Source of the DNA: a virus
Direction: 5' to 3' (one strand)
Virus record (IMG/VR): IMGVR_UViG_3300030103_000679
Coordinates: 1-32,842 of that record
Length of the DNA stretch: 32,842 nt
Shown here: in pieces, positions 1-32,842 of the stretch
Layout of the letters: every line of letters starts with the position of its first letter
How positions within the stretch are numbered: position 1 is the stretch's first letter
Made by a program: the position numbers and the translations under genes
The notes under the pieces: model-generated
What the model saw: the letters and a program-made list of their open reading frames with translations, nothing else
Databases searched by the model: none
Told to the model about the DNA's origin: nothing

Positions 1-99
1 TACTTCTCAAGTATGTTAGCAAGCGGTGGAGACATCCTAAATATACCAAAAGTAGCAGAAGAAACTGCTGCGAGCAAAACAGCAGGAAGTGCTGTTACA
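1..99. repeat. Terminal overlap, left copy (circularity)
   Basis: Bases 2-99 are identical to 32745-32842. Base 1 differs (T here, G at 32744). The repeat lies inside the capsid gene and keeps its reading frame across the junction, so it is best read as the assembly overlap of a circular or circularly permuted genome and not as a biological terminal repeat. Confidence 0.9.
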
Positions 100-759
100 T
101 ATACAAACAACACAGATGGTGTAGTTCAACTTGCAGTTGATCAACATCACTATGAAGCAAAAAGAATCGACGACATAGTAAGAGTACAAGAAAGTGCTGA
201 CTTATTCAATGCATATGCACGTTCAATGGGCTACGCTTTGGCTAAGAAAGTTGAAAACTATCTTGCTTTAGAGATTCAAAAAGGTACTGGTAACGACATT
301 CAGTTAGGAACTGACGACGTTATGACAGCTGCATTAGTAAGAGATGGACTTGAAAAACTTCTTGATGCTGGATATGACTATGGAGATGGCAATACTTTTA
401 TGTACGCTAATCCAAAAGCATATATGTCTTTACTTGGAATTGGCGACTTCACAAGTGCAAACTTAAGAGGTGACGCTGAAAATCCAAACGTAACTGGTAA
501 GATCATCAACGCTTATGGTATGGAATTATACCCAAGCACAGACTGGGCTGAAGGTGGTACTGCTACTACTGAAGCTGCTTCTATTTTTAGAAGAGAATCA
601 GTTTACTTTGCACAACAAGTAGCTCCAAGAGTTCAAAGTTCTTATGACATTGATCATCTTGCAACTTCTGTTGTAGCTGATGTTTTATTTGGTGCTGCGT
701 TATCACACGCTGTATCTTCAACATCACTGGGTATTGTAAACTTCAATAATGTTTCTTAA
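1..759 (+). CDS. Major capsid protein, 3' part (5' part at 32630-32842)
   Basis: The frame is open from base 1 and continues the gene that starts at 32630 once the circle is closed, giving a capsid protein of about 290 residues. That size suits an HK97-fold capsid protein of a small siphovirus. Position in the genome supports the call: a coiled-coil scaffold lies immediately upstream and portal and minor head genes precede it. The joined N-terminus carries NVTPTTAANFIP, an N-arm style known from marine phage capsid proteins. The first base here is T, making Tyr, whereas the matching base at 32744 is G, making Asp. A strong hairpin follows the stop. Family assignment is from recognition of the sequence style and context, not from a search. 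Confidence 0.85.
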   Translation, partial: YFSSMLASGGDILNIPKVAEETAASKTAGSAVTYTNNTDGVVQLAVDQHHYEAKRIDDIVRVQESADLFNAYARSMGYALAKKVENYLALEIQKGTGNDIQLGTDDVMTAALVRDGLEKLLDAGYDYGDGNTFMYANPKAYMSLLGIGDFTSANLRGDAENPNVTGKIINAYGMELYPSTDWAEGGTATTEAASIFRRESVYFAQQVAPRVQSSYDIDHLATSVVADVLFGAALSHAVSSTSLGIVNFNNVS

Positions 760-782
760 TAGCATTAATTGAAATCGGTTGA

Positions 783-812
783 ATATGGGGGTAATTCATT
801 TTACCCCTATAT
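783..812 (+). terminator. Strong hairpin after the capsid gene
   Basis: A 12-bp stem (ATATGGGGGTAA with TTACCCCTATAT, one G.U pair in RNA) closes a 6-base loop TTCATT. It sits 24 bases after the capsid stop and 33 before the next start. The sequence after it (TATCATTAAAAAAG) lacks a clean run of Ts, so it may be a partial terminator or an mRNA-stabilising or processing element that sets capsid above fibre expression. Confidence 0.5.
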
Positions 813-844
813 TATCATTAAAAAAGAATTTTAAGGGGAAATAG

Positions 845-1069
845 ATGCCAATATACGAATATAAATGCACTTGTGGTGCAAGATTTGAAACAGTGCAATC
901 AATGAATGATGAAAAATTAGTGGAATGTAATCCAAAAATTCACGATTGCAAGGAAGATGGAAAACTTACAAGATTAATTAGTAGCCCAATGATTATTTCT
1001 GACGATATTGGCAGGGGTACTAAACGAATGACAGATGAACACATACGTAAAGAGTTAGACATAGATTAA
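845..1069 (+). CDS. FmdB-like zinc-ribbon protein
   Basis: A 74-residue protein opening with MPIYEYKCTCG, the signature start of the FmdB / putative regulatory zinc-ribbon family. Candidate metal ligands are Cys8, Cys10, Cys28 and Cys35. The first pair is spaced C-x-C instead of the usual C-x2-C, and the second pair is far apart, so the ribbon is a variant one. The LTRLIS stretch at 41-46 also matches the family. A good AAGGGGA ribosome site lies seven bases before ATG. The stop overlaps the fibre start in TAATG, so the two are probably translationally coupled. FmdB-type proteins occur between structural genes of marine phages; their role there is unknown. Confidence 0.7.
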   Translation: MPIYEYKCTCGARFETVQSMNDEKLVECNPKIHDCKEDGKLTRLISSPMIISDDIGRGTKRMTDEHIRKELDID

Positions 1070-4000
1070 TGAGTGCTAATACTAATTTAGGATCAACCCC
1101 TGTTAATCAGGGCTATGTTCAGTTAATACACACAGGCGAAACAGGTGGTATTAGTGGGACTTTGCGTACATTGTATGATGGAGATGGGACTGCAAGTGAT
1201 TTGCAGATCGCATCTGACAAAGTAAAAATATCTACTGAATTATTTATTGGAAGTAAAACTCTAACAGAATTTGTACAAGATACAGTAGGTGCTATGTTTA
1301 GTAGTAATACTGAAACAAACATTACTGCAACCTATCAAGATGACGATGGCACAATAGATTTAGTATCAAGTGGAGAAGTAACTCTTACAGGTAGTCAAAC
1401 CTTATCAAACAAAACTTTAGCAAGTCCAACTTTTACTGGAGATATAGATTTTAGTGATGCTACTACGCCAAAGTTTACTATAACAGATACTACAAATTCT
1501 GTTAAAACTGAAATGCGTTCTACTGATACTACTGGACATATTGGAACAACGACAGACAATCAAATGGTTGTTATGAGAAATGGTATTGGGCATTTGACTC
1601 TTTTTGGTCTATATACAATGCACAACAATGGTGGTCTTGATTTAGATTTTAGAGCAAAAGATAGTAGTGGTAATGTAGTATTTAAAGTAAATGCAGGAAC
1701 ATCTAAAACAGAAATATCAACTTTACTATTAGATAGTGTAACAATCTCAACAATACAAACAGGAAGTGAATCCTTTGCAGACAATGACACTTCTTTAATG
1801 ACTTCTGCAGCAATCAATGACAAGATAGGCACAGAAGTAGCAAGTCTTGTAGACTCAGCACCAAGCTCACTGGACACTTTGAACGAATTAGCAGCAGCAT
1901 TAGGAGATGATGCAAACTTCTCTACAACAGTAACAAACAACATTGCAACAAAATTAGCAAAAGCATCTAACTTATCAGACTTGGCAAATGCTTCTACTGC
2001 AAGAAGTAACTTAGGCGTAGATGCAGCAGGTACAGATAACTCAACTAATGTTACTTTAGCAGGATCTTTAGATTATATCACATTAAGTGGTCAGCAGATC
2101 ACAAGAAATGCTATAGATCTTACAACAGATGTTACTGGTACTTTGCCAGTAGGTAATGGTGGAACAGGATTAACTTCTATTTCTACTTTGTTAAATTCAA
2201 ATGTAACACCTTCTTCATTAGGATTAGTTATTGGAACTAATGTACAAGCATCTAATGCTTTTCTAGATGACATCTCATTATTAACAGGAACAGGTGCTGG
2301 TGGGAGTTTCGTAGGTGCTGACCATGGTAAATATATTACATTTGATTTTAGTAGTGCAGGTTTTATATTATCTTCATCGCAACCTATTGTTACTTCAGGT
2401 AATACTCAAGATGGTTTATTAACATATCATTCTTCAAGTGTAGCAAGTGTAGAATCTAATCTTACTTTTGATGGAACAGATTTAAAACTACTTGGCGATG
2501 ATTTAGAGATGAGATGGGGTGCAGGACAAGATTTTAAAATTTATGTAAGTAGCGATGATGCTTATCTTGTTAATGTTAGAGAAGATAAAGATATACGATT
2601 TATGGTTAATGATGGTAATGGTACAAGTGGTGCTAATATTACTGCATTAAAAATAGATGCAAGTGAAAATGGTAGAGTAAAACTACCTAACGATAATCAG
2701 TATCTTTCTATTGGTGAATCAGGAGATTTATATTTTTATCACGATAATAGTAACTCTATAATTAGAAATGCTACTGGAGATTTAATTTTAAGAAATGATG
2801 CTAATGATGCAGGTATTAGATTACAAACAGATGATGGAAGTGGTGGAGTTACTAATTATATCACTTGTGATGGGCAGTTTACTTCTATTAACTTATTACA
2901 ATCTACAGCTTTACCTGCTACCAAAAAACTTTTCTTTGATGGTGGTAATGGTACTTATGTTCATGAACTATCTGACAATGTTATAGAATTTAGAACTGAC
3001 AACAATCCACAATTAAAAATAGATAATAGTGCAGGTGTTATTGTAAATGATGGATCTTATTCTTCTTTTGATTTTAGAGTAGAGTCTAATGATAATGCTC
3101 ACATGCTATTTGTAGATAGTGGTGCAAATAAAATTGCAATAGGAAATACAACTGCTGATGCTACTTTACATATTGGACACGCATCAAGCGACTTTTCTCT
3201 TGGAGGTACTTCAGGTGATAGTGTTGATAATTTAAAACTTGAATCTTCATCTGCTAATGCAAATCAGTTAATATTTTCAACTGAAAGAGTATCAAATGGT
3301 AGTGATTGGACTACTACAAGAGAAAGAATAAGAAGAAGAATAGATGTTACTGATATGGGTTATATTCAGTTTGGTAGTTCTTTTGGTAGCAATGATATGG
3401 TGGGTATAGGTAGGGCTGGTCTAGGTACTGGTTTTATTGTAGATGGAAATTTAAAAGTTGGTATTGGTATAACTTCTTCATTAGCAGCAAAACTTCATGT
3501 TGTAGACTCAGACGGCAGTAATTTAGCAAGATTTAAAGATTCAGATAGTTCTTATGCAGGTATTATTATAGCAGCAGATACAAATGGTGGTCATGTAGGT
3601 AATAGTGGTGGCTATGCAGGAGAAGGTATTTATTTTCAAGATAGTTTAGAAGTAATGAGATTTTATACAGCAGGTTCAGAAAAAATGCGACTAGACAGTG
3701 GAGGTAGACTTGCTATTGGTTCTACTACTGCTCAAGGAGCTAAGTTAAGACTTTTTGGTGTAAACGCAGGTAATTGGAATGACGGATTAATTATAGACGA
3801 TTCTTCAGGTTGGGCTGCTACTATATACAAAAGAGATAATGTTCCAAAAATGTTTACTGGTCTTTATTCAGGTAATGATAATTATATTTGGATGTCAAGC
3901 AACTATAGTAATTCAGGAACTACTATTACTGCACCGAGAGCAGATGCAGTTCTTATGGCAAGACCAGGTACTGATGATTTACAAATTTATTTAGAAACAC

Positions 4001-5721
4001 ATTTTGGTAATAAAGTTGGTATAGGAACTGACTCACCTGGTCATAAACTTCATGTGGTAGGAGATAGAGTAACACATCAAAACGATACTGGTGGTTTTTA
4101 CAGATATAATGCTTCAGGAGCTTTTAGAGCAGCTTTTACTGACAATAATACTACGACTCAAATATTTGCAGATGGAGATGGTAGTAATGCAGCCATGACA
4201 TTTAATGCAGGTAATGTCGGTATAGGAACTAATTCACCTTCAGAAAAATTAGACATTAGAGATGGAGAGTTAGTATTTACTCATAGTTCTTTAAATCAAG
4301 CATTATCAGGTAGAATTAGATTTAATGAATATAATGGCGATGATGAAGCAGGTGCATATATCCAATACAATGGTGCAAGTAATTATTTACAAATGTTTAC
4401 TAATACTGAATCTACTGATTATGAATTTTTAAGAGCATTAAGAGGTAGTCATTTAGCATTACAGCCAAGTGGAGGTAATGTCGGTATAGGAACTTCATCA
4501 CCAACACAAGACTTAACAATTTTTGAAGATTCAGGAGATTGCAATGTATTAATATCTTCTGCAAATGGTGCTTCACAAGTATTCTTTGGAGATGACGAAG
4601 ATGATAATATAGGTATTATTAGATATGACCATGGTAGCAACTTTATGAGATTTACTGTAAATACTCAAGAAGCATTTACAATTACTACTGCTGGACATTT
4701 ACAAATGGCAAATGACAATGAAATATATCTACAAAATGGTGGAGAATCTATTGCATTTATGGGAGTATCTGATGCTAATTATAGAAAAGCATTATATGCA
4801 AATAATGAGGACCATTACTTAACTAATAGACATACAAGTGGAGATTTAATCTTAATGTCTAATAATGGTAGTGCAGGTGGAGAAACTGAAAGACTTAGAT
4901 TTGTAGCAGGTAGTGGAACTCAAAATGCTTATTTTAGTAATGTTAATGTCGGTATAGGAACTACATCACCTGGAAATAAGTTTACAATAAACAGCACAAG
5001 TACTAATCAAGCAAGTATTCAATATGATTCTGCTACAAGATTGCAAATTAGTGTAGTAGGTAGTGGAGTTTCAACTTTTTTAACTGACAACAATGCTTCT
5101 TGTTCCTTTACTAATGGTGTATTGATAGGTGGAGCAAGTGCTTCTGGGCACGATTTTAATTTTGAAGTCTTAAATGACCATGCTTATGTAAAAGGACCTG
5201 ATGGTTGGAATGGTAATGGAGATAAAGCAATAGTAGCATTAGGTAGTTCAGTATCCAATGAAAGTTTTGGCTGTGGTTATGTATATGGTACTGGCTTAGT
5301 ATTATCAACTTATAAACTAAGTGGTGGTGGACATTTTGGAAGTAGCACTCAAAATAGTTTAATAATAGCAGATACTACAGGAGAAGCAAGTTTTATAAAT
5401 GATGTAGTAGCTTTTGCAAGTTCAGATAAGAGATTAAAAGAAAATATAAAACCATTAGATAATGCACTTCATAAAATCAATAAGATCAATGGTGTAGAAT
5501 TTGACTGGATAGATGGTAAAGACAAACATGGAAATAGTGTTCATAGTAATACAGGACATGATGTAGGTGTAATAGCACAAGAAATAGAAGAAGTACTACC
5601 TGAAGTAGTTACTACAAGAGACAATGGATATAAAGCAGTTAAATATGAAAAAATTGTGCCTTTATTAATACAGGCAATAAAAGAACAACAAAAACAAATA
5701 GAGGAATTAAGAAATGGCTAA
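1069..5721 (+). CDS. Tail fibre with C-terminal S74 intramolecular chaperone
   Basis: A 1550-residue protein, about 14% of the genome. The centre is built from degenerate repeats ending in NVGIGT(S/N/D)SP, with clear copies at about residues 982, 1049, 1137 and 1293, interspersed with 'RLDSGG' and 'KLHVV' type segments, the style of marine phage fibres. The last 100 residues are a peptidase S74 / endosialidase chaperone domain: SDKRLKENI starting at Ser1452, VGVIAQEIEEVLPEV, then a C-terminal helix. Ser1452 and Lys1457 are spaced as in the known self-cleaving dyad, so the domain is predicted to assist trimerisation and release itself by cutting before Ser1452. The fibre likely binds the host surface. 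It lies directly after the capsid gene and not after the tape measure, an uncommon position. Confidence 0.85.
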   Translation: MSANTNLGSTPVNQGYVQLIHTGETGGISGTLRTLYDGDGTASDLQIASDKVKISTELFIGSKTLTEFVQDTVGAMFSSNTETNITATYQDDDGTIDLVSSGEVTLTGSQTLSNKTLASPTFTGDIDFSDATTPKFTITDTTNSVKTEMRSTDTTGHIGTTTDNQMVVMRNGIGHLTLFGLYTMHNNGGLDLDFRAKDSSGNVVFKVNAGTSKTEISTLLLDSVTISTIQTGSESFADNDTSLMTSAAINDKIGTEVASLVDSAPSSLDTLNELAAALGDDANFSTTVTNNIATKLAKASNLSDLANASTARSNLGVDAAGTDNSTNVTLAGSLDYITLSGQQITRNAIDLTTDVTGTLPVGNGGTGLTSISTLLNSNVTPSSLGLVIGTNVQASNAFLDDISLLTGTGAGGSFVGADHGKYITFDFSSAGFILSSSQPIVTSGNTQDGLLTYHSSSVASVESNLTFDGTDLKLLGDDLEMRWGAGQDFKIYVSSDDAYLVNVREDKDIRFMVNDGNGTSGANITALKIDASENGRVKLPNDNQYLSIGESGDLYFYHDNSNSIIRNATGDLILRNDANDAGIRLQTDDGSGGVTNYITCDGQFTSINLLQSTALPATKKLFFDGGNGTYVHELSDNVIEFRTDNNPQLKIDNSAGVIVNDGSYSSFDFRVESNDNAHMLFVDSGANKIAIGNTTADATLHIGHASSDFSLGGTSGDSVDNLKLESSSANANQLIFSTERVSNGSDWTTTRERIRRRIDVTDMGYIQFGSSFGSNDMVGIGRAGLGTGFIVDGNLKVGIGITSSLAAKLHVVDSDGSNLARFKDSDSSYAGIIIAADTNGGHVGNSGGYAGEGIYFQDSLEVMRFYTAGSEKMRLDSGGRLAIGSTTAQGAKLRLFGVNAGNWNDGLIIDDSSGWAATIYKRDNVPKMFTGLYSGNDNYIWMSSNYSNSGTTITAPRADAVLMARPGTDDLQIYLETHFGNKVGIGTDSPGHKLHVVGDRVTHQNDTGGFYRYNASGAFRAAFTDNNTTTQIFADGDGSNAAMTFNAGNVGIGTNSPSEKLDIRDGELVFTHSSLNQALSGRIRFNEYNGDDEAGAYIQYNGASNYLQMFTNTESTDYEFLRALRGSHLALQPSGGNVGIGTSSPTQDLTIFEDSGDCNVLISSANGASQVFFGDDEDDNIGIIRYDHGSNFMRFTVNTQEAFTITTAGHLQMANDNEIYLQNGGESIAFMGVSDANYRKALYANNEDHYLTNRHTSGDLILMSNNGSAGGETERLRFVAGSGTQNAYFSNVNVGIGTTSPGNKFTINSTSTNQASIQYDSATRLQISVVGSGVSTFLTDNNASCSFTNGVLIGGASASGHDFNFEVLNDHAYVKGPDGWNGNGDKAIVALGSSVSNESFGCGYVYGTGLVLSTYKLSGGGHFGSSTQNSLIIADTTGEASFINDVVAFASSDKRLKENIKPLDNALHKINKINGVEFDWIDGKDKHGNSVHSNTGHDVGVIAQEIEEVLPEVVTTRDNGYKAVKYEKIVPLLIQAIKEQQKQIEELRNG
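4012..4962 (+). repeat. Fibre-internal NVGIGT coding repeats
   Basis: The 18-base string AATGTCGGTATAGGAACT occurs exactly at 4213-4230, 4477-4494 and 4945-4962. A close variant (AAAGTTGGTATAGGAACT) is at 4012-4029. Each encodes (N/K)VGIGT and is followed by a Ser-Pro codon pair. Conservation at DNA level beyond the protein motif makes them candidate sites for recombination between fibre modules. Confidence 0.8.
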
Positions 5722-5965
5722 AGTAATTGCAGAAAAAATAATTGAAGCACCTGTATATGAATCAGGTAAACAAGTAGAAATTAAGCATACAAGAACAATG
5801 AAAGATGCTTCAGGAAAAGATGTAGAAGTAGTTGATTATACTGATGTTAAATCAGTAGATGAAGCTATATCACAATGTGAAGCACATAAAGCTAACTTAG
5901 AATCACAACTTACTGAATGTGAAGCAGAATTATCAGACTATATAGCAATAAGAGATGCTGAGTAA
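5714..5965 (+). CDS. Small acidic fibre-linked protein, function unknown
   Basis: An 83-residue hypothetical protein starting 8 bases inside the fibre gene and ending in TAATG overlap with the next gene. Residues 45-83 (DEAISQCEAHKANLESQL and onward) look helical and could form a short coiled coil. The N-terminal half has alternating charged residues consistent with strands. Position directly behind an S74 fibre gene suggests a fibre-associated or fibre-assembly protein, but nothing in the sequence proves it. Confidence 0.6.
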   Translation: MAKVIAEKIIEAPVYESGKQVEIKHTRTMKDASGKDVEVVDYTDVKSVDEAISQCEAHKANLESQLTECEAELSDYIAIRDAE

Positions 5966-6291
5966 TGGCATTACCAGTAATACCAAACCATCCAACTCAA
6001 CCATTGAAAATGAGTGATATTAGAAAAAGCTGTAATGTAGATGTATCTTCTCAGACTGGTAATTATAGTTTAAAAGGATTGTCAGTGAATAGTCCTGCTC
6101 AAACTTATAATACTACTTTTAGAACAATACTACCAAGCACATCACAAAGCACAAATATTGGAAGCTTAAGCAATTGGTTAGTAGGAACTTTTGGAGATCC
6201 AACATTTGACACTACCAATCTTCCTGAACACAGAATGTCTGAGTTTCCAGTAGGAAGAAGTGTAGAAACTGATGGACACTTACCAAGATAA
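5965..6291 (+). CDS. Hypothetical protein, likely fibre- or virion-associated
   Basis: A 108-residue protein with many Ser, Thr, Asn and Pro residues, few charges and no membrane segment. It opens MALPVIPNHPTQPLKMSDI, and a 'MSDI' start region recurs in small virion-associated proteins of marine phages (recollection, not a search). It is translationally coupled to the 83-aa gene before it by TAATG. The composition resembles a beta-rich structural protein. No function can be assigned. Confidence 0.6.
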   Translation: MALPVIPNHPTQPLKMSDIRKSCNVDVSSQTGNYSLKGLSVNSPAQTYNTTFRTILPSTSQSTNIGSLSNWLVGTFGDPTFDTTNLPEHRMSEFPVGRSVETDGHLPR

Positions 6292-6320
6292 AATTTTATT
6301 AACAAAACGAGGGCTATAAA

Positions 6321-6548
6321 ATGAGTGAAGAAAGAAAAATAACAGTAAACGATCAAGACTACAATTTTGACGAATTATCACAAGAGCAACAAATTCTTGT
6401 TGAACACATTGAGAATTGTAGAAGGCAAAAAGCTAATTTTGCATTTCAAATTGATAGAGAATCAGTTGCTGAAGGTGCATTTGCTAAAATGCTAACTGAA
6501 TCTTTTGACAAAAAAGAAGGAGATAAAGATGAATCTGATAGTGAGTAA
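6321..6548 (+). CDS. Small hypothetical protein (DUF6447-like style)
   Basis: A 75-residue acidic protein: a short strand region (KITVNDQDYNFDELSQEQQ), then a predicted helix and a charged tail ending DKDESDSE. The order 'ITVND..Y..DELS.E....V.HI' resembles small proteins near tail genes in marine phages sometimes called DUF6447, a tentative match from memory. A GAGGG ribosome site precedes ATG. Its end overlaps the next small gene, placing it in the same unit as the endolysin. Role unknown. Confidence 0.6.
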   Translation: MSEERKITVNDQDYNFDELSQEQQILVEHIENCRRQKANFAFQIDRESVAEGAFAKMLTESFDKKEGDKDESDSE

Positions 6549-6684
6549 GATCTTAACAGGTATATTGAGTGAAAAAGTGTTAATTGCTGTGCTACTTAGA
6601 GTTGGAGATTTTTTAGTAGAAAAATCATCTAATGAATTAGACAACGAAGTTTGGGCGGAAGTAAAAAAAGCTCTAAAGAAGTAG
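6529..6684 (+). CDS. Small hydrophobic-segment protein next to the endolysin
   Basis: A 51-residue protein with a textbook AAGGAGAT site before ATG 6529, overlapping the previous gene by 20 bases and ending 3 bases before the endolysin ATG. Residues 4-30 are rich in Leu, Ile and Val (ILTGILSEKVLIAVLLRVGDFLV) but contain Lys16, Arg24 and Glu15, so this is more likely an amphipathic or marginal membrane helix than a clean one. The C-terminus is basic (VKKALKK). Position and size allow a holin-like or accessory lysis role; this is inference from context only. Confidence 0.6.
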   Translation: MNLIVSKILTGILSEKVLIAVLLRVGDFLVEKSSNELDNEVWAEVKKALKK

Positions 6685-6686
6685 TG

Positions 6687-7172
6687 ATGGTGGAAAATAC
6701 AACCTTCGAATCGGTTATTAGGAAGGTAATCGAACACGAAGGTGGATATGTGAACGATCCGCACGACAAAGGTGGAGAAACTAATTTTGGTATTAGTAAA
6801 AGATGGTTTCCTGATGTAGATATTAAAAATCTTACAGAAGAAGAAGCTATAAACATTTACTATAACAATTATTGGATTCCTGCAAAAGTAGATCGCCTTC
6901 CAAATGATTTGAGGTCTACTTATTTTGATATGTGCGTGAATATGGGACAAAAACAAGCAGTCAAGGTACTGCAAAGAGCCATAAATAGCAAAAAACGTTC
7001 TAAAATAGATGTAGATGGGCGTATCGGCAAACAAACGATACAAAGTGCCGATAAAGTGAATAAGAAGCGTTTACAGGCGTATAGATGCAAATTTTACGCA
7101 GATCTTGTAAGTCAGGATAAATCGCAAGAACGATTTTACTATGGGTGGTTTCGAAGGGCTATTGATGTATGA
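6687..7172 (+). CDS. Endolysin, glycoside hydrolase 108 (N-acetylmuramidase)
   Basis: A 161-residue lysozyme. The N-terminal catalytic domain has the GH108 signature EHEGGYVNDPHDKGGETNFG (residues 16-35), with Glu18 as the expected catalytic acid. The C-terminal half has the family's peptidoglycan-binding fold: MCVNMGQKQAVKVLQRAI, VDGRIGKQTI and a final FYYGWFRRA. It cleaves the glycan backbone of peptidoglycan at host lysis. No signal peptide or SAR-type N-terminus is visible, so it needs a holin. ATG 6687 was chosen over an upstream TTG at 6651 because it follows the previous stop and matches family length. The stop overlaps the phosphoesterase start. Confidence 0.88.
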   Translation: MVENTTFESVIRKVIEHEGGYVNDPHDKGGETNFGISKRWFPDVDIKNLTEEEAINIYYNNYWIPAKVDRLPNDLRSTYFDMCVNMGQKQAVKVLQRAINSKKRSKIDVDGRIGKQTIQSADKVNKKRLQAYRCKFYADLVSQDKSQERFYYGWFRRAIDV

Positions 7173-7948
7173 AAAAGAAAATAAAGAGTACAGGTGTCAT
7201 ATTTGGTGATATGCACTTTCCTTTGCACGACGAATCAGCATTTAGTTGTGCATTAAAGGTAATTGAGAAGGTTAAGCCTGATATATTTATCAATTTAGGC
7301 GATTTTGCAGAAGGGGAATACGTATCACATTGGAGATGGAGCAGAAGAAAGCGACCGCCATTGGAATATCAACTTCCTTTAATTGATAAAGAAGCACAAG
7401 AAGTGAATATGCATATGGATCGCATTGACTATGCTTTAAAAAAAGTAGGCTGTAAGAACAAATATCTTGCAATGGGTAATCACGACAATTGGTATAATGC
7501 TTTTGTTGAGGAAAACCCTTATTTAGATAAATACAAGCCTGAAACATTATTTGATATTGAAAAGCGTGGTTATAAGTGGTTTCCTTATGGCGAGATCTTC
7601 AAAGTAGAAGATTCAAAGCTGTACGCATATCACGGAGGACATTATGGTTCAGTCAATCACAGCAGGGCGACAGTGCAGAACTTAGGCTGTAATATAATCT
7701 ATGGGCATACACACGATTGCCAACGTAGTGTTGTTCAACATATATCAGGAGTACATATTGCACAAAGCATGGGCTGTTTATGTAAGATTAAAAAGGATTT
7801 TTTAAAAGGCAGAAAAGTAAATTGGACGCACAATGTTGGGATCGTAGACTTTTTCGATGATGGGTGGTTTAATTTAATAACGTTAGACATACATAATGGT
7901 ATGACAACTTGGAACAATGAAATAATTAAAGGGGACAAATGGACTTAG
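7169..7948 (+). CDS. Calcineurin-like metallophosphoesterase
   Basis: A 259-residue protein with the full set of metallophosphoesterase motifs in order: GDMH (13-16), GD (44-45), GNHD (103-106), YHGGHYG (154-160) and GHTHD (179-183). These bind a two-metal centre that hydrolyses phosphomono- or diesters. No signal peptide or membrane segment is seen, so it acts in the host cytoplasm. It starts with an ATGA overlap of the endolysin stop and is followed by a coupled 56-aa gene. Phage enzymes of this family may act on nucleotides, RNA ends or phosphoproteins; nothing here fixes the substrate. Its place between lysis and connector genes implies late expression. Confidence 0.85.
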   Translation: MKKKIKSTGVIFGDMHFPLHDESAFSCALKVIEKVKPDIFINLGDFAEGEYVSHWRWSRRKRPPLEYQLPLIDKEAQEVNMHMDRIDYALKKVGCKNKYLAMGNHDNWYNAFVEENPYLDKYKPETLFDIEKRGYKWFPYGEIFKVEDSKLYAYHGGHYGSVNHSRATVQNLGCNIIYGHTHDCQRSVVQHISGVHIAQSMGCLCKIKKDFLKGRKVNWTHNVGIVDFFDDGWFNLITLDIHNGMTTWNNEIIKGDKWT

Positions 7949-8109
7949 CAGAATCAATTAAAAAACTAAAAGAGTTAAGCGTAATTCTTCAAGCAAAAAC
8001 AATATCAGACAGGGAAAAAGAATTTTACACACCTGAGTTGTTTAAATTGATTGATAAGTTAGAAATTCCTCAATTAATAGGAGAATTAGATAATGAGTAC
8101 GTATCTTGA
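7939..8109 (+). CDS. Small hypothetical protein (56 aa)
   Basis: A short gene that fills the gap between the phosphoesterase and the connector. ATG 7939 has an AAAGGGG site five bases upstream, overlaps the phosphoesterase by 10 bases, and the frame stays open to 8109, overlapping the next gene by 17. The product is charged and predicted helical (MDLAESIKKLKELSVILQAK at the start). No family recognised. Overlaps at both ends, good ribosome site and gap-free coverage support a real gene. Confidence 0.6.
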   Translation: MDLAESIKKLKELSVILQAKTISDREKEFYTPELFKLIDKLEIPQLIGELDNEYVS

Positions 8110-9079
8110 TACATATTGCACAATAGAAGACATACAATTGGTAGCCCCATTTGTATTCGATTATGACAGGAAAAGAACAATAACTAATTGGGTAAGTCAT
8201 AGTGGCAGTGGTAATTCCGAAATATGGAAAGCTGGTAGTGTTGGCAAATTTACAATGCTATATGAAAATGACATTGAACAAACCTTAGTAGCAGACATTG
8301 CAAGCGTAGACGCTGATGGTAAATACTACTTTGATGAGGACGCTGATGTCGTTTACTTTATGCCAACAACAAATAGCGACCCAAACTTTGATGTAACTAT
8401 GACAGCTGGCAGGGATAATAAAACTCTATTTGAGGAGTTTATATCAAGAAGTTCCGACTTCGTGAGATCTTATATTAATAAACCTATTTATAAAAATAAG
8501 GGCGTCGGGACAGGGGATAGTTTAGGTAGAAATTACCCTGAAATAATTGTAAGGGCTACCGCATTGTTGTCAGCTGCTATGGCAGTATTACCATATGATG
8601 AACAACATGGACTACGATTACAAAATCAAGTATACGACCAAGAAGGCGGAACAGGGTTATTAGACTTGATTCGCAAAGGGATTATAAGCTTAGATCAAGA
8701 TGAAGATGGCAGAGATAAAATAGTTAAAGAAGTTTCTATTAATGGTAATACAACAGGTGCTATTGTAGACACTTTTGGAAACCCTCAAACATCATTTGAC
8801 AGAATTAAAGTTGTTATAGAAACAGGCGGAACGTTCGCAGCAGGAAGCACGTCTACTGTGACTTATAAAACTTTTATAGGTAATGATTCAGGGCTCAAAG
8901 TGAACGCTTCGCAGGAAGCAGAAGTAATTGATGGCAGTTTTCAACCAGTAGGACATGGAGTTTATGTAAGATTTTCTACTGGCGTTTATACTGCAAGCGA
9001 CGAATGGGAAGTTGAAGTGTCAGGATTAGATCACACAAGCGGTGGTGGGATTGAAACTATACAATTGAAGAGGAGATAA
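8093..9079 (+). CDS. Probable head-tail connector / adaptor protein
   Basis: A 328-residue protein. Residues about 110-205 form a helical region (LFEEFISRSSDFVRSYINKP, then YPEIIVRATALLSAAMAVL) in the style of gp6-like head-tail connector proteins, which form the ring under the portal. The N-terminal 100 and C-terminal 120 residues look beta-rich and could be decoration or ring-ring interface domains. An AGGAGA site lies ahead of ATG 8093. Position before the tail-completion and tail-tube genes agrees with a connector. The family name is inferred from order and helical pattern; another virion protein is possible. Confidence 0.5.
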   Translation: MSTYLDTYCTIEDIQLVAPFVFDYDRKRTITNWVSHSGSGNSEIWKAGSVGKFTMLYENDIEQTLVADIASVDADGKYYFDEDADVVYFMPTTNSDPNFDVTMTAGRDNKTLFEEFISRSSDFVRSYINKPIYKNKGVGTGDSLGRNYPEIIVRATALLSAAMAVLPYDEQHGLRLQNQVYDQEGGTGLLDLIRKGIISLDQDEDGRDKIVKEVSINGNTTGAIVDTFGNPQTSFDRIKVVIETGGTFAAGSTSTVTYKTFIGNDSGLKVNASQEAEVIDGSFQPVGHGVYVRFSTGVYTASDEWEVEVSGLDHTSGGGIETIQLKRR

Positions 9080-9081
9080 TT

Positions 9082-9264
9082 ATGCCTAAAAAAAAGGGAT
9101 TGTATGCTAATATACACGCTAAAAGAAAAAGAATTAAAAGACAAAAAGCAACAGGGGCTAAAAAAGTAGAGAGAATGAGAAGTAAAAAAAGCCCACATGC
9201 ACCAAGTAGTGCTAATTTTAGATCCGCTGCAAAAACAGCAAAAAAACGTAAAAGGAGAAAATAA
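9082..9264 (+). CDS. Small highly basic protein (MPKKKGLYAN type)
   Basis: A 60-residue protein with more than a third Lys and Arg. The start MPKKKGLYANIHAKRKRIK is a recurrent opening of small proteins in marine phages of several types (recollection). The charge suggests binding of DNA or RNA, perhaps packaged DNA near the portal or capsid interior, but no experimental role is known to me. It starts 2 bases after the connector stop, with GAAGAGGAG before ATG, and ends in TAATG overlap with the next tiny gene. Confidence 0.7.
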   Translation: MPKKKGLYANIHAKRKRIKRQKATGAKKVERMRSKKSPHAPSSANFRSAAKTAKKRKRRK

Positions 9265-9326
9265 TGCCAAGAGGAATAGGGTATGGTAAAAAGAAAAGAA
9301 AAATGAAAAAGAAAAAGAAGAAATAA
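9264..9326 (+). CDS. Lysine-rich micropeptide (20 aa)
   Basis: ATG 9264 overlaps the previous stop in TAATG and the frame ends at 9326, again in TAATG with the next start. An AAAAGGAGAA site lies just upstream. The peptide opens MPRGIGYGKKKRK and ends in six lysines; 12 of 20 residues are Lys or Arg. Similar MPRGxGYGKKK micropeptides exist in other marine phages from memory. The linked start and stop at both ends and the ribosome site argue for translation despite its size. It may serve as a DNA-condensing or internal virion peptide (inference). Confidence 0.55.
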   Translation: MPRGIGYGKKKRKMKKKKKK

Positions 9327-9505
9327 TGGCTAAGAACTTGAAAGGTGTTAGCTTAAAAGGATTAACTGCTACGCAAAAAAGACAGATGAGCAAACATAAA
9401 GTACATCACACAAAAGCCCATTTAAGAAGTATGGCTTCTGCTATTAGAAAAGGTAAAACTTTTAAACAAGCACATACGATAGCTATGAGAAAAATAGGTA
9501 AGTAA
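9326..9505 (+). CDS. Small basic His/Lys-rich protein (59 aa)
   Basis: A 59-residue basic protein coupled by TAATG to the micropeptide before it and followed without gap by ATG 9506. The core LTATQKRQMSKHKVHHTKAH then FKQAHTIAMRKIGK matches a small protein type I recall near capsid genes of marine phages, with a His-rich helix and a conserved C-terminal 'F..AH..A.kk.Gk'. The His cluster (24, 27, 28, 32) could bind metal or nucleic acid. Function unknown. Confidence 0.65.
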   Translation: MAKNLKGVSLKGLTATQKRQMSKHKVHHTKAHLRSMASAIRKGKTFKQAHTIAMRKIGK

Positions 9506-9778
9506 ATGGCAATAACATATAGAGGGGTACGCTTTTCAGGTTATAATAAACCAAAAAGAACACCAAAACATAGAACTAAATCACACGCTGTTTTAGCTAA
9601 ACAGGGGAACAAAATAAGACTAATAAGGTTTGGTCAGCAGGGTGTTAGAGGAGCAGGTAAAAAACCAAGAACTGCGTCAGAAAGAGCAAGAAAAAGATCT
9701 TTTAAAGCAAGACATAGAAAAAATATTGCAAGAGGTAAAATGAGTGCAGCTTATTGGGCAAATAAGGTAAAGTGGTAA
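9506..9778 (+). CDS. Basic virion-region protein ending YWANKVKW
   Basis: A 90-residue basic protein. The motifs GYNKPKRTP, LIRFGQQGV, SFKARHRKNI and the C-terminal GKMSAAYWANKVKW are characteristic of a conserved protein in marine podo- and siphoviruses (from memory, DUF5872-like). The family is usually found near head or connector genes and is thought to be virion-linked, but its role is not established. It is the last of four consecutive very basic genes, and the tail-completion gene starts 2 bases after its stop. Confidence 0.7.
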   Translation: MAITYRGVRFSGYNKPKRTPKHRTKSHAVLAKQGNKIRLIRFGQQGVRGAGKKPRTASERARKRSFKARHRKNIARGKMSAAYWANKVKW

Positions 9779-9779
9779 T

Positions 9780-10217
9780 ATGGCAAGATTAGAATTTGAA
9801 AACATCTTTAAAGAAAGAGTATTAGATAATATACAAAAACTAATTAAACAAACAATTCCAAGCATTCCTTTGTTCTACGATGAACATAAAGGACAGGAGA
9901 GTTTTTTAATTAGACCTGTATCTGATACTTTTATAGATTATGCAAGTAATGCACACATCAGGCAGTATGTAACTGAAATAAGCTTTGAGATACACACAGG
10001 ATCTGAATTTACAAAAGATAAAGATGTAAAAAGATTAACAGATATAGCAGAACTTGTTAAAAGAATTTTTTTCGATAACAGAAATCTTGAATTATTAAAC
10101 ATCACAGAGTGGTATAATGCCAAAGTAACTGATGTTGTATATGAAAGAGATACAGAAGATACACAGCGAGAAAGATTTGTACTAACGTTAGAATGTAATG
10201 TAAACGAGGTAATATAA
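9780..10217 (+). CDS. Probable tail-completion / terminator protein
   Basis: A 145-residue protein placed between connector genes and the tail-tube gene, the standard place for a tail terminator or neck protein. It has an N-terminal helix (FENIFKERVLDNIQKLIKQ), a strand-rich middle (FEIHTG at about 69) and a C-terminal strand (RFVLTLECNV). This alpha/beta layout and size agree with tail-completion proteins of siphoviruses, which cap the tail tube and join it to the head. No hallmark motif exists for this family, so the call rests on order, size and layout. Confidence 0.5.
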   Translation: MARLEFENIFKERVLDNIQKLIKQTIPSIPLFYDEHKGQESFLIRPVSDTFIDYASNAHIRQYVTEISFEIHTGSEFTKDKDVKRLTDIAELVKRIFFDNRNLELLNITEWYNAKVTDVVYERDTEDTQRERFVLTLECNVNEVI

Positions 10218-10417
10218 TGAAATATAAACACATTAAAGGATTACAATATCATTTACCAAGATACGTAGATATAGACAAAAGTAAATATCACGATCTGTTA
10301 GCAGGTAAAGAAGTTGTATTAAAAGAAAAAGAAGTTGATATGTTAAAAGACTTGGGGATCAAGTTAAAATCAACAGAAAAAAAAGTTAAAAAAGAGGAGA
10401 AGATAACAAATGGCTAA
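10217..10417 (+). CDS. Small charged protein before the tail tube gene
   Basis: A 66-residue Lys/Glu-rich protein coupled to the gene before it (TAATG) and overlapping the tail-tube gene by 8 bases. The middle (KYHDLLAGKEVVLKEKEVDM) reads like a short domain found in small tail-region proteins where a helix is followed by 'L...Gi'. The C-terminal 20 residues are mostly Lys and Glu and probably disordered. The GAGGAGA inside its end is the ribosome site of the tube gene. Function unknown. Confidence 0.55.
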   Translation: MKYKHIKGLQYHLPRYVDIDKSKYHDLLAGKEVVLKEKEVDMLKDLGIKLKSTEKKVKKEEKITNG

Positions 10418-11531
10418 AGTATATGGCGGAAGTCAGTATTCTATAGGTATCAAGCAAAAGAGTGGATCAGATTTTGCAACCGCAGCAGCGACAGATACCG
10501 CTTATCAATTACTTCCTGTAATTAATGTATCTCAACCTGTTCTCAATCTTATAAGTTCAGGAGAGATACGAAGCAATACACCAGGTATGGTAGAATTAGA
10601 TACTGCACAATTTAGATCACGTAAAGGTGGTAATGTAACATTAGATTTTGAAGTACCTGCTGAAAGAGCATTTCTTTCACGTATGGTGGCTAATGTATTA
10701 CAAGATCACGAAGAAGGTGGATCAGGTGGAAACCTTACACACACTTCAAAAGTAGCAGACAATGGAAGCGGAACAGGAAGACTTGCAAGACCTGATTTTG
10801 ACGCAAGTTCAAGTGCAGGCATTCCAAGCTTGTTTGATATTGCAATTTATGGTGCAGCGACTGGAGAAGATAAACTTATGACAAGTGCTTCACTTTCATC
10901 ATTGACAATGAACTTTGATATGACTGATGGTAGACTATTATTAAGTGGTAGCTTTTATTCAGGATTCACAAGCAATACTAAATTCCTATCAGGACAAACT
11001 TTGACAGGCGGTAGTGTAGCAGGAACACCTAATTTAACAAGTGCTTCACCGACACAAATTGAATCATATTTTGATACAAAACAATTTGATGTCAATGGAA
11101 CACCTGCAACAGCAGTAATCACAGGAGTTTCTTTCACTATTGAGAACAATTTAGCAAGAGTTGGTAGAGATTCTGCTGGTGATGCTGAAAATTATGCGTT
11201 TGGTGTGCCTTCTGTAAACATTACAGGGGAAATATCATTTATGTATGATGACAACTTTAATGATTCAGCAAACAATGTTCTTCAAGATTTTCTTGATGGC
11301 GATACTGCGACTTTAACATTGAAACAGGGATCAGGCTCAATTGATACAGCAGGCGAACTATCAATTGTTGCAGAAGTATATTCAACTGCGGTTAATTATG
11401 ATTTAAATGCAGACACAGGTGCTATAATTACAATTCCATTTAAAGTTGTTCAACCAACTGCAAGTGGCGTAGCAAGTGGTACTGCGTTTGAGTTCATACA
11501 CGTAGATGGCGTAACAAATTCAAGTTGGTAA
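10410..11531 (+). CDS. Major tail tube protein
   Basis: A 373-residue, beta-rich, Gly/Ser/Thr-rich protein directly before the tail-chaperone pair and tape measure, where the siphovirus tail tube gene lies. Its length allows a tube domain with an added C-terminal Ig-like or decoration part. Sequences such as GNVTLDFEVPAERAFLSRMV at 72-91 and repeated 'G.i.f.yd' strands suit a tube fold. No signal peptide or catalytic motif. The identification is by position, composition and size; the GAGGAGA site and start overlap imply strong translation, as needed for a multi-copy protein. Confidence 0.7.
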   Translation: MAKVYGGSQYSIGIKQKSGSDFATAAATDTAYQLLPVINVSQPVLNLISSGEIRSNTPGMVELDTAQFRSRKGGNVTLDFEVPAERAFLSRMVANVLQDHEEGGSGGNLTHTSKVADNGSGTGRLARPDFDASSSAGIPSLFDIAIYGAATGEDKLMTSASLSSLTMNFDMTDGRLLLSGSFYSGFTSNTKFLSGQTLTGGSVAGTPNLTSASPTQIESYFDTKQFDVNGTPATAVITGVSFTIENNLARVGRDSAGDAENYAFGVPSVNITGEISFMYDDNFNDSANNVLQDFLDGDTATLTLKQGSGSIDTAGELSIVAEVYSTAVNYDLNADTGAIITIPFKVVQPTASGVASGTAFEFIHVDGVTNSSW

Positions 11532-11546
11532 AATAAGGGGGATTAG

Positions 11547-11807
11547 ATGAAGGTTAATATGTTCAAAAAAGAGTGGGAAGTTAAGTCAATTACATATAAA
11601 GAGAAAAGAGAACTATGGCAATTAAGTTTAAATGCTTTCAAAGATGGAACGACAGATCAGGAAGCGTATTTTCAATTACTAAATAAAGTAGAAGATATAA
11701 GCGGATTATCTGAAAAGGATCTTGAAAAGCTGTCTATGGCTGACATAGATGCTTTGTTGCAGGAAATTTATTCTCAATATATGGGGCTTGAAAAAAAAGA
11801 CTCATAG
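11547..11807 (+). CDS. Tail assembly chaperone (G-like)
   Basis: An 86-residue acidic, helical protein between the tail tube and tape measure genes, the place of lambda-G-type chaperones. These bind the tape measure protein and help tube subunits polymerise around it. The reading frame ends GAA AAA AAA GAC TCA TAG. The A-run just before the stop forms a classical -1 slippery heptamer and the overlapping -1 frame is open through the next gene, so part of the product is expected as a 220-residue fusion. ATG 11547 has an AAGGGGA site. Confidence 0.78.
   Translation: MKVNMFKKEWEVKSITYKEKRELWQLSLNAFKDGTTDQEAYFQLLNKVEDISGLSEKDLEKLSMADIDALLQEIYSQYMGLEKKDS
11792..11798 (+). other. Programmed -1 frameshift site A AAA AAA
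   Basis: Eight As at 11791-11798 form the slippery heptamer A AAA AAA in the G-like frame, followed by GAC TCA TAG. A -1 slip continues as AGA CTC ATA GGA with no stop until 12206, giving a fusion of 84 plus 136 codons. Siphoviruses commonly make their G/GT chaperone pair this way. A hairpin lies about 22 bases downstream, further than usual for a stimulator. Confidence 0.8.
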
Positions 11808-11820
11808 GACTTTGTTGTTA

Positions 11821-11848
11821 TGTGTGGTTTTCCCAATTGGGTTTTCCA
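11821..11848 (+). other. Nested hairpin downstream of the slippery site
   Basis: TGTGG (11821-11825) pairs with CCACA (11844-11848), and inside this CCC AATT GGG pairs, with TTTT on both sides of the inner stem. It lies in the overlap between the G stop and the start of the T part. It could slow ribosomes or serve as an alternative stimulator of frameshifting; spacing makes that uncertain. Confidence 0.4.
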
Positions 11849-12208
11849 CACATATCGTTGAGTTTTCCTTATAAAAGACAAAGCCCTTTAACTAAAAAAG
11901 TAAAGACATATAAGAATATAGATGACGTATGGGAAGAAGTGTATCTGCTACTTGAAAAGTGGCAAGATAACAAATTTTCTCTTGGGAGAAATTTATATTT
12001 TCATTTACCCCTATTTGCTGATCCTAAGTGGTTAGTAAATATGGAAGATAATAGATATTTAGTCGAATACAACTTAATGAAAGATTTTAATATACCTTTG
12101 GCACAAGATTTAGATCGTGCAGACGCAAGAAGAATTGAAATTTTTGAAATTATTAATAGAGAAATAAAATCAATACAAATTTATATGGGCGAACAAAATG
12201 GCAAATGA
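11822..12208 (+). CDS. Tail assembly chaperone T part (expressed by -1 frameshift)
   Basis: A 128-codon frame, with GTG 11822 as the first possible start but without a convincing ribosome site (TTTGTTGTTAT upstream, inside a hairpin). The frame is open back to the slippery site at 11792-11798 in the -1 phase of the preceding gene. It is therefore best read as the C-terminal part of a G-T fusion of about 220 residues. The sequence has aromatic-rich helices (DDVWEEVYLLLEKW) and a final acidic-basic helix. In lambda the T part binds tape measure and tube subunits. It overlaps the tape measure start by 11 bases. Confidence 0.7.
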   Translation: MWFSQLGFPHISLSFPYKRQSPLTKKVKTYKNIDDVWEEVYLLLEKWQDNKFSLGRNLYFHLPLFADPKWLVNMEDNRYLVEYNLMKDFNIPLAQDLDRADARRIEIFEIINREIKSIQIYMGEQNGK

Positions 12209-13946
12209 TAAAAGAATAAGAATATTAGTCACCAGTGATACAAGAAATGCTGTAAAAAATCTTGATAAATTAGAAAGACAGTCAGATGAAACAAAACATT
12301 CGGCGTCTGAATTAAGTTCTACATTTAGAAATTTATTTGGTGCAGCGGTATTAGGAGCAGGTGTGAGAAGTGTTGTGCAAACTGCAAGCACTTTTGAAAG
12401 TTTAAGAACAAGACTTGTAGCCCTTAAAGGAAGCACAGAAGAAGGGGCAAAAGCGTTTAACGCATTTACTAAAATTGCAGCAACAACACCCTTCCAAGTA
12501 CAAAACGTAGTAGAAGCTGGGGCAACATTAGAAGCATTCGGTGTAAGTAGTGAGGAATCACTTAAATCTATTGCAGACCTTGCAGCGTTTATGGGTACTG
12601 ATATTGTAGATGCTTCAGCTGCTTTCGGTAGAGCATTTGCAGGTGGTGCAGGTGCAGCAGACATATTACGTGAACGTGGTATTTTACAGCTTATTAAAGA
12701 TTCAGAAGGTATAGAAGATTTATCTAAATTAACTTTACCTGAATTTAGAGAAGCCCTTGAACGTGCTATGACAGATCCTGATGGTAAAATAGCAGGGGCA
12801 ACAGATCTTTTAGCACAGACTTTCAGCGGTAAAGTTTCTAATATGCAAGACTCTATAGATCAATTGCAAAACGCAATAGGATCACGTATGCTTGAAGGTT
12901 TAGGAGATTTTGCTCTATCTGTTAAAGATTCAGCAACACAATTAGCTAGTTTTGTAGAAAATATGACAGATGAACAAGTTTCTGATATGGAAGAATTTTT
13001 AAAGACTCTTGCTTTAATGACAGGCGGATATTTTGCATTTAATGCAGCAGTTGTAGCTTCTAATGTAGGATTAGGCGTGTTCTTAAGAAGAATAGCAGTA
13101 TTTGGTGCAGCGTTCGAAGTAGCCAACACAGTAATAAGAAATTTCTCATTAGTTCAAGAAAAAGTAGTTGGAGCAAGATTAGCATTAGCAGAATTTGATT
13201 TAGCAGCAGAAAAACTTGCACCTAACTTAGTATTAGGAACTGAAGAAACAATACAAGCAAGAATAGATCAGTTTAAAGAGCAACTTGTTGAAATTAAAAA
13301 AACTTCTCAAGGAACTGAATTTAGAAAAGGTATTTTCACTGAATTGCTTTTAGGTGCAGACGATGAAGGAAAAAGCACAGAAGAAATACTTGATGATATG
13401 AAGAAGTTTGCAGAAGGTGTCGTAGATGTAACAGGTACAGTAGTTGCAGGCAATAATGCTGTATCAGAATCAAATGAAAAAGTAGCAAATTCTAATAAGA
13501 AGTCATTAGAGTCAAGCATACAAAACATATCTGCACAGGGTAAGCTAAGTAAAGAACAAACTATCAATACTATTAAAAATAAAACTATGGAAGCGTCAGC
13601 ATCACATATTGCTAATATATTTAAATCTGTACCATTTCCATTAGATGTAATTCTTGCAGCAGGGGCTCAGGCTACTATTTCAGGAATATTTAGCACAGTC
13701 ACAGATAGTTTTGCAACAGGCGGTAGTTTTGTAACAAATAAAAAAACAACATTACCGATCGGAAATGGTATAGTTGTAGGAGATAATGCAAGCGGTATGG
13801 AACGTGTAGATATTACACCATTGCCTTCGCCTGTTCAAGCAGATCAGGGCAATATAACAATAAATATTACTGCACCATTGGTAGATGAAACAGTAGTAGA
13901 TCATATTATTCCTGCAATACAAAGGGCTCAAAGGTTAGGATTATGA
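12198..13946 (+). CDS. Tape measure protein
   Basis: A 582-residue helical protein rich in Ala, with an N-terminal coiled region (LDKLERQSDETKHSASELSS), a conserved tape-measure core (TTPFQVQNVVEAGATLEAFG at about 95-114, then FGRAFAGG), and hydrophobic segments near 270-300 and 465-505 that may be membrane-active. It sets tail length and passes through the tube at infection. By the rule of about 0.15 nm per residue the tail would be roughly 85-90 nm, a typical short siphovirus tail. It follows the frameshifted chaperones. The stop overlaps the 39-aa gene in ATGA. Confidence 0.88.
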   Translation: MANDKRIRILVTSDTRNAVKNLDKLERQSDETKHSASELSSTFRNLFGAAVLGAGVRSVVQTASTFESLRTRLVALKGSTEEGAKAFNAFTKIAATTPFQVQNVVEAGATLEAFGVSSEESLKSIADLAAFMGTDIVDASAAFGRAFAGGAGAADILRERGILQLIKDSEGIEDLSKLTLPEFREALERAMTDPDGKIAGATDLLAQTFSGKVSNMQDSIDQLQNAIGSRMLEGLGDFALSVKDSATQLASFVENMTDEQVSDMEEFLKTLALMTGGYFAFNAAVVASNVGLGVFLRRIAVFGAAFEVANTVIRNFSLVQEKVVGARLALAEFDLAAEKLAPNLVLGTEETIQARIDQFKEQLVEIKKTSQGTEFRKGIFTELLLGADDEGKSTEEILDDMKKFAEGVVDVTGTVVAGNNAVSESNEKVANSNKKSLESSIQNISAQGKLSKEQTINTIKNKTMEASASHIANIFKSVPFPLDVILAAGAQATISGIFSTVTDSFATGGSFVTNKKTTLPIGNGIVVGDNASGMERVDITPLPSPVQADQGNITINITAPLVDETVVDHIIPAIQRAQRLGL

Positions 13947-14062
13947 GCAATGTAACTACTGCTACAGCAAAAAATTTTATACCTAAAAAATTGTTTGGTA
14001 TGAAAAAGAAAAGTATAAAACAAAAATTAAAAAAACCAAAAATTAAATTGAGGAGATATTAA
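13943..14062 (+). CDS. 39-aa basic protein resembling the capsid N-arm
   Basis: ATG 13943 overlaps the tape measure stop (ATGA) and the frame ends at 14062, two bases before the next GTG start. Residues 3-14, NVTTATAKNFIP, match NVTPTTAANFIP of the capsid protein N-terminus (32630 gene) at 9 of 12 positions without gaps. The rest, KKLFGMKKKSIKQKLKKPKI and on, is strongly basic. The match could mean a shared binding partner (portal, scaffold or capsid), a duplicated gene start, or chance. It fills a gap exactly between two coupled genes, which supports translation. Confidence 0.55.
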   Translation: MSNVTTATAKNFIPKKLFGMKKKSIKQKLKKPKIKLRRY

Positions 14063-14063
14063 A

Positions 14064-14360
14064 GTGGAACTTGGCAAAGGAACTAAATTTACATTCAGTA
14101 TTGAAACGCTTATCAGTATTGCTGTAACAATATTTATGGTAGTCGGTCTATGGTTTAATTTGCAAGCTGACATAGAGGAAGCTAAGAAATTACCTGAACC
14201 GCCTATTAGTAGAACAGAATATGATTTAAAGGATCAAATGATAAGAAACTCTATTTTGAATACTGAAGAAAAAGTAGAAAAACTTGAAGATAAAGTAGAT
14301 GACATTAAAGAAGATACACGCAGTATTAATGAAACTCTACTCAACATGAATAATAAATAA
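14064..14360 (+). CDS. Single-pass membrane protein with coiled coil
   Basis: A 98-residue protein with one clear membrane helix at about 13-33 (IETLISIAVTIFMVVGLWF) and a charged C-terminal coiled coil from about 55 (EEKVEKLEDKVDDIKED). GTG 14064 is chosen because GAGGAG lies upstream and the frame has no better start. The layout, membrane anchor followed by a helical rod, resembles an inner-membrane spanin or a holin-associated protein, and also tail-tip membrane proteins. It lies far from the endolysin, next to a secreted thioredoxin-like gene, so an envelope function is likely, but the exact role is open. Confidence 0.65.
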   Translation: MELGKGTKFTFSIETLISIAVTIFMVVGLWFNLQADIEEAKKLPEPPISRTEYDLKDQMIRNSILNTEEKVEKLEDKVDDIKEDTRSINETLLNMNNK

Positions 14361-14370
14361 GGTATGGATT

Positions 14371-14751
14371 ATGAGAAAATTGATAAATACGTGGTTATTG
14401 TGGCTTGGGCTGTCTACATCTTGGCTTTTTTCGCAATCAGTCAATTTGGATAGTATTCAATCTATTCAATTAATGAAAAACGAGTTTTGTGCAGTTATAG
14501 AAGTAAACGCTTCTTGGAATTGGCAAAATAAAATAGCGATAGAAAAATTAAAAAATTGCTATACAGGCTATGTAGATATTTCCAATAAAGACATAGGTGC
14601 AATTATTCAAAAAGAGTGGGATATTAAAGTTGTTCCTACTATTATTATTTTTGAATATGGTAAAGAAGTAAAACGATTTGAAGCAGATCTCAGTATGAAA
14701 TTTAGAGAAGATGATATTTTAAATAAAATCAGACAAGAGATTATACAATAA
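14371..14751 (+). CDS. Secreted thioredoxin-like protein without active-site cysteines
   Basis: A 126-residue protein with a signal peptide (Arg2-Lys3, hydrophobic core about 4-20, likely cut near Ser21-Ser23) and a thioredoxin-like domain. The strand AVIEVNASWNWQNK (41-54) lies where thioredoxins have a WCxxC motif; here it reads SWNWQN, with no cysteine pair. The cis-proline segment VVPTIIIFEYGKEVKRF (87-103) is intact, with Pro89. It is therefore predicted to bind proteins but not to perform disulfide exchange. Cys40 and Cys63 remain but are not in the active-site arrangement. Location between tail genes suggests an exported chaperone, a virion part or a periplasmic factor (inference). Confidence 0.72.
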   Translation: MRKLINTWLLWLGLSTSWLFSQSVNLDSIQSIQLMKNEFCAVIEVNASWNWQNKIAIEKLKNCYTGYVDISNKDIGAIIQKEWDIKVVPTIIIFEYGKEVKRFEADLSMKFREDDILNKIRQEIIQ

Positions 14752-14772
14752 TTTTTGAAGGGATAACAGGCT

Positions 14773-17094
14773 ATGTTTACAAACACTAATTACGAATCAA
14801 AGCTGTCACCTACAATGACAGAAAATTGGTTAGTACAGATATTTAAAAACAGCACAAGCGGTATACAAACAACTGATACGCCTGATTTGGCGTTGAGTTT
14901 TGCATCTACTGCTTTTAACAGCGTAGTGTATTACCCTGCTATATTAAATAAGCCAAGTATTTCATATTCGTTAGATCTTAAAAACTTTACTACTAATACA
15001 GGAAGCTTAACCCTAAATATTGGTAATATAGATATTGATGGCACAACTTTGCTTGGGACATTAGGTAAAAATTATCTTAATGCACACGTCAATATTTTAA
15101 GTCAAATAGATAACGACGCAACAGCTGCGAATGCATTACAAATTTTTAGCGGTAAAGTATCAAGCTTTGGATACAAGAATAATACTATTATTATGAACAT
15201 CATATCTAATAGACCATTTCAAAACGTATCAATACCCCAAGGAAGAACAAGTAGCACAAACGAAGCACATAATAATAAAATTGTTCCATTAGTTTATGGA
15301 GATTATACTGCAAGCACAGGAAAAGCGTTTAACGCAGAAGTGTTTAAATGTCCATTTCATAAAAACGATGGTACTGACTTTATGTTTTTAATTCCTGAAG
15401 GAACAAGCGGATCTGATAAATTAGAGTTTTTTGATGATTCGATAAAAAGATTTTTGCCTTTAACAGATACTAATACTTCTATTGCAACAGTAGATAGTGC
15501 GAAAGTGTTAAAAGTTCCCAAAGCTATGAAACGTGTAGCAGAAGTATTTCCTGACGAAGTTCCTGCAAGCGAAGTTGTGTTTGGTACTGCTACTACTAAA
15601 ACAGCAGGAGAGTTTGCTAATATAATTGATGACAACACAGGCACGTCAGTCACAGTAAGCAACAGCACAGGTTTTTCAAATGACATAGGCGGTTTCTTTG
15701 TAAAACTTATTATGCCTGAATTGCGTGGTAAAATAACTGACTTGAAAATATCTTTGGAAGCAACATTCACACAAGCATATTCTAATTTCGCAGCTTCTAA
15801 TGGGTTAAGAGTGACTGTGCAAGATACAGCAAGTTTTATTAGTGCACCAAATTCTTCAGCACATTGTTTTGGTAGCCCTGCAAGAAGTCAATTAGAATCA
15901 GGAACTATTAGTGTTACAGACGTAGATATTACAGATTATGTAACCGATCATAATGCAACAGATGACGCAGGTTATTTACCTGATGATTGTTATTTGTATT
16001 TTGACTTCAATGCATTAGGCGGATCTGCTCAATATGCAGATTTTTCAGCTACTATAAAAGAAGTGTCCTTTAAAATAACAGCAGAAAACGATCTTGATAA
16101 AGAGCCTGTTGCTTCAACAAGCTTCAACGCAGGTATTGATGAAGTGTATTTAGGTAGAGATATTTTGACAGAAAGTTTTACAGGACACACTTCTGCAACT
16201 ACTGCAAGTGATTTAAATAACCCTGTGGCTATACACAGGCAATTATTAGATGCTATTATAGATGTAGATGACTTTGTTGACAATACTGACATAGAAGACT
16301 CAGGATTTAAGACAGTAGCAGAATTAAGAGATAGCAACACATCAAGCCCTGCAAGTTCTACACATTGGAAAACAAGATTCAGTTCACACGATCAAGAGCC
16401 ATTAGAAAAAGTATTAAATAAAATACAATATGAAGGGTGTTTCTTTTTTCAGTTTAACCCACAAGCACAACAAACTGCTTTAACAGGTGTTAGCCCTTTA
16501 CGCTATTTTACTATAGACAATGGTGTACCTACTGCTGATATTGCATTAAGTCAAAATGATATAAGCGGTTATGAACTTGGAATTACAGAAGTTGGAGATC
16601 TCGAAACTAATTTAGTAATTAATTACAAACCACACCCTGCGGAAGATAGATATTTAAAACAAGCTACTTATACAGCAGATACAGGAAGTGGGCAAAATTT
16701 ATCGCATGGAACTATATTTGAACAAGCTTCGCACCAAAAAGAAGAAGTCAATTTAGATTATGTTTTTGATTCAGTAGATGGAGCAGGCAGTGATAGAAAT
16801 GATGACTTTGTTAATTTTAGAAGTTCATTGTTTGGAGATTATAAAACTACAATTAATGTAACATTAGTAAACCCTGAAAAGTATGGTATGATTCAAGTCG
16901 GAGATTTTATTGATTTTTCAAGCATACTTTTTCAAGATCTTGGAAGCCCATTTGATGAAATATCAGATACGTTTGATAGCTTTGTGGCTATGCCTACAAA
17001 TTTATTTGGAGATACTTGGAGTAATAAAAGATTTATAATAACAAATTTAAAACGCAACATTGGATCGGTTTCCATTGGTTGTCGTGAAGTTTAG
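14773..17094 (+). CDS. Large tail-tip / hub protein candidate
   Basis: A 773-residue, beta-rich protein after the tape measure, where siphovirus distal tail and hub genes lie. The N-terminus (MFTNTNYESKLSPTM) leads into domains with 'TGSLTLNIGNIDIDG' strands. The C-terminal 150 residues (PEKYGMIQVGDFIDFSSI) resemble the barrel domains of tail hub proteins that join tube to fibres. No enzymatic motif is seen. Asp, Thr, Ser and Asn are abundant. An AAGGGA site lies about ten bases ahead of ATG. The hub call is by position, size and composition. Confidence 0.6.
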   Translation: MFTNTNYESKLSPTMTENWLVQIFKNSTSGIQTTDTPDLALSFASTAFNSVVYYPAILNKPSISYSLDLKNFTTNTGSLTLNIGNIDIDGTTLLGTLGKNYLNAHVNILSQIDNDATAANALQIFSGKVSSFGYKNNTIIMNIISNRPFQNVSIPQGRTSSTNEAHNNKIVPLVYGDYTASTGKAFNAEVFKCPFHKNDGTDFMFLIPEGTSGSDKLEFFDDSIKRFLPLTDTNTSIATVDSAKVLKVPKAMKRVAEVFPDEVPASEVVFGTATTKTAGEFANIIDDNTGTSVTVSNSTGFSNDIGGFFVKLIMPELRGKITDLKISLEATFTQAYSNFAASNGLRVTVQDTASFISAPNSSAHCFGSPARSQLESGTISVTDVDITDYVTDHNATDDAGYLPDDCYLYFDFNALGGSAQYADFSATIKEVSFKITAENDLDKEPVASTSFNAGIDEVYLGRDILTESFTGHTSATTASDLNNPVAIHRQLLDAIIDVDDFVDNTDIEDSGFKTVAELRDSNTSSPASSTHWKTRFSSHDQEPLEKVLNKIQYEGCFFFQFNPQAQQTALTGVSPLRYFTIDNGVPTADIALSQNDISGYELGITEVGDLETNLVINYKPHPAEDRYLKQATYTADTGSGQNLSHGTIFEQASHQKEEVNLDYVFDSVDGAGSDRNDDFVNFRSSLFGDYKTTINVTLVNPEKYGMIQVGDFIDFSSILFQDLGSPFDEISDTFDSFVAMPTNLFGDTWSNKRFIITNLKRNIGSVSIGCREV

Positions 17095-17102
17095 GAGAAA
17101 TT

Positions 17103-17885
17103 ATGTCGAGTTTTTTTGTTTATGATTCAATCAATCAATACAGAAGTGATAATACAATTAGTGAAGGAACATTTGGAGCAGGTTTTAGTGCTTCTGATTC
17201 TTTAACTGATCATAAAAGAGTTTCAGATCAAAATATTGGCACAGCTATTACAGGTGTTAATGCTAATGATGCTATTGCTTACACATTAGGCACTGGCGGA
17301 ACTGCTAATGCTATTGCTGTTTATTTTTCAGGATCTGATGGTGTATTAGCCAATGGGGACGAAATGACAGTCAGGGCTGGAAACGCAGTTAATTCTTTAA
17401 CAGCAGCTGGCAAAAGTTTTGCTTCTACTGAAAGCGGTTGGATAGTAAGCAATGTTCACGACAGTGCAAATTACACAGATGTAGGAAGTTATACGATATG
17501 GTGCGTAGAATTTAATGAAGCAATAACCAATGTTGCAGAAATTTTAATAGGTAGAAAATTAGATTTTGAAATAGAGCCTGATATAAATGTTCAAAGCAAA
17601 ATAGAATATGAAAATTCAATTCAAAGATCATTAGGCGGAGTTGAATATGCATTGAATGTAAATCCTGGTCAAGAAGTTATTACAATCAGTTTTCAAAACA
17701 TTTCATCTACCTTCAAACAAGACTTAACCACAATGCAAGATGCTATTAAAGGGGAAGGAAAGAAATTTCTTTACTATGATGGTAGCTCTTATCATTGGGT
17801 TAGACTGAACGAAACAATGACCTTCACTGAAGTTGCTGATGGCAGATTTGCAACCCAAATCAGAATGCGACAGCAAATTCAATAG
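17103..17885 (+). CDS. Tail-tip protein, last gene of the structural operon
   Basis: A 260-residue protein eight bases after the hub-like gene, with TTTAGGAG before ATG. It has beta-type composition, a jelly-roll-like N-terminal half (GTGGTANAIAVYFSGSDG) and a C-terminal half (ISFQNISSTFKQDLTTMQDA to RFATQIRMRQQ) like the end domain of distal tail proteins or small baseplate proteins. It is the final gene before a convergent terminator. Role assigned by neighbourhood, with low detail. Confidence 0.55.
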   Translation: MSSFFVYDSINQYRSDNTISEGTFGAGFSASDSLTDHKRVSDQNIGTAITGVNANDAIAYTLGTGGTANAIAVYFSGSDGVLANGDEMTVRAGNAVNSLTAAGKSFASTESGWIVSNVHDSANYTDVGSYTIWCVEFNEAITNVAEILIGRKLDFEIEPDINVQSKIEYENSIQRSLGGVEYALNVNPGQEVITISFQNISSTFKQDLTTMQDAIKGEGKKFLYYDGSSYHWVRLNETMTFTEVADGRFATQIRMRQQIQ

Positions 17886-17894
17886 CCTGAATAC

Positions 17895-17924
17895 AAAAAA
17901 GCCCCATTGATTTGGGGCTTCTTT
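17895..17924. terminator. Bidirectional intrinsic terminator
   Basis: An 8-bp perfect stem, AAGCCCCA (17899-17906) and TGGGGCTT (17913-17920), closes a 6-base loop. It is preceded by As and followed by CTTTG, so each strand shows a T-rich tail. It sits between convergent genes ending at 17885 (+) and 17942 (-) and can stop both. Confidence 0.88.
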
Positions 17925-17941
17925 GTTTGTGAGGTAACTAA

Positions 17942-18400
17942 CTAACTGATTTTGATAAAGTATCCATAGACACATCTTGTTCCATCTCTCGAACAATCAT
18001 ACGTATCTTGAATAACCCCATCGACTACTGCACAAAGGTGTTTAGACACTCTTGCGATTATCTTACCTTTGGGCAATTCTTCGGCTTTTAAGTGCATTTT
18101 ACAGCCTGTTCCTATACCCATTGTTGAAACAAACTTATATCCCAAACTTTCCAGATAAGGGCGGTACACTTGTTTGTAAACACCATTTCTTGGTGTATTA
18201 CCCTTTCTCTTTAATGATCTTGCAACTTTAGTTCTTTTGCTTTCAGCATATTCTTTGTTTGCAGATTTTAAATCATCATACACTTTTTGATACGGAAGCC
18301 CTGTTACAATAGATATGCTTCTTGTAACACAATCTCCTGCATTTCCTTTGTAACCTGATTCGGCTCGACCGCCATCATTATATTCCCAGACTTTGTTCAT
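17942..18400 (-). CDS. Putative papain-like / C39-like cysteine peptidase
   Basis: A 152-residue protein read leftward. GDCVTRSISIVTGLPYQKVY (22-41) has a helix-capping cysteine (Cys24) as in papain-fold peptidases. HLCAVVDGVIQDTYDCSR (121-138) supplies a histidine (His121) and aspartates (127, 132, 135) at the usual later positions. The family recurs in phages with 'GDC.vRai.i.tg..Y..vy' and 'H..av.dG.i.Dt.d', from memory. No signal peptide, so it acts in the cytoplasm. The start is fixed by AAGGAG eight bases ahead and by the TAATG overlap with the upstream 97-aa gene. Function in infection is unknown; peptidase, deubiquitinase-like or dead-fold roles are possible. Confidence 0.6.
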   Translation of the reverse strand: MNKVWEYNDGGRAESGYKGNAGDCVTRSISIVTGLPYQKVYDDLKSANKEYAESKRTKVARSLKRKGNTPRNGVYKQVYRPYLESLGYKFVSTMGIGTGCKMHLKAEELPKGKIIARVSKHLCAVVDGVIQDTYDCSRDGTRCVYGYFIKIS

Positions 18401-18693
18401 TATTTATTCTCCTTAACGTGTTTTGCCATTTCATCAATTGAAGCAACGTCAGTAGGTAATACACCATAATCTTTGTCAGTTTGCCAGTGTAATGCACCTG
18501 CGTCATTGCCTTCATCATCACTACTTAAAAAGAAAGTAGCACCGCCTTCAACTTCAAATACCAAACCTGTGCTTGAGTATTCATCGTCTTTGTCCCAAGT
18601 TTGCCATTGAACGTTTGTTATCTTTTTATTTAAAAGCAAATTCTGTGCTTCTAAATACCATTTATTATTTCTTTTAAAATCATCTTGTTTCAT
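18400..18693 (-). CDS. Hypothetical protein, first gene of the minus-strand unit
   Basis: A 97-residue protein. ATG at 18693 is preferred to an upstream start at 18753 because AAAGGAAA lies seven bases before it and the longer form adds an unlikely segment. It has a helical N-terminus then strands: VQWQTWDKDDEYSSTGLVFEV style around 28-48 and TFFLSSDDEGNDAGAL at 54-69. A 'lvfe...g...f...DDEGN..G.L' pattern is shared with small hypothetical proteins of phages and bacteria, from memory. It is translationally coupled to the cysteine-peptidase-like gene. Function unknown. Confidence 0.65.
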   Translation of the reverse strand: MKQDDFKRNNKWYLEAQNLLLNKKITNVQWQTWDKDDEYSSTGLVFEVEGGATFFLSSDDEGNDAGALHWQTDKDYGVLPTDVASIDEMAKHVKENK

Positions 18694-19014
18694 TTTTATA
18701 TTTCCTTTGTTAGTTAAACTCATAATACTTGAATCTGTGAATAACCTACACAAAAGACAACAATTGCTGTGTATTAAGTGTTTTAGATCTTGCCCTTATT
18801 ATCATTATCTTTATTTTTATGAATATTATTATCTTTATTCTTATTGTGATTAAAAATTGTTTTTAATGGCTTAAAAAATTTTTTAACCCCAAATAAAAGA
18901 TTTTATCAATAAAAATTATTGTTAATAGTTAATTTTATGCCCAAATTTGTTATATGTTTTATAGATTTTTAACAAAATTATTCAGGATCTTAGGAACTTG
19001 GGAAGGATATAAAA
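18694..19014. promoter_or_regulatory. AT-rich divergent spacer, candidate promoters and origin
   Basis: The spacer separates the minus-strand pair from the plus-strand early genes, so promoters in both directions are expected. It contains a perfect 16-bp palindrome TTAAAAAATTTTTTAA (18871-18886), an inverted repeat ATTAAAAA-TTG-TTTTTAAT (18849-18867), and a direct repeat ATTATCTTTATT at 18804-18815 and 18828-18839. For the minus strand a TATTAT box (plus coordinates 18722-18727) is a candidate -10. I see no convincing paired -35/-10 on the plus strand. GAAGGATATAAAA before 19015 is the next ribosome site. Iteron-like repeats also fit a replication origin. Confidence 0.45.
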
Positions 19015-19221
19015 ATGGGCGTAGTTAGAGATTATAATGAACATTATGGAGATATGATAGACGAAAACGTAGAATATGAAATATATGTTGTTTGCATTGA
19101 TCTTTATGGAACTAATGGTAAACCTACCAAACATTTTAAAAAACATTACGATAGGTTAAGAAAAAATGAAAAGTTTAGGGATATAATAAAAGAACGACTA
19201 ATAAAGGAGATTATGCAATGA
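19015..19221 (+). CDS. Small hypothetical protein, first early gene
   Basis: A 68-residue charged protein, rich in Lys, Tyr and Asp, with a good AAGGAT ribosome site. It has an N-terminal acidic-aromatic region (YEIYVVCIDLYG) that could be a strand, and a basic C-terminal helix (YDRLRKNEKFRDIIKERL). As first gene after the divergent spacer it should be made early. ATGA overlap links it to the adenine methyltransferase gene. No family recognised. Confidence 0.6.
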   Translation: MGVVRDYNEHYGDMIDENVEYEIYVVCIDLYGTNGKPTKHFKKHYDRLRKNEKFRDIIKERLIKEIMQ

Positions 19222-19718
19222 GTGTTAATAAAGGTTTGTTTAGTTCTAATAAAGACGATTGGCGAACTCCGAAATGGTTATTTAATGCATTACACAATCA
19301 TTTTAAATTCGATTTAGATGTTTGTTCTGATGAAAAAAATGCATTATTACCTAAGTATTATACAAAAGAAAATTCTTGTTTAAATAAAAATTGGGAAACT
19401 TGTAATTTTATGAACCCCCCATATGGAAGGGAAATAAATAAATTTGTTAAAAAAGCATACGAACAATGGGGAATTAATTGCACTATTGTTGCATTATTAC
19501 CTGCAAGAACAGATACAAAATGGTTTCATAATTATATATACAATAAAGCATCAATGGTGTTCATTAAAGGCAGAATAAAATTTGAAGGTGGGGAAAAACT
19601 TGCACCTGCACCTTTTCCTAGTATGATTGTTATATGGTGGGGTATGAAAAAAATTAATGATAAAGATTTTCTTAGCGAAGAAAACATATTAAAGTTAATA
19701 AATGGAGCGAAAATATGA
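19218..19718 (+). CDS. Phage Dam-type DNA N6-adenine methyltransferase
   Basis: A 166-residue protein of the phage N-6-adenine methyltransferase (Dam) family. DDWRTPKWLFNALHNHFKFD (13-32) and LDVCSDEKNALLPKYYT follow the family opening, and NPPYG at 66-70 is the catalytic (D/N)PPY motif of amino-methyltransferases. VALLPARTDTKWFHNYI follows, also as in the family. It transfers a methyl group from S-adenosylmethionine to adenine N6, probably to shield phage DNA or time replication and packaging. Target site unknown. GGAGATTATG precedes ATG. It is separate from the 24-28 kb modification cluster. Confidence 0.88.
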   Translation: MSVNKGLFSSNKDDWRTPKWLFNALHNHFKFDLDVCSDEKNALLPKYYTKENSCLNKNWETCNFMNPPYGREINKFVKKAYEQWGINCTIVALLPARTDTKWFHNYIYNKASMVFIKGRIKFEGGEKLAPAPFPSMIVIWWGMKKINDKDFLSEENILKLINGAKI

Positions 19719-20014
19719 ACGAATTAGTATATAGAAAAAATGAATACAATGGTTGGAAGAATTACGAAACTTGGAATGTAATTCTTTGGATTAATAATGA
19801 TCCAATATTTTATGAGTCTTTAAAAAGCATTTACAATAAACGCTATAAATATCAAGCTGTAATAAGACCTTTAAAAACAATTTACGAAGCTTGGTTGTTG
19901 CATTGTGATTTATACAAAGCAAAAACACCTGATGGCGTACTTTGGGCTGATAAAAAGATTGATCTTGATGAAGTCAATGAGCATTTATGTGAAATGTTAA
20001 GTAACGAGGAATAA
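19715..20014 (+). CDS. 'NYETWNV' family protein (DUF7249-like)
   Basis: A 99-residue protein with the motif GWKNYETWNVILWINND at 13-29, a signature found in small phage proteins (named DUF7249 from memory). The rest is helical with many aromatic and charged residues. The family occurs in early regions of many tailed phages and has no known function. ATGA overlap ties it to the methyltransferase before it, and the next gene starts one base after its stop. Confidence 0.65.
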   Translation: MNELVYRKNEYNGWKNYETWNVILWINNDPIFYESLKSIYNKRYKYQAVIRPLKTIYEAWLLHCDLYKAKTPDGVLWADKKIDLDEVNEHLCEMLSNEE

Positions 20015-20015
20015 A

Positions 20016-20273
20016 ATGAAGATAACTATTAAAGACGTACCAATAGAATTGTTTGATGCTAATATAGAATTATTAAATGGCGGACAACCTAAAAAAGAAT
20101 TGCTTGATAAACTTGTTAAAGGATATGAAATTGTCAGGCAAGAATATGAAATGAAAATAAAACAACAAAAAGCTGACAAAGCAAGTAGACCTGACGAAAG
20201 TCAACGTATAACTTCAGCTAATCCAGCTTCTGTCGAACATAAGAAAGAAGGTAAAAATGAAACACTTAGATAA
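20016..20273 (+). CDS. Hypothetical helical early protein
   Basis: An 85-residue protein with helices at about 27-55 (LLDKLVKGYEIVRQEYEMKI) and a charged, Ser/Pro-containing tail likely to be disordered. A GAGGAATAAA site precedes ATG. Its end overlaps the next gene by 17 bases. Placement before a recombination-type gene and an SSB-like gene suggests a part in DNA metabolism, but the sequence gives no specific motif. Confidence 0.55.
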   Translation: MKITIKDVPIELFDANIELLNGGQPKKELLDKLVKGYEIVRQEYEMKIKQQKADKASRPDESQRITSANPASVEHKKEGKNETLR

Positions 20274-20844
20274 CTATAAGACTGTGGCGGAACGTTTACA
20301 GGCTTTTGACGAAGATCACGAAAATGCATCAATAACTTGTGAATACAAAATAGACAAAGAGTGGAACAATTCTTTAACTGATAAGACTTGTAATGCTTTT
20401 TTTGTTCAAGCAACTATTGTCCCTGACGTAAGCAACCCTGATAGAATTTTTACAGGAGTTGCATATGAAACTGATGACGATGGGTTTGTTAATAGGAAAA
20501 ATGCATTAGAAAATTGTGAAACTTCTGCAATTGGACGTGCTTTAAGCAAATGCGGTTATATTGGACAGGAAATGAATATTGCCACAGAAGATGTAATTGA
20601 AGTTGCAAAAAAAGAATCAATTGGAAAACCTACTAACAAGCAGATTGAAACATTAAACAAAACAATGAACGAATGCCGAAAAGCAGGTTTATTAAGTTTA
20701 ACTGAAATTGATCGTTATAATGCAAGCTTAAAGACTATGGACTTAAAATTATGGTCTGACACTTTAAAAGCATTAGACAGCAGATTAATTAAAGATAATT
20801 TAGAGAACAAAAAGAAAGTCGAAGGAGATCAAGATGAAAATTGA
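20257..20844 (+). CDS. Putative ssDNA-annealing / recombination protein
   Basis: A 195-residue protein with the motif ENCETSAIGRALSKCGY at 85-101. The form 'EnaETSAiGRALa..Gy' is shared by a group of phage proteins placed next to single-strand binding and nuclease genes and often annotated as recombination or ssDNA-binding proteins. The N-terminal half is strand-rich; a helical tail follows residue 118 (GKPTNKQIETLNKTMNE). Neighbours here, a small SSB-like protein and a NinG-like nuclease, fit such a role in replication-linked recombination. The family link is from memory and the activity is not proven. Confidence 0.5.
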   Translation: MKHLDNYKTVAERLQAFDEDHENASITCEYKIDKEWNNSLTDKTCNAFFVQATIVPDVSNPDRIFTGVAYETDDDGFVNRKNALENCETSAIGRALSKCGYIGQEMNIATEDVIEVAKKESIGKPTNKQIETLNKTMNECRKAGLLSLTEIDRYNASLKTMDLKLWSDTLKALDSRLIKDNLENKKKVEGDQDEN

Positions 20845-21085
20845 AAAGAATAATAAAGGTTTAGCATTTATAAATAAGTATGCTGAAACCGATAAACACC
20901 CAAAATACAAAGGCTCTTGCAAAGTCAATAATGAAGAATATGATATTGCGATTTGGATTTCAACAAGCACTAAAACAGGCGAAAAGTATTTATCATTGCA
21001 ATTCACTGCGGAAGAAGAAGCTAAAAAATATAAGAAGGAAGAAGAAGAATCAGCGGAACTACACCCTGACGAACTTCCATTTTAA
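20834..21085 (+). CDS. Small SSB-like (DUF736-like) protein with acidic SSB tail
   Basis: An 83-residue protein. HPKYKGSCKVNNEEYDIAIW (22-41) then TGEKYLSLQF (48-57) matches the DUF736-like pattern 'f.G.....g.ey.i..W.k....G.kylsl.f', a small fold likened to OB-type binding proteins. A charged linker leads to a C-terminal tip DELPF, close to the DDDIPF tip by which bacterial SSB proteins recruit repair and replication enzymes. This suggests an ssDNA-binding protein that docks host SSB partners (inference). AAGGAGATC precedes ATG. Confidence 0.6.
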   Translation: MKIEKNNKGLAFINKYAETDKHPKYKGSCKVNNEEYDIAIWISTSTKTGEKYLSLQFTAEEEAKKYKKEEEESAELHPDELPF

Positions 21086-21087
21086 CT

Positions 21088-21501
21088 ATGGGGAAAGTAA
21101 AATTATTTGCAAGTGATGTTATATTTAGCAAGTACATAAGAACACGTGATAATTGGACTTGTCAACGATGTGGCAAGAAATATGATCCGCCAACTTCTGC
21201 TTTGCATTGTTCGCATTTTTGGAGCAGAGGAAATTGGAGTGTTCGCTTTGATGAAGATAATTGTGAAGCTCTATGTTATGGCTGTCACAGTCATTTAGGA
21301 GGAAACCCTGTTTTGCATATGGAACATAAATTAGCAAAGCTTGGGCAAAAACGATTTGATGCATTACGTGAAAGAAAAAACGAAAATTTAAAGTCAGGAC
21401 AAAAAAAATATCTTTTGTCTAACGATTTTAGGAAAGAAATTCGTTTAATGTTAGATAACTTAAATTTAAAAAAATCAGAGGACTTTTATGACTATGATTA
21501 A
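21088..21501 (+). CDS. NinG-like HNH recombination nuclease
   Basis: A 137-residue protein with a zinc-stabilised HNH-like core: Cys25-x2-Cys28, LHCSHFWSRGN (39-49, with His40 and His43), FDEDNCEALCYGCHSHLGGN (54-73, Asn58, Cys63, Cys66, His67). The wording 'C.H...RG......f.e.Nc...C..Ch..l.gN' matches phage NinG/Rap-type and related HNH proteins that cut branched DNA in recombination. It follows the SSB-like gene by two bases, with a weak ribosome site. The basic C-terminal helices could bind DNA. HNH assignment is firm; NinG assignment is moderate. Confidence 0.75.
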   Translation: MGKVKLFASDVIFSKYIRTRDNWTCQRCGKKYDPPTSALHCSHFWSRGNWSVRFDEDNCEALCYGCHSHLGGNPVLHMEHKLAKLGQKRFDALRERKNENLKSGQKKYLLSNDFRKEIRLMLDNLNLKKSEDFYDYD

Positions 21502-21518
21502 AATGAAAGGGGTATATA

Positions 21519-21938
21519 ATGTCTAAAAGACAAGTTGAAAATACAATATGGGAAGAAGTTTGGTTTATGGATTTAGAGGTGCAGTATAAACTATTAGTGC
21601 TTTATTTTTTTACTACTTCTAACCACGCAGGATTAGGAAACCTTAATTTTAGAATCATAAATACAATTTTGGGCTTTGAATATAAAAAAGAAGAAGTGTT
21701 GAAAAACCTTAAAGAACATTTGAGGGAATACAAAGAAGGCAAATATCAGTTAAGAAAGTTTATGAAGTTCCATTACACCGAAGGCAACAATAGCAATCAA
21801 TACAAAAATGCAATAAAGCTTTTAAAATCAGAAGGACTCTATGACGATTATCACGATAGAGTTATAACTGCTGACGATGAAAGTGATTATTCTGATAGTA
21901 TGGTTTCAGAAAAGTTCTTACGAAATGGAGCAAGATAA
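21519..21938 (+). CDS. Short replication-initiator-like protein
   Basis: A 139-residue protein. The start (MSKRQVENTIWEEVWFMDLE) and following YKLLVLYFFTTSNHAGLGNL resemble the winged-helix N-terminal domain of phage replication proteins, where the pattern reads 'r....iW.d..f..l....kllflyl.tn....l.G'. The usual C-terminal half is missing: the protein ends in an acidic segment (ADDESDYSDSM). It may bind the origin or be a regulator. An AAAGGGG site precedes ATG. It is coupled by TAATG to the next gene. Confidence 0.5.
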   Translation: MSKRQVENTIWEEVWFMDLEVQYKLLVLYFFTTSNHAGLGNLNFRIINTILGFEYKKEEVLKNLKEHLREYKEGKYQLRKFMKFHYTEGNNSNQYKNAIKLLKSEGLYDDYHDRVITADDESDYSDSMVSEKFLRNGAR

Positions 21939-22234
21939 TGAAAGATAATTTGAAGCAGTTAGTCAAAGAAGCATTAGAATTAAGTGTATATGTTAGAAAT
22001 TCAGATCACAAATTAGTTGCTTGGATTTGGCGACAAGAATTAAAAGATCAATGGGGAGATGACGTAATTAACTTATTAAATATGGATAAATTAACAAGCT
22101 GGGAATCTATTGCAAGATGTCGTAGGAAAATACAAGAAGAACACCCTGAATTGCGTGGCGAAGCTTGGAATGATCGGCAAAAAAAATCTGTTGAAGTAGC
22201 AGTTGATATGACAAACTATGAGCCGACATTATGA
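21938..22234 (+). CDS. Small phage protein linked to the replication-like gene
   Basis: A 98-residue helical protein. The motif SWESIARCRRKIQEEHPELRG at about 55-75 follows a pattern ('s.esI.R.rR.iqe..p.lrg') recurring in small phage proteins next to replication genes, from memory. The N-terminal part has aromatic helices (LVAWIWRQELKDQW). GGAG lies ahead of ATG. ATGA overlap continues into the next gene. No function is known; a helicase loader or origin-binding partner is a guess based on location. Confidence 0.55.
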   Translation: MKDNLKQLVKEALELSVYVRNSDHKLVAWIWRQELKDQWGDDVINLLNMDKLTSWESIARCRRKIQEEHPELRGEAWNDRQKKSVEVAVDMTNYEPTL

Positions 22235-22500
22235 AGAAGGGCGAATTTATCAGGAAATTGGGCGGTTATAAAAAACTACAAGAAAGTATTTATGTTAAAC
22301 CAAAGCAAAATAGAAACGATAAATGTGATTGTGGCAGTGGCAAAAAATATAAAAAATGCTGTATGCTTGATGAAATGGAATTGTTGTCTACTTGTTGTGG
22401 TGCAGGCGGTTTAGGAAACATACACGAATTTCAAGATGAACACTATGGTTTGTGTGGCAAGTGTAGAGATCACGCAAGCTTTCAATACGAGGAAATGTAA
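22231..22500 (+). CDS. SEC-C motif zinc-binding protein
   Basis: An 89-residue protein with NDKCDCGSGKKYKKCC at 29-44, a textbook SEC-C zinc-binding motif (Cys32, Cys34, Cys43, Cys44). A second cysteine set, Cys55-Cys56 and Cys75-x2-Cys78, could form another zinc site, with His and Phe residues near it. SEC-C modules often bind other proteins, including the SecB chaperone, or nucleic acids. The gene is coupled to the one before it by ATGA. Role in this phage unknown. Confidence 0.75.
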   Translation: MKKGEFIRKLGGYKKLQESIYVKPKQNRNDKCDCGSGKKYKKCCMLDEMELLSTCCGAGGLGNIHEFQDEHYGLCGKCRDHASFQYEEM

Positions 22501-22501
22501 A

Positions 22502-22645
22502 ATGAACGAAGAACAGATGTTAAAAAATGGACATAAAGCAATTAAGATACAAAAACTAATAGATAAATTATTAGATAAACTTGATAAGATTGGTTATGAG
22601 TATATGAACAATAACAATCAATCAGCTATAAGGAGAAAAAGATAA
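22502..22645 (+). CDS. Small helical hypothetical protein (47 aa)
   Basis: ATG 22502 with GAGGA nine bases upstream, just after the SEC-C stop, is chosen over a longer in-frame start at 22436 that would overlap the SEC-C gene by 65 bases. The product is helical and charged (KIQKLIDKLLDKLDKIGYEY) and ends in RRKR. It overlaps the next gene in TAATG. No family recognised. Confidence 0.55.
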   Translation: MNEEQMLKNGHKAIKIQKLIDKLLDKLDKIGYEYMNNNNQSAIRRKR

Positions 22646-22929
22646 TGGCTAAATCACACCCAACATACGATCAGTGGGGTAAAAAAGCAGGCACGTTCAA
22701 AGAACGTATGCAAAAAGCTAAACCCTTATATGCTTACACAGAAGAAAGAGCAGAATTTGAAAAAGAGTGGTACAAAGAACATGGAAATGGCTGGTGGTTT
22801 TTTCAAGGAACTACTATAAGACATCAAAATGTTATAAAAACTTTTACCGAAAAAGATAAAGATATGTTTGTAAATATGTGGCAATACTATGTGCCAAATA
22901 AAAGAGAGGATAATAAAAATGATAAATGA
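22645..22929 (+). CDS. Hypothetical early protein, aromatic-rich
   Basis: A 94-residue protein with an excellent AAGGAGAAAAAG ribosome site. It is rich in Lys, Glu and aromatic residues (NGWWFFQGTTI at about 48-58). Helical ends enclose a short hydrophobic centre that is too short and too interrupted for a membrane helix. No family recognised. Its end overlaps the next gene by 11 bases. Confidence 0.6.
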   Translation: MAKSHPTYDQWGKKAGTFKERMQKAKPLYAYTEERAEFEKEWYKEHGNGWWFFQGTTIRHQNVIKTFTEKDKDMFVNMWQYYVPNKREDNKNDK

Positions 22930-23191
22930 TACAGATTCAAAAGTATATATAAGTTTGCTACACAAATGCATAAATGATTCATTAGGGCAAATTCAAGAAA
23001 TAAATATAGAAAAGCTAAAAGGCAATCAAGAGGAATTTAGAAGAATAGTGAGCTGGATTTATTTTGATAACTACGAACTTTTCAATAAAAATGTTAAAGC
23101 AGTTTTTGGCGACGATCAAAACAAAATGACAGAAGAACTTGCTGATTTGGTAAAAGATTTGACAAATTCAAGTGATAACGTTAAAGCTTAA
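22919..23191 (+). CDS. Hypothetical early protein, acidic helical
   Basis: A 90-residue protein; ATG 22919 with AGAGGA ahead is preferred to an upstream ATG at 22889 which lacks a site. It is predicted helical (FRRIVSWIYFDNYELFNKNV) with an acidic C-terminal third. No known domain. It lies in the same unit as neighbouring early genes, 14 bases before the next start. Confidence 0.58.
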   Translation: MINDTDSKVYISLLHKCINDSLGQIQEINIEKLKGNQEEFRRIVSWIYFDNYELFNKNVKAVFGDDQNKMTEELADLVKDLTNSSDNVKA

Positions 23192-23205
23192 CAAAAGGAA
23201 AAAAA

Positions 23206-23466
23206 ATGAACAAAAAAAAATACGCAATACACGAAGCTTTGGATAATTACGAATACAGGTTAAAAAGAAATAAAGTTTTACGAAACCCTGATAAAATGAC
23301 ATTTGATCCAGAGTTCGCAGCAATACAATACGAGCATAAAATGATGTTGGCTAATACAGGCATTAGACAATATTTGAAATACAACACAGACGCAAAATTT
23401 ATATTATTTATGTTTGTGTATTTGCTTGTAGTTGCATTTTCTTTTTTATTGTTGTATCTTTTGTAA
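23206..23466 (+). CDS. C-terminally anchored membrane protein
   Basis: An 86-residue protein with a basic, helical soluble part (residues 1-60) and one C-terminal membrane segment (about 64-86, FILFMFVYLLVVAFSFLLLY). This tail-anchored layout would place the soluble part in the cytoplasm at the inner membrane. It could recruit phage DNA or proteins to the membrane, or be a superinfection-exclusion factor or a holin-like product; none is proven. An AAAAGGAAA site lies ahead of ATG. The next gene begins three bases after its stop. Confidence 0.65.
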   Translation: MNKKKYAIHEALDNYEYRLKRNKVLRNPDKMTFDPEFAAIQYEHKMMLANTGIRQYLKYNTDAKFILFMFVYLLVVAFSFLLLYLL

Positions 23467-23469
23467 TAG

Positions 23470-23766
23470 ATGCTACAACATTTTGAATATTATATTGATG
23501 ACGAATATCAAAAGTCAGAAAATAGTATTCTTTATGGAAAAGCAATAATAGTTGCAATGTCAAGAAATCATAAGCAGTCTTGGACTAAAAAACAACGTGA
23601 AGTGTATTTTTATCACGACACAATGACTTATGCTAAGATTGGTAAAATATATGGCATTACACCGCAGTCTGTTAGTAAGATTTACAAACGTTCTGTAAAA
23701 AAGTTAGAAAAAATTGTCAAAAAACTCCTAAAAGATAGGTGTTGTTATAATAGGGTTATTGGTTAA
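23470..23766 (+). CDS. Sigma-70 region 4-like HTH regulator
   Basis: A 98-residue protein whose second half (39-85) is a helix-turn-helix like sigma factor region 4: TKKQREVYFYHDTMTYAKIG, then KIYGITPQSVSKIYKRSVKK. The pattern 'l...qre.y.l....ty.eIa...gis.qsVs...kra..kl' is characteristic. No region 2 is present, so it is not a full sigma factor; it may steer host RNA polymerase to late or modification genes, like T4-type or lambda Q-type regulators. It lies last in the early unit before a terminator. The start has no clear ribosome site and follows the membrane protein stop by three bases, so reinitiation is likely. Confidence 0.65.
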   Translation: MLQHFEYYIDDEYQKSENSILYGKAIIVAMSRNHKQSWTKKQREVYFYHDTMTYAKIGKIYGITPQSVSKIYKRSVKKLEKIVKKLLKDRCCYNRVIG

Positions 23767-23773
23767 CCAAGCA

Positions 23774-23806
23774 GGGCTGGTTTAGTTCATTTTCCAGCCC
23801 ATTTTT
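23774..23806 (+). terminator. Intrinsic terminator after the early unit
   Basis: GGGCTGG (23774-23780) pairs with CCAGCCC (23794-23800), a perfect 7-bp GC-rich stem with a 13-base loop. ATTTTTC follows. It lies eight bases after the sigma-like gene stop and ends the early unit. Confidence 0.85.
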
Positions 23807-23916
23807 CTGAAAACAGGGTTACAATAAAAAAAAATTATATCTAACAATATCTACACTTACAGCAATTCAGCTGATTCAAATATACATTTTAAGGGTTAAA
23901 ATTTCCATATATATAG
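23807..23916 (+). promoter_or_regulatory. Leader ahead of the modification operon, candidate promoter
   Basis: An AT-rich stretch after the terminator that should hold the promoter of the 23917-28002 unit. A long A-run lies at 23826-23834, and TATATATAG (23908-23916) directly abuts the first ATG. I see no ribosome site near that ATG; AAGGG is about 21 bases upstream. TATATA could be a -10 element giving a leaderless transcript. No good -35 is seen. Confidence 0.35.
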
Positions 23917-24153
23917 ATGGATATTGATAAACTACTTAAACAAATAGATCAAGAAACTGCTAATGCGGAAGTAGGACACGAAGCATTTAACAGGACTAAG
24001 AATATGCGAAGATTTAGTCAAGGCAGTATAGAAAATATTGTTCTTGCTGATCCAAATGGCGACGAAGAACACACACCCCCTGACGATTGGGACGCACATT
24101 CAACATTTGATGAGGAAAATTACAGCATAGAGTATGATGATGAAGATTATTGA
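23917..24153 (+). CDS. Acidic hypothetical protein, first gene of the modification unit
   Basis: A 78-residue protein, very acidic at its end (DEENYSIEYDDEDY). Residues 1-20 form a short helix and the middle is probably disordered with Pro and Gly. ATG 23917 has no ribosome site; ATG 24004, with AGGA eight bases ahead, is an alternative giving 49 residues. Its stop overlaps the ParB-like gene by 20 bases. Acid-rich phage proteins sometimes mimic DNA or bind DNA enzymes; here this is only a guess. Confidence 0.5.
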   Translation: MDIDKLLKQIDQETANAEVGHEAFNRTKNMRRFSQGSIENIVLADPNGDEEHTPPDDWDAHSTFDEENYSIEYDDEDY

Positions 24154-24733
24154 AAAAAACATTAGAGATCTTAAACAAGCAGATTACAACCCAAGACAAT
24201 TAACAGAAAAACAACATAAAGAATTAACAGACTCTTTAGAAAAGTTTGGTTTTGTTGATCCTGTGCTTGTGAATAAAAATAAAGCAAGAAAAAACATTAT
24301 TATTGGCGGACACCAAAGAGTGAAAGTTGCTACAATGTTAGGCATTGAAAAAGTACCCTGCGTAGAATTAGATCTTAACGAAGAACAAGAAAAAGAATTA
24401 AATGTCAGATTAAACAAGAACACAGGAGAGTGGGATTGGGATATGTTGGCAAACAATTTTGATACAGGCGAATTACTTGATTGGGGCTTTGTTGAACAAG
24501 AGTTAGGAGTAGACAGTGAAAGTTTGACTTTTGATGTTACAAATAATTACAATGAAACAATCGAATACCCTGAAGACGCAGAAGCAAGTCACGTACGTAT
24601 GATCCAATTATTCTTAAACGACGAAACTGAACCAGTGTTTAAGAAAATGGAATTAGAATTAAGAGAAAAGTTTGGCACAGACAACGTTACAGACACTGTG
24701 TTTAAAGCTTTGGAGTTTTTGATTAATGGCTAG
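24134..24733 (+). CDS. ParB/Srx-domain protein of the modification cluster
   Basis: A 199-residue protein with a ParB N-terminal (ParB/sulfiredoxin) domain: ADYNPRQLTEKQHKELTDSL at 16-35, then VDPVLVN and IIIGGHQRVKVATMLG at 55-70, the GGHQR being the nucleotide-binding signature. NVRLNKNTGEWDWDMLA (90-106) is the continuation seen in phage ParB-like proteins tied to DNA methylases. There is no methylase domain. In phage modification loci such proteins recur beside base-modifying enzymes and may recognise DNA, bind CTP or act as nucleases. Three successive ATGs (24134, 24137, 24140) are possible. It overlaps the dioxygenase gene by 8 bases. Confidence 0.78.
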   Translation: MMMKIIEKNIRDLKQADYNPRQLTEKQHKELTDSLEKFGFVDPVLVNKNKARKNIIIGGHQRVKVATMLGIEKVPCVELDLNEEQEKELNVRLNKNTGEWDWDMLANNFDTGELLDWGFVEQELGVDSESLTFDVTNNYNETIEYPEDAEASHVRMIQLFLNDETEPVFKKMELELREKFGTDNVTDTVFKALEFLING

Positions 24734-25607
24734 AGAAATTTATTTAGATCCTGTGTTAGATGATAAGTCAGCTGCTAAATTAGCTGGTGCATTGTTAGAC
24801 GACACAAGTTATAAGATTTTAGTAGATTATGACGCAGACGTATATGATAAAGAATCAGGCAAAGTATTAGCAAAATTTAGGAAAAATGTAATACCTGCTA
24901 ATATTGCTCAAACTGCTTATGAAAATTTAAAGGGTGCAGCGACAGCAACAAATAACAGGAACAAAGCATCAGGAACAGCTGGTAGTAAAAGATTAAAAAA
25001 AGATGGATCTGTTTCAAATACAAATGGTGCAGATCAAGTTAATAGCGGAATTATAGGATATTTTGATAGAAATGTAAGATTTCCTTATTGCAGACAAACC
25101 GCTTTTAATCAAAAAGAATTTGAGAAATTTAAAAAAGCGTATGGTATTATTAAGTTTGTAGACAATCAATATAGCGATCTTATGCCAGACGAATATCAAT
25201 TGCAACGAAAAGTAGCAGACGAAACTGCACAAGATTTTGTTATTAAAGATACTGCATTTACCACAGTCACAGTAAATAAAAATTGGCAAACAGCAGTGCA
25301 TACAGATAAAGGTGATTTTGAAAAGGGCTTTGGCAATCTTGTAGTGTTACGTGAAGGAAGATACGAAGGCGGTTATTTTGTTATTCCACAATGGGCAGTA
25401 GCATTTGATATGCAAAATTGCGATTTATTATTATGTGACGTTCATCAATGGCATGGAAACACGCCAATTACAAAGATTGACGAAAAAGCTACAAGAGTTT
25501 CTTTAGTAATGTATTATAGACAAAATATGACACACTGCGGAACAGCAACAGAAGAACAAGAAATAGCAAAACAACGTGAAATAAGATCAGGGGCAAGTAT
25601 ATATTGA
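24726..25607 (+). CDS. TET/JBP-type 2OG-Fe(II) DNA dioxygenase
   Basis: A 293-residue protein with the TET/JBP core. HTD at 192-194 gives the first two iron ligands (His192, Asp194) in TAVHTDKGDFEKGFGNLVVL; GGYFVIPQWAVAFDMQNCDL follows; DVHQWHGNTPI holds the third ligand (His240 or His243), and Arg257 in ATRVSLVMYY is the expected 2-oxoglutarate ligand. Enzymes of this family oxidise the 5-methyl of thymine or 5-methylcytosine in DNA to hydroxymethyl. The N-terminal PYCRQTAFN region (120-128) is also shared. No cytosine-5 methyltransferase or hydroxymethyl-dUMP synthase is visible, favouring thymine as substrate. Its TGA overlaps the amidotransferase ATG (TGATG). Confidence 0.8.
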   Translation: MAREIYLDPVLDDKSAAKLAGALLDDTSYKILVDYDADVYDKESGKVLAKFRKNVIPANIAQTAYENLKGAATATNNRNKASGTAGSKRLKKDGSVSNTNGADQVNSGIIGYFDRNVRFPYCRQTAFNQKEFEKFKKAYGIIKFVDNQYSDLMPDEYQLQRKVADETAQDFVIKDTAFTTVTVNKNWQTAVHTDKGDFEKGFGNLVVLREGRYEGGYFVIPQWAVAFDMQNCDLLLCDVHQWHGNTPITKIDEKATRVSLVMYYRQNMTHCGTATEEQEIAKQREIRSGASIY

Positions 25608-26221
25608 TGTGCGGAATTGTAGGATATAGTTCACAAGATCCAAAACCAAATCACTTTGCAATACTTCATAACTTAATTATTGAAAGTTCAGTACGTGGGC
25701 TACATAGTTATGGTTACAGCTTTGTTAAAGACGATAAACTTATAACAAGAAAATATCACGAATTAGACGACATTTCTTTTCCTGTGTCAGATAAAATCAT
25801 TTACCACAACAGGTATTCTACGTCAGGTGATTATAAAAATCATAAAAACAATCAGCCAATACATATAGACGATATGGCATTAGTGTTTAATGGTGTTATT
25901 GATATGAGAACAAAACACCAAATGGAAAAAGCACATAATATCACTATGGAAACTGATAATGATGGCGAAATACTAATTCAACGATGTGGAAACGATAAAG
26001 AATTAATAACAAGATTTGTAAATGACATTAAAGGAAGTTTTGCTGGTATTGTTTTAGATTCCGAGAATAAAATGTTTGTTATACGTAACAAGAAGCGACC
26101 TTGCTGGATATTTGAATATGAAAATGCAACTTTTATAGCTTCAACAAGAGATATTTTTAAAAGAGTAGACGATACTTTTGAGCCAACGCCTATTAAAGCT
26201 GGTGTGTTATATGAATTATAA
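25607..26221 (+). CDS. Stand-alone class II glutamine amidotransferase
   Basis: A 204-residue protein beginning MCGIVGY, so Cys2 becomes the N-terminal nucleophile after Met removal. ATG 25607 is chosen over an upstream TTG for that reason. Other GATase-II marks follow: VRGLHSYG (29-36), HNRYSTSG (67-74), FNGVIDM (94-100) and DGE (119-121). These domains hydrolyse glutamine and channel ammonia to a partner. No synthetase or isomerase domain is present, so the ammonia (or glutamine-derived nitrogen) acceptor must be another protein, most likely an enzyme of this cluster. It is coupled to TET/JBP (TGATG) and overlaps the GNAT gene by 11 bases. Confidence 0.82.
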   Translation: MCGIVGYSSQDPKPNHFAILHNLIIESSVRGLHSYGYSFVKDDKLITRKYHELDDISFPVSDKIIYHNRYSTSGDYKNHKNNQPIHIDDMALVFNGVIDMRTKHQMEKAHNITMETDNDGEILIQRCGNDKELITRFVNDIKGSFAGIVLDSENKMFVIRNKKRPCWIFEYENATFIASTRDIFKRVDDTFEPTPIKAGVLYEL

Positions 26222-26618
26222 ATTAGAAAGAGCTATGCGTAAAGACGCAGATCTTATTAAAGCTATACACAAACAAGACAAAGAACACATAGGATCGTTT
26301 AATTTATTTCAGGTGTGGGATAAGTATTTAACAGAAAACACGACTTATAAATTTTTAGTATGTGAAGAAAAAGGGTTTGTCAGGTATGGCTGGTCTAAAA
26401 AATATAGTTCTTGGGTAATATACGAGATCGGCGTATTAGATGAATTTAAAAAACAGGGCGTAGCGAAGTTTATTGTGGAAAACTTACCAAAACCTATGAC
26501 TTTAAAATGCAATCTTGATAATGAAGCTGGAAATAAATTTTATGAAAAGATTGGTATGACAAAAGTAGGTAAAGCACAAACAAAGAAGGGTATTCCACAA
26601 AATATTTGGCAATGGTAG
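26211..26618 (+). CDS. GNAT-family acyltransferase
   Basis: A 135-residue protein with a GNAT fold: strand VIYEIGVLDEFKKQGVAKFI (69-88) with the acyl-CoA loop KKQGVAK (80-86), and CNLDNEAGNKFYEKIGM (100-116) with the usual asparagine and the YEK..GM end. ATG 26211, overlapping the previous gene by 11 bases, is chosen; a later ATG at 26235 is possible. These enzymes move an acyl group, usually acetyl, to an amine. In phage DNA modification loci GNATs are thought to acylate an amino group on the altered base. It overlaps the next gene by 7 bases. Confidence 0.78.
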   Translation: MNYKLERAMRKDADLIKAIHKQDKEHIGSFNLFQVWDKYLTENTTYKFLVCEEKGFVRYGWSKKYSSWVIYEIGVLDEFKKQGVAKFIVENLPKPMTLKCNLDNEAGNKFYEKIGMTKVGKAQTKKGIPQNIWQW

Positions 26619-27487
26619 ATGAATTTATTGATTATCACGTTCAATCATCTAAAGCAAAAGACATTGATCCAGCCAATGATTGTTTGAGATATGTAAGTGA
26701 TAGATTTGAATTAAATATTGAACAACGTTATTGGTTAGCTTTTTTATATGCTTGTTGTTATTCAGGAACGACTGTGTATTATATTTACAATGAATTTCCT
26801 GACTTTGAAAACGTAGACGAAGGCAGATTACAACGCTGGTGGGACGCTAATAAACAAAAGACTGTGTTCCAAACAGACAGATTGAAGGTAAAATCTTTTA
26901 ATGAGTTTGTTAATATCTTCAAATCATACAAACAGCTGCTCAATGGCTTAACGCAAGAAGAATATTTTAATTCCCTGAAACAGCCGAATAGACAGATGAC
27001 TTATGACAATTGTTATCAGGATCTGATGAAAATACATTACTTTGGCAGGTTTACTATGTTTATTTACTTAGAAATGGTAAATGTTTTAACAGGGTTTGAT
27101 TTAGAGCCAACGTATTTAGACTTAAAGAATGCTGAAAGTTGTAGAAATGGTTTAGTGTATAGTTTAGAGCAATACGAATTAGATACACATGGAACAAAAA
27201 AGAAGTTAAATAAAAACCAACTTGGCTATTTACAATATCAATTTGAACTAATGAAAGAAGAAATAGAACAGCTTGATATACAGCATACAAACATTTGGAA
27301 CATTGAAACAACGCTGTGTGCTTACAAAAAGTATAAACGTGGCAAACGTTATGTTGGATATTATATAGATCGTCAGCGTAAAGAAATAGAAAAAATGCAA
27401 GATCTTGTTATAGATGGTGTCAATTGGCAAGTATTATGGGATTTTAGAAACGAAACGTATGAGAAAAAATGGTTAAACGAGTTGTAG
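26612..27487 (+). CDS. Amino acid:DNA transferase / aGPT-PPlase-like protein
   Basis: A 291-residue helical protein with the hallmarks I associate with the alpha-glutamyl/putrescinyl-thymine pyrophosphorylase and amino acid:DNA transferase clade: DPANDCLRYVSDRFELNIEQ (19-38), then RYWLAFLYACCYSG, YNEFPDFENVD (59-69), RWW (75-77), FQTDR (86-90), HYFGRFTMF (142-150) and AESCRNGL (174-181). Known or proposed members displace the phosphate group of activated 5-hydroxymethyluracil in DNA with an amino acid or amine. ATG 26612 is preferred to an upstream TTG. The kinase gene overlaps its end by 19 bases, fitting the two as consecutive steps. Family recalled, not searched. Confidence 0.65.
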   Translation: MVDEFIDYHVQSSKAKDIDPANDCLRYVSDRFELNIEQRYWLAFLYACCYSGTTVYYIYNEFPDFENVDEGRLQRWWDANKQKTVFQTDRLKVKSFNEFVNIFKSYKQLLNGLTQEEYFNSLKQPNRQMTYDNCYQDLMKIHYFGRFTMFIYLEMVNVLTGFDLEPTYLDLKNAESCRNGLVYSLEQYELDTHGTKKKLNKNQLGYLQYQFELMKEEIEQLDIQHTNIWNIETTLCAYKKYKRGKRYVGYYIDRQRKEIEKMQDLVIDGVNWQVLWDFRNETYEKKWLNEL

Positions 27488-28002
27488 CAATAGGCGGTGT
27501 TCCTTGTTCAGGAAAAACAACATTAGTAAGAGAAATACTAAACAATGTAGAAGATGAGCCTAAGTTCTTTAAATATGGGCTGTTAAGGGGCTATATCTCA
27601 GACAACGTAGCAATTTTAGGTATTTATAAGCCTGAAGATACTTTTGGCGGTACAGACAAGTTGTCTATGGCAGTTCAAAAAGATTATGAAAAGTTTTTAA
27701 AGATAACTGACTATAATGTTCTCTTTGAAGGCGACAGGCTGTTTACAGAAAAGAATTTATTACATATACACGAGAACTATGAGCAGAAGTTTATTGTTTT
27801 AGATCTTGATGAAGAAACGCTGGAACAACGACACGTAGACAGAAATGATACGCAGTCAGATCAGTTTAAGAAGTCAAGGCACACTAAAATACAAAATATA
27901 TTAAACAACACACGTTTACAACCTGATTTGGAAGTAATTCAAATAAGGGATAAACAGAAAGCAGGAATAATTGCTAAGAAAGTAATAAAGTTCCTGTTTT
28001 AA
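27469..28002 (+). CDS. P-loop kinase, likely 5-hydroxymethyl-pyrimidine DNA kinase
   Basis: A 177-residue kinase. Walker A is GVPCSGKTT (10-18), VLFEGDR (84-90) is the Walker B-like strand, and RHVDRNDTQ (121-129) looks like the arginine-bearing lid. GGTDKLSMAVQ (60-70) resembles the substrate-side segment of phage kinases linked to base hypermodification. Those enzymes phosphorylate the hydroxymethyl of 5hmU in DNA, making it a leaving group. Its position directly after the transferase-like gene fits that role. Other small-molecule or nucleotide kinases cannot be excluded from sequence alone. It ends 17 bases before the terminase-region gene. Confidence 0.7.
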   Translation: MVKRVVAIGGVPCSGKTTLVREILNNVEDEPKFFKYGLLRGYISDNVAILGIYKPEDTFGGTDKLSMAVQKDYEKFLKITDYNVLFEGDRLFTEKNLLHIHENYEQKFIVLDLDEETLEQRHVDRNDTQSDQFKKSRHTKIQNILNNTRLQPDLEVIQIRDKQKAGIIAKKVIKFLF

Positions 28003-28019
28003 CAGGGAATTAACAGGAA

Positions 28020-28310
28020 ATGGCAAAATTTACAAAGGGCAAATCAGGAAACCCAAAGGGACGCCCAAAAGGCACAACAACTATCAATGGAATATTAAAG
28101 AAGATAGGATCAGAACAGCTACCTGAAGCAGATATAGATAAATTAGAATTTATTATGCGTAAAGTATTTGAATTTGCAGTGAAGGGCGAAAGCTGGGCAG
28201 TACACTTCATAGCAGATCGTTTAGAAGGTAAGCCAAAACAGACAATTGGGTTACACGAAGTTAATGACGAGCCAATAAAGGTATTTGACATTAATGAAGT
28301 GGAGGATTGA
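28020..28310 (+). CDS. Small terminase-like protein (DUF5681 start)
   Basis: A 96-residue protein opening FTKGKSGNPKGRPKG (4-18), the DUF5681 signature 'F.kGqSGNP.GRPkG' often found in small terminase-type or packaging-related proteins directly before the large terminase. A helical middle follows (KLEFIMRKVFEFAVKGESWA). It likely binds phage DNA for packaging initiation. It overlaps the large terminase by 17 bases. The ribosome site is AACAGG close to ATG, or an earlier AGGG. Confidence 0.72.
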   Translation: MAKFTKGKSGNPKGRPKGTTTINGILKKIGSEQLPEADIDKLEFIMRKVFEFAVKGESWAVHFIADRLEGKPKQTIGLHEVNDEPIKVFDINEVED

Positions 28311-29487
28311 CGACACAAGAAGGTCTATTCTTTTTGATGAATCAAGATACAAAATTTTGGTTTGTGGTAGAAGATGGGGCAAAACTTTCTTTTCATTAAT
28401 TTGGTTAATGAACGAAGAATTGAAGCCGAACGAGAGAAGGTGGATAATATACCCAAGTTATCGTCAGGCGAAAATGGTAGCTTGGAACTTGTTAAAGCGT
28501 GTATTCAGCGGTAAAGACGTTAAGATCAATGAATCAGAATTATCTGTAACACTTAATAATGGGGCTAAAATAGAACTCAAAGGAGCAGATAAAGAAGATA
28601 ACATACGTGGTGTTAGTTTGCATAAAGTAGTATTAGACGAATATGCTTATATGAAACCAAATGTATGGGGAGAGATCGTTCAACCTATGTTAGCTGAAAC
28701 AAAGGGACAGGCTTTATTTGTAGGGACGCCAACAGGTATACAAAATCATTTTTATGATATGTATGTGAAGGGACAATTAGACAATTCAGACTATAAATCT
28801 TGGCAGTTTACTACTATTGAAGGTGGGTTTATTTCGCCTGACGAAATAGAAAGTGCAAAAAAGAATTTAGACGCAAGCACATTCAGACAGGAATATGAAG
28901 CAAGTTTTGAAACCGCTTCTAACAGATGTGCTTACAATTTCAACAGGGATATACACGTGAAAGAAATGGAAAAAAGTGCACGTATGTTCTGGGGGATTGA
29001 CTTTGGTGTATCAAGTTATATGACAGCTATTCTAATGTGTGAAAATACAGCGGGGGAAGTTTATGTGTTTGACGAGATCGGATTACAAAACTCTAACACG
29101 TTTGAATTAGCAAGACTTATGCAACAAAAAGCAAAGGGGCTTCCTGTTTACCCTGATCCAGCAGGGAAAGCAAGAACAAGCAATAGCACAAAGTCAGATC
29201 ATAGGATATTGCAGGACGCAGGATTCACAGTGATTAGTAAAAAAGCAAACCCTACGCAGAAAGATAGATTAAACGCATTGAACAGAATGCTGGAAGATGC
29301 AACAGGCAAACACAAGTTGTTTATTAACCCTAAGTGTAAGAACACAATTAGAGATTTAGAATTAACAACATTAGAAAATGGGCACATATTAAAGACAGAA
29401 ACGTTATCACACTTTCTTGACGGAGTTATGTACCCTATTGAATACAGGTATGGATTTAAAGGTCAGGCAAACACAATAGAATGGTAA
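28294..29487 (+). CDS. terL: Terminase large subunit
   Basis: A 397-residue packaging motor and nuclease. ATPase domain: GRRWGKT (25-31, Walker A), VVLDE (112-116, Walker B) and VGTPTG (143-148, coupling motif). Nuclease domain: Asp236 in FWGIDFG, Asp288 in YPDPAG, and Asp376 in FLDGV, the RNase H-like acidic triad. It cuts concatemers and pumps DNA into the prohead. ATG 28294 is preferred to an in-frame TTG at 28285. Complete motifs and a usual length for compact marine phage terminases argue for a functional enzyme. Confidence 0.92.
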   Translation: MKWRIDDTRRSILFDESRYKILVCGRRWGKTFFSLIWLMNEELKPNERRWIIYPSYRQAKMVAWNLLKRVFSGKDVKINESELSVTLNNGAKIELKGADKEDNIRGVSLHKVVLDEYAYMKPNVWGEIVQPMLAETKGQALFVGTPTGIQNHFYDMYVKGQLDNSDYKSWQFTTIEGGFISPDEIESAKKNLDASTFRQEYEASFETASNRCAYNFNRDIHVKEMEKSARMFWGIDFGVSSYMTAILMCENTAGEVYVFDEIGLQNSNTFELARLMQQKAKGLPVYPDPAGKARTSNSTKSDHRILQDAGFTVISKKANPTQKDRLNALNRMLEDATGKHKLFINPKCKNTIRDLELTTLENGHILKTETLSHFLDGVMYPIEYRYGFKGQANTIEW

Positions 29488-29501
29488 AATAAAGGATTAA
29501 A

Positions 29502-30833
29502 ATGATAATTACAAATTTGACAGAGAAGATGTTGTATGACTTATTAATGGATACGATTGAAGAAGGATATGACAAGCAAATGGAAGAAAGAGAACGTCTG
29601 CTTGATTATTATGAAGGGGTAAACCTACAACAAGATCTTAAGCAGTATTTTGACAGTGAATCTCTTTCACAAATACCGCCTATGTATATTAACTTGGTAA
29701 GAAATATTATTTCAAGACGTGCATTGGTATATCAACAAAGCCCTGTAAGATATAACGACAAATACAATGAAGTATTAGGCAACTTTGATAGTTTTATGAA
29801 ACAATTTGAGCAGCTTACTTACCTATTAGGTACAGAAGCTTTGTATACACACTGGGACGACGAAAACAAAGAATTAAAATATAGACCTATACACTTTTTT
29901 GTCCCCTTCTTCAAGCCAAACGAGGACGAGCCATTTGCAATTATGTATCAGGCTGAGAGTCAGTTAATGGCGAGATCAGAAGACGCACAGTATATGTTTT
30001 GGAGTAAAGAAACTGATGATATGGAAGGTAAACACTTTATGATCAGTTCACGTGGGAAGGTTACTTCTGTTGTCCCTGATGACAGAAACCCTTATGGCGA
30101 TATTATTCCATTTAACATAGCACACCGACACCCATACACTAGGGACTTTTTTAGAGAAGGGGCAAATGATTTAGTTGATGGTATGCGATCTATCAACATT
30201 ATGCTAACAGAATTGGCTTTGCATGGAAGATTCCAATTGGGACAGCCTTTATTTACTGGATTAGATACTGAACAACGTATCACAATGGGGCAAGATAAAG
30301 CGATAGTGCTTCCTGAAGGGGCTAACTTTTCTTATGCAAGCCCAAGTGCCGATATTAATGGTATGATTGAATCTACGAAGTATATGGTGGACTCTATTGC
30401 TCAAGCAAACAATGTTAGAATTAATTGGACTGACAAAGCACAAGAATCAGGACTATCTAAAAAAATGAGTGAATTAGATCTTATGGACTCTTTACGATCT
30501 GACACCGAACAGATTTATAGACCATTTGAAAAGCAACAATTTGAAATTGCTAAACGTATTTGTGAAGTATCAGGCGGAATTAATTTAGGCGATCAATTCA
30601 GTATTGATTTTTCTGAGAGAGAAGTGCCAATGTCGCAACAAGAGGAAATACAATATTATACGTGGGCTTTTGACAACGATCTTGAAACAAGACAGTCATA
30701 CCTAAGAAAGAAAAACCCTGATTTACAAGAAGAAGAAATACAGCAGATAGTAGAACAGCTTGACTCAGAAGTGCCAAGCAAAGAAAACGAAACTCAATCA
30801 ATTATTGATAAAATAGGCGAGAGAGTTGGTTAA
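29502..30833 (+). CDS. Portal protein
   Basis: A 443-residue protein between the terminase and minor head genes. It contains the portal-style stretch PPMYINLVRNIISRRALVYQ (59-78), a later RHPYTRDFF, and the helix SIAQANNVRINWT with 'SGLSKKMSELDL' (about 322-333) as in SPP1-type portals. It forms the twelve-part ring at the capsid vertex through which DNA enters and leaves, and to which connector proteins bind. An acidic, disordered C-terminus follows. AAAGG lies ahead of ATG. Its end overlaps the minor head start. Confidence 0.85.
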   Translation: MIITNLTEKMLYDLLMDTIEEGYDKQMEERERLLDYYEGVNLQQDLKQYFDSESLSQIPPMYINLVRNIISRRALVYQQSPVRYNDKYNEVLGNFDSFMKQFEQLTYLLGTEALYTHWDDENKELKYRPIHFFVPFFKPNEDEPFAIMYQAESQLMARSEDAQYMFWSKETDDMEGKHFMISSRGKVTSVVPDDRNPYGDIIPFNIAHRHPYTRDFFREGANDLVDGMRSINIMLTELALHGRFQLGQPLFTGLDTEQRITMGQDKAIVLPEGANFSYASPSADINGMIESTKYMVDSIAQANNVRINWTDKAQESGLSKKMSELDLMDSLRSDTEQIYRPFEKQQFEIAKRICEVSGGINLGDQFSIDFSEREVPMSQQEEIQYYTWAFDNDLETRQSYLRKKNPDLQEEEIQQIVEQLDSEVPSKENETQSIIDKIGERVG

Positions 30834-31584
30834 TTTAGACTTTTACAATAAAGAAATAGCCAATATACAACAAGAATTACTAAACAAATTAGATAATGTT
30901 GTAGCAGGGCTTTCTACGCTTACTGACACAGAATTACTGCAAGTAGCACAACAAATAGACTTTTATTCAGAAATGGAAAAAATAGGATACGCTGGGCTAC
31001 TGAGTAAAGTAAGCAGTACGTATGATGATGAAATAGCCATTATATATGCTGAACTTTCTAATAGACAATTAGCAAAGATCTCTGCGTCAAACGTAGAAGT
31101 GTTAAGACAACTGAAAGAGTTTGAATTATCTTTTTTAAGTGATGGGGTTAAACAATACTCTAATCAAGTTAAAGTTGCAATGTTGCGTGGGTTAATCACA
31201 GGACAAAGCACAGCACAAATTATGGAATCACTCACAGCTACGTATGGTGTAGGAAATTTCATTAGCAGTTCTCAGTCTGCTTTTTTAATAGAAGACTCTT
31301 TTTCAAGATTTTCGCAGTCTGTTACAGGTAAAGTATATGAGGATTTTCCTGAAACGAAATTCCAATATGAGGGACCTGTTGATGGAAAAACAAGACAGGT
31401 TTGCAGAAGAGCATTAGCTTCTACAGGACAGGGGCTTACAAGAAAAGAAATAGACAAGTTAGGTTATGTCAATTTTACTGACAGGGGCGGTTATAATTGT
31501 AGACACAGATGGGTAAAAGCAATAGTCAAGTTTACCCCTGAACAATTACAAGCGAGAAAAGGATTATACCAAGATGAAGATTAG
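30826..31584 (+). CDS. Minor head protein (Mu F-like / head morphogenesis)
   Basis: A 252-residue protein with an N-terminal helical half and the C-terminal minor-head signature: YEGPVDGKTRQVCRRAL (181-197) and GYNCRHRW (222-229). Cys193, Cys225 and His227 may bind zinc or an in-built structural metal. These proteins are a few copies inside the capsid near the portal. TTG 30826 is the likely start: no ATG lies nearby, it overlaps the portal stop, and GGCGAGAG is upstream. It overlaps the next gene by 11 bases. Confidence 0.82.
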   Translation: MVNLDFYNKEIANIQQELLNKLDNVVAGLSTLTDTELLQVAQQIDFYSEMEKIGYAGLLSKVSSTYDDEIAIIYAELSNRQLAKISASNVEVLRQLKEFELSFLSDGVKQYSNQVKVAMLRGLITGQSTAQIMESLTATYGVGNFISSSQSAFLIEDSFSRFSQSVTGKVYEDFPETKFQYEGPVDGKTRQVCRRALASTGQGLTRKEIDKLGYVNFTDRGGYNCRHRWVKAIVKFTPEQLQARKGLYQDED

Positions 31585-32050
31585 AAACATAGTCAAAGGA
31601 AGTGCACAGCAAATGAAGCTTGTCGCACAAGACGCTATTTCTTTAATACAAGTAGATGCTATGCGTAATGGTATGTTCCAAAACAATAGAAGCGGATTTG
31701 GCTATTCAGATCAATACAAGAAGTATAAAAGCAATAGTATGCGTGGTGTCAAGACAGGGCAAAAGCTTAAATCATATAAAAGCAACAAAGCCCCTGACAC
31801 GACTACTACTTTTGTGAATATGCGATTATCAGGAACTACATTTGATAATATGATGGCTAAGGGCAAAACCAATCAGGGCATTATAACCTTTACTAAAAAT
31901 GGTAATGTAGTATTGTGGAACAAAGATCGTGGCTATGATATTTTTGATTTAAGAGATAAAAACAGAGAATTAGTTGCGGAAGAATACGCAAAAAGAATTT
32001 TGGATAGAAACATTAAAAAGTATGTATCCAAAACTATAACAATAAAATAG
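31574..32050 (+). CDS. Virion assembly protein candidate
   Basis: A 158-residue basic protein with an N-terminal helix (AQQMKLVAQDAISLIQVDAM) and a strand-rich middle, NMRLSGTTFDNMMAKGK (82-98), then NVVLWNKDRGY. This resembles small head-tail joining or virion morphogenesis proteins, but no signature is decisive. Its place between the minor head protein and the scaffold supports a head role. It overlaps the previous gene and its stop is 8 bases before the scaffold start. Confidence 0.5.
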   Translation: MKIRNIVKGSAQQMKLVAQDAISLIQVDAMRNGMFQNNRSGFGYSDQYKKYKSNSMRGVKTGQKLKSYKSNKAPDTTTTFVNMRLSGTTFDNMMAKGKTNQGIITFTKNGNVVLWNKDRGYDIFDLRDKNRELVAEEYAKRILDRNIKKYVSKTITIK

Positions 32051-32058
32051 GAGGACAG

Positions 32059-32601
32059 ATGTCCGAAGAAACTAAAATAGTAGAAGAACAAGCAGTAGCA
32101 GAAACTCCTACACAGGAAACAGAAGTAAATGAAGAACGTGGATCACTAATTGCAGAAAGCAAGAAGTATCGCACTAGGGCTCAAACAGCAGAAGCCAAGT
32201 TGAAAGATCTTGAGGAAAATTTAAAACTACAAGAACAAAAACAACTCGAAGAAAAAGAGGAATTTAAAACTCTTTACGAAACTTCTCAAAAAGAACTCAG
32301 TCAGTTGAAACCAATTGTTGAGCAATTTGAAATACAAGAGAAGCAAAGACGTGAACATCTGCTGTCCCAACTTTCTGATGACGAACAAGAAATATACCAA
32401 GATCTACCAACAATTAAGTTGGAAAAGCACGTAGAAAGAATGGGAAATAAAAAAGTGCAAATATCTGACGCCAAAGAAGTCACTTCAAGTGGCAAATTTG
32501 CTGAAAATACGAAATGGGGAGATTTATCAGACGCAGATCGTGAAAAAGCAAAGAAAAATCCAAAACTTTGGAAGCAGATTGTAGATGGGTATAGAAATTA
32601 A
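32059..32601 (+). CDS. Scaffold protein
   Basis: A 180-residue, very acidic and then charged coiled-coil protein: disordered N-terminus (VAETPTQETEVNEERG), long helix from about residue 30 to 100 (SKKYRTRAQTAEAKLKDLEE and on), and a helical basic C-terminal end (REKAKKNPKLWKQIVDG). This composition, and location directly before the capsid gene, are those of a phage scaffolding protein that templates procapsid assembly and leaves before packaging. GGAGG precedes ATG. Confidence 0.82.
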   Translation: MSEETKIVEEQAVAETPTQETEVNEERGSLIAESKKYRTRAQTAEAKLKDLEENLKLQEQKQLEEKEEFKTLYETSQKELSQLKPIVEQFEIQEKQRREHLLSQLSDDEQEIYQDLPTIKLEKHVERMGNKKVQISDAKEVTSSGKFAENTKWGDLSDADREKAKKNPKLWKQIVDGYRN

Positions 32602-32629
32602 AAACTATATTTTCTAAGGGGGAAATACA

Positions 32630-32842
32630 ATGGCAGACGGAAATGTAACTCCAACAACAGCTGCAAATTTCATTCCTGAGATGTGGAGAGATGCAATTTT
32701 AGATTATGCAGAAAGACGCTTTGTCTTACGTAATCAAGTATCTGACTTCTCAAGTATGTTAGCAAGCGGTGGAGACATCCTAAATATACCAAAAGTAGCA
32801 GAAGAAACTGCTGCGAGCAAAACAGCAGGAAGTGCTGTTACA
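32630..32842 (+). CDS. Major capsid protein, 5' part (continues at base 100)
   Basis: The start of the capsid gene: ATG 32630 with AAGGGGGAA upstream, one of the best ribosome sites in the window. The 71 codons end at the window edge exactly on a codon boundary and continue at base 100 on the circle, for 290 residues in all. The N-arm NVTPTTAANFIPEMW is typical of marine phage capsid proteins of the HK97 type. It shares nine of twelve residues with the 39-aa product at 13943. Confidence 0.85.
   Translation, partial: MADGNVTPTTAANFIPEMWRDAILDYAERRFVLRNQVSDFSSMLASGGDILNIPKVAEETAASKTAGSAVT
32745..32842. repeat. Terminal overlap, right copy (circularity)
   Basis: Identical over 98 bases to 2-99. 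The preceding base is G (32744), compared with T at position 1. See the left copy for interpretation. Confidence 0.9.

Follow-up and report, generated by a model that had tools for sequence, protein, structure and literature searches.

A compact phage gene cassette that probably makes a hypermodified thymine in replicated DNA

A six-gene cassette in a small phage genome

What would a small phage make with six overlapping genes that resemble enzymes of DNA base hypermodification? The window (the whole stretch of DNA analyzed, 32,842 nucleotides) is an apparently complete genome, since the same 99-bp repeat, apart from one mismatch, stands at both ends and the junction between them is read through in three relatives. 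At 24134-28002 it carries six intact plus-strand ORFs whose neighbors overlap by 1-19 nt, with likely starts at 24134 (ParB), 24726 (TET), 25607 (GATase, ATG), 26211 (GNAT, ATG), 26612 (ADDT, ATG) and 27469 (kinase). The Pfam matches of the ParB, TET, GATase, GNAT and ADDT products all exceed curated cut-offs. Comparison with a relative (L012) gave dN/dS values of 0.045-0.14 for all six genes, a sign of purifying selection that argues that they are functional. The overlapping genes and the families named for them in the first-pass annotation are borne out by these data, and so is its description of a phage without a DNA polymerase of its own, as none was found among the window ORFs scanned.

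In our preferred reading, to which we assign a probability of about 0.6, thymines in replicated phage DNA are hypermodified by the cassette, most likely to 5-(acylaminomethyl)-2'-deoxyuridine, and this shields the phage from host nucleases. The proposed route would run from T through 5-hydroxymethyl-dU, 5-phosphomethyl-dU and 5-aminomethyl-dU to an N-acylated product; we infer both the order of these steps and the biological role of the cassette. A series of TET, kinase and transferase, with nitrogen from the GATase and acylation by the GNAT, had been claimed before, and it is well supported by the Pfam matches, the fold of the ADDT, and the homology of the GNAT and kinase to proteins of Pseudomonas phage PaMx11. 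If the reading is correct, phages too small for their own nucleotide pool and polymerase would still hypermodify thymine, with all chemistry on finished DNA. Carriage on a compact, mobile cassette would then explain how thymine hypermodification gets into 30-kb genomes. A further implication would be a prokaryotic TET acting on thymine, and a route that places an amine handle on DNA thymines, of use in DNA labeling.

The candidate oxidation and phosphorylation steps

The TET/JBP 2-oxoglutarate/Fe(II) dioxygenase (293 aa; 24726..25607, plus strand) matches PF12851 at 4.3e-26, its Tet_JBP domain scoring 91.5 bits against a curated cut-off of 34.9, and has an HTD motif followed further on by H and R motifs. 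It is encoded in 60 of the 62 flank-complete IMG/VR records of uncultivated phages in which we counted occurrence. The enzyme would hydroxylate the methyl group of thymine within DNA to give 5-hydroxymethyl-dU. We infer thymine as the substrate of the cassette; a thymidylate-synthase-type dUMP hydroxymethylase (PF00303) was found in none of 61 virus records (the window genome and 60 others). The complete window genome also has no C5-methyltransferase (PF00145), which disfavors a cytosine substrate, and this family occurs in only three of the 61 virus records searched, outside the cassette order.

An alternative is a cytosine hypermodification, in which the TET oxidizes host or phage 5-methylcytosine and the kinase and ADDT act on 5-hydroxymethylcytosine. 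Phage TETs assayed to date reportedly act on 5-methylcytosine (2021 work of Burke et al.). Characterized phage TET systems are likewise said to act on this base (summarized in PMC12730594), the Methylophilales phage Melnitz has a C5-methyltransferase, a TET and a related kinase near one another, and phage cytosine carboxymethyltransferases are accompanied by ParB domains (PMC12783734). 5-methylcytosine from the host or from another C5-methyltransferase could feed the TET, which counts against the thymine reading. We nevertheless judge a cytosine product improbable: besides the rarity of PF00145, the ADDT and kinase chemistry known so far is on 5-hydroxymethyl-dU (PMC6449724; PDB titles), and a cluster of ParB, TET, ADDT and kinase genes in Rhodococcus phage Tonitrus (PP978825) has been interpreted as a thymidine hypermodification system (PMC11955845).

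The cassette shares features with several known systems. Like the phage systems of TET, C5-methyltransferase and TET-associated glycosyltransferase, it has a TET/JBP domain that would oxidize a pyrimidine methyl group in DNA, but the window genome lacks the C5-methyltransferase and the cassette has no match to the glycosyltransferase (TAGT, PF20691). The proposed TET/JBP hydroxylation of DNA thymine is shared with kinetoplastid JBP and base J, although in this route the hydroxyl would be phosphorylated and then replaced, with no glucosylation. Phages M6, ViI and phiW-14 also use a kinase and an ADDT-family transferase on 5-hydroxymethyl-dU, and ADDT homologues were detected in ViI-like Ackermannviridae. 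In these phages the starting point is a pool of 5-hydroxymethyl-dUTP, and a phage polymerase is used (PMC6449724), whereas oxidation in the window route is proposed to occur within DNA.

The last gene encodes a P-loop kinase (177 aa; 27469..28002, plus strand) with the Walker A motif GGVPCSGKT. Its match to Ploopntkinase3 (PF18751; 7e-4, 19.6 bits) lies under the cut-off of 27, and it matches AAA_18 at 4e-6; Ploopntkinase3 matches 25 of 33 kinase homologues at E <= 0.01. The predicted structure (pLDDT 92) resembles nucleotide kinases and O-phosphoseryl-tRNA kinase, consistent with a P-loop nucleotide-kinase-like fold, and PaMx11 gp49 scores 20.7 bits against an HMM of the window kinase family. 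The kinase would phosphorylate 5-hydroxymethyl-dU in DNA to 5-phosphomethyl-dU.

The transferase and the glutaminase beside it

The 26612 product (291 aa; 26612..27487, plus strand) is assigned to the ADDT (aGPT-PPlase) family by PF18724 (8.5e-20; 71.9 bits, cut-off 26.2). The best PDB match of its predicted structure (pLDDT 96) is PaMx11 PUGT (8z2m; Z 19.1 over 255 residues, rmsd 3.3). Strong matches are confined to structures of this PaMx11 5-phosphomethyl-dU glycinyltransferase, and the next-ranked rows are a queuosine-salvage enzyme and DNA glycosylases. The window ADDT and PUGT share an ETxLC motif, with E232 and C236 conserved in both. Pfam and fold therefore identify this product as an ADDT and, with the nucleotide-kinase-like 27469 product, leave the family assignments of the first-pass annotation in place, with neither protein falling into an unrelated family. 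The ADDT would displace the phosphate of 5-phosphomethyl-dU by an amine. PUGT was reached solely through the predicted ADDT fold; PDB sequence searches gave no match for the TET protein, the kinase protein, or small profiles of the ADDT and the GATase.

PaMx11 makes 5-aminomethyl-dU with a cluster of gp46 (PUGT), gp47 (FAD oxidoreductase), gp48 (acetyltransferase), gp49 (kinase) and gp51 (thymidylate synthase-like), in which gp48 and gp49 sit beside the PUGT gene. The window shares with it the ADDT fold, a homologous GNAT and kinase, and a contiguous cluster. Unlike PaMx11, it has a TET in place of a nucleotide-pool dUMP hydroxymethylase, so that the hydroxymethyl group would be made in finished DNA, and a GATase in place of the FAD protein; it also has a ParB, and no DNA polymerase was found in it. 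We read the cassette as a version of the PaMx11 thymidine route in which TET and GATase are the two substituted enzymes. The published five-gene Tonitrus cluster likewise groups ParB, TET, aGPT-PPlase2 (ADDT) and kinase, but has no match to the GATase or the GNAT; its last gene, read from sequence, encodes a Rossmann/FAD-like protein, and the Tonitrus ADDT, which carries Asp at position 251, can be aligned to PUGT (1.2e-8). Assignment of a ParB/TET/ADDT/kinase cluster to thymidine hypermodification is thus already in print for Tonitrus.

Residue 251 of the window ADDT, encoded at 27362..27364 (plus strand), is Tyr where PUGT and the amino-acid-using enzymes have Asp. Tyr occupies this position in every cassette ADDT (82/82) and Asp in five of seven comparison enzymes; the Asp251 enzymes are PaMx11 PUGT and the FAD-linked and dUMP-hydroxymethylase-type ADDTs. 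Tyr251 as an exclusive signature of ammonia use was ruled out, as radical-SAM-linked ADDTs without a detected GATase also carry it; we therefore treat it as a clade marker that does not prove the nucleophile.

The GATase gene (25607..26221, plus strand) encodes a stand-alone class II (Ntn) glutamine amidotransferase domain of 204 aa (PF13537, GATase_7, 2.2e-10). A TGATG stop/start at 25607 yields a Met-Cys N-terminus with Cys2 as the nucleophile, and the catalytic residues C2, R69, N95-G96 and D119 are invariant in eight homologues. This lone glutaminase has no synthetase domain, and in nearly all records its gene either adjoins that of the ADDT or is separated from it by a single GNAT gene; stop-to-stop ORFs contained no GATase-ADDT fusion. 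The adjacent glutaminase would supply glutamine-derived ammonia, a plausible nucleophile for the ADDT, so that 5-aminomethyl-dU would form in one step. That a class II glutaminase channels ammonia straight to a transferase acting on DNA bases, so that thymine oxidized by TET and then phosphorylated becomes 5-aminomethyl-dU in this single step, is a proposal we hold with roughly even confidence. If true, it would be a glutamine amidotransferase acting on DNA bases in situ, within a thymine hypermodification begun wholly inside finished DNA. Pseudomonas Bruynoghevirus GATases are distant homologues whose surroundings differ, as they belong to an amidoligase cluster, and they were set aside.

On the same thymine route, the ADDT might instead transfer an intact amino acid or some other amine, with the GATase acting before or after, either by making the free amine substrate or on the amide of the transferred amino acid, to leave an amino-acid-like thymine adduct that the GNAT then acylates. 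To our knowledge, the amines used by all characterized ADDTs are larger than ammonia; the best structural match of the ADDT is a glycinyltransferase, and radical-SAM modules retain Tyr251 without a detected GATase. We still consider this variant unlikely, given a GATase that lacks a synthetase domain, is present in 61 of 62 records and lies close to the ADDT in nearly all, and given a PaMx11-type FAD protein in the GATase-less TET cassettes.

Acylation, DNA docking and spread among phages

In the preferred reading, the GNAT N-acyltransferase (135 aa; 26211..26618, plus strand, with an alternative ORF start at TTG 26178; PF13673, Acetyltransf_10, 8.6e-7) would acylate the aminomethyl group, probably with acetyl. 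PaMx11 gp48 scores 48.9 bits against an HMM of the window GNAT family. Acetyltransferases reportedly occur in pathways of this kind (2022 work of Lee et al.). The end product, previously called undescribed, need not be so, as 5-aminomethyluracil has already been described as a base in phages (PMC11550810). The ParB N-terminal-domain protein (199 aa; 24134..24733, plus strand; PF02195, 1.9e-9) probably docks or directs the modification enzymes on DNA. When the cassette was compared with described anti-phage defense systems in PADLOC, it gave just a match of this ParB domain to the MTase_II N-terminus (6.7e-22) and a weak P-loop match.

Cassette members recur unevenly, with the kinase in all 62 flank-complete records, GATase in 61, ParB in 54 and GNAT in 43. 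The absence of GNAT from 19 records and of ParB from eight, and the ability of phage GNATs to target host proteins (PMC7552054), would fit a modification core of TET, kinase and ADDT, with some of GNAT, GATase and ParB being passengers that act on proteins or metabolites. We find this improbable in view of the conserved overlapping gene order, the near-constant GATase, a GNAT homologous to a protein inside the PaMx11 modification cluster, and the recruitment of sequence-unlike GNAT families into the same cluster. The cassette order is repeated in 26 of the 62 records, and the backbones that carry it have terminases with no recognizable relationship, which argues against chance. The earlier view that the full six-gene set is rare does not hold, since dozens of independent contigs carry it. 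No prophage copies were detected when 84,980 genomes of bacteria and archaea were searched with patterns based on the ADDT.

Individual slots of the cassette are filled in different ways. Two kinases dissimilar in sequence, and likewise two dissimilar GNATs, occupy the same positions. One record (L173) has the module with no kinase nearby, a point against the preferred reading. The lone GATase-less record (L016) and four loci found from it read ParB-TET-ADDT-FAD-kinase, with Asp251 in the ADDT and an FAD protein homologous to PaMx11 gp47 (5.9e-17); because these GATase-less TET cassettes bear the FAD protein, the two look like alternative routes. TET-less cassettes carry a radical SAM protein, and no dUMP hydroxymethylase was found in them, several of these contigs being fragments. 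No TET occurs in 80 radical-SAM loci, many of which have ParB, kinase and ADDT; we count this toward thymine as the substrate, and the radical SAM enzyme may stand in for TET in these sister modules.

A common, mobile gene cassette

The six plus-strand open reading frames that the first-pass annotation had placed at 24134-28002 are present and overlap end to end. Five products match Pfam families above curated cut-offs: ParB_N, Tet_JBP, GATase_7 (a class II glutaminase), Acetyltransf_10 (the GNAT) and ADDT (amino acid:DNA transferase). The remaining product, a P-loop kinase, matches the Pfam family Ploopntkinase3 weakly. The GATase start region reads TTG-ATG-TGC, and initiation at the ATG gives the residue 2 cysteine required by N-terminal-nucleophile glutaminases. 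Eight homologues all keep C2, R69, N95-G96 and D119, which correspond to the catalytic residues of GlmS-type enzymes. Across the six genes, dN/dS against the related locus L012 is 0.045-0.14. A small acidic 78-residue reading frame (23917-24153) overlaps the ParB start and is kept in close relatives (L006-L012), with no match detected in more distant cassettes. Apart from the cassette, the window encodes a Dam-type phage N6-adenine methyltransferase (PF05869; 19218-19718), with homologues in some relatives (L009-L011, L016).

The window's two ends (1-99 and 32744-32842) are copies of a 99-base repeat that differ by one mismatch, three relatives (L007, L008 and L013) are continuous across the end-to-end join, and the major capsid gene spans it. 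The window is thus probably a complete genome, circularly permuted in assembly, making a gene's absence from it informative.

IMG/VR queries with TET, ADDT and GATase returned 26, at least 80 and at least 80 loci, respectively. Removing duplicate contigs and requiring enough flank and an ADDT of the cassette kind gave 62 records, in which we found a kinase in 62, GATase in 61, TET in 60, ParB in 54 and GNAT in 43, counts that are biased because the queries were themselves cassette members. The strict linkage to kinase, GATase and TET is still notable, since the ADDT query made no demand for them. The full set had been thought rare but proved common: ParB-TET-GATase-GNAT-ADDT-kinase is the commonest order, found in 26 of the 62 IMG/VR records and, with two ParB genes, in five more. 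Other orders include ParB-kinase-GATase-ADDT-TET, in which the kinase is sequence-unlike, as is the GNAT in some cases. Terminases adjoining some cassettes bear no recognisable relation to the window's, indicating that the cassette moves as a unit. Overall, the cassette is real, common and coherent. A search by ADDT patterns of 84,980 bacterial and archaeal genomes found no relatives. One locus outside the 62 (L173:8795-11651; ParB-GATase-ADDT-TET) has no recognisable kinase nearby, the sole such case seen.

The GNAT is optional, and sequence-unlike GNAT families occupy the same cluster elsewhere, which fits a final tailoring reaction. ParB domains are found alongside phage cytosine carboxymethyltransferases as well (PMC12783734), and that of the window matches a type II methyltransferase model at its N-terminus; on this basis, ParB may most simply be read as a general DNA-docking partner of modification enzymes.

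Relation to the PaMx11 pathway

The predicted ADDT model (mean pLDDT 96) has strong PDB matches only to PUGT (8z2m, Z 19.1 across 255 residues; also 8z2n), which is gp46, the 5-phosphomethyl-dU glycinyltransferase of Pseudomonas phage PaMx11. The next hits are a queuosine-salvage enzyme at Z 10.3 and DNA glycosylases at Z 7-9. Together with the Pfam match, the PUGT match bears out the earlier transferase call for the product encoded at 26612. ADDT and PUGT have in common the residues equivalent to E232 and C236 in an ETxLC motif. The kinase model (pLDDT 92) resembles nucleotide and nucleoside kinases and O-phosphoseryl-tRNA kinase, whose substrate is the hydroxyl of a nucleic-acid-bound group.

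In PaMx11, PUGT is followed by the FAD oxidoreductase gp47, the acetyltransferase gp48 and gp49, with a thymidylate synthase-like gene two genes on. The cassette GNAT family HMM matches gp48 (48.9 bits) and the kinase family HMM gp49 (20.7 bits). Given these matches and the ADDT fold, the window cassette is the PaMx11 pathway with two replacements: TET for the hydroxymethylase and glutaminase for the FAD protein.

The sole record of the 62 without GATase, L016, has a shorter ADDT clearly similar in sequence to PUGT (1.5e-6) and PDB entry 25qc (1.1e-10), and its next gene encodes a gp47 homologue (5.9e-17 over 280 residues). The arrangement ParB-TET-ADDT-FAD-kinase occurs in five loci, none with GATase. 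Wen et al. 2024 (cited in PMC11946847) reportedly described glycine transfer followed by flavin-dependent cleavage to 5-aminomethyl-dU. The glutaminase would instead hand ammonia to ADDT, yielding the same base in one step; we give even odds to glutamine-derived ammonia as the ADDT nucleophile. At ADDT position 251, each of the 82 cassette enzymes carries Tyr; Asp stands there in PUGT, L016, two Ackermannviridae enzymes and the enzyme of Rhodococcus phage Tonitrus. A prediction that Tyr251 is limited to GATase-linked ADDTs did not hold: it also occurs in ADDTs that are linked to radical SAM proteins and for which no GATase was detected. The residue is therefore a clade marker rather than proof of the nucleophile.

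A published description interprets the ParB, TET, ADDT and kinase of Tonitrus as a putative system for thymidine hypermodification (PMC11955845), and 5-aminomethyluracil is already known from phage DNA (PMC11550810), so the idea of TET, kinase and ADDT as a thymine route is not new. We found no GATase or GNAT match in the Tonitrus cluster, whose last gene resembles a Rossmann/FAD protein. As far as the accessible literature shows (a scope outside which Iyer et al. 2013, Lee et al. 2018, 2022 and Burke et al. 2021 fall), three things are new: the six-gene form with a glutaminase, how abundant this form is, and that it is exchanged with the FAD form.

Thymine as the probable modified base

That thymine is hypermodified by way of hydroxymethyl and phosphomethyl intermediates has, in our estimate, a probability of roughly 80%. 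No thymidylate-synthase-type gene was found in the window, 60 other virus records or further records searched. A C5-cytosine methyltransferase is absent from the window; of 61 virus records searched, only 3 had one. Near-exact end repeats mark four other contigs (G013, G037, G043 and G047) as probably complete genomes; only G013 has a methyltransferase match.

Three cassettes (L161, L162 and L171) lack TET and carry a radical SAM protein near kinase, GATase and ADDT, of the PA0069/Rv2578c type as tested on L161. Querying with this protein returned 80 loci, with TET in none, ParB in most, kinase in 35 and ADDT in 29. Phage M6 has a radical SAM enzyme that acts late in its pathway, and the cassette protein could likewise serve a later step. 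Two unrelated enzymes in one slot, neither needing a methyltransferase, suggest instead that TET and the radical SAM protein both attack thymine's existing methyl group, the latter possibly as a second, oxygen-independent start of a related module. In many IMG/VR phages (radical SAM match regions of loci L194-L273), PA0069/Rv2578c-like radical SAM genes lie near ParB, kinase, ADDT and sometimes GNAT, and never with TET. The TET-less L161 cluster adjoins a GTP cyclohydrolase I gene (PF01227; L161:9549-10100).

Other TET neighbourhoods

Four loci place TET near a TET-associated glycosyltransferase (L002:5986-7614, L026:798-2882, L027:8190-10280 and L028:8727-10811; PF20691 for L002 and L026). 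No C5-methyltransferase was found in these records, the isolated Nonlabens phage P12024L among them, and the phages are candidates for glycosylated, base-J-like hydroxymethyluracil in DNA. Pelagibacter phage HTVC112P has ParB, TET and an FkbM-type methyltransferase (L003:6372-8594), possibly for O-methylation of a TET-made hydroxymethyl base. In Methylophilales phage Melnitz-3, a C5-methyltransferase, TET, a 427-residue protein without a Pfam match and a related kinase lie side by side (L004:4010-8090), and a phosphorylated hydroxymethylcytosine route is conceivable.

Follow-up and report, generated by a model that had tools for sequence, protein, structure and literature searches.

Genome context around a phage TET/JBP dioxygenase favors thymine as the base that is hypermodified

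Which base does a phage TET/JBP dioxygenase oxidize when its own genome appears to supply neither 5-methylcytosine nor hydroxymethylated nucleotides? The question arises from the window, by which we mean the whole stretch of DNA analyzed here, a virus record in IMG/VR that is 32842 bases long. A first-pass annotation had described the genome as self-closing, had found in it neither a cytosine-5 (C5) methyltransferase nor a thymidylate-synthase-like hydroxymethylase, and had concluded that the dioxygenase must act on thymine in polymer DNA or on 5-methylcytosine (5mC) made by the host. End-to-end comparison of the window revealed one mismatch across its 99 terminal bases. With 98 of these identical, the genome therefore closes as described, giving a unit of 32743 bp, although IMG/VR files the record as linear despite the overlap. 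Both absences also held up. Profiles for C5-methyltransferases (PF00145), thymidylate-synthase-like enzymes (PF00303) and ThyX (PF02511) had no match in the window and did match in control genomes. We also looked for an overlooked C5-methyltransferase in the 287 stop-to-stop frames of the circularized sequence, using C5-methyltransferase motifs and jackhmmer with four C5-methyltransferase seeds, and found none. The sole methylase motif in these frames is the NPPY of a Dam-type N6-adenine enzyme at 19218-19718. This Dam-family gene is matched at 91% in a close relative (L007) and is patchy in other relatives.

Among 50 window ORFs scanned, Pfam matches were to capsid, terminase, tape measure, endolysin, Dam, NinG and sigma-like families, with zero matches to DNA polymerase, primase or helicase families. 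Because many of the ORFs have no family match, an unrecognized replication gene is possible. The phage is presumably marine, judging from its relatives. A search with its TerL returned matches no more than 39.5% identical, among the matches listed, that were spread over many hosts, and a search of genome contigs with the TET yielded only 5 MAG loci.

The dioxygenase gene is exactly one ORF of 293 aa running from ATG to TGA, and its product matched the Tet_JBP family PF12851 with an E-value of 4.3e-26 and 91.5 bits, against a cut-off of 34.9. Its metal-binding residues are H192, D194 and H243, its 2-oxoglutarate (2OG) residue is R257, and D197 and R265 occupy the base-pocket positions. The HxD...H triad and the 2OG arginine align with those of TET2, and all four residues are invariant in 40/40 aligned relatives. 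An AlphaFold model (pLDDT 88.8, pTM 0.85) was most similar to TET2 (Z 21.2, rmsd 3.4 over 258 residues), followed by NgTet1 (Z 19.6), CMD1 (18.6) and CcTet (18.1). These four proteins filled ranks 1-16, with Z-scores of 17.7-21.2, and the first other family was AlkB-like at Z 13.9. CMD1 and NgTet1, proven 5mC enzymes, share the fold, metal residues and 2OG arginine with the window protein at 14-17% identity. The ORF is a genuine TET/JBP dioxygenase. A TET family carries the label queuine tRNA-ribosyltransferase in PHROG 6059, a misleading public name that PF12851 contradicts.

The TET gene is the second of six in a cassette that spans 24134 to 28002 with overlapping gene ends, just upstream of the terminase. 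The order is ParB, TET, class II glutamine amidotransferase, GNAT, ADDT and P-loop kinase (Table 1), and the ParB gene overlaps that of the TET by 8 bases.

Table 1 Features of the window discussed in the text
Feature	Position	Strand	Evidence
Terminal overlap, left copy	1..99	.	98/99 bases identical to 32744-32842; circular closure
ParB N-terminal domain protein	24134..24733	+	PF02195 1.9e-9
TET/JBP 2OG-Fe(II) dioxygenase	24726..25607	+	PF12851, catalytic residues, model fold
Stand-alone class II glutamine amidotransferase	25604..26221	+	GATase_7 2.2e-10, GATase_6 3.9e-9
GNAT acyltransferase, start codon uncertain	26178..26618	+	Acetyltransf_10 8.6e-7
ADDT/AADT family amino acid:DNA transferase, DNA-glycosylase-like helical fold	26606..27487	+	PF18724 8.5e-20
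P-loop kinase, predicted 5-hydroxymethyl-pyrimidine DNA kinase	27469..28002	+	AAA_18 4e-6, Ploopntkinase3 7e-4, both below cut-off
Terminal overlap, right copy	32744..32842	.	Circular closure

The amidotransferase would have an N-terminal Cys nucleophile if translation begins at the ATG at 25607, and this Met-Cys start is kept in 85/87 ORFs, the remaining two beginning within the domain. The fifth gene had initially been called aGPT-PPlase-like. Its match to PF18724 is above cut-off and that to aGPT-PPlase3 is weak and below it, and we have corrected the name to ADDT. The top PDB match of its model (pLDDT 94.5) was PUGT, the 5-phosphomethyl-deoxyuridine (5-PmdU) glycinyltransferase gp46 of phage PaMx11 (8z2m; Z 19.2 over 252 residues, 15% identity). 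The matches behind it scored lower, Z 10.1 for a queuine salvage enzyme and about 9 for DNA glycosylases. PUGT was recovered by fold comparison only: phmmer searches of the PDB with a single TET and a single ADDT sequence found nothing, an ADDT profile gave chance matches only and a kinase profile gave generic P-loop matches only. The likeness to PUGT is the strongest single pointer to 5-hydroxymethyluracil (5hmU) chemistry, though a fold does not prove the base. The window kinase, whose own Pfam score is below cut-off, is tied to the PF18751 family by jackhmmer: searches started from it and from the kinase of Rhodococcus phage Tonitrus, which matches PF18751 at 3.6e-50, gathered 105 ORFs each. 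PHROG 800 labels this kinase family terminase small subunit, another misleading public name.

We then assessed how consistently these genes occur together. IMG/VR scans returned 26 loci with the TET query and 80 with the ADDT query. Among 84 non-duplicate ADDT loci, 38 were well covered, with at least 2.5 kb upstream and at least 1.5 kb downstream; the other 46 had short flanks and were excluded from the count. All 38 well-covered loci contain a TET, 37 an amidotransferase, 37 a ParB, 30 a homolog of the window kinase and 25 a GNAT. The eight loci among the full 84 in which TET is absent all have less than 1.2 kb upstream of the ADDT. The eight well-covered loci without the kinase homolog form a second clade with distant TETs, and in the two that we read (L077 and L098) a different P-loop ORF lies between ParB and amidotransferase. 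Across the records assembled as TET-bearing, the tally of 49/49 is partly a product of selection, many having been retrieved via TET, and PF12851 is above cut-off in 45 of them. A variant cassette (L015, 8818-11717) consists of TET, a divergent ADDT, a 262-aa ORF that weakly matches an NAD(P)-binding Rossmann family, and the kinase. Neither amidotransferase nor GNAT was detected in it, as if the tailoring step varies. In Pelagibacter phage HTVC112P (L002, 6973-9195), ParB and TET are followed by an FkbM-type methyltransferase in place of ADDT, and the TET is annotated as a DnaJ or SNF2 protein.

The distribution of TET among ADDT phages speaks to the origin of the hydroxymethyl group. M6, ViI and phiW-14 are believed to build 5-hydroxymethyl-dU (5hmdU) into their DNA during replication and to phosphorylate it afterwards (PMC6449724), and the first-pass annotation had set the window apart from phages that make 5hmdU at the nucleotide level. 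We sampled eight cultured ADDT phages without TET: Salmonella phage ViI, Pseudomonas phage M6, Vibrio phages 207E48.1, 1.244.A and D506, Lysinibacillus phage LysYB1, Aeromonas phage phiA8-29 and Dickeya phage LIMEstone1. For ViI and M6 the ADDT assignment comes from a Pfam profile, for five others from tblastn matches and for LIMEstone1 only from the count of Dickeya tblastn matches. PF00303 was present in 8/8 and PF12851 in 0/8; in the Tet_JBP scan of six of the eight the control genomes gave no match, but the same profile matched in other scans. Conversely, PF00303 was found in 0/49 TET-bearing records, and Tonitrus and Gordonia phage LittleMunchkin have ADDT and TET without PF00303 or PF00145. 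The contrast thus stands on both sides, with a single exception among the TET phages, Caulobacter phage Cr30 (L004), in which ADDT, TET and thymidylate synthase occur together. Cr30 also has a kinase homolog; its genes are dispersed rather than in one operon, and its thymidylate synthase is full. TET therefore seems to replace the dUMP hydroxymethylase, supplying the 5-hydroxymethyl group and making 5hmU in polymer DNA.

Phage TETs encoded beside a C5-methyltransferase provided a second comparison. Methylophilales phage Melnitz has, in a row, a C5-methyltransferase, a TET, a 427-aa protein and a kinase of the window-kinase family. Among 71 IMG/VR relatives of the Melnitz TET, a C5-methyltransferase is present in 65, a kinase homolog in 27 and an ADDT in none. 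The 427-aa protein (L107, 6269-7552), which lies between TET and kinase and has no Pfam match, could serve as the transferase in a cytosine counterpart of the pathway. In BirdsNest, the kinase family is present and neither TET nor ADDT was detected. We had considered the kinase as evidence for thymine and rejected it, as the family also adjoins C5-methyltransferases in Melnitz and its relatives. In the initial argument that the co-located kinase and aGPT-PPlase-like families favor thymine, the kinase accordingly does not discriminate. Because the 5mC clade has the kinase in 27/71 and ADDT in 0/71, it is ADDT that marks the non-5mC systems. There are exceptions among the relatives: a C5-methyltransferase-like gene occurs in 3/49 records, plus L079.

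In a tree of the TETs, those linked to C5-methyltransferases form one clade (support 100/99). ADDT-linked TETs are scattered over both halves and require at least five label changes, indicating that the TET-ADDT pairing is recurrent. We restricted our use of the tree to these two points, as the C5-methyltransferase clade and the actinophage group meet through long branches. ADDT counts in the tree are lowered because LittleMunchkin, which has ADDT, was removed at the 75% identity filter and its relatives are labeled 'other'.

The base pocket tells a different story from the genome context. The first-pass annotation had suggested comparing it with JBP and TET enzymes, and on the TET side we compared it with TET2, NgTet1, CMD1 and CcTet. 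D197, three residues after the metal Asp, is equivalent to TET2 Asn1387, NgTet1 Asp234 and CMD1 Asp350, residues that touch the N4 of 5mC, and R265, eight residues after the 2OG Arg, to TET2 His1904, NgTet1 His297, CMD1 Arg418 and CcTet Arg393 (PMC4224472, PMC11040006, PMC7854593). In both positions the window thus matches CMD1 (Asp350/Arg418), a 5mC enzyme. NgTet1, with Asp at the position of D197, has some activity on thymine. In docking described by the CMD1 authors, thymine made no favorable bond through O4 and was disfavored. We rejected R265 as a thymine-specific contact: the equivalent Arg in CMD1 and CcTet touches O2, which is common to T and C, so this residue is neutral. N6-methyladenine (6mA) was likewise rejected as the substrate, since the window TET has D197 whereas CcTet uses Gly at the HxD+3 position; that Gly admits 6mA, with which Asp or Asn at this position clashes (PMC11040006).

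The pocket pair is D/R in 49/49 members of the window clade, mostly D/D in the C5-methyltransferase clade, and N/L in the second ADDT clade (22/22) and the actinophage group (11/11). Sorted by pocket, with contexts limited by locus ends, the 57 D/R rows comprise 47 with ADDT only, 2 with ADDT and C5-methyltransferase and 8 with neither; the 67 rows that pair D with Asp, Gly or a gap comprise 63 with C5-methyltransferase and 4 with neither; the 38 N/L rows comprise 27 with ADDT and 11 with neither; and the one N/R row has neither. Residue 265 thus splits the contexts, Arg or Leu occurring with ADDT and mostly Asp with C5-methyltransferase. The window pocket itself leans toward cytosine, or is neutral, and the genome context leans toward thymine. 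We give context the greater weight because a cytosine-only TET would have little to do without phage-made 5mC, and because ADDT would then be without its known kind of substrate.

We conclude that the cassette probably makes hypermodified thymine on replicated phage DNA, a reading to which we assign a probability of about 0.68. Thymine is the best reading of the two that had been offered, favored rather than proven, and the original 'must' was too strong. The data show which genes are present, in what order, how they are conserved, how they fold and how TET is swapped across phages; from these we infer the chemistry as follows. TET would flip thymine from duplex DNA and hydroxylate its methyl group to give 5hmU; the P-loop kinase, by its family, would phosphorylate the hydroxymethyl group to 5-phosphomethyl-dU; and ADDT, for which family and fold are established, would swap the phosphate for an amine. 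The nucleophile in this last step could be an amino acid, or ammonia that the stand-alone class II amidotransferase frees from glutamine; that the glutaminase domain stands alone suggests ammonia. Where present, GNAT would acylate the new amine, and ParB may bind DNA or NTP and so direct or regulate the cassette. TET would stand in for both the thymidylate-synthase-like dUMP hydroxymethylase and the phage DNA polymerase of ViI- and M6-type phages, an arrangement that suits a 32.7-kb phage with no recognizable polymerase. The complete finished-DNA route, from 5hmU through kinase activation and ammonia-dependent formation of 5-aminomethyluracil to GNAT acylation, with TET having ousted the hydroxymethylase that works on nucleotides from small marine phages without a recognizable polymerase, is a tentative proposal and less likely than not to hold in full.

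The pocket raises the alternative that TET oxidizes host-made 5mC, and that kinase and ADDT then decorate 5-hydroxymethylcytosine at few sites. Two 5mC enzymes share window pocket residues, CMD1 both and NgTet1 the Asp (Asp234), and the kinase family works in phages with their own C5-methyltransferase. We nevertheless consider host 5mC an unlikely substrate: the TETs that evidently use 5mC have an adjoining phage C5-methyltransferase (65/71), which the window group lacks in all but a few records; that clade is devoid of ADDT (0/71), and the window ADDT has its nearest fold in a 5-PmdU enzyme; and host 5mC would presumably offer few sites. Somewhat less likely still is that TET acts on thymine at few sites, leaving a regulatory or base-J-like mark, with the other cassette genes serving some further step, for example repair or discrimination, rather than hypermodification across the whole genome. 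The ParB-domain partner could target such sites, and TET occurs without ADDT in HTVC112P, P12024L and L025-L027, with a TET-associated glycosyltransferase instead of ADDT in P12024L. Against this, TET is tightly co-conserved, with overlapping genes, alongside kinase and ADDT. In Nonlabens phage P12024L (L001, 16409-18674), TET is followed by the glycosyltransferase (PF20691, 4e-21) and an N6/N4 methylase, and neither PF00145 nor PF00303 had a match in the genome; this cultured phage may thus have a system for glycosylated thymine that resembles base J.

Hydroxylation of a free nucleotide or of RNA, rather than DNA, is very improbable. Some phage homologs are labeled queuine tRNA-ribosyltransferase and the ADDT model also resembles the queuine salvage enzyme (Z 10.1), but the former is a PHROG or annotator label that PF12851 contradicts. 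The folds nearest the TET model are those of DNA-acting TETs (Z 17.7-21.2 versus 13.9 for AlkB-type proteins), and among the 50 window ORFs Pfam revealed no phage polymerase family that could use an altered dNTP.

The ParB-TET-pyrophosphorylase-kinase architecture has precedent in actinophage operons already in print. Genes for ParB, TET/JBP, pyrophosphorylase and kinase are given as a modification set in Gordonia phage CaiB, citing Iyer 2013 (PMC9302106), and in Tonitrus (PMC11955845). As in the window, ParB comes first in these operons, followed by TET, an ADDT-family transferase and a P-loop kinase. They belong to phages with other hosts and larger genomes, their TETs have N/L rather than D/R in the pocket, and the cassettes of Tonitrus and LittleMunchkin as annotated are without the class II amidotransferase and GNAT, both of which are extra in the window. 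ViI and M6, with their thymidine hypermodification pathway, share with the window an ADDT-family transferase and, going by family, a predicted kinase step, but encode a thymidylate-synthase-like enzyme and lack TET, the reverse of the window. Melnitz-type TETs share the fold family and, in some loci, the kinase, and differ in C5-methyltransferase, ADDT and pocket, as set out above. New here are a cassette that also includes amidotransferase and GNAT, the exchange of TET for a thymidylate-synthase-like gene, the finding that ADDT and C5-methyltransferase fall almost exclusively into separate clades, and the caution that the pocket imposes on the thymine reading. A TET-started thymine route has long been suspected from phage genomes; as far as our literature search reached, we found neither chemical proof of it nor a report of a phage TET acting on thymine.

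If the thymine reading is true, phage TET-type enzymes can start the hypermodification of thymine, beyond that of cytosine, and phage DNA chemistry would be tied to the base-J pathway of kinetoplastids. The same reading would account for how heavily altered bases could arise in a phage without a recognizable polymerase. Because a thymidylate-synthase-like enzyme and TET are swapped before the same transferase, the question is testable in cultured phages.

Follow-up and report, generated by a model that had tools for sequence, protein, structure and literature searches.

The cassette and its stand-alone glutaminase domain

The window, i.e., the whole stretch of DNA that was analysed, is a virus record of 32,842 bases. 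It carries, on one strand and with overlapping ends, a cassette in the order ParB, TET/JBP, GATase-II (class II glutamine amidotransferase), GNAT, ADDT (amino acid:DNA transferase), and P-loop kinase (Table 1), with terminase genes after the kinase. The start of the GATase gene overlaps the stop codon of TET/JBP (TGATG) and its end overlaps the start of GNAT by 11 bp, as the initial annotation had described. The product of the gene starting at 26612, left unidentified in that annotation, is an ADDT (PF18724). The right end of the window (28020-32601) holds terminase, portal-like, and scaffold-like genes and a capsid gene lies at the far left (1-759), an arrangement suggesting that the window is a circularly permuted, near-complete phage genome.

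Table 1. Genes of the cassette in the window, and GATase-ADDT pairs on two bacterial MAG contigs
Gene or contig	Position	Strand	Length (aa)	Basis of assignment
ParB N-terminal-domain protein (first cassette gene)	24134..24733	+	199	Pfam ParB_N, E 2e-9
TET/JBP dioxygenase	24726..25607	+	293	Pfam Tet_JBP, E 4e-26
GATase-II, stand-alone glutaminase domain	25607..26221	+	204	Pfam GATase_7 and GATase_6, fold, invariant residues
GNAT acyltransferase	26211..26618	+	135	Pfam Acetyltransf_10, E 7e-7
ADDT (aGPT-PPlase superfamily), 'long' class	26612..27487	+	291	Pfam ADDT PF18724, E 8e-20
P-loop kinase	27469..28002	+	177	Walker A GGVPCSGKTT; weak Ploopntkinase3 match
L196, Prevotella MAG contig: GATase, then ADDT-like gene				ADDT assigned by sequence motifs
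L197, WOR-3 MAG contig: GATase, then ADDT-like gene				ADDT assigned by Pfam

The GATase ORF opens with an ATG at 25607 and its product begins with MCGIVGY, Cys2 sitting right after the initiator Met. It passes the curated cut-offs of two Pfam profiles, GATase_7 (E 2e-10) and GATase_6 (E 4e-9). In the AlphaFold model, built from 39 relatives (mean pLDDT 94), the entire chain adopts the glutaminase fold, and the top Foldseek matches of this model are the glutaminase domains of PurF and GlmS (E about 1e-11, TM 0.70-0.77). Cys1, Arg73, Asn98/Gly99, and Asp123 of GlmS correspond to C2, R69, N95/G96, and D119, which are unchanged in 39/39 aligned relatives at identities down to 32%. By equivalence with GlmS, Cys2 is the nucleophile, Arg69 and Asp119 are the glutamine-binding residues, and Asn95-Gly96 is the oxyanion pair; given the invariance of these residues, the protein is very probably active as an enzyme. 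The MCGIVGY start, the Cys2 nucleophile, and the glutaminase motifs pointed out in the initial annotation are borne out, as is its statement that a synthase domain is lacking: no second (synthase) domain is present in the chain, and the scores against the NCBIfam profiles for GlmS, PurF, and AsnB fall far below the curated cut-offs. Where GlmS has an RGxDS motif, the GATase has RGxHS, and this His33 (window positions 25703-25705) is the same in 39/39 relatives.

Regarding the neighbouring genes, the TET/JBP protein keeps an invariant metal site, composed of an HxD motif (H192, D194) and H243, together with a likewise invariant R257, and is predicted to hydroxylate the methyl group of thymine in DNA. 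The P-loop kinase is a predicted 5-hmdU DNA kinase, and the kinase of the WOR-3 cassette gives a weak match (E 0.003) to the profile of these enzymes, PF18748. For GNAT, acylation of the amine is predicted. The AlphaFold model of the ADDT (pLDDT 96) aligns over 254 residues with the 5-phosphomethyl-dU glycinyltransferase gp46 of Pseudomonas phage PaMx11 (8z2m) at a VIA-align Z of 19.2, the next, unrelated structural match lying far lower (Z 9.7).

Census of cassettes and exchange of modules

Viral contigs were scanned separately by GATase, ADDT, and TET, then by short ADDT, and the census was made non-redundant by removing ADDTs more than 95% identical. Two classes of ADDT are distinguished, the 'long' ones of about 290 aa and the 'short' ones of about 240 aa, the latter being M6/PaMx11-like (M6 by tblastn; PDB 25qc and 8z2m by profile). 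Both share the core D17, D19-P20, Y50, G145, E232-T233, and C236. Lys occupies position 237 of the glycine-type enzymes, whereas every GATase-linked one has Ala there and two Ackermannviridae sequences have Trp. Judged from sequence, the Lys-to-Ala change appears compatible with a changed nucleophile; it was rejected as proof of a new one, since the Ackermannviridae enzymes also do without Lys.

On the non-redundant viral contigs, a GATase lies near all long ADDTs (51/51) and near none of the short ones (0/16). The flavin-lyase gene is absent from the 51 long-ADDT cassettes, and downstream of 10 of the 16 short ADDTs lies a relative of the flavin-dependent lyase of PaMx11 (8z2o; E 2e-4), which is also related to ORF10 of Abidjanvirus Ab18. 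ParB is found in nearly all cassettes, and both ParB and the kinase are equally frequent in GATase-free ones. The initial annotation had paired the GATase with TET/JBP and GNAT, a pairing that does not hold: TET is common to cassettes with and without GATase, and GNAT occurs in 39/51 long-ADDT cassettes and in 0/16 short-ADDT ones. The constant partner is the ADDT, which lies directly downstream in 51 of the 52 GATase-anchored viral loci, the remaining contig ending 172 bp past the GATase. The bacterial genome collection yielded two true GATase relatives, each overlapping the start of an ADDT-like gene (L196 and L197, Table 1); a third match was rejected as a relative, being a genuine PurF, and serves as an outgroup.

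The downstream ADDT supports the proposal, made in the initial annotation, that the GATase acts in DNA-base modification rather than in small-molecule metabolism. A conserved association with a small-molecule synthase, which that annotation had named as the contrary case, was looked for and is found neither in the 52 viral loci nor with the two relatives from the bacterial genome collection, only the ADDT being constant. We consider it highly probable that this GATase is dedicated to DNA hypermodification of the ADDT-based kind.

Switches between cassette types were counted on a tree built from 61 TET proteins. GATase-type and flavin-type cassettes are interleaved on this tree, with at least six module switches on well-supported branches and 10 on the best tree. 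Nearly the same TET is accompanied by opposite modules in L034 and L157, which are sisters, and in L030 and L135, which are neighbours; next to TET genes that hardly differ, one module stands in for the other. In 6/6 independent contrasts with support (10 on the best tree), a change of ADDT class comes with a change in GATase. After controlling for the other genes, the partial rank correlation of GATase distances is 0.33-0.47 with those of the ADDT and 0.02-0.15 with those of the adjacent TET, the pairs being non-independent in both cases, so that these values serve as supporting evidence. Joint switching and distance correlations thus tie the GATase to the ADDT and not to TET, ParB, or the kinase.

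Several cassettes show additional features. L188 was considered as a long-ADDT exception and was left out of the 51, since its divergent second ADDT does not belong to the long class by sequence; its region 1787-5675 holds two ADDTs (241 and 330 aa), between which lie a PLP-like gene, recognized by eye, and an unknown gene, and the cassette has neither GATase nor flavin lyase. The TET-less cassette of L103 comprises GATase (5355-6005), ADDT (5992-6939), GNAT (6794-7486), and kinase (7483-8040), and the gene that follows at 8074-10176 encodes 700 aa, with a weak match to radical SAM and the TET-associated glycosyltransferase domain PF20691 (E 4e-18). No dUMP hydroxymethylase is found in the TET-less cassettes L103, L096, and L098, these contigs being fragments. 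In L197, the GATase-ADDT pair precedes a gene at 8529-9911 whose 460-aa product ends in a low-molecular-weight phosphatase domain; a radical SAM/SPASM gene comes next, and L051 contains a phosphatase-like gene within the cassette. Two tandem ParB genes lie upstream of TET in L045, L046, L048, L091, L093, and L094.

Proposed role of the GATase in base modification

Thymine is the probable target of the cassette, as suggested by closely related TETs whose modules resemble the 5-hmdU pathway of PaMx11. No C5-cytosine methylase is found in the window, which suggests thymine rather than 5-methylcytosine as the TET/JBP substrate; with such a methylase missing from 10 of the 11 searched records, cytosine is disfavoured as the target base. 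A thymidylate-synthase-like enzyme was not found in the window either.

In the reading preferred here, to which we assign a probability of about 0.57, the GATase is the ammonia-supplying glutaminase subunit of the long ADDT, and the base is aminated directly to 5-aminomethyl-dU. TET/JBP would turn thymines of the phage DNA into 5-hydroxymethyl-dU, whose hydroxymethyl the P-loop kinase would phosphorylate, and the ADDT would bind 5-phosphomethyl-dU in DNA, where ammonia would displace the phosphate to give 5-aminomethyl-dU. While other ADDTs use an amino acid, the ammonia would here come from a docked GATase that splits glutamine at Cys2. GNAT, where present, would acylate the amine, and ParB probably provides DNA or site binding. 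Of this scheme, the complete glutaminase active site, the family and fold of the ADDT, its constant pairing with the GATase, and the exchange with the glycinyltransferase-lyase module are observed; a physical complex of GATase and ADDT, ammonia as the nucleophile of the long ADDT, thymine as the base, and an acylated amine as the end product are inferred. The order hydroxymethyl, phosphate, amine, and acyl-amine, already put forward in the initial annotation, agrees with a known pathway. As a general statement, that a two-protein GATase-II/ADDT system uses glutamine-derived ammonia to aminate duplex DNA at phosphate-activated thymines, and is exchanged as a module between phages, seems to us evenly balanced.

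Direct amination is favoured by the obligatory pairing of GATase and long ADDT and by the nearest solved relatives of the GATase, the ammonia-channelling PurF, GlmS, and AsnB. It is also the simplest reading, as the GATase module takes the place of the glycine-plus-lyase module, usually with an acyltransferase as in Ab18. Since the short ADDTs are M6/PaMx11-like and most of them are accompanied by a lyase homologue, both modules would plausibly converge on an aminomethyl base. Counted against direct amination are the absence of any GATase-ADDT fusion from the loci of the census and the lack of GNAT in 12/51 cassettes. Moreover, use of an amino acid by the long ADDT is still conceivable, since its closest named relatives, the ADDTs of Ackermannviridae, are presumably amino-acid users and have no GATase.

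Known stand-alone GATase-II proteins, e.g., EgtC, are gamma-glutamyl hydrolases and not amidotransferases, which also speaks against direct amination, as EgtC with its substrate is a structural match to the GATase model (TM 0.70, rank 50). By analogy, the long ADDT could attach glutamine or a gamma-glutamyl amine, and the GATase could hydrolyse the gamma-glutamyl amide on DNA to leave the aminomethyl group. It would then do, as an Ntn hydrolase, what the flavin lyase does when it trims glycine in systems of the PaMx11 type. The genomic pattern agrees with such a role almost as closely as with direct amination, the GATase standing in for the trimming enzyme in otherwise similar cassettes, and the gamma-glutamyl-binding residues R69 and D119 are kept. 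However, it requires an ADDT that couples the amide nitrogen of glutamine, and a profile search at E 0.01 finds PurF, GlmS, and AsnB but not EgtC; we consider it unlikely.

More doubtful still is an ADDT that attaches an amino acid whose carboxylate is then amidated by the GATase (e.g., glycinamide-type), the product being a carboxamide on DNA. To our knowledge, all characterised ADDTs use amino acids, and such chemistry is performed by the GATase-II domains of AsnB, a family match of the GATase. Nevertheless, amidation of a carboxylate requires ATP activation and a synthetase, whereas no ligase is present in the window cassette or conserved in others, and the ParB and kinase genes are just as present in GATase-free cassettes.

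It is very improbable that the GATase acts off DNA to produce a small precursor, either an amine or an amino acid, which the ADDT would then install. A precedent of sorts exists in PaP3-like phages, where a distant GATase-II (about 29% identity) lies among amidoligase genes, but within the present family the ADDT alone is conserved alongside, with no small-molecule synthase. In PaP3 (NC_004466; orf42-orf48, L010:5436-11188), the GATase-II domain is part of a 517-aa protein whose neighbours are annotated as amidoligases and gamma-glutamyl cyclotransferase. This PaP3/LUZ24-like protein was set aside as a family member: orf45 belongs to another, fused family and to a different phage system. Least credible is a catalytically dead or structural fold that stabilises the ADDT or binds DNA, for which the RGxHS motif with its invariant His33 could be cited, since the catalytic and glutamine-binding residues are retained throughout the 39 relatives.

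DNA hypermodification helps such viruses to evade host restriction enzymes. In known hypermodified thymidines, the nitrogen comes from whole amino acids that are trimmed later. If direct amination by GATase and ADDT is correct, phages would have a second way to solve this chemical problem, one that reaches 5-aminomethyl-dU by a shorter path than glycine transfer plus flavin lyase. Such amination would extend glutamine amidotransferases from metabolite acceptors to genomic DNA and would offer a new enzymatic handle to place a primary amine on DNA. The census yields both the exact pair, GATase with long ADDT, and matched controls, namely the sister cassettes with short ADDT and flavin lyase. The initial annotation had called the chemistry unusual, which would hold for the proposed nitrogen donor but not for the product class, amine-bearing phage thymidines being already known. 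The open literature searched contains no mention of a GATase that provides the nitrogen of a DNA base; the publications on the pathway and Iyer et al. (2013) lie outside this search, so that an earlier mention is possible.

Comparison with known systems

The glutaminase domains of PurF, GlmS, and AsnB share with the GATase the fold, the Cys nucleophile, and the glutamine-binding residues. Unlike the GATase, they share a chain with a synthase, whose substrate is PRPP, fructose-6-P, or aspartate; the window protein is a lone domain, partnered by a DNA transferase from a separate gene. The long ADDT is closest, among named relatives, to the ADDTs of Ackermannviridae (ViI/Cba120-type; about 30% identity by tblastn). 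In these phages, however, no neighbour is annotated as GATase, TET, or ParB, and none of them appears among the GATase matches.

Cassettes of ParB, TET-like, transferase, and kinase genes in actinophages have been described as nucleotide or thymidine hypermodification systems (PMC9302106, PMC11955845). Those of Tonitrus (PMC11955845) and CaiB (PMC9302106) resemble the window cassette in their overlapping ParB, TET-like, ADDT-superfamily, and 5-hmU kinase genes, first in the genome, and the cassette of CaiB also precedes the terminase. The accounts of both phages differ in naming no GATase-II and in calling the transferase aGPT-Pplase2 or pyrophosphorylase (PMC11955845, PMC9302106).

5-Aminomethyluracil is listed among the natural phage bases (PMC11550810). 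As far as titles describe it, the PaMx11 route leads from 5-phosphomethyl-dU through glycine transfer and a flavin lyase to 5-aminomethyl-dU (Wen et al., 2024, cited in PMC11946847), and the structures are, by title, those of the glycinyltransferase gp46 (PDB 8z2m/8z2n) and the flavin-dependent lyase (8z2o). The window cassette shares with PaMx11 and Abidjanvirus an ADDT fold acting on activated 5-phosphomethyl-dU and, with Ab18, a GNAT gene, ORF10 of Ab18, the flavin-lyase relative, sitting between ADDT and GNAT. The aminomethyl product is likely the same as in PaMx11, a homologue of whose lyase is carried by sibling marine cassettes. In contrast, PaMx11-type phages have a 'thymidylate synthase' gene (probable dUMP hydroxymethylase) where the window has TET, and glycine with a flavin lyase where the window has the GATase. 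While the cassette, the ADDT, and aminomethyl-dU are already known, the GATase cassette is a new form of the thymidine-hypermodification pathway.
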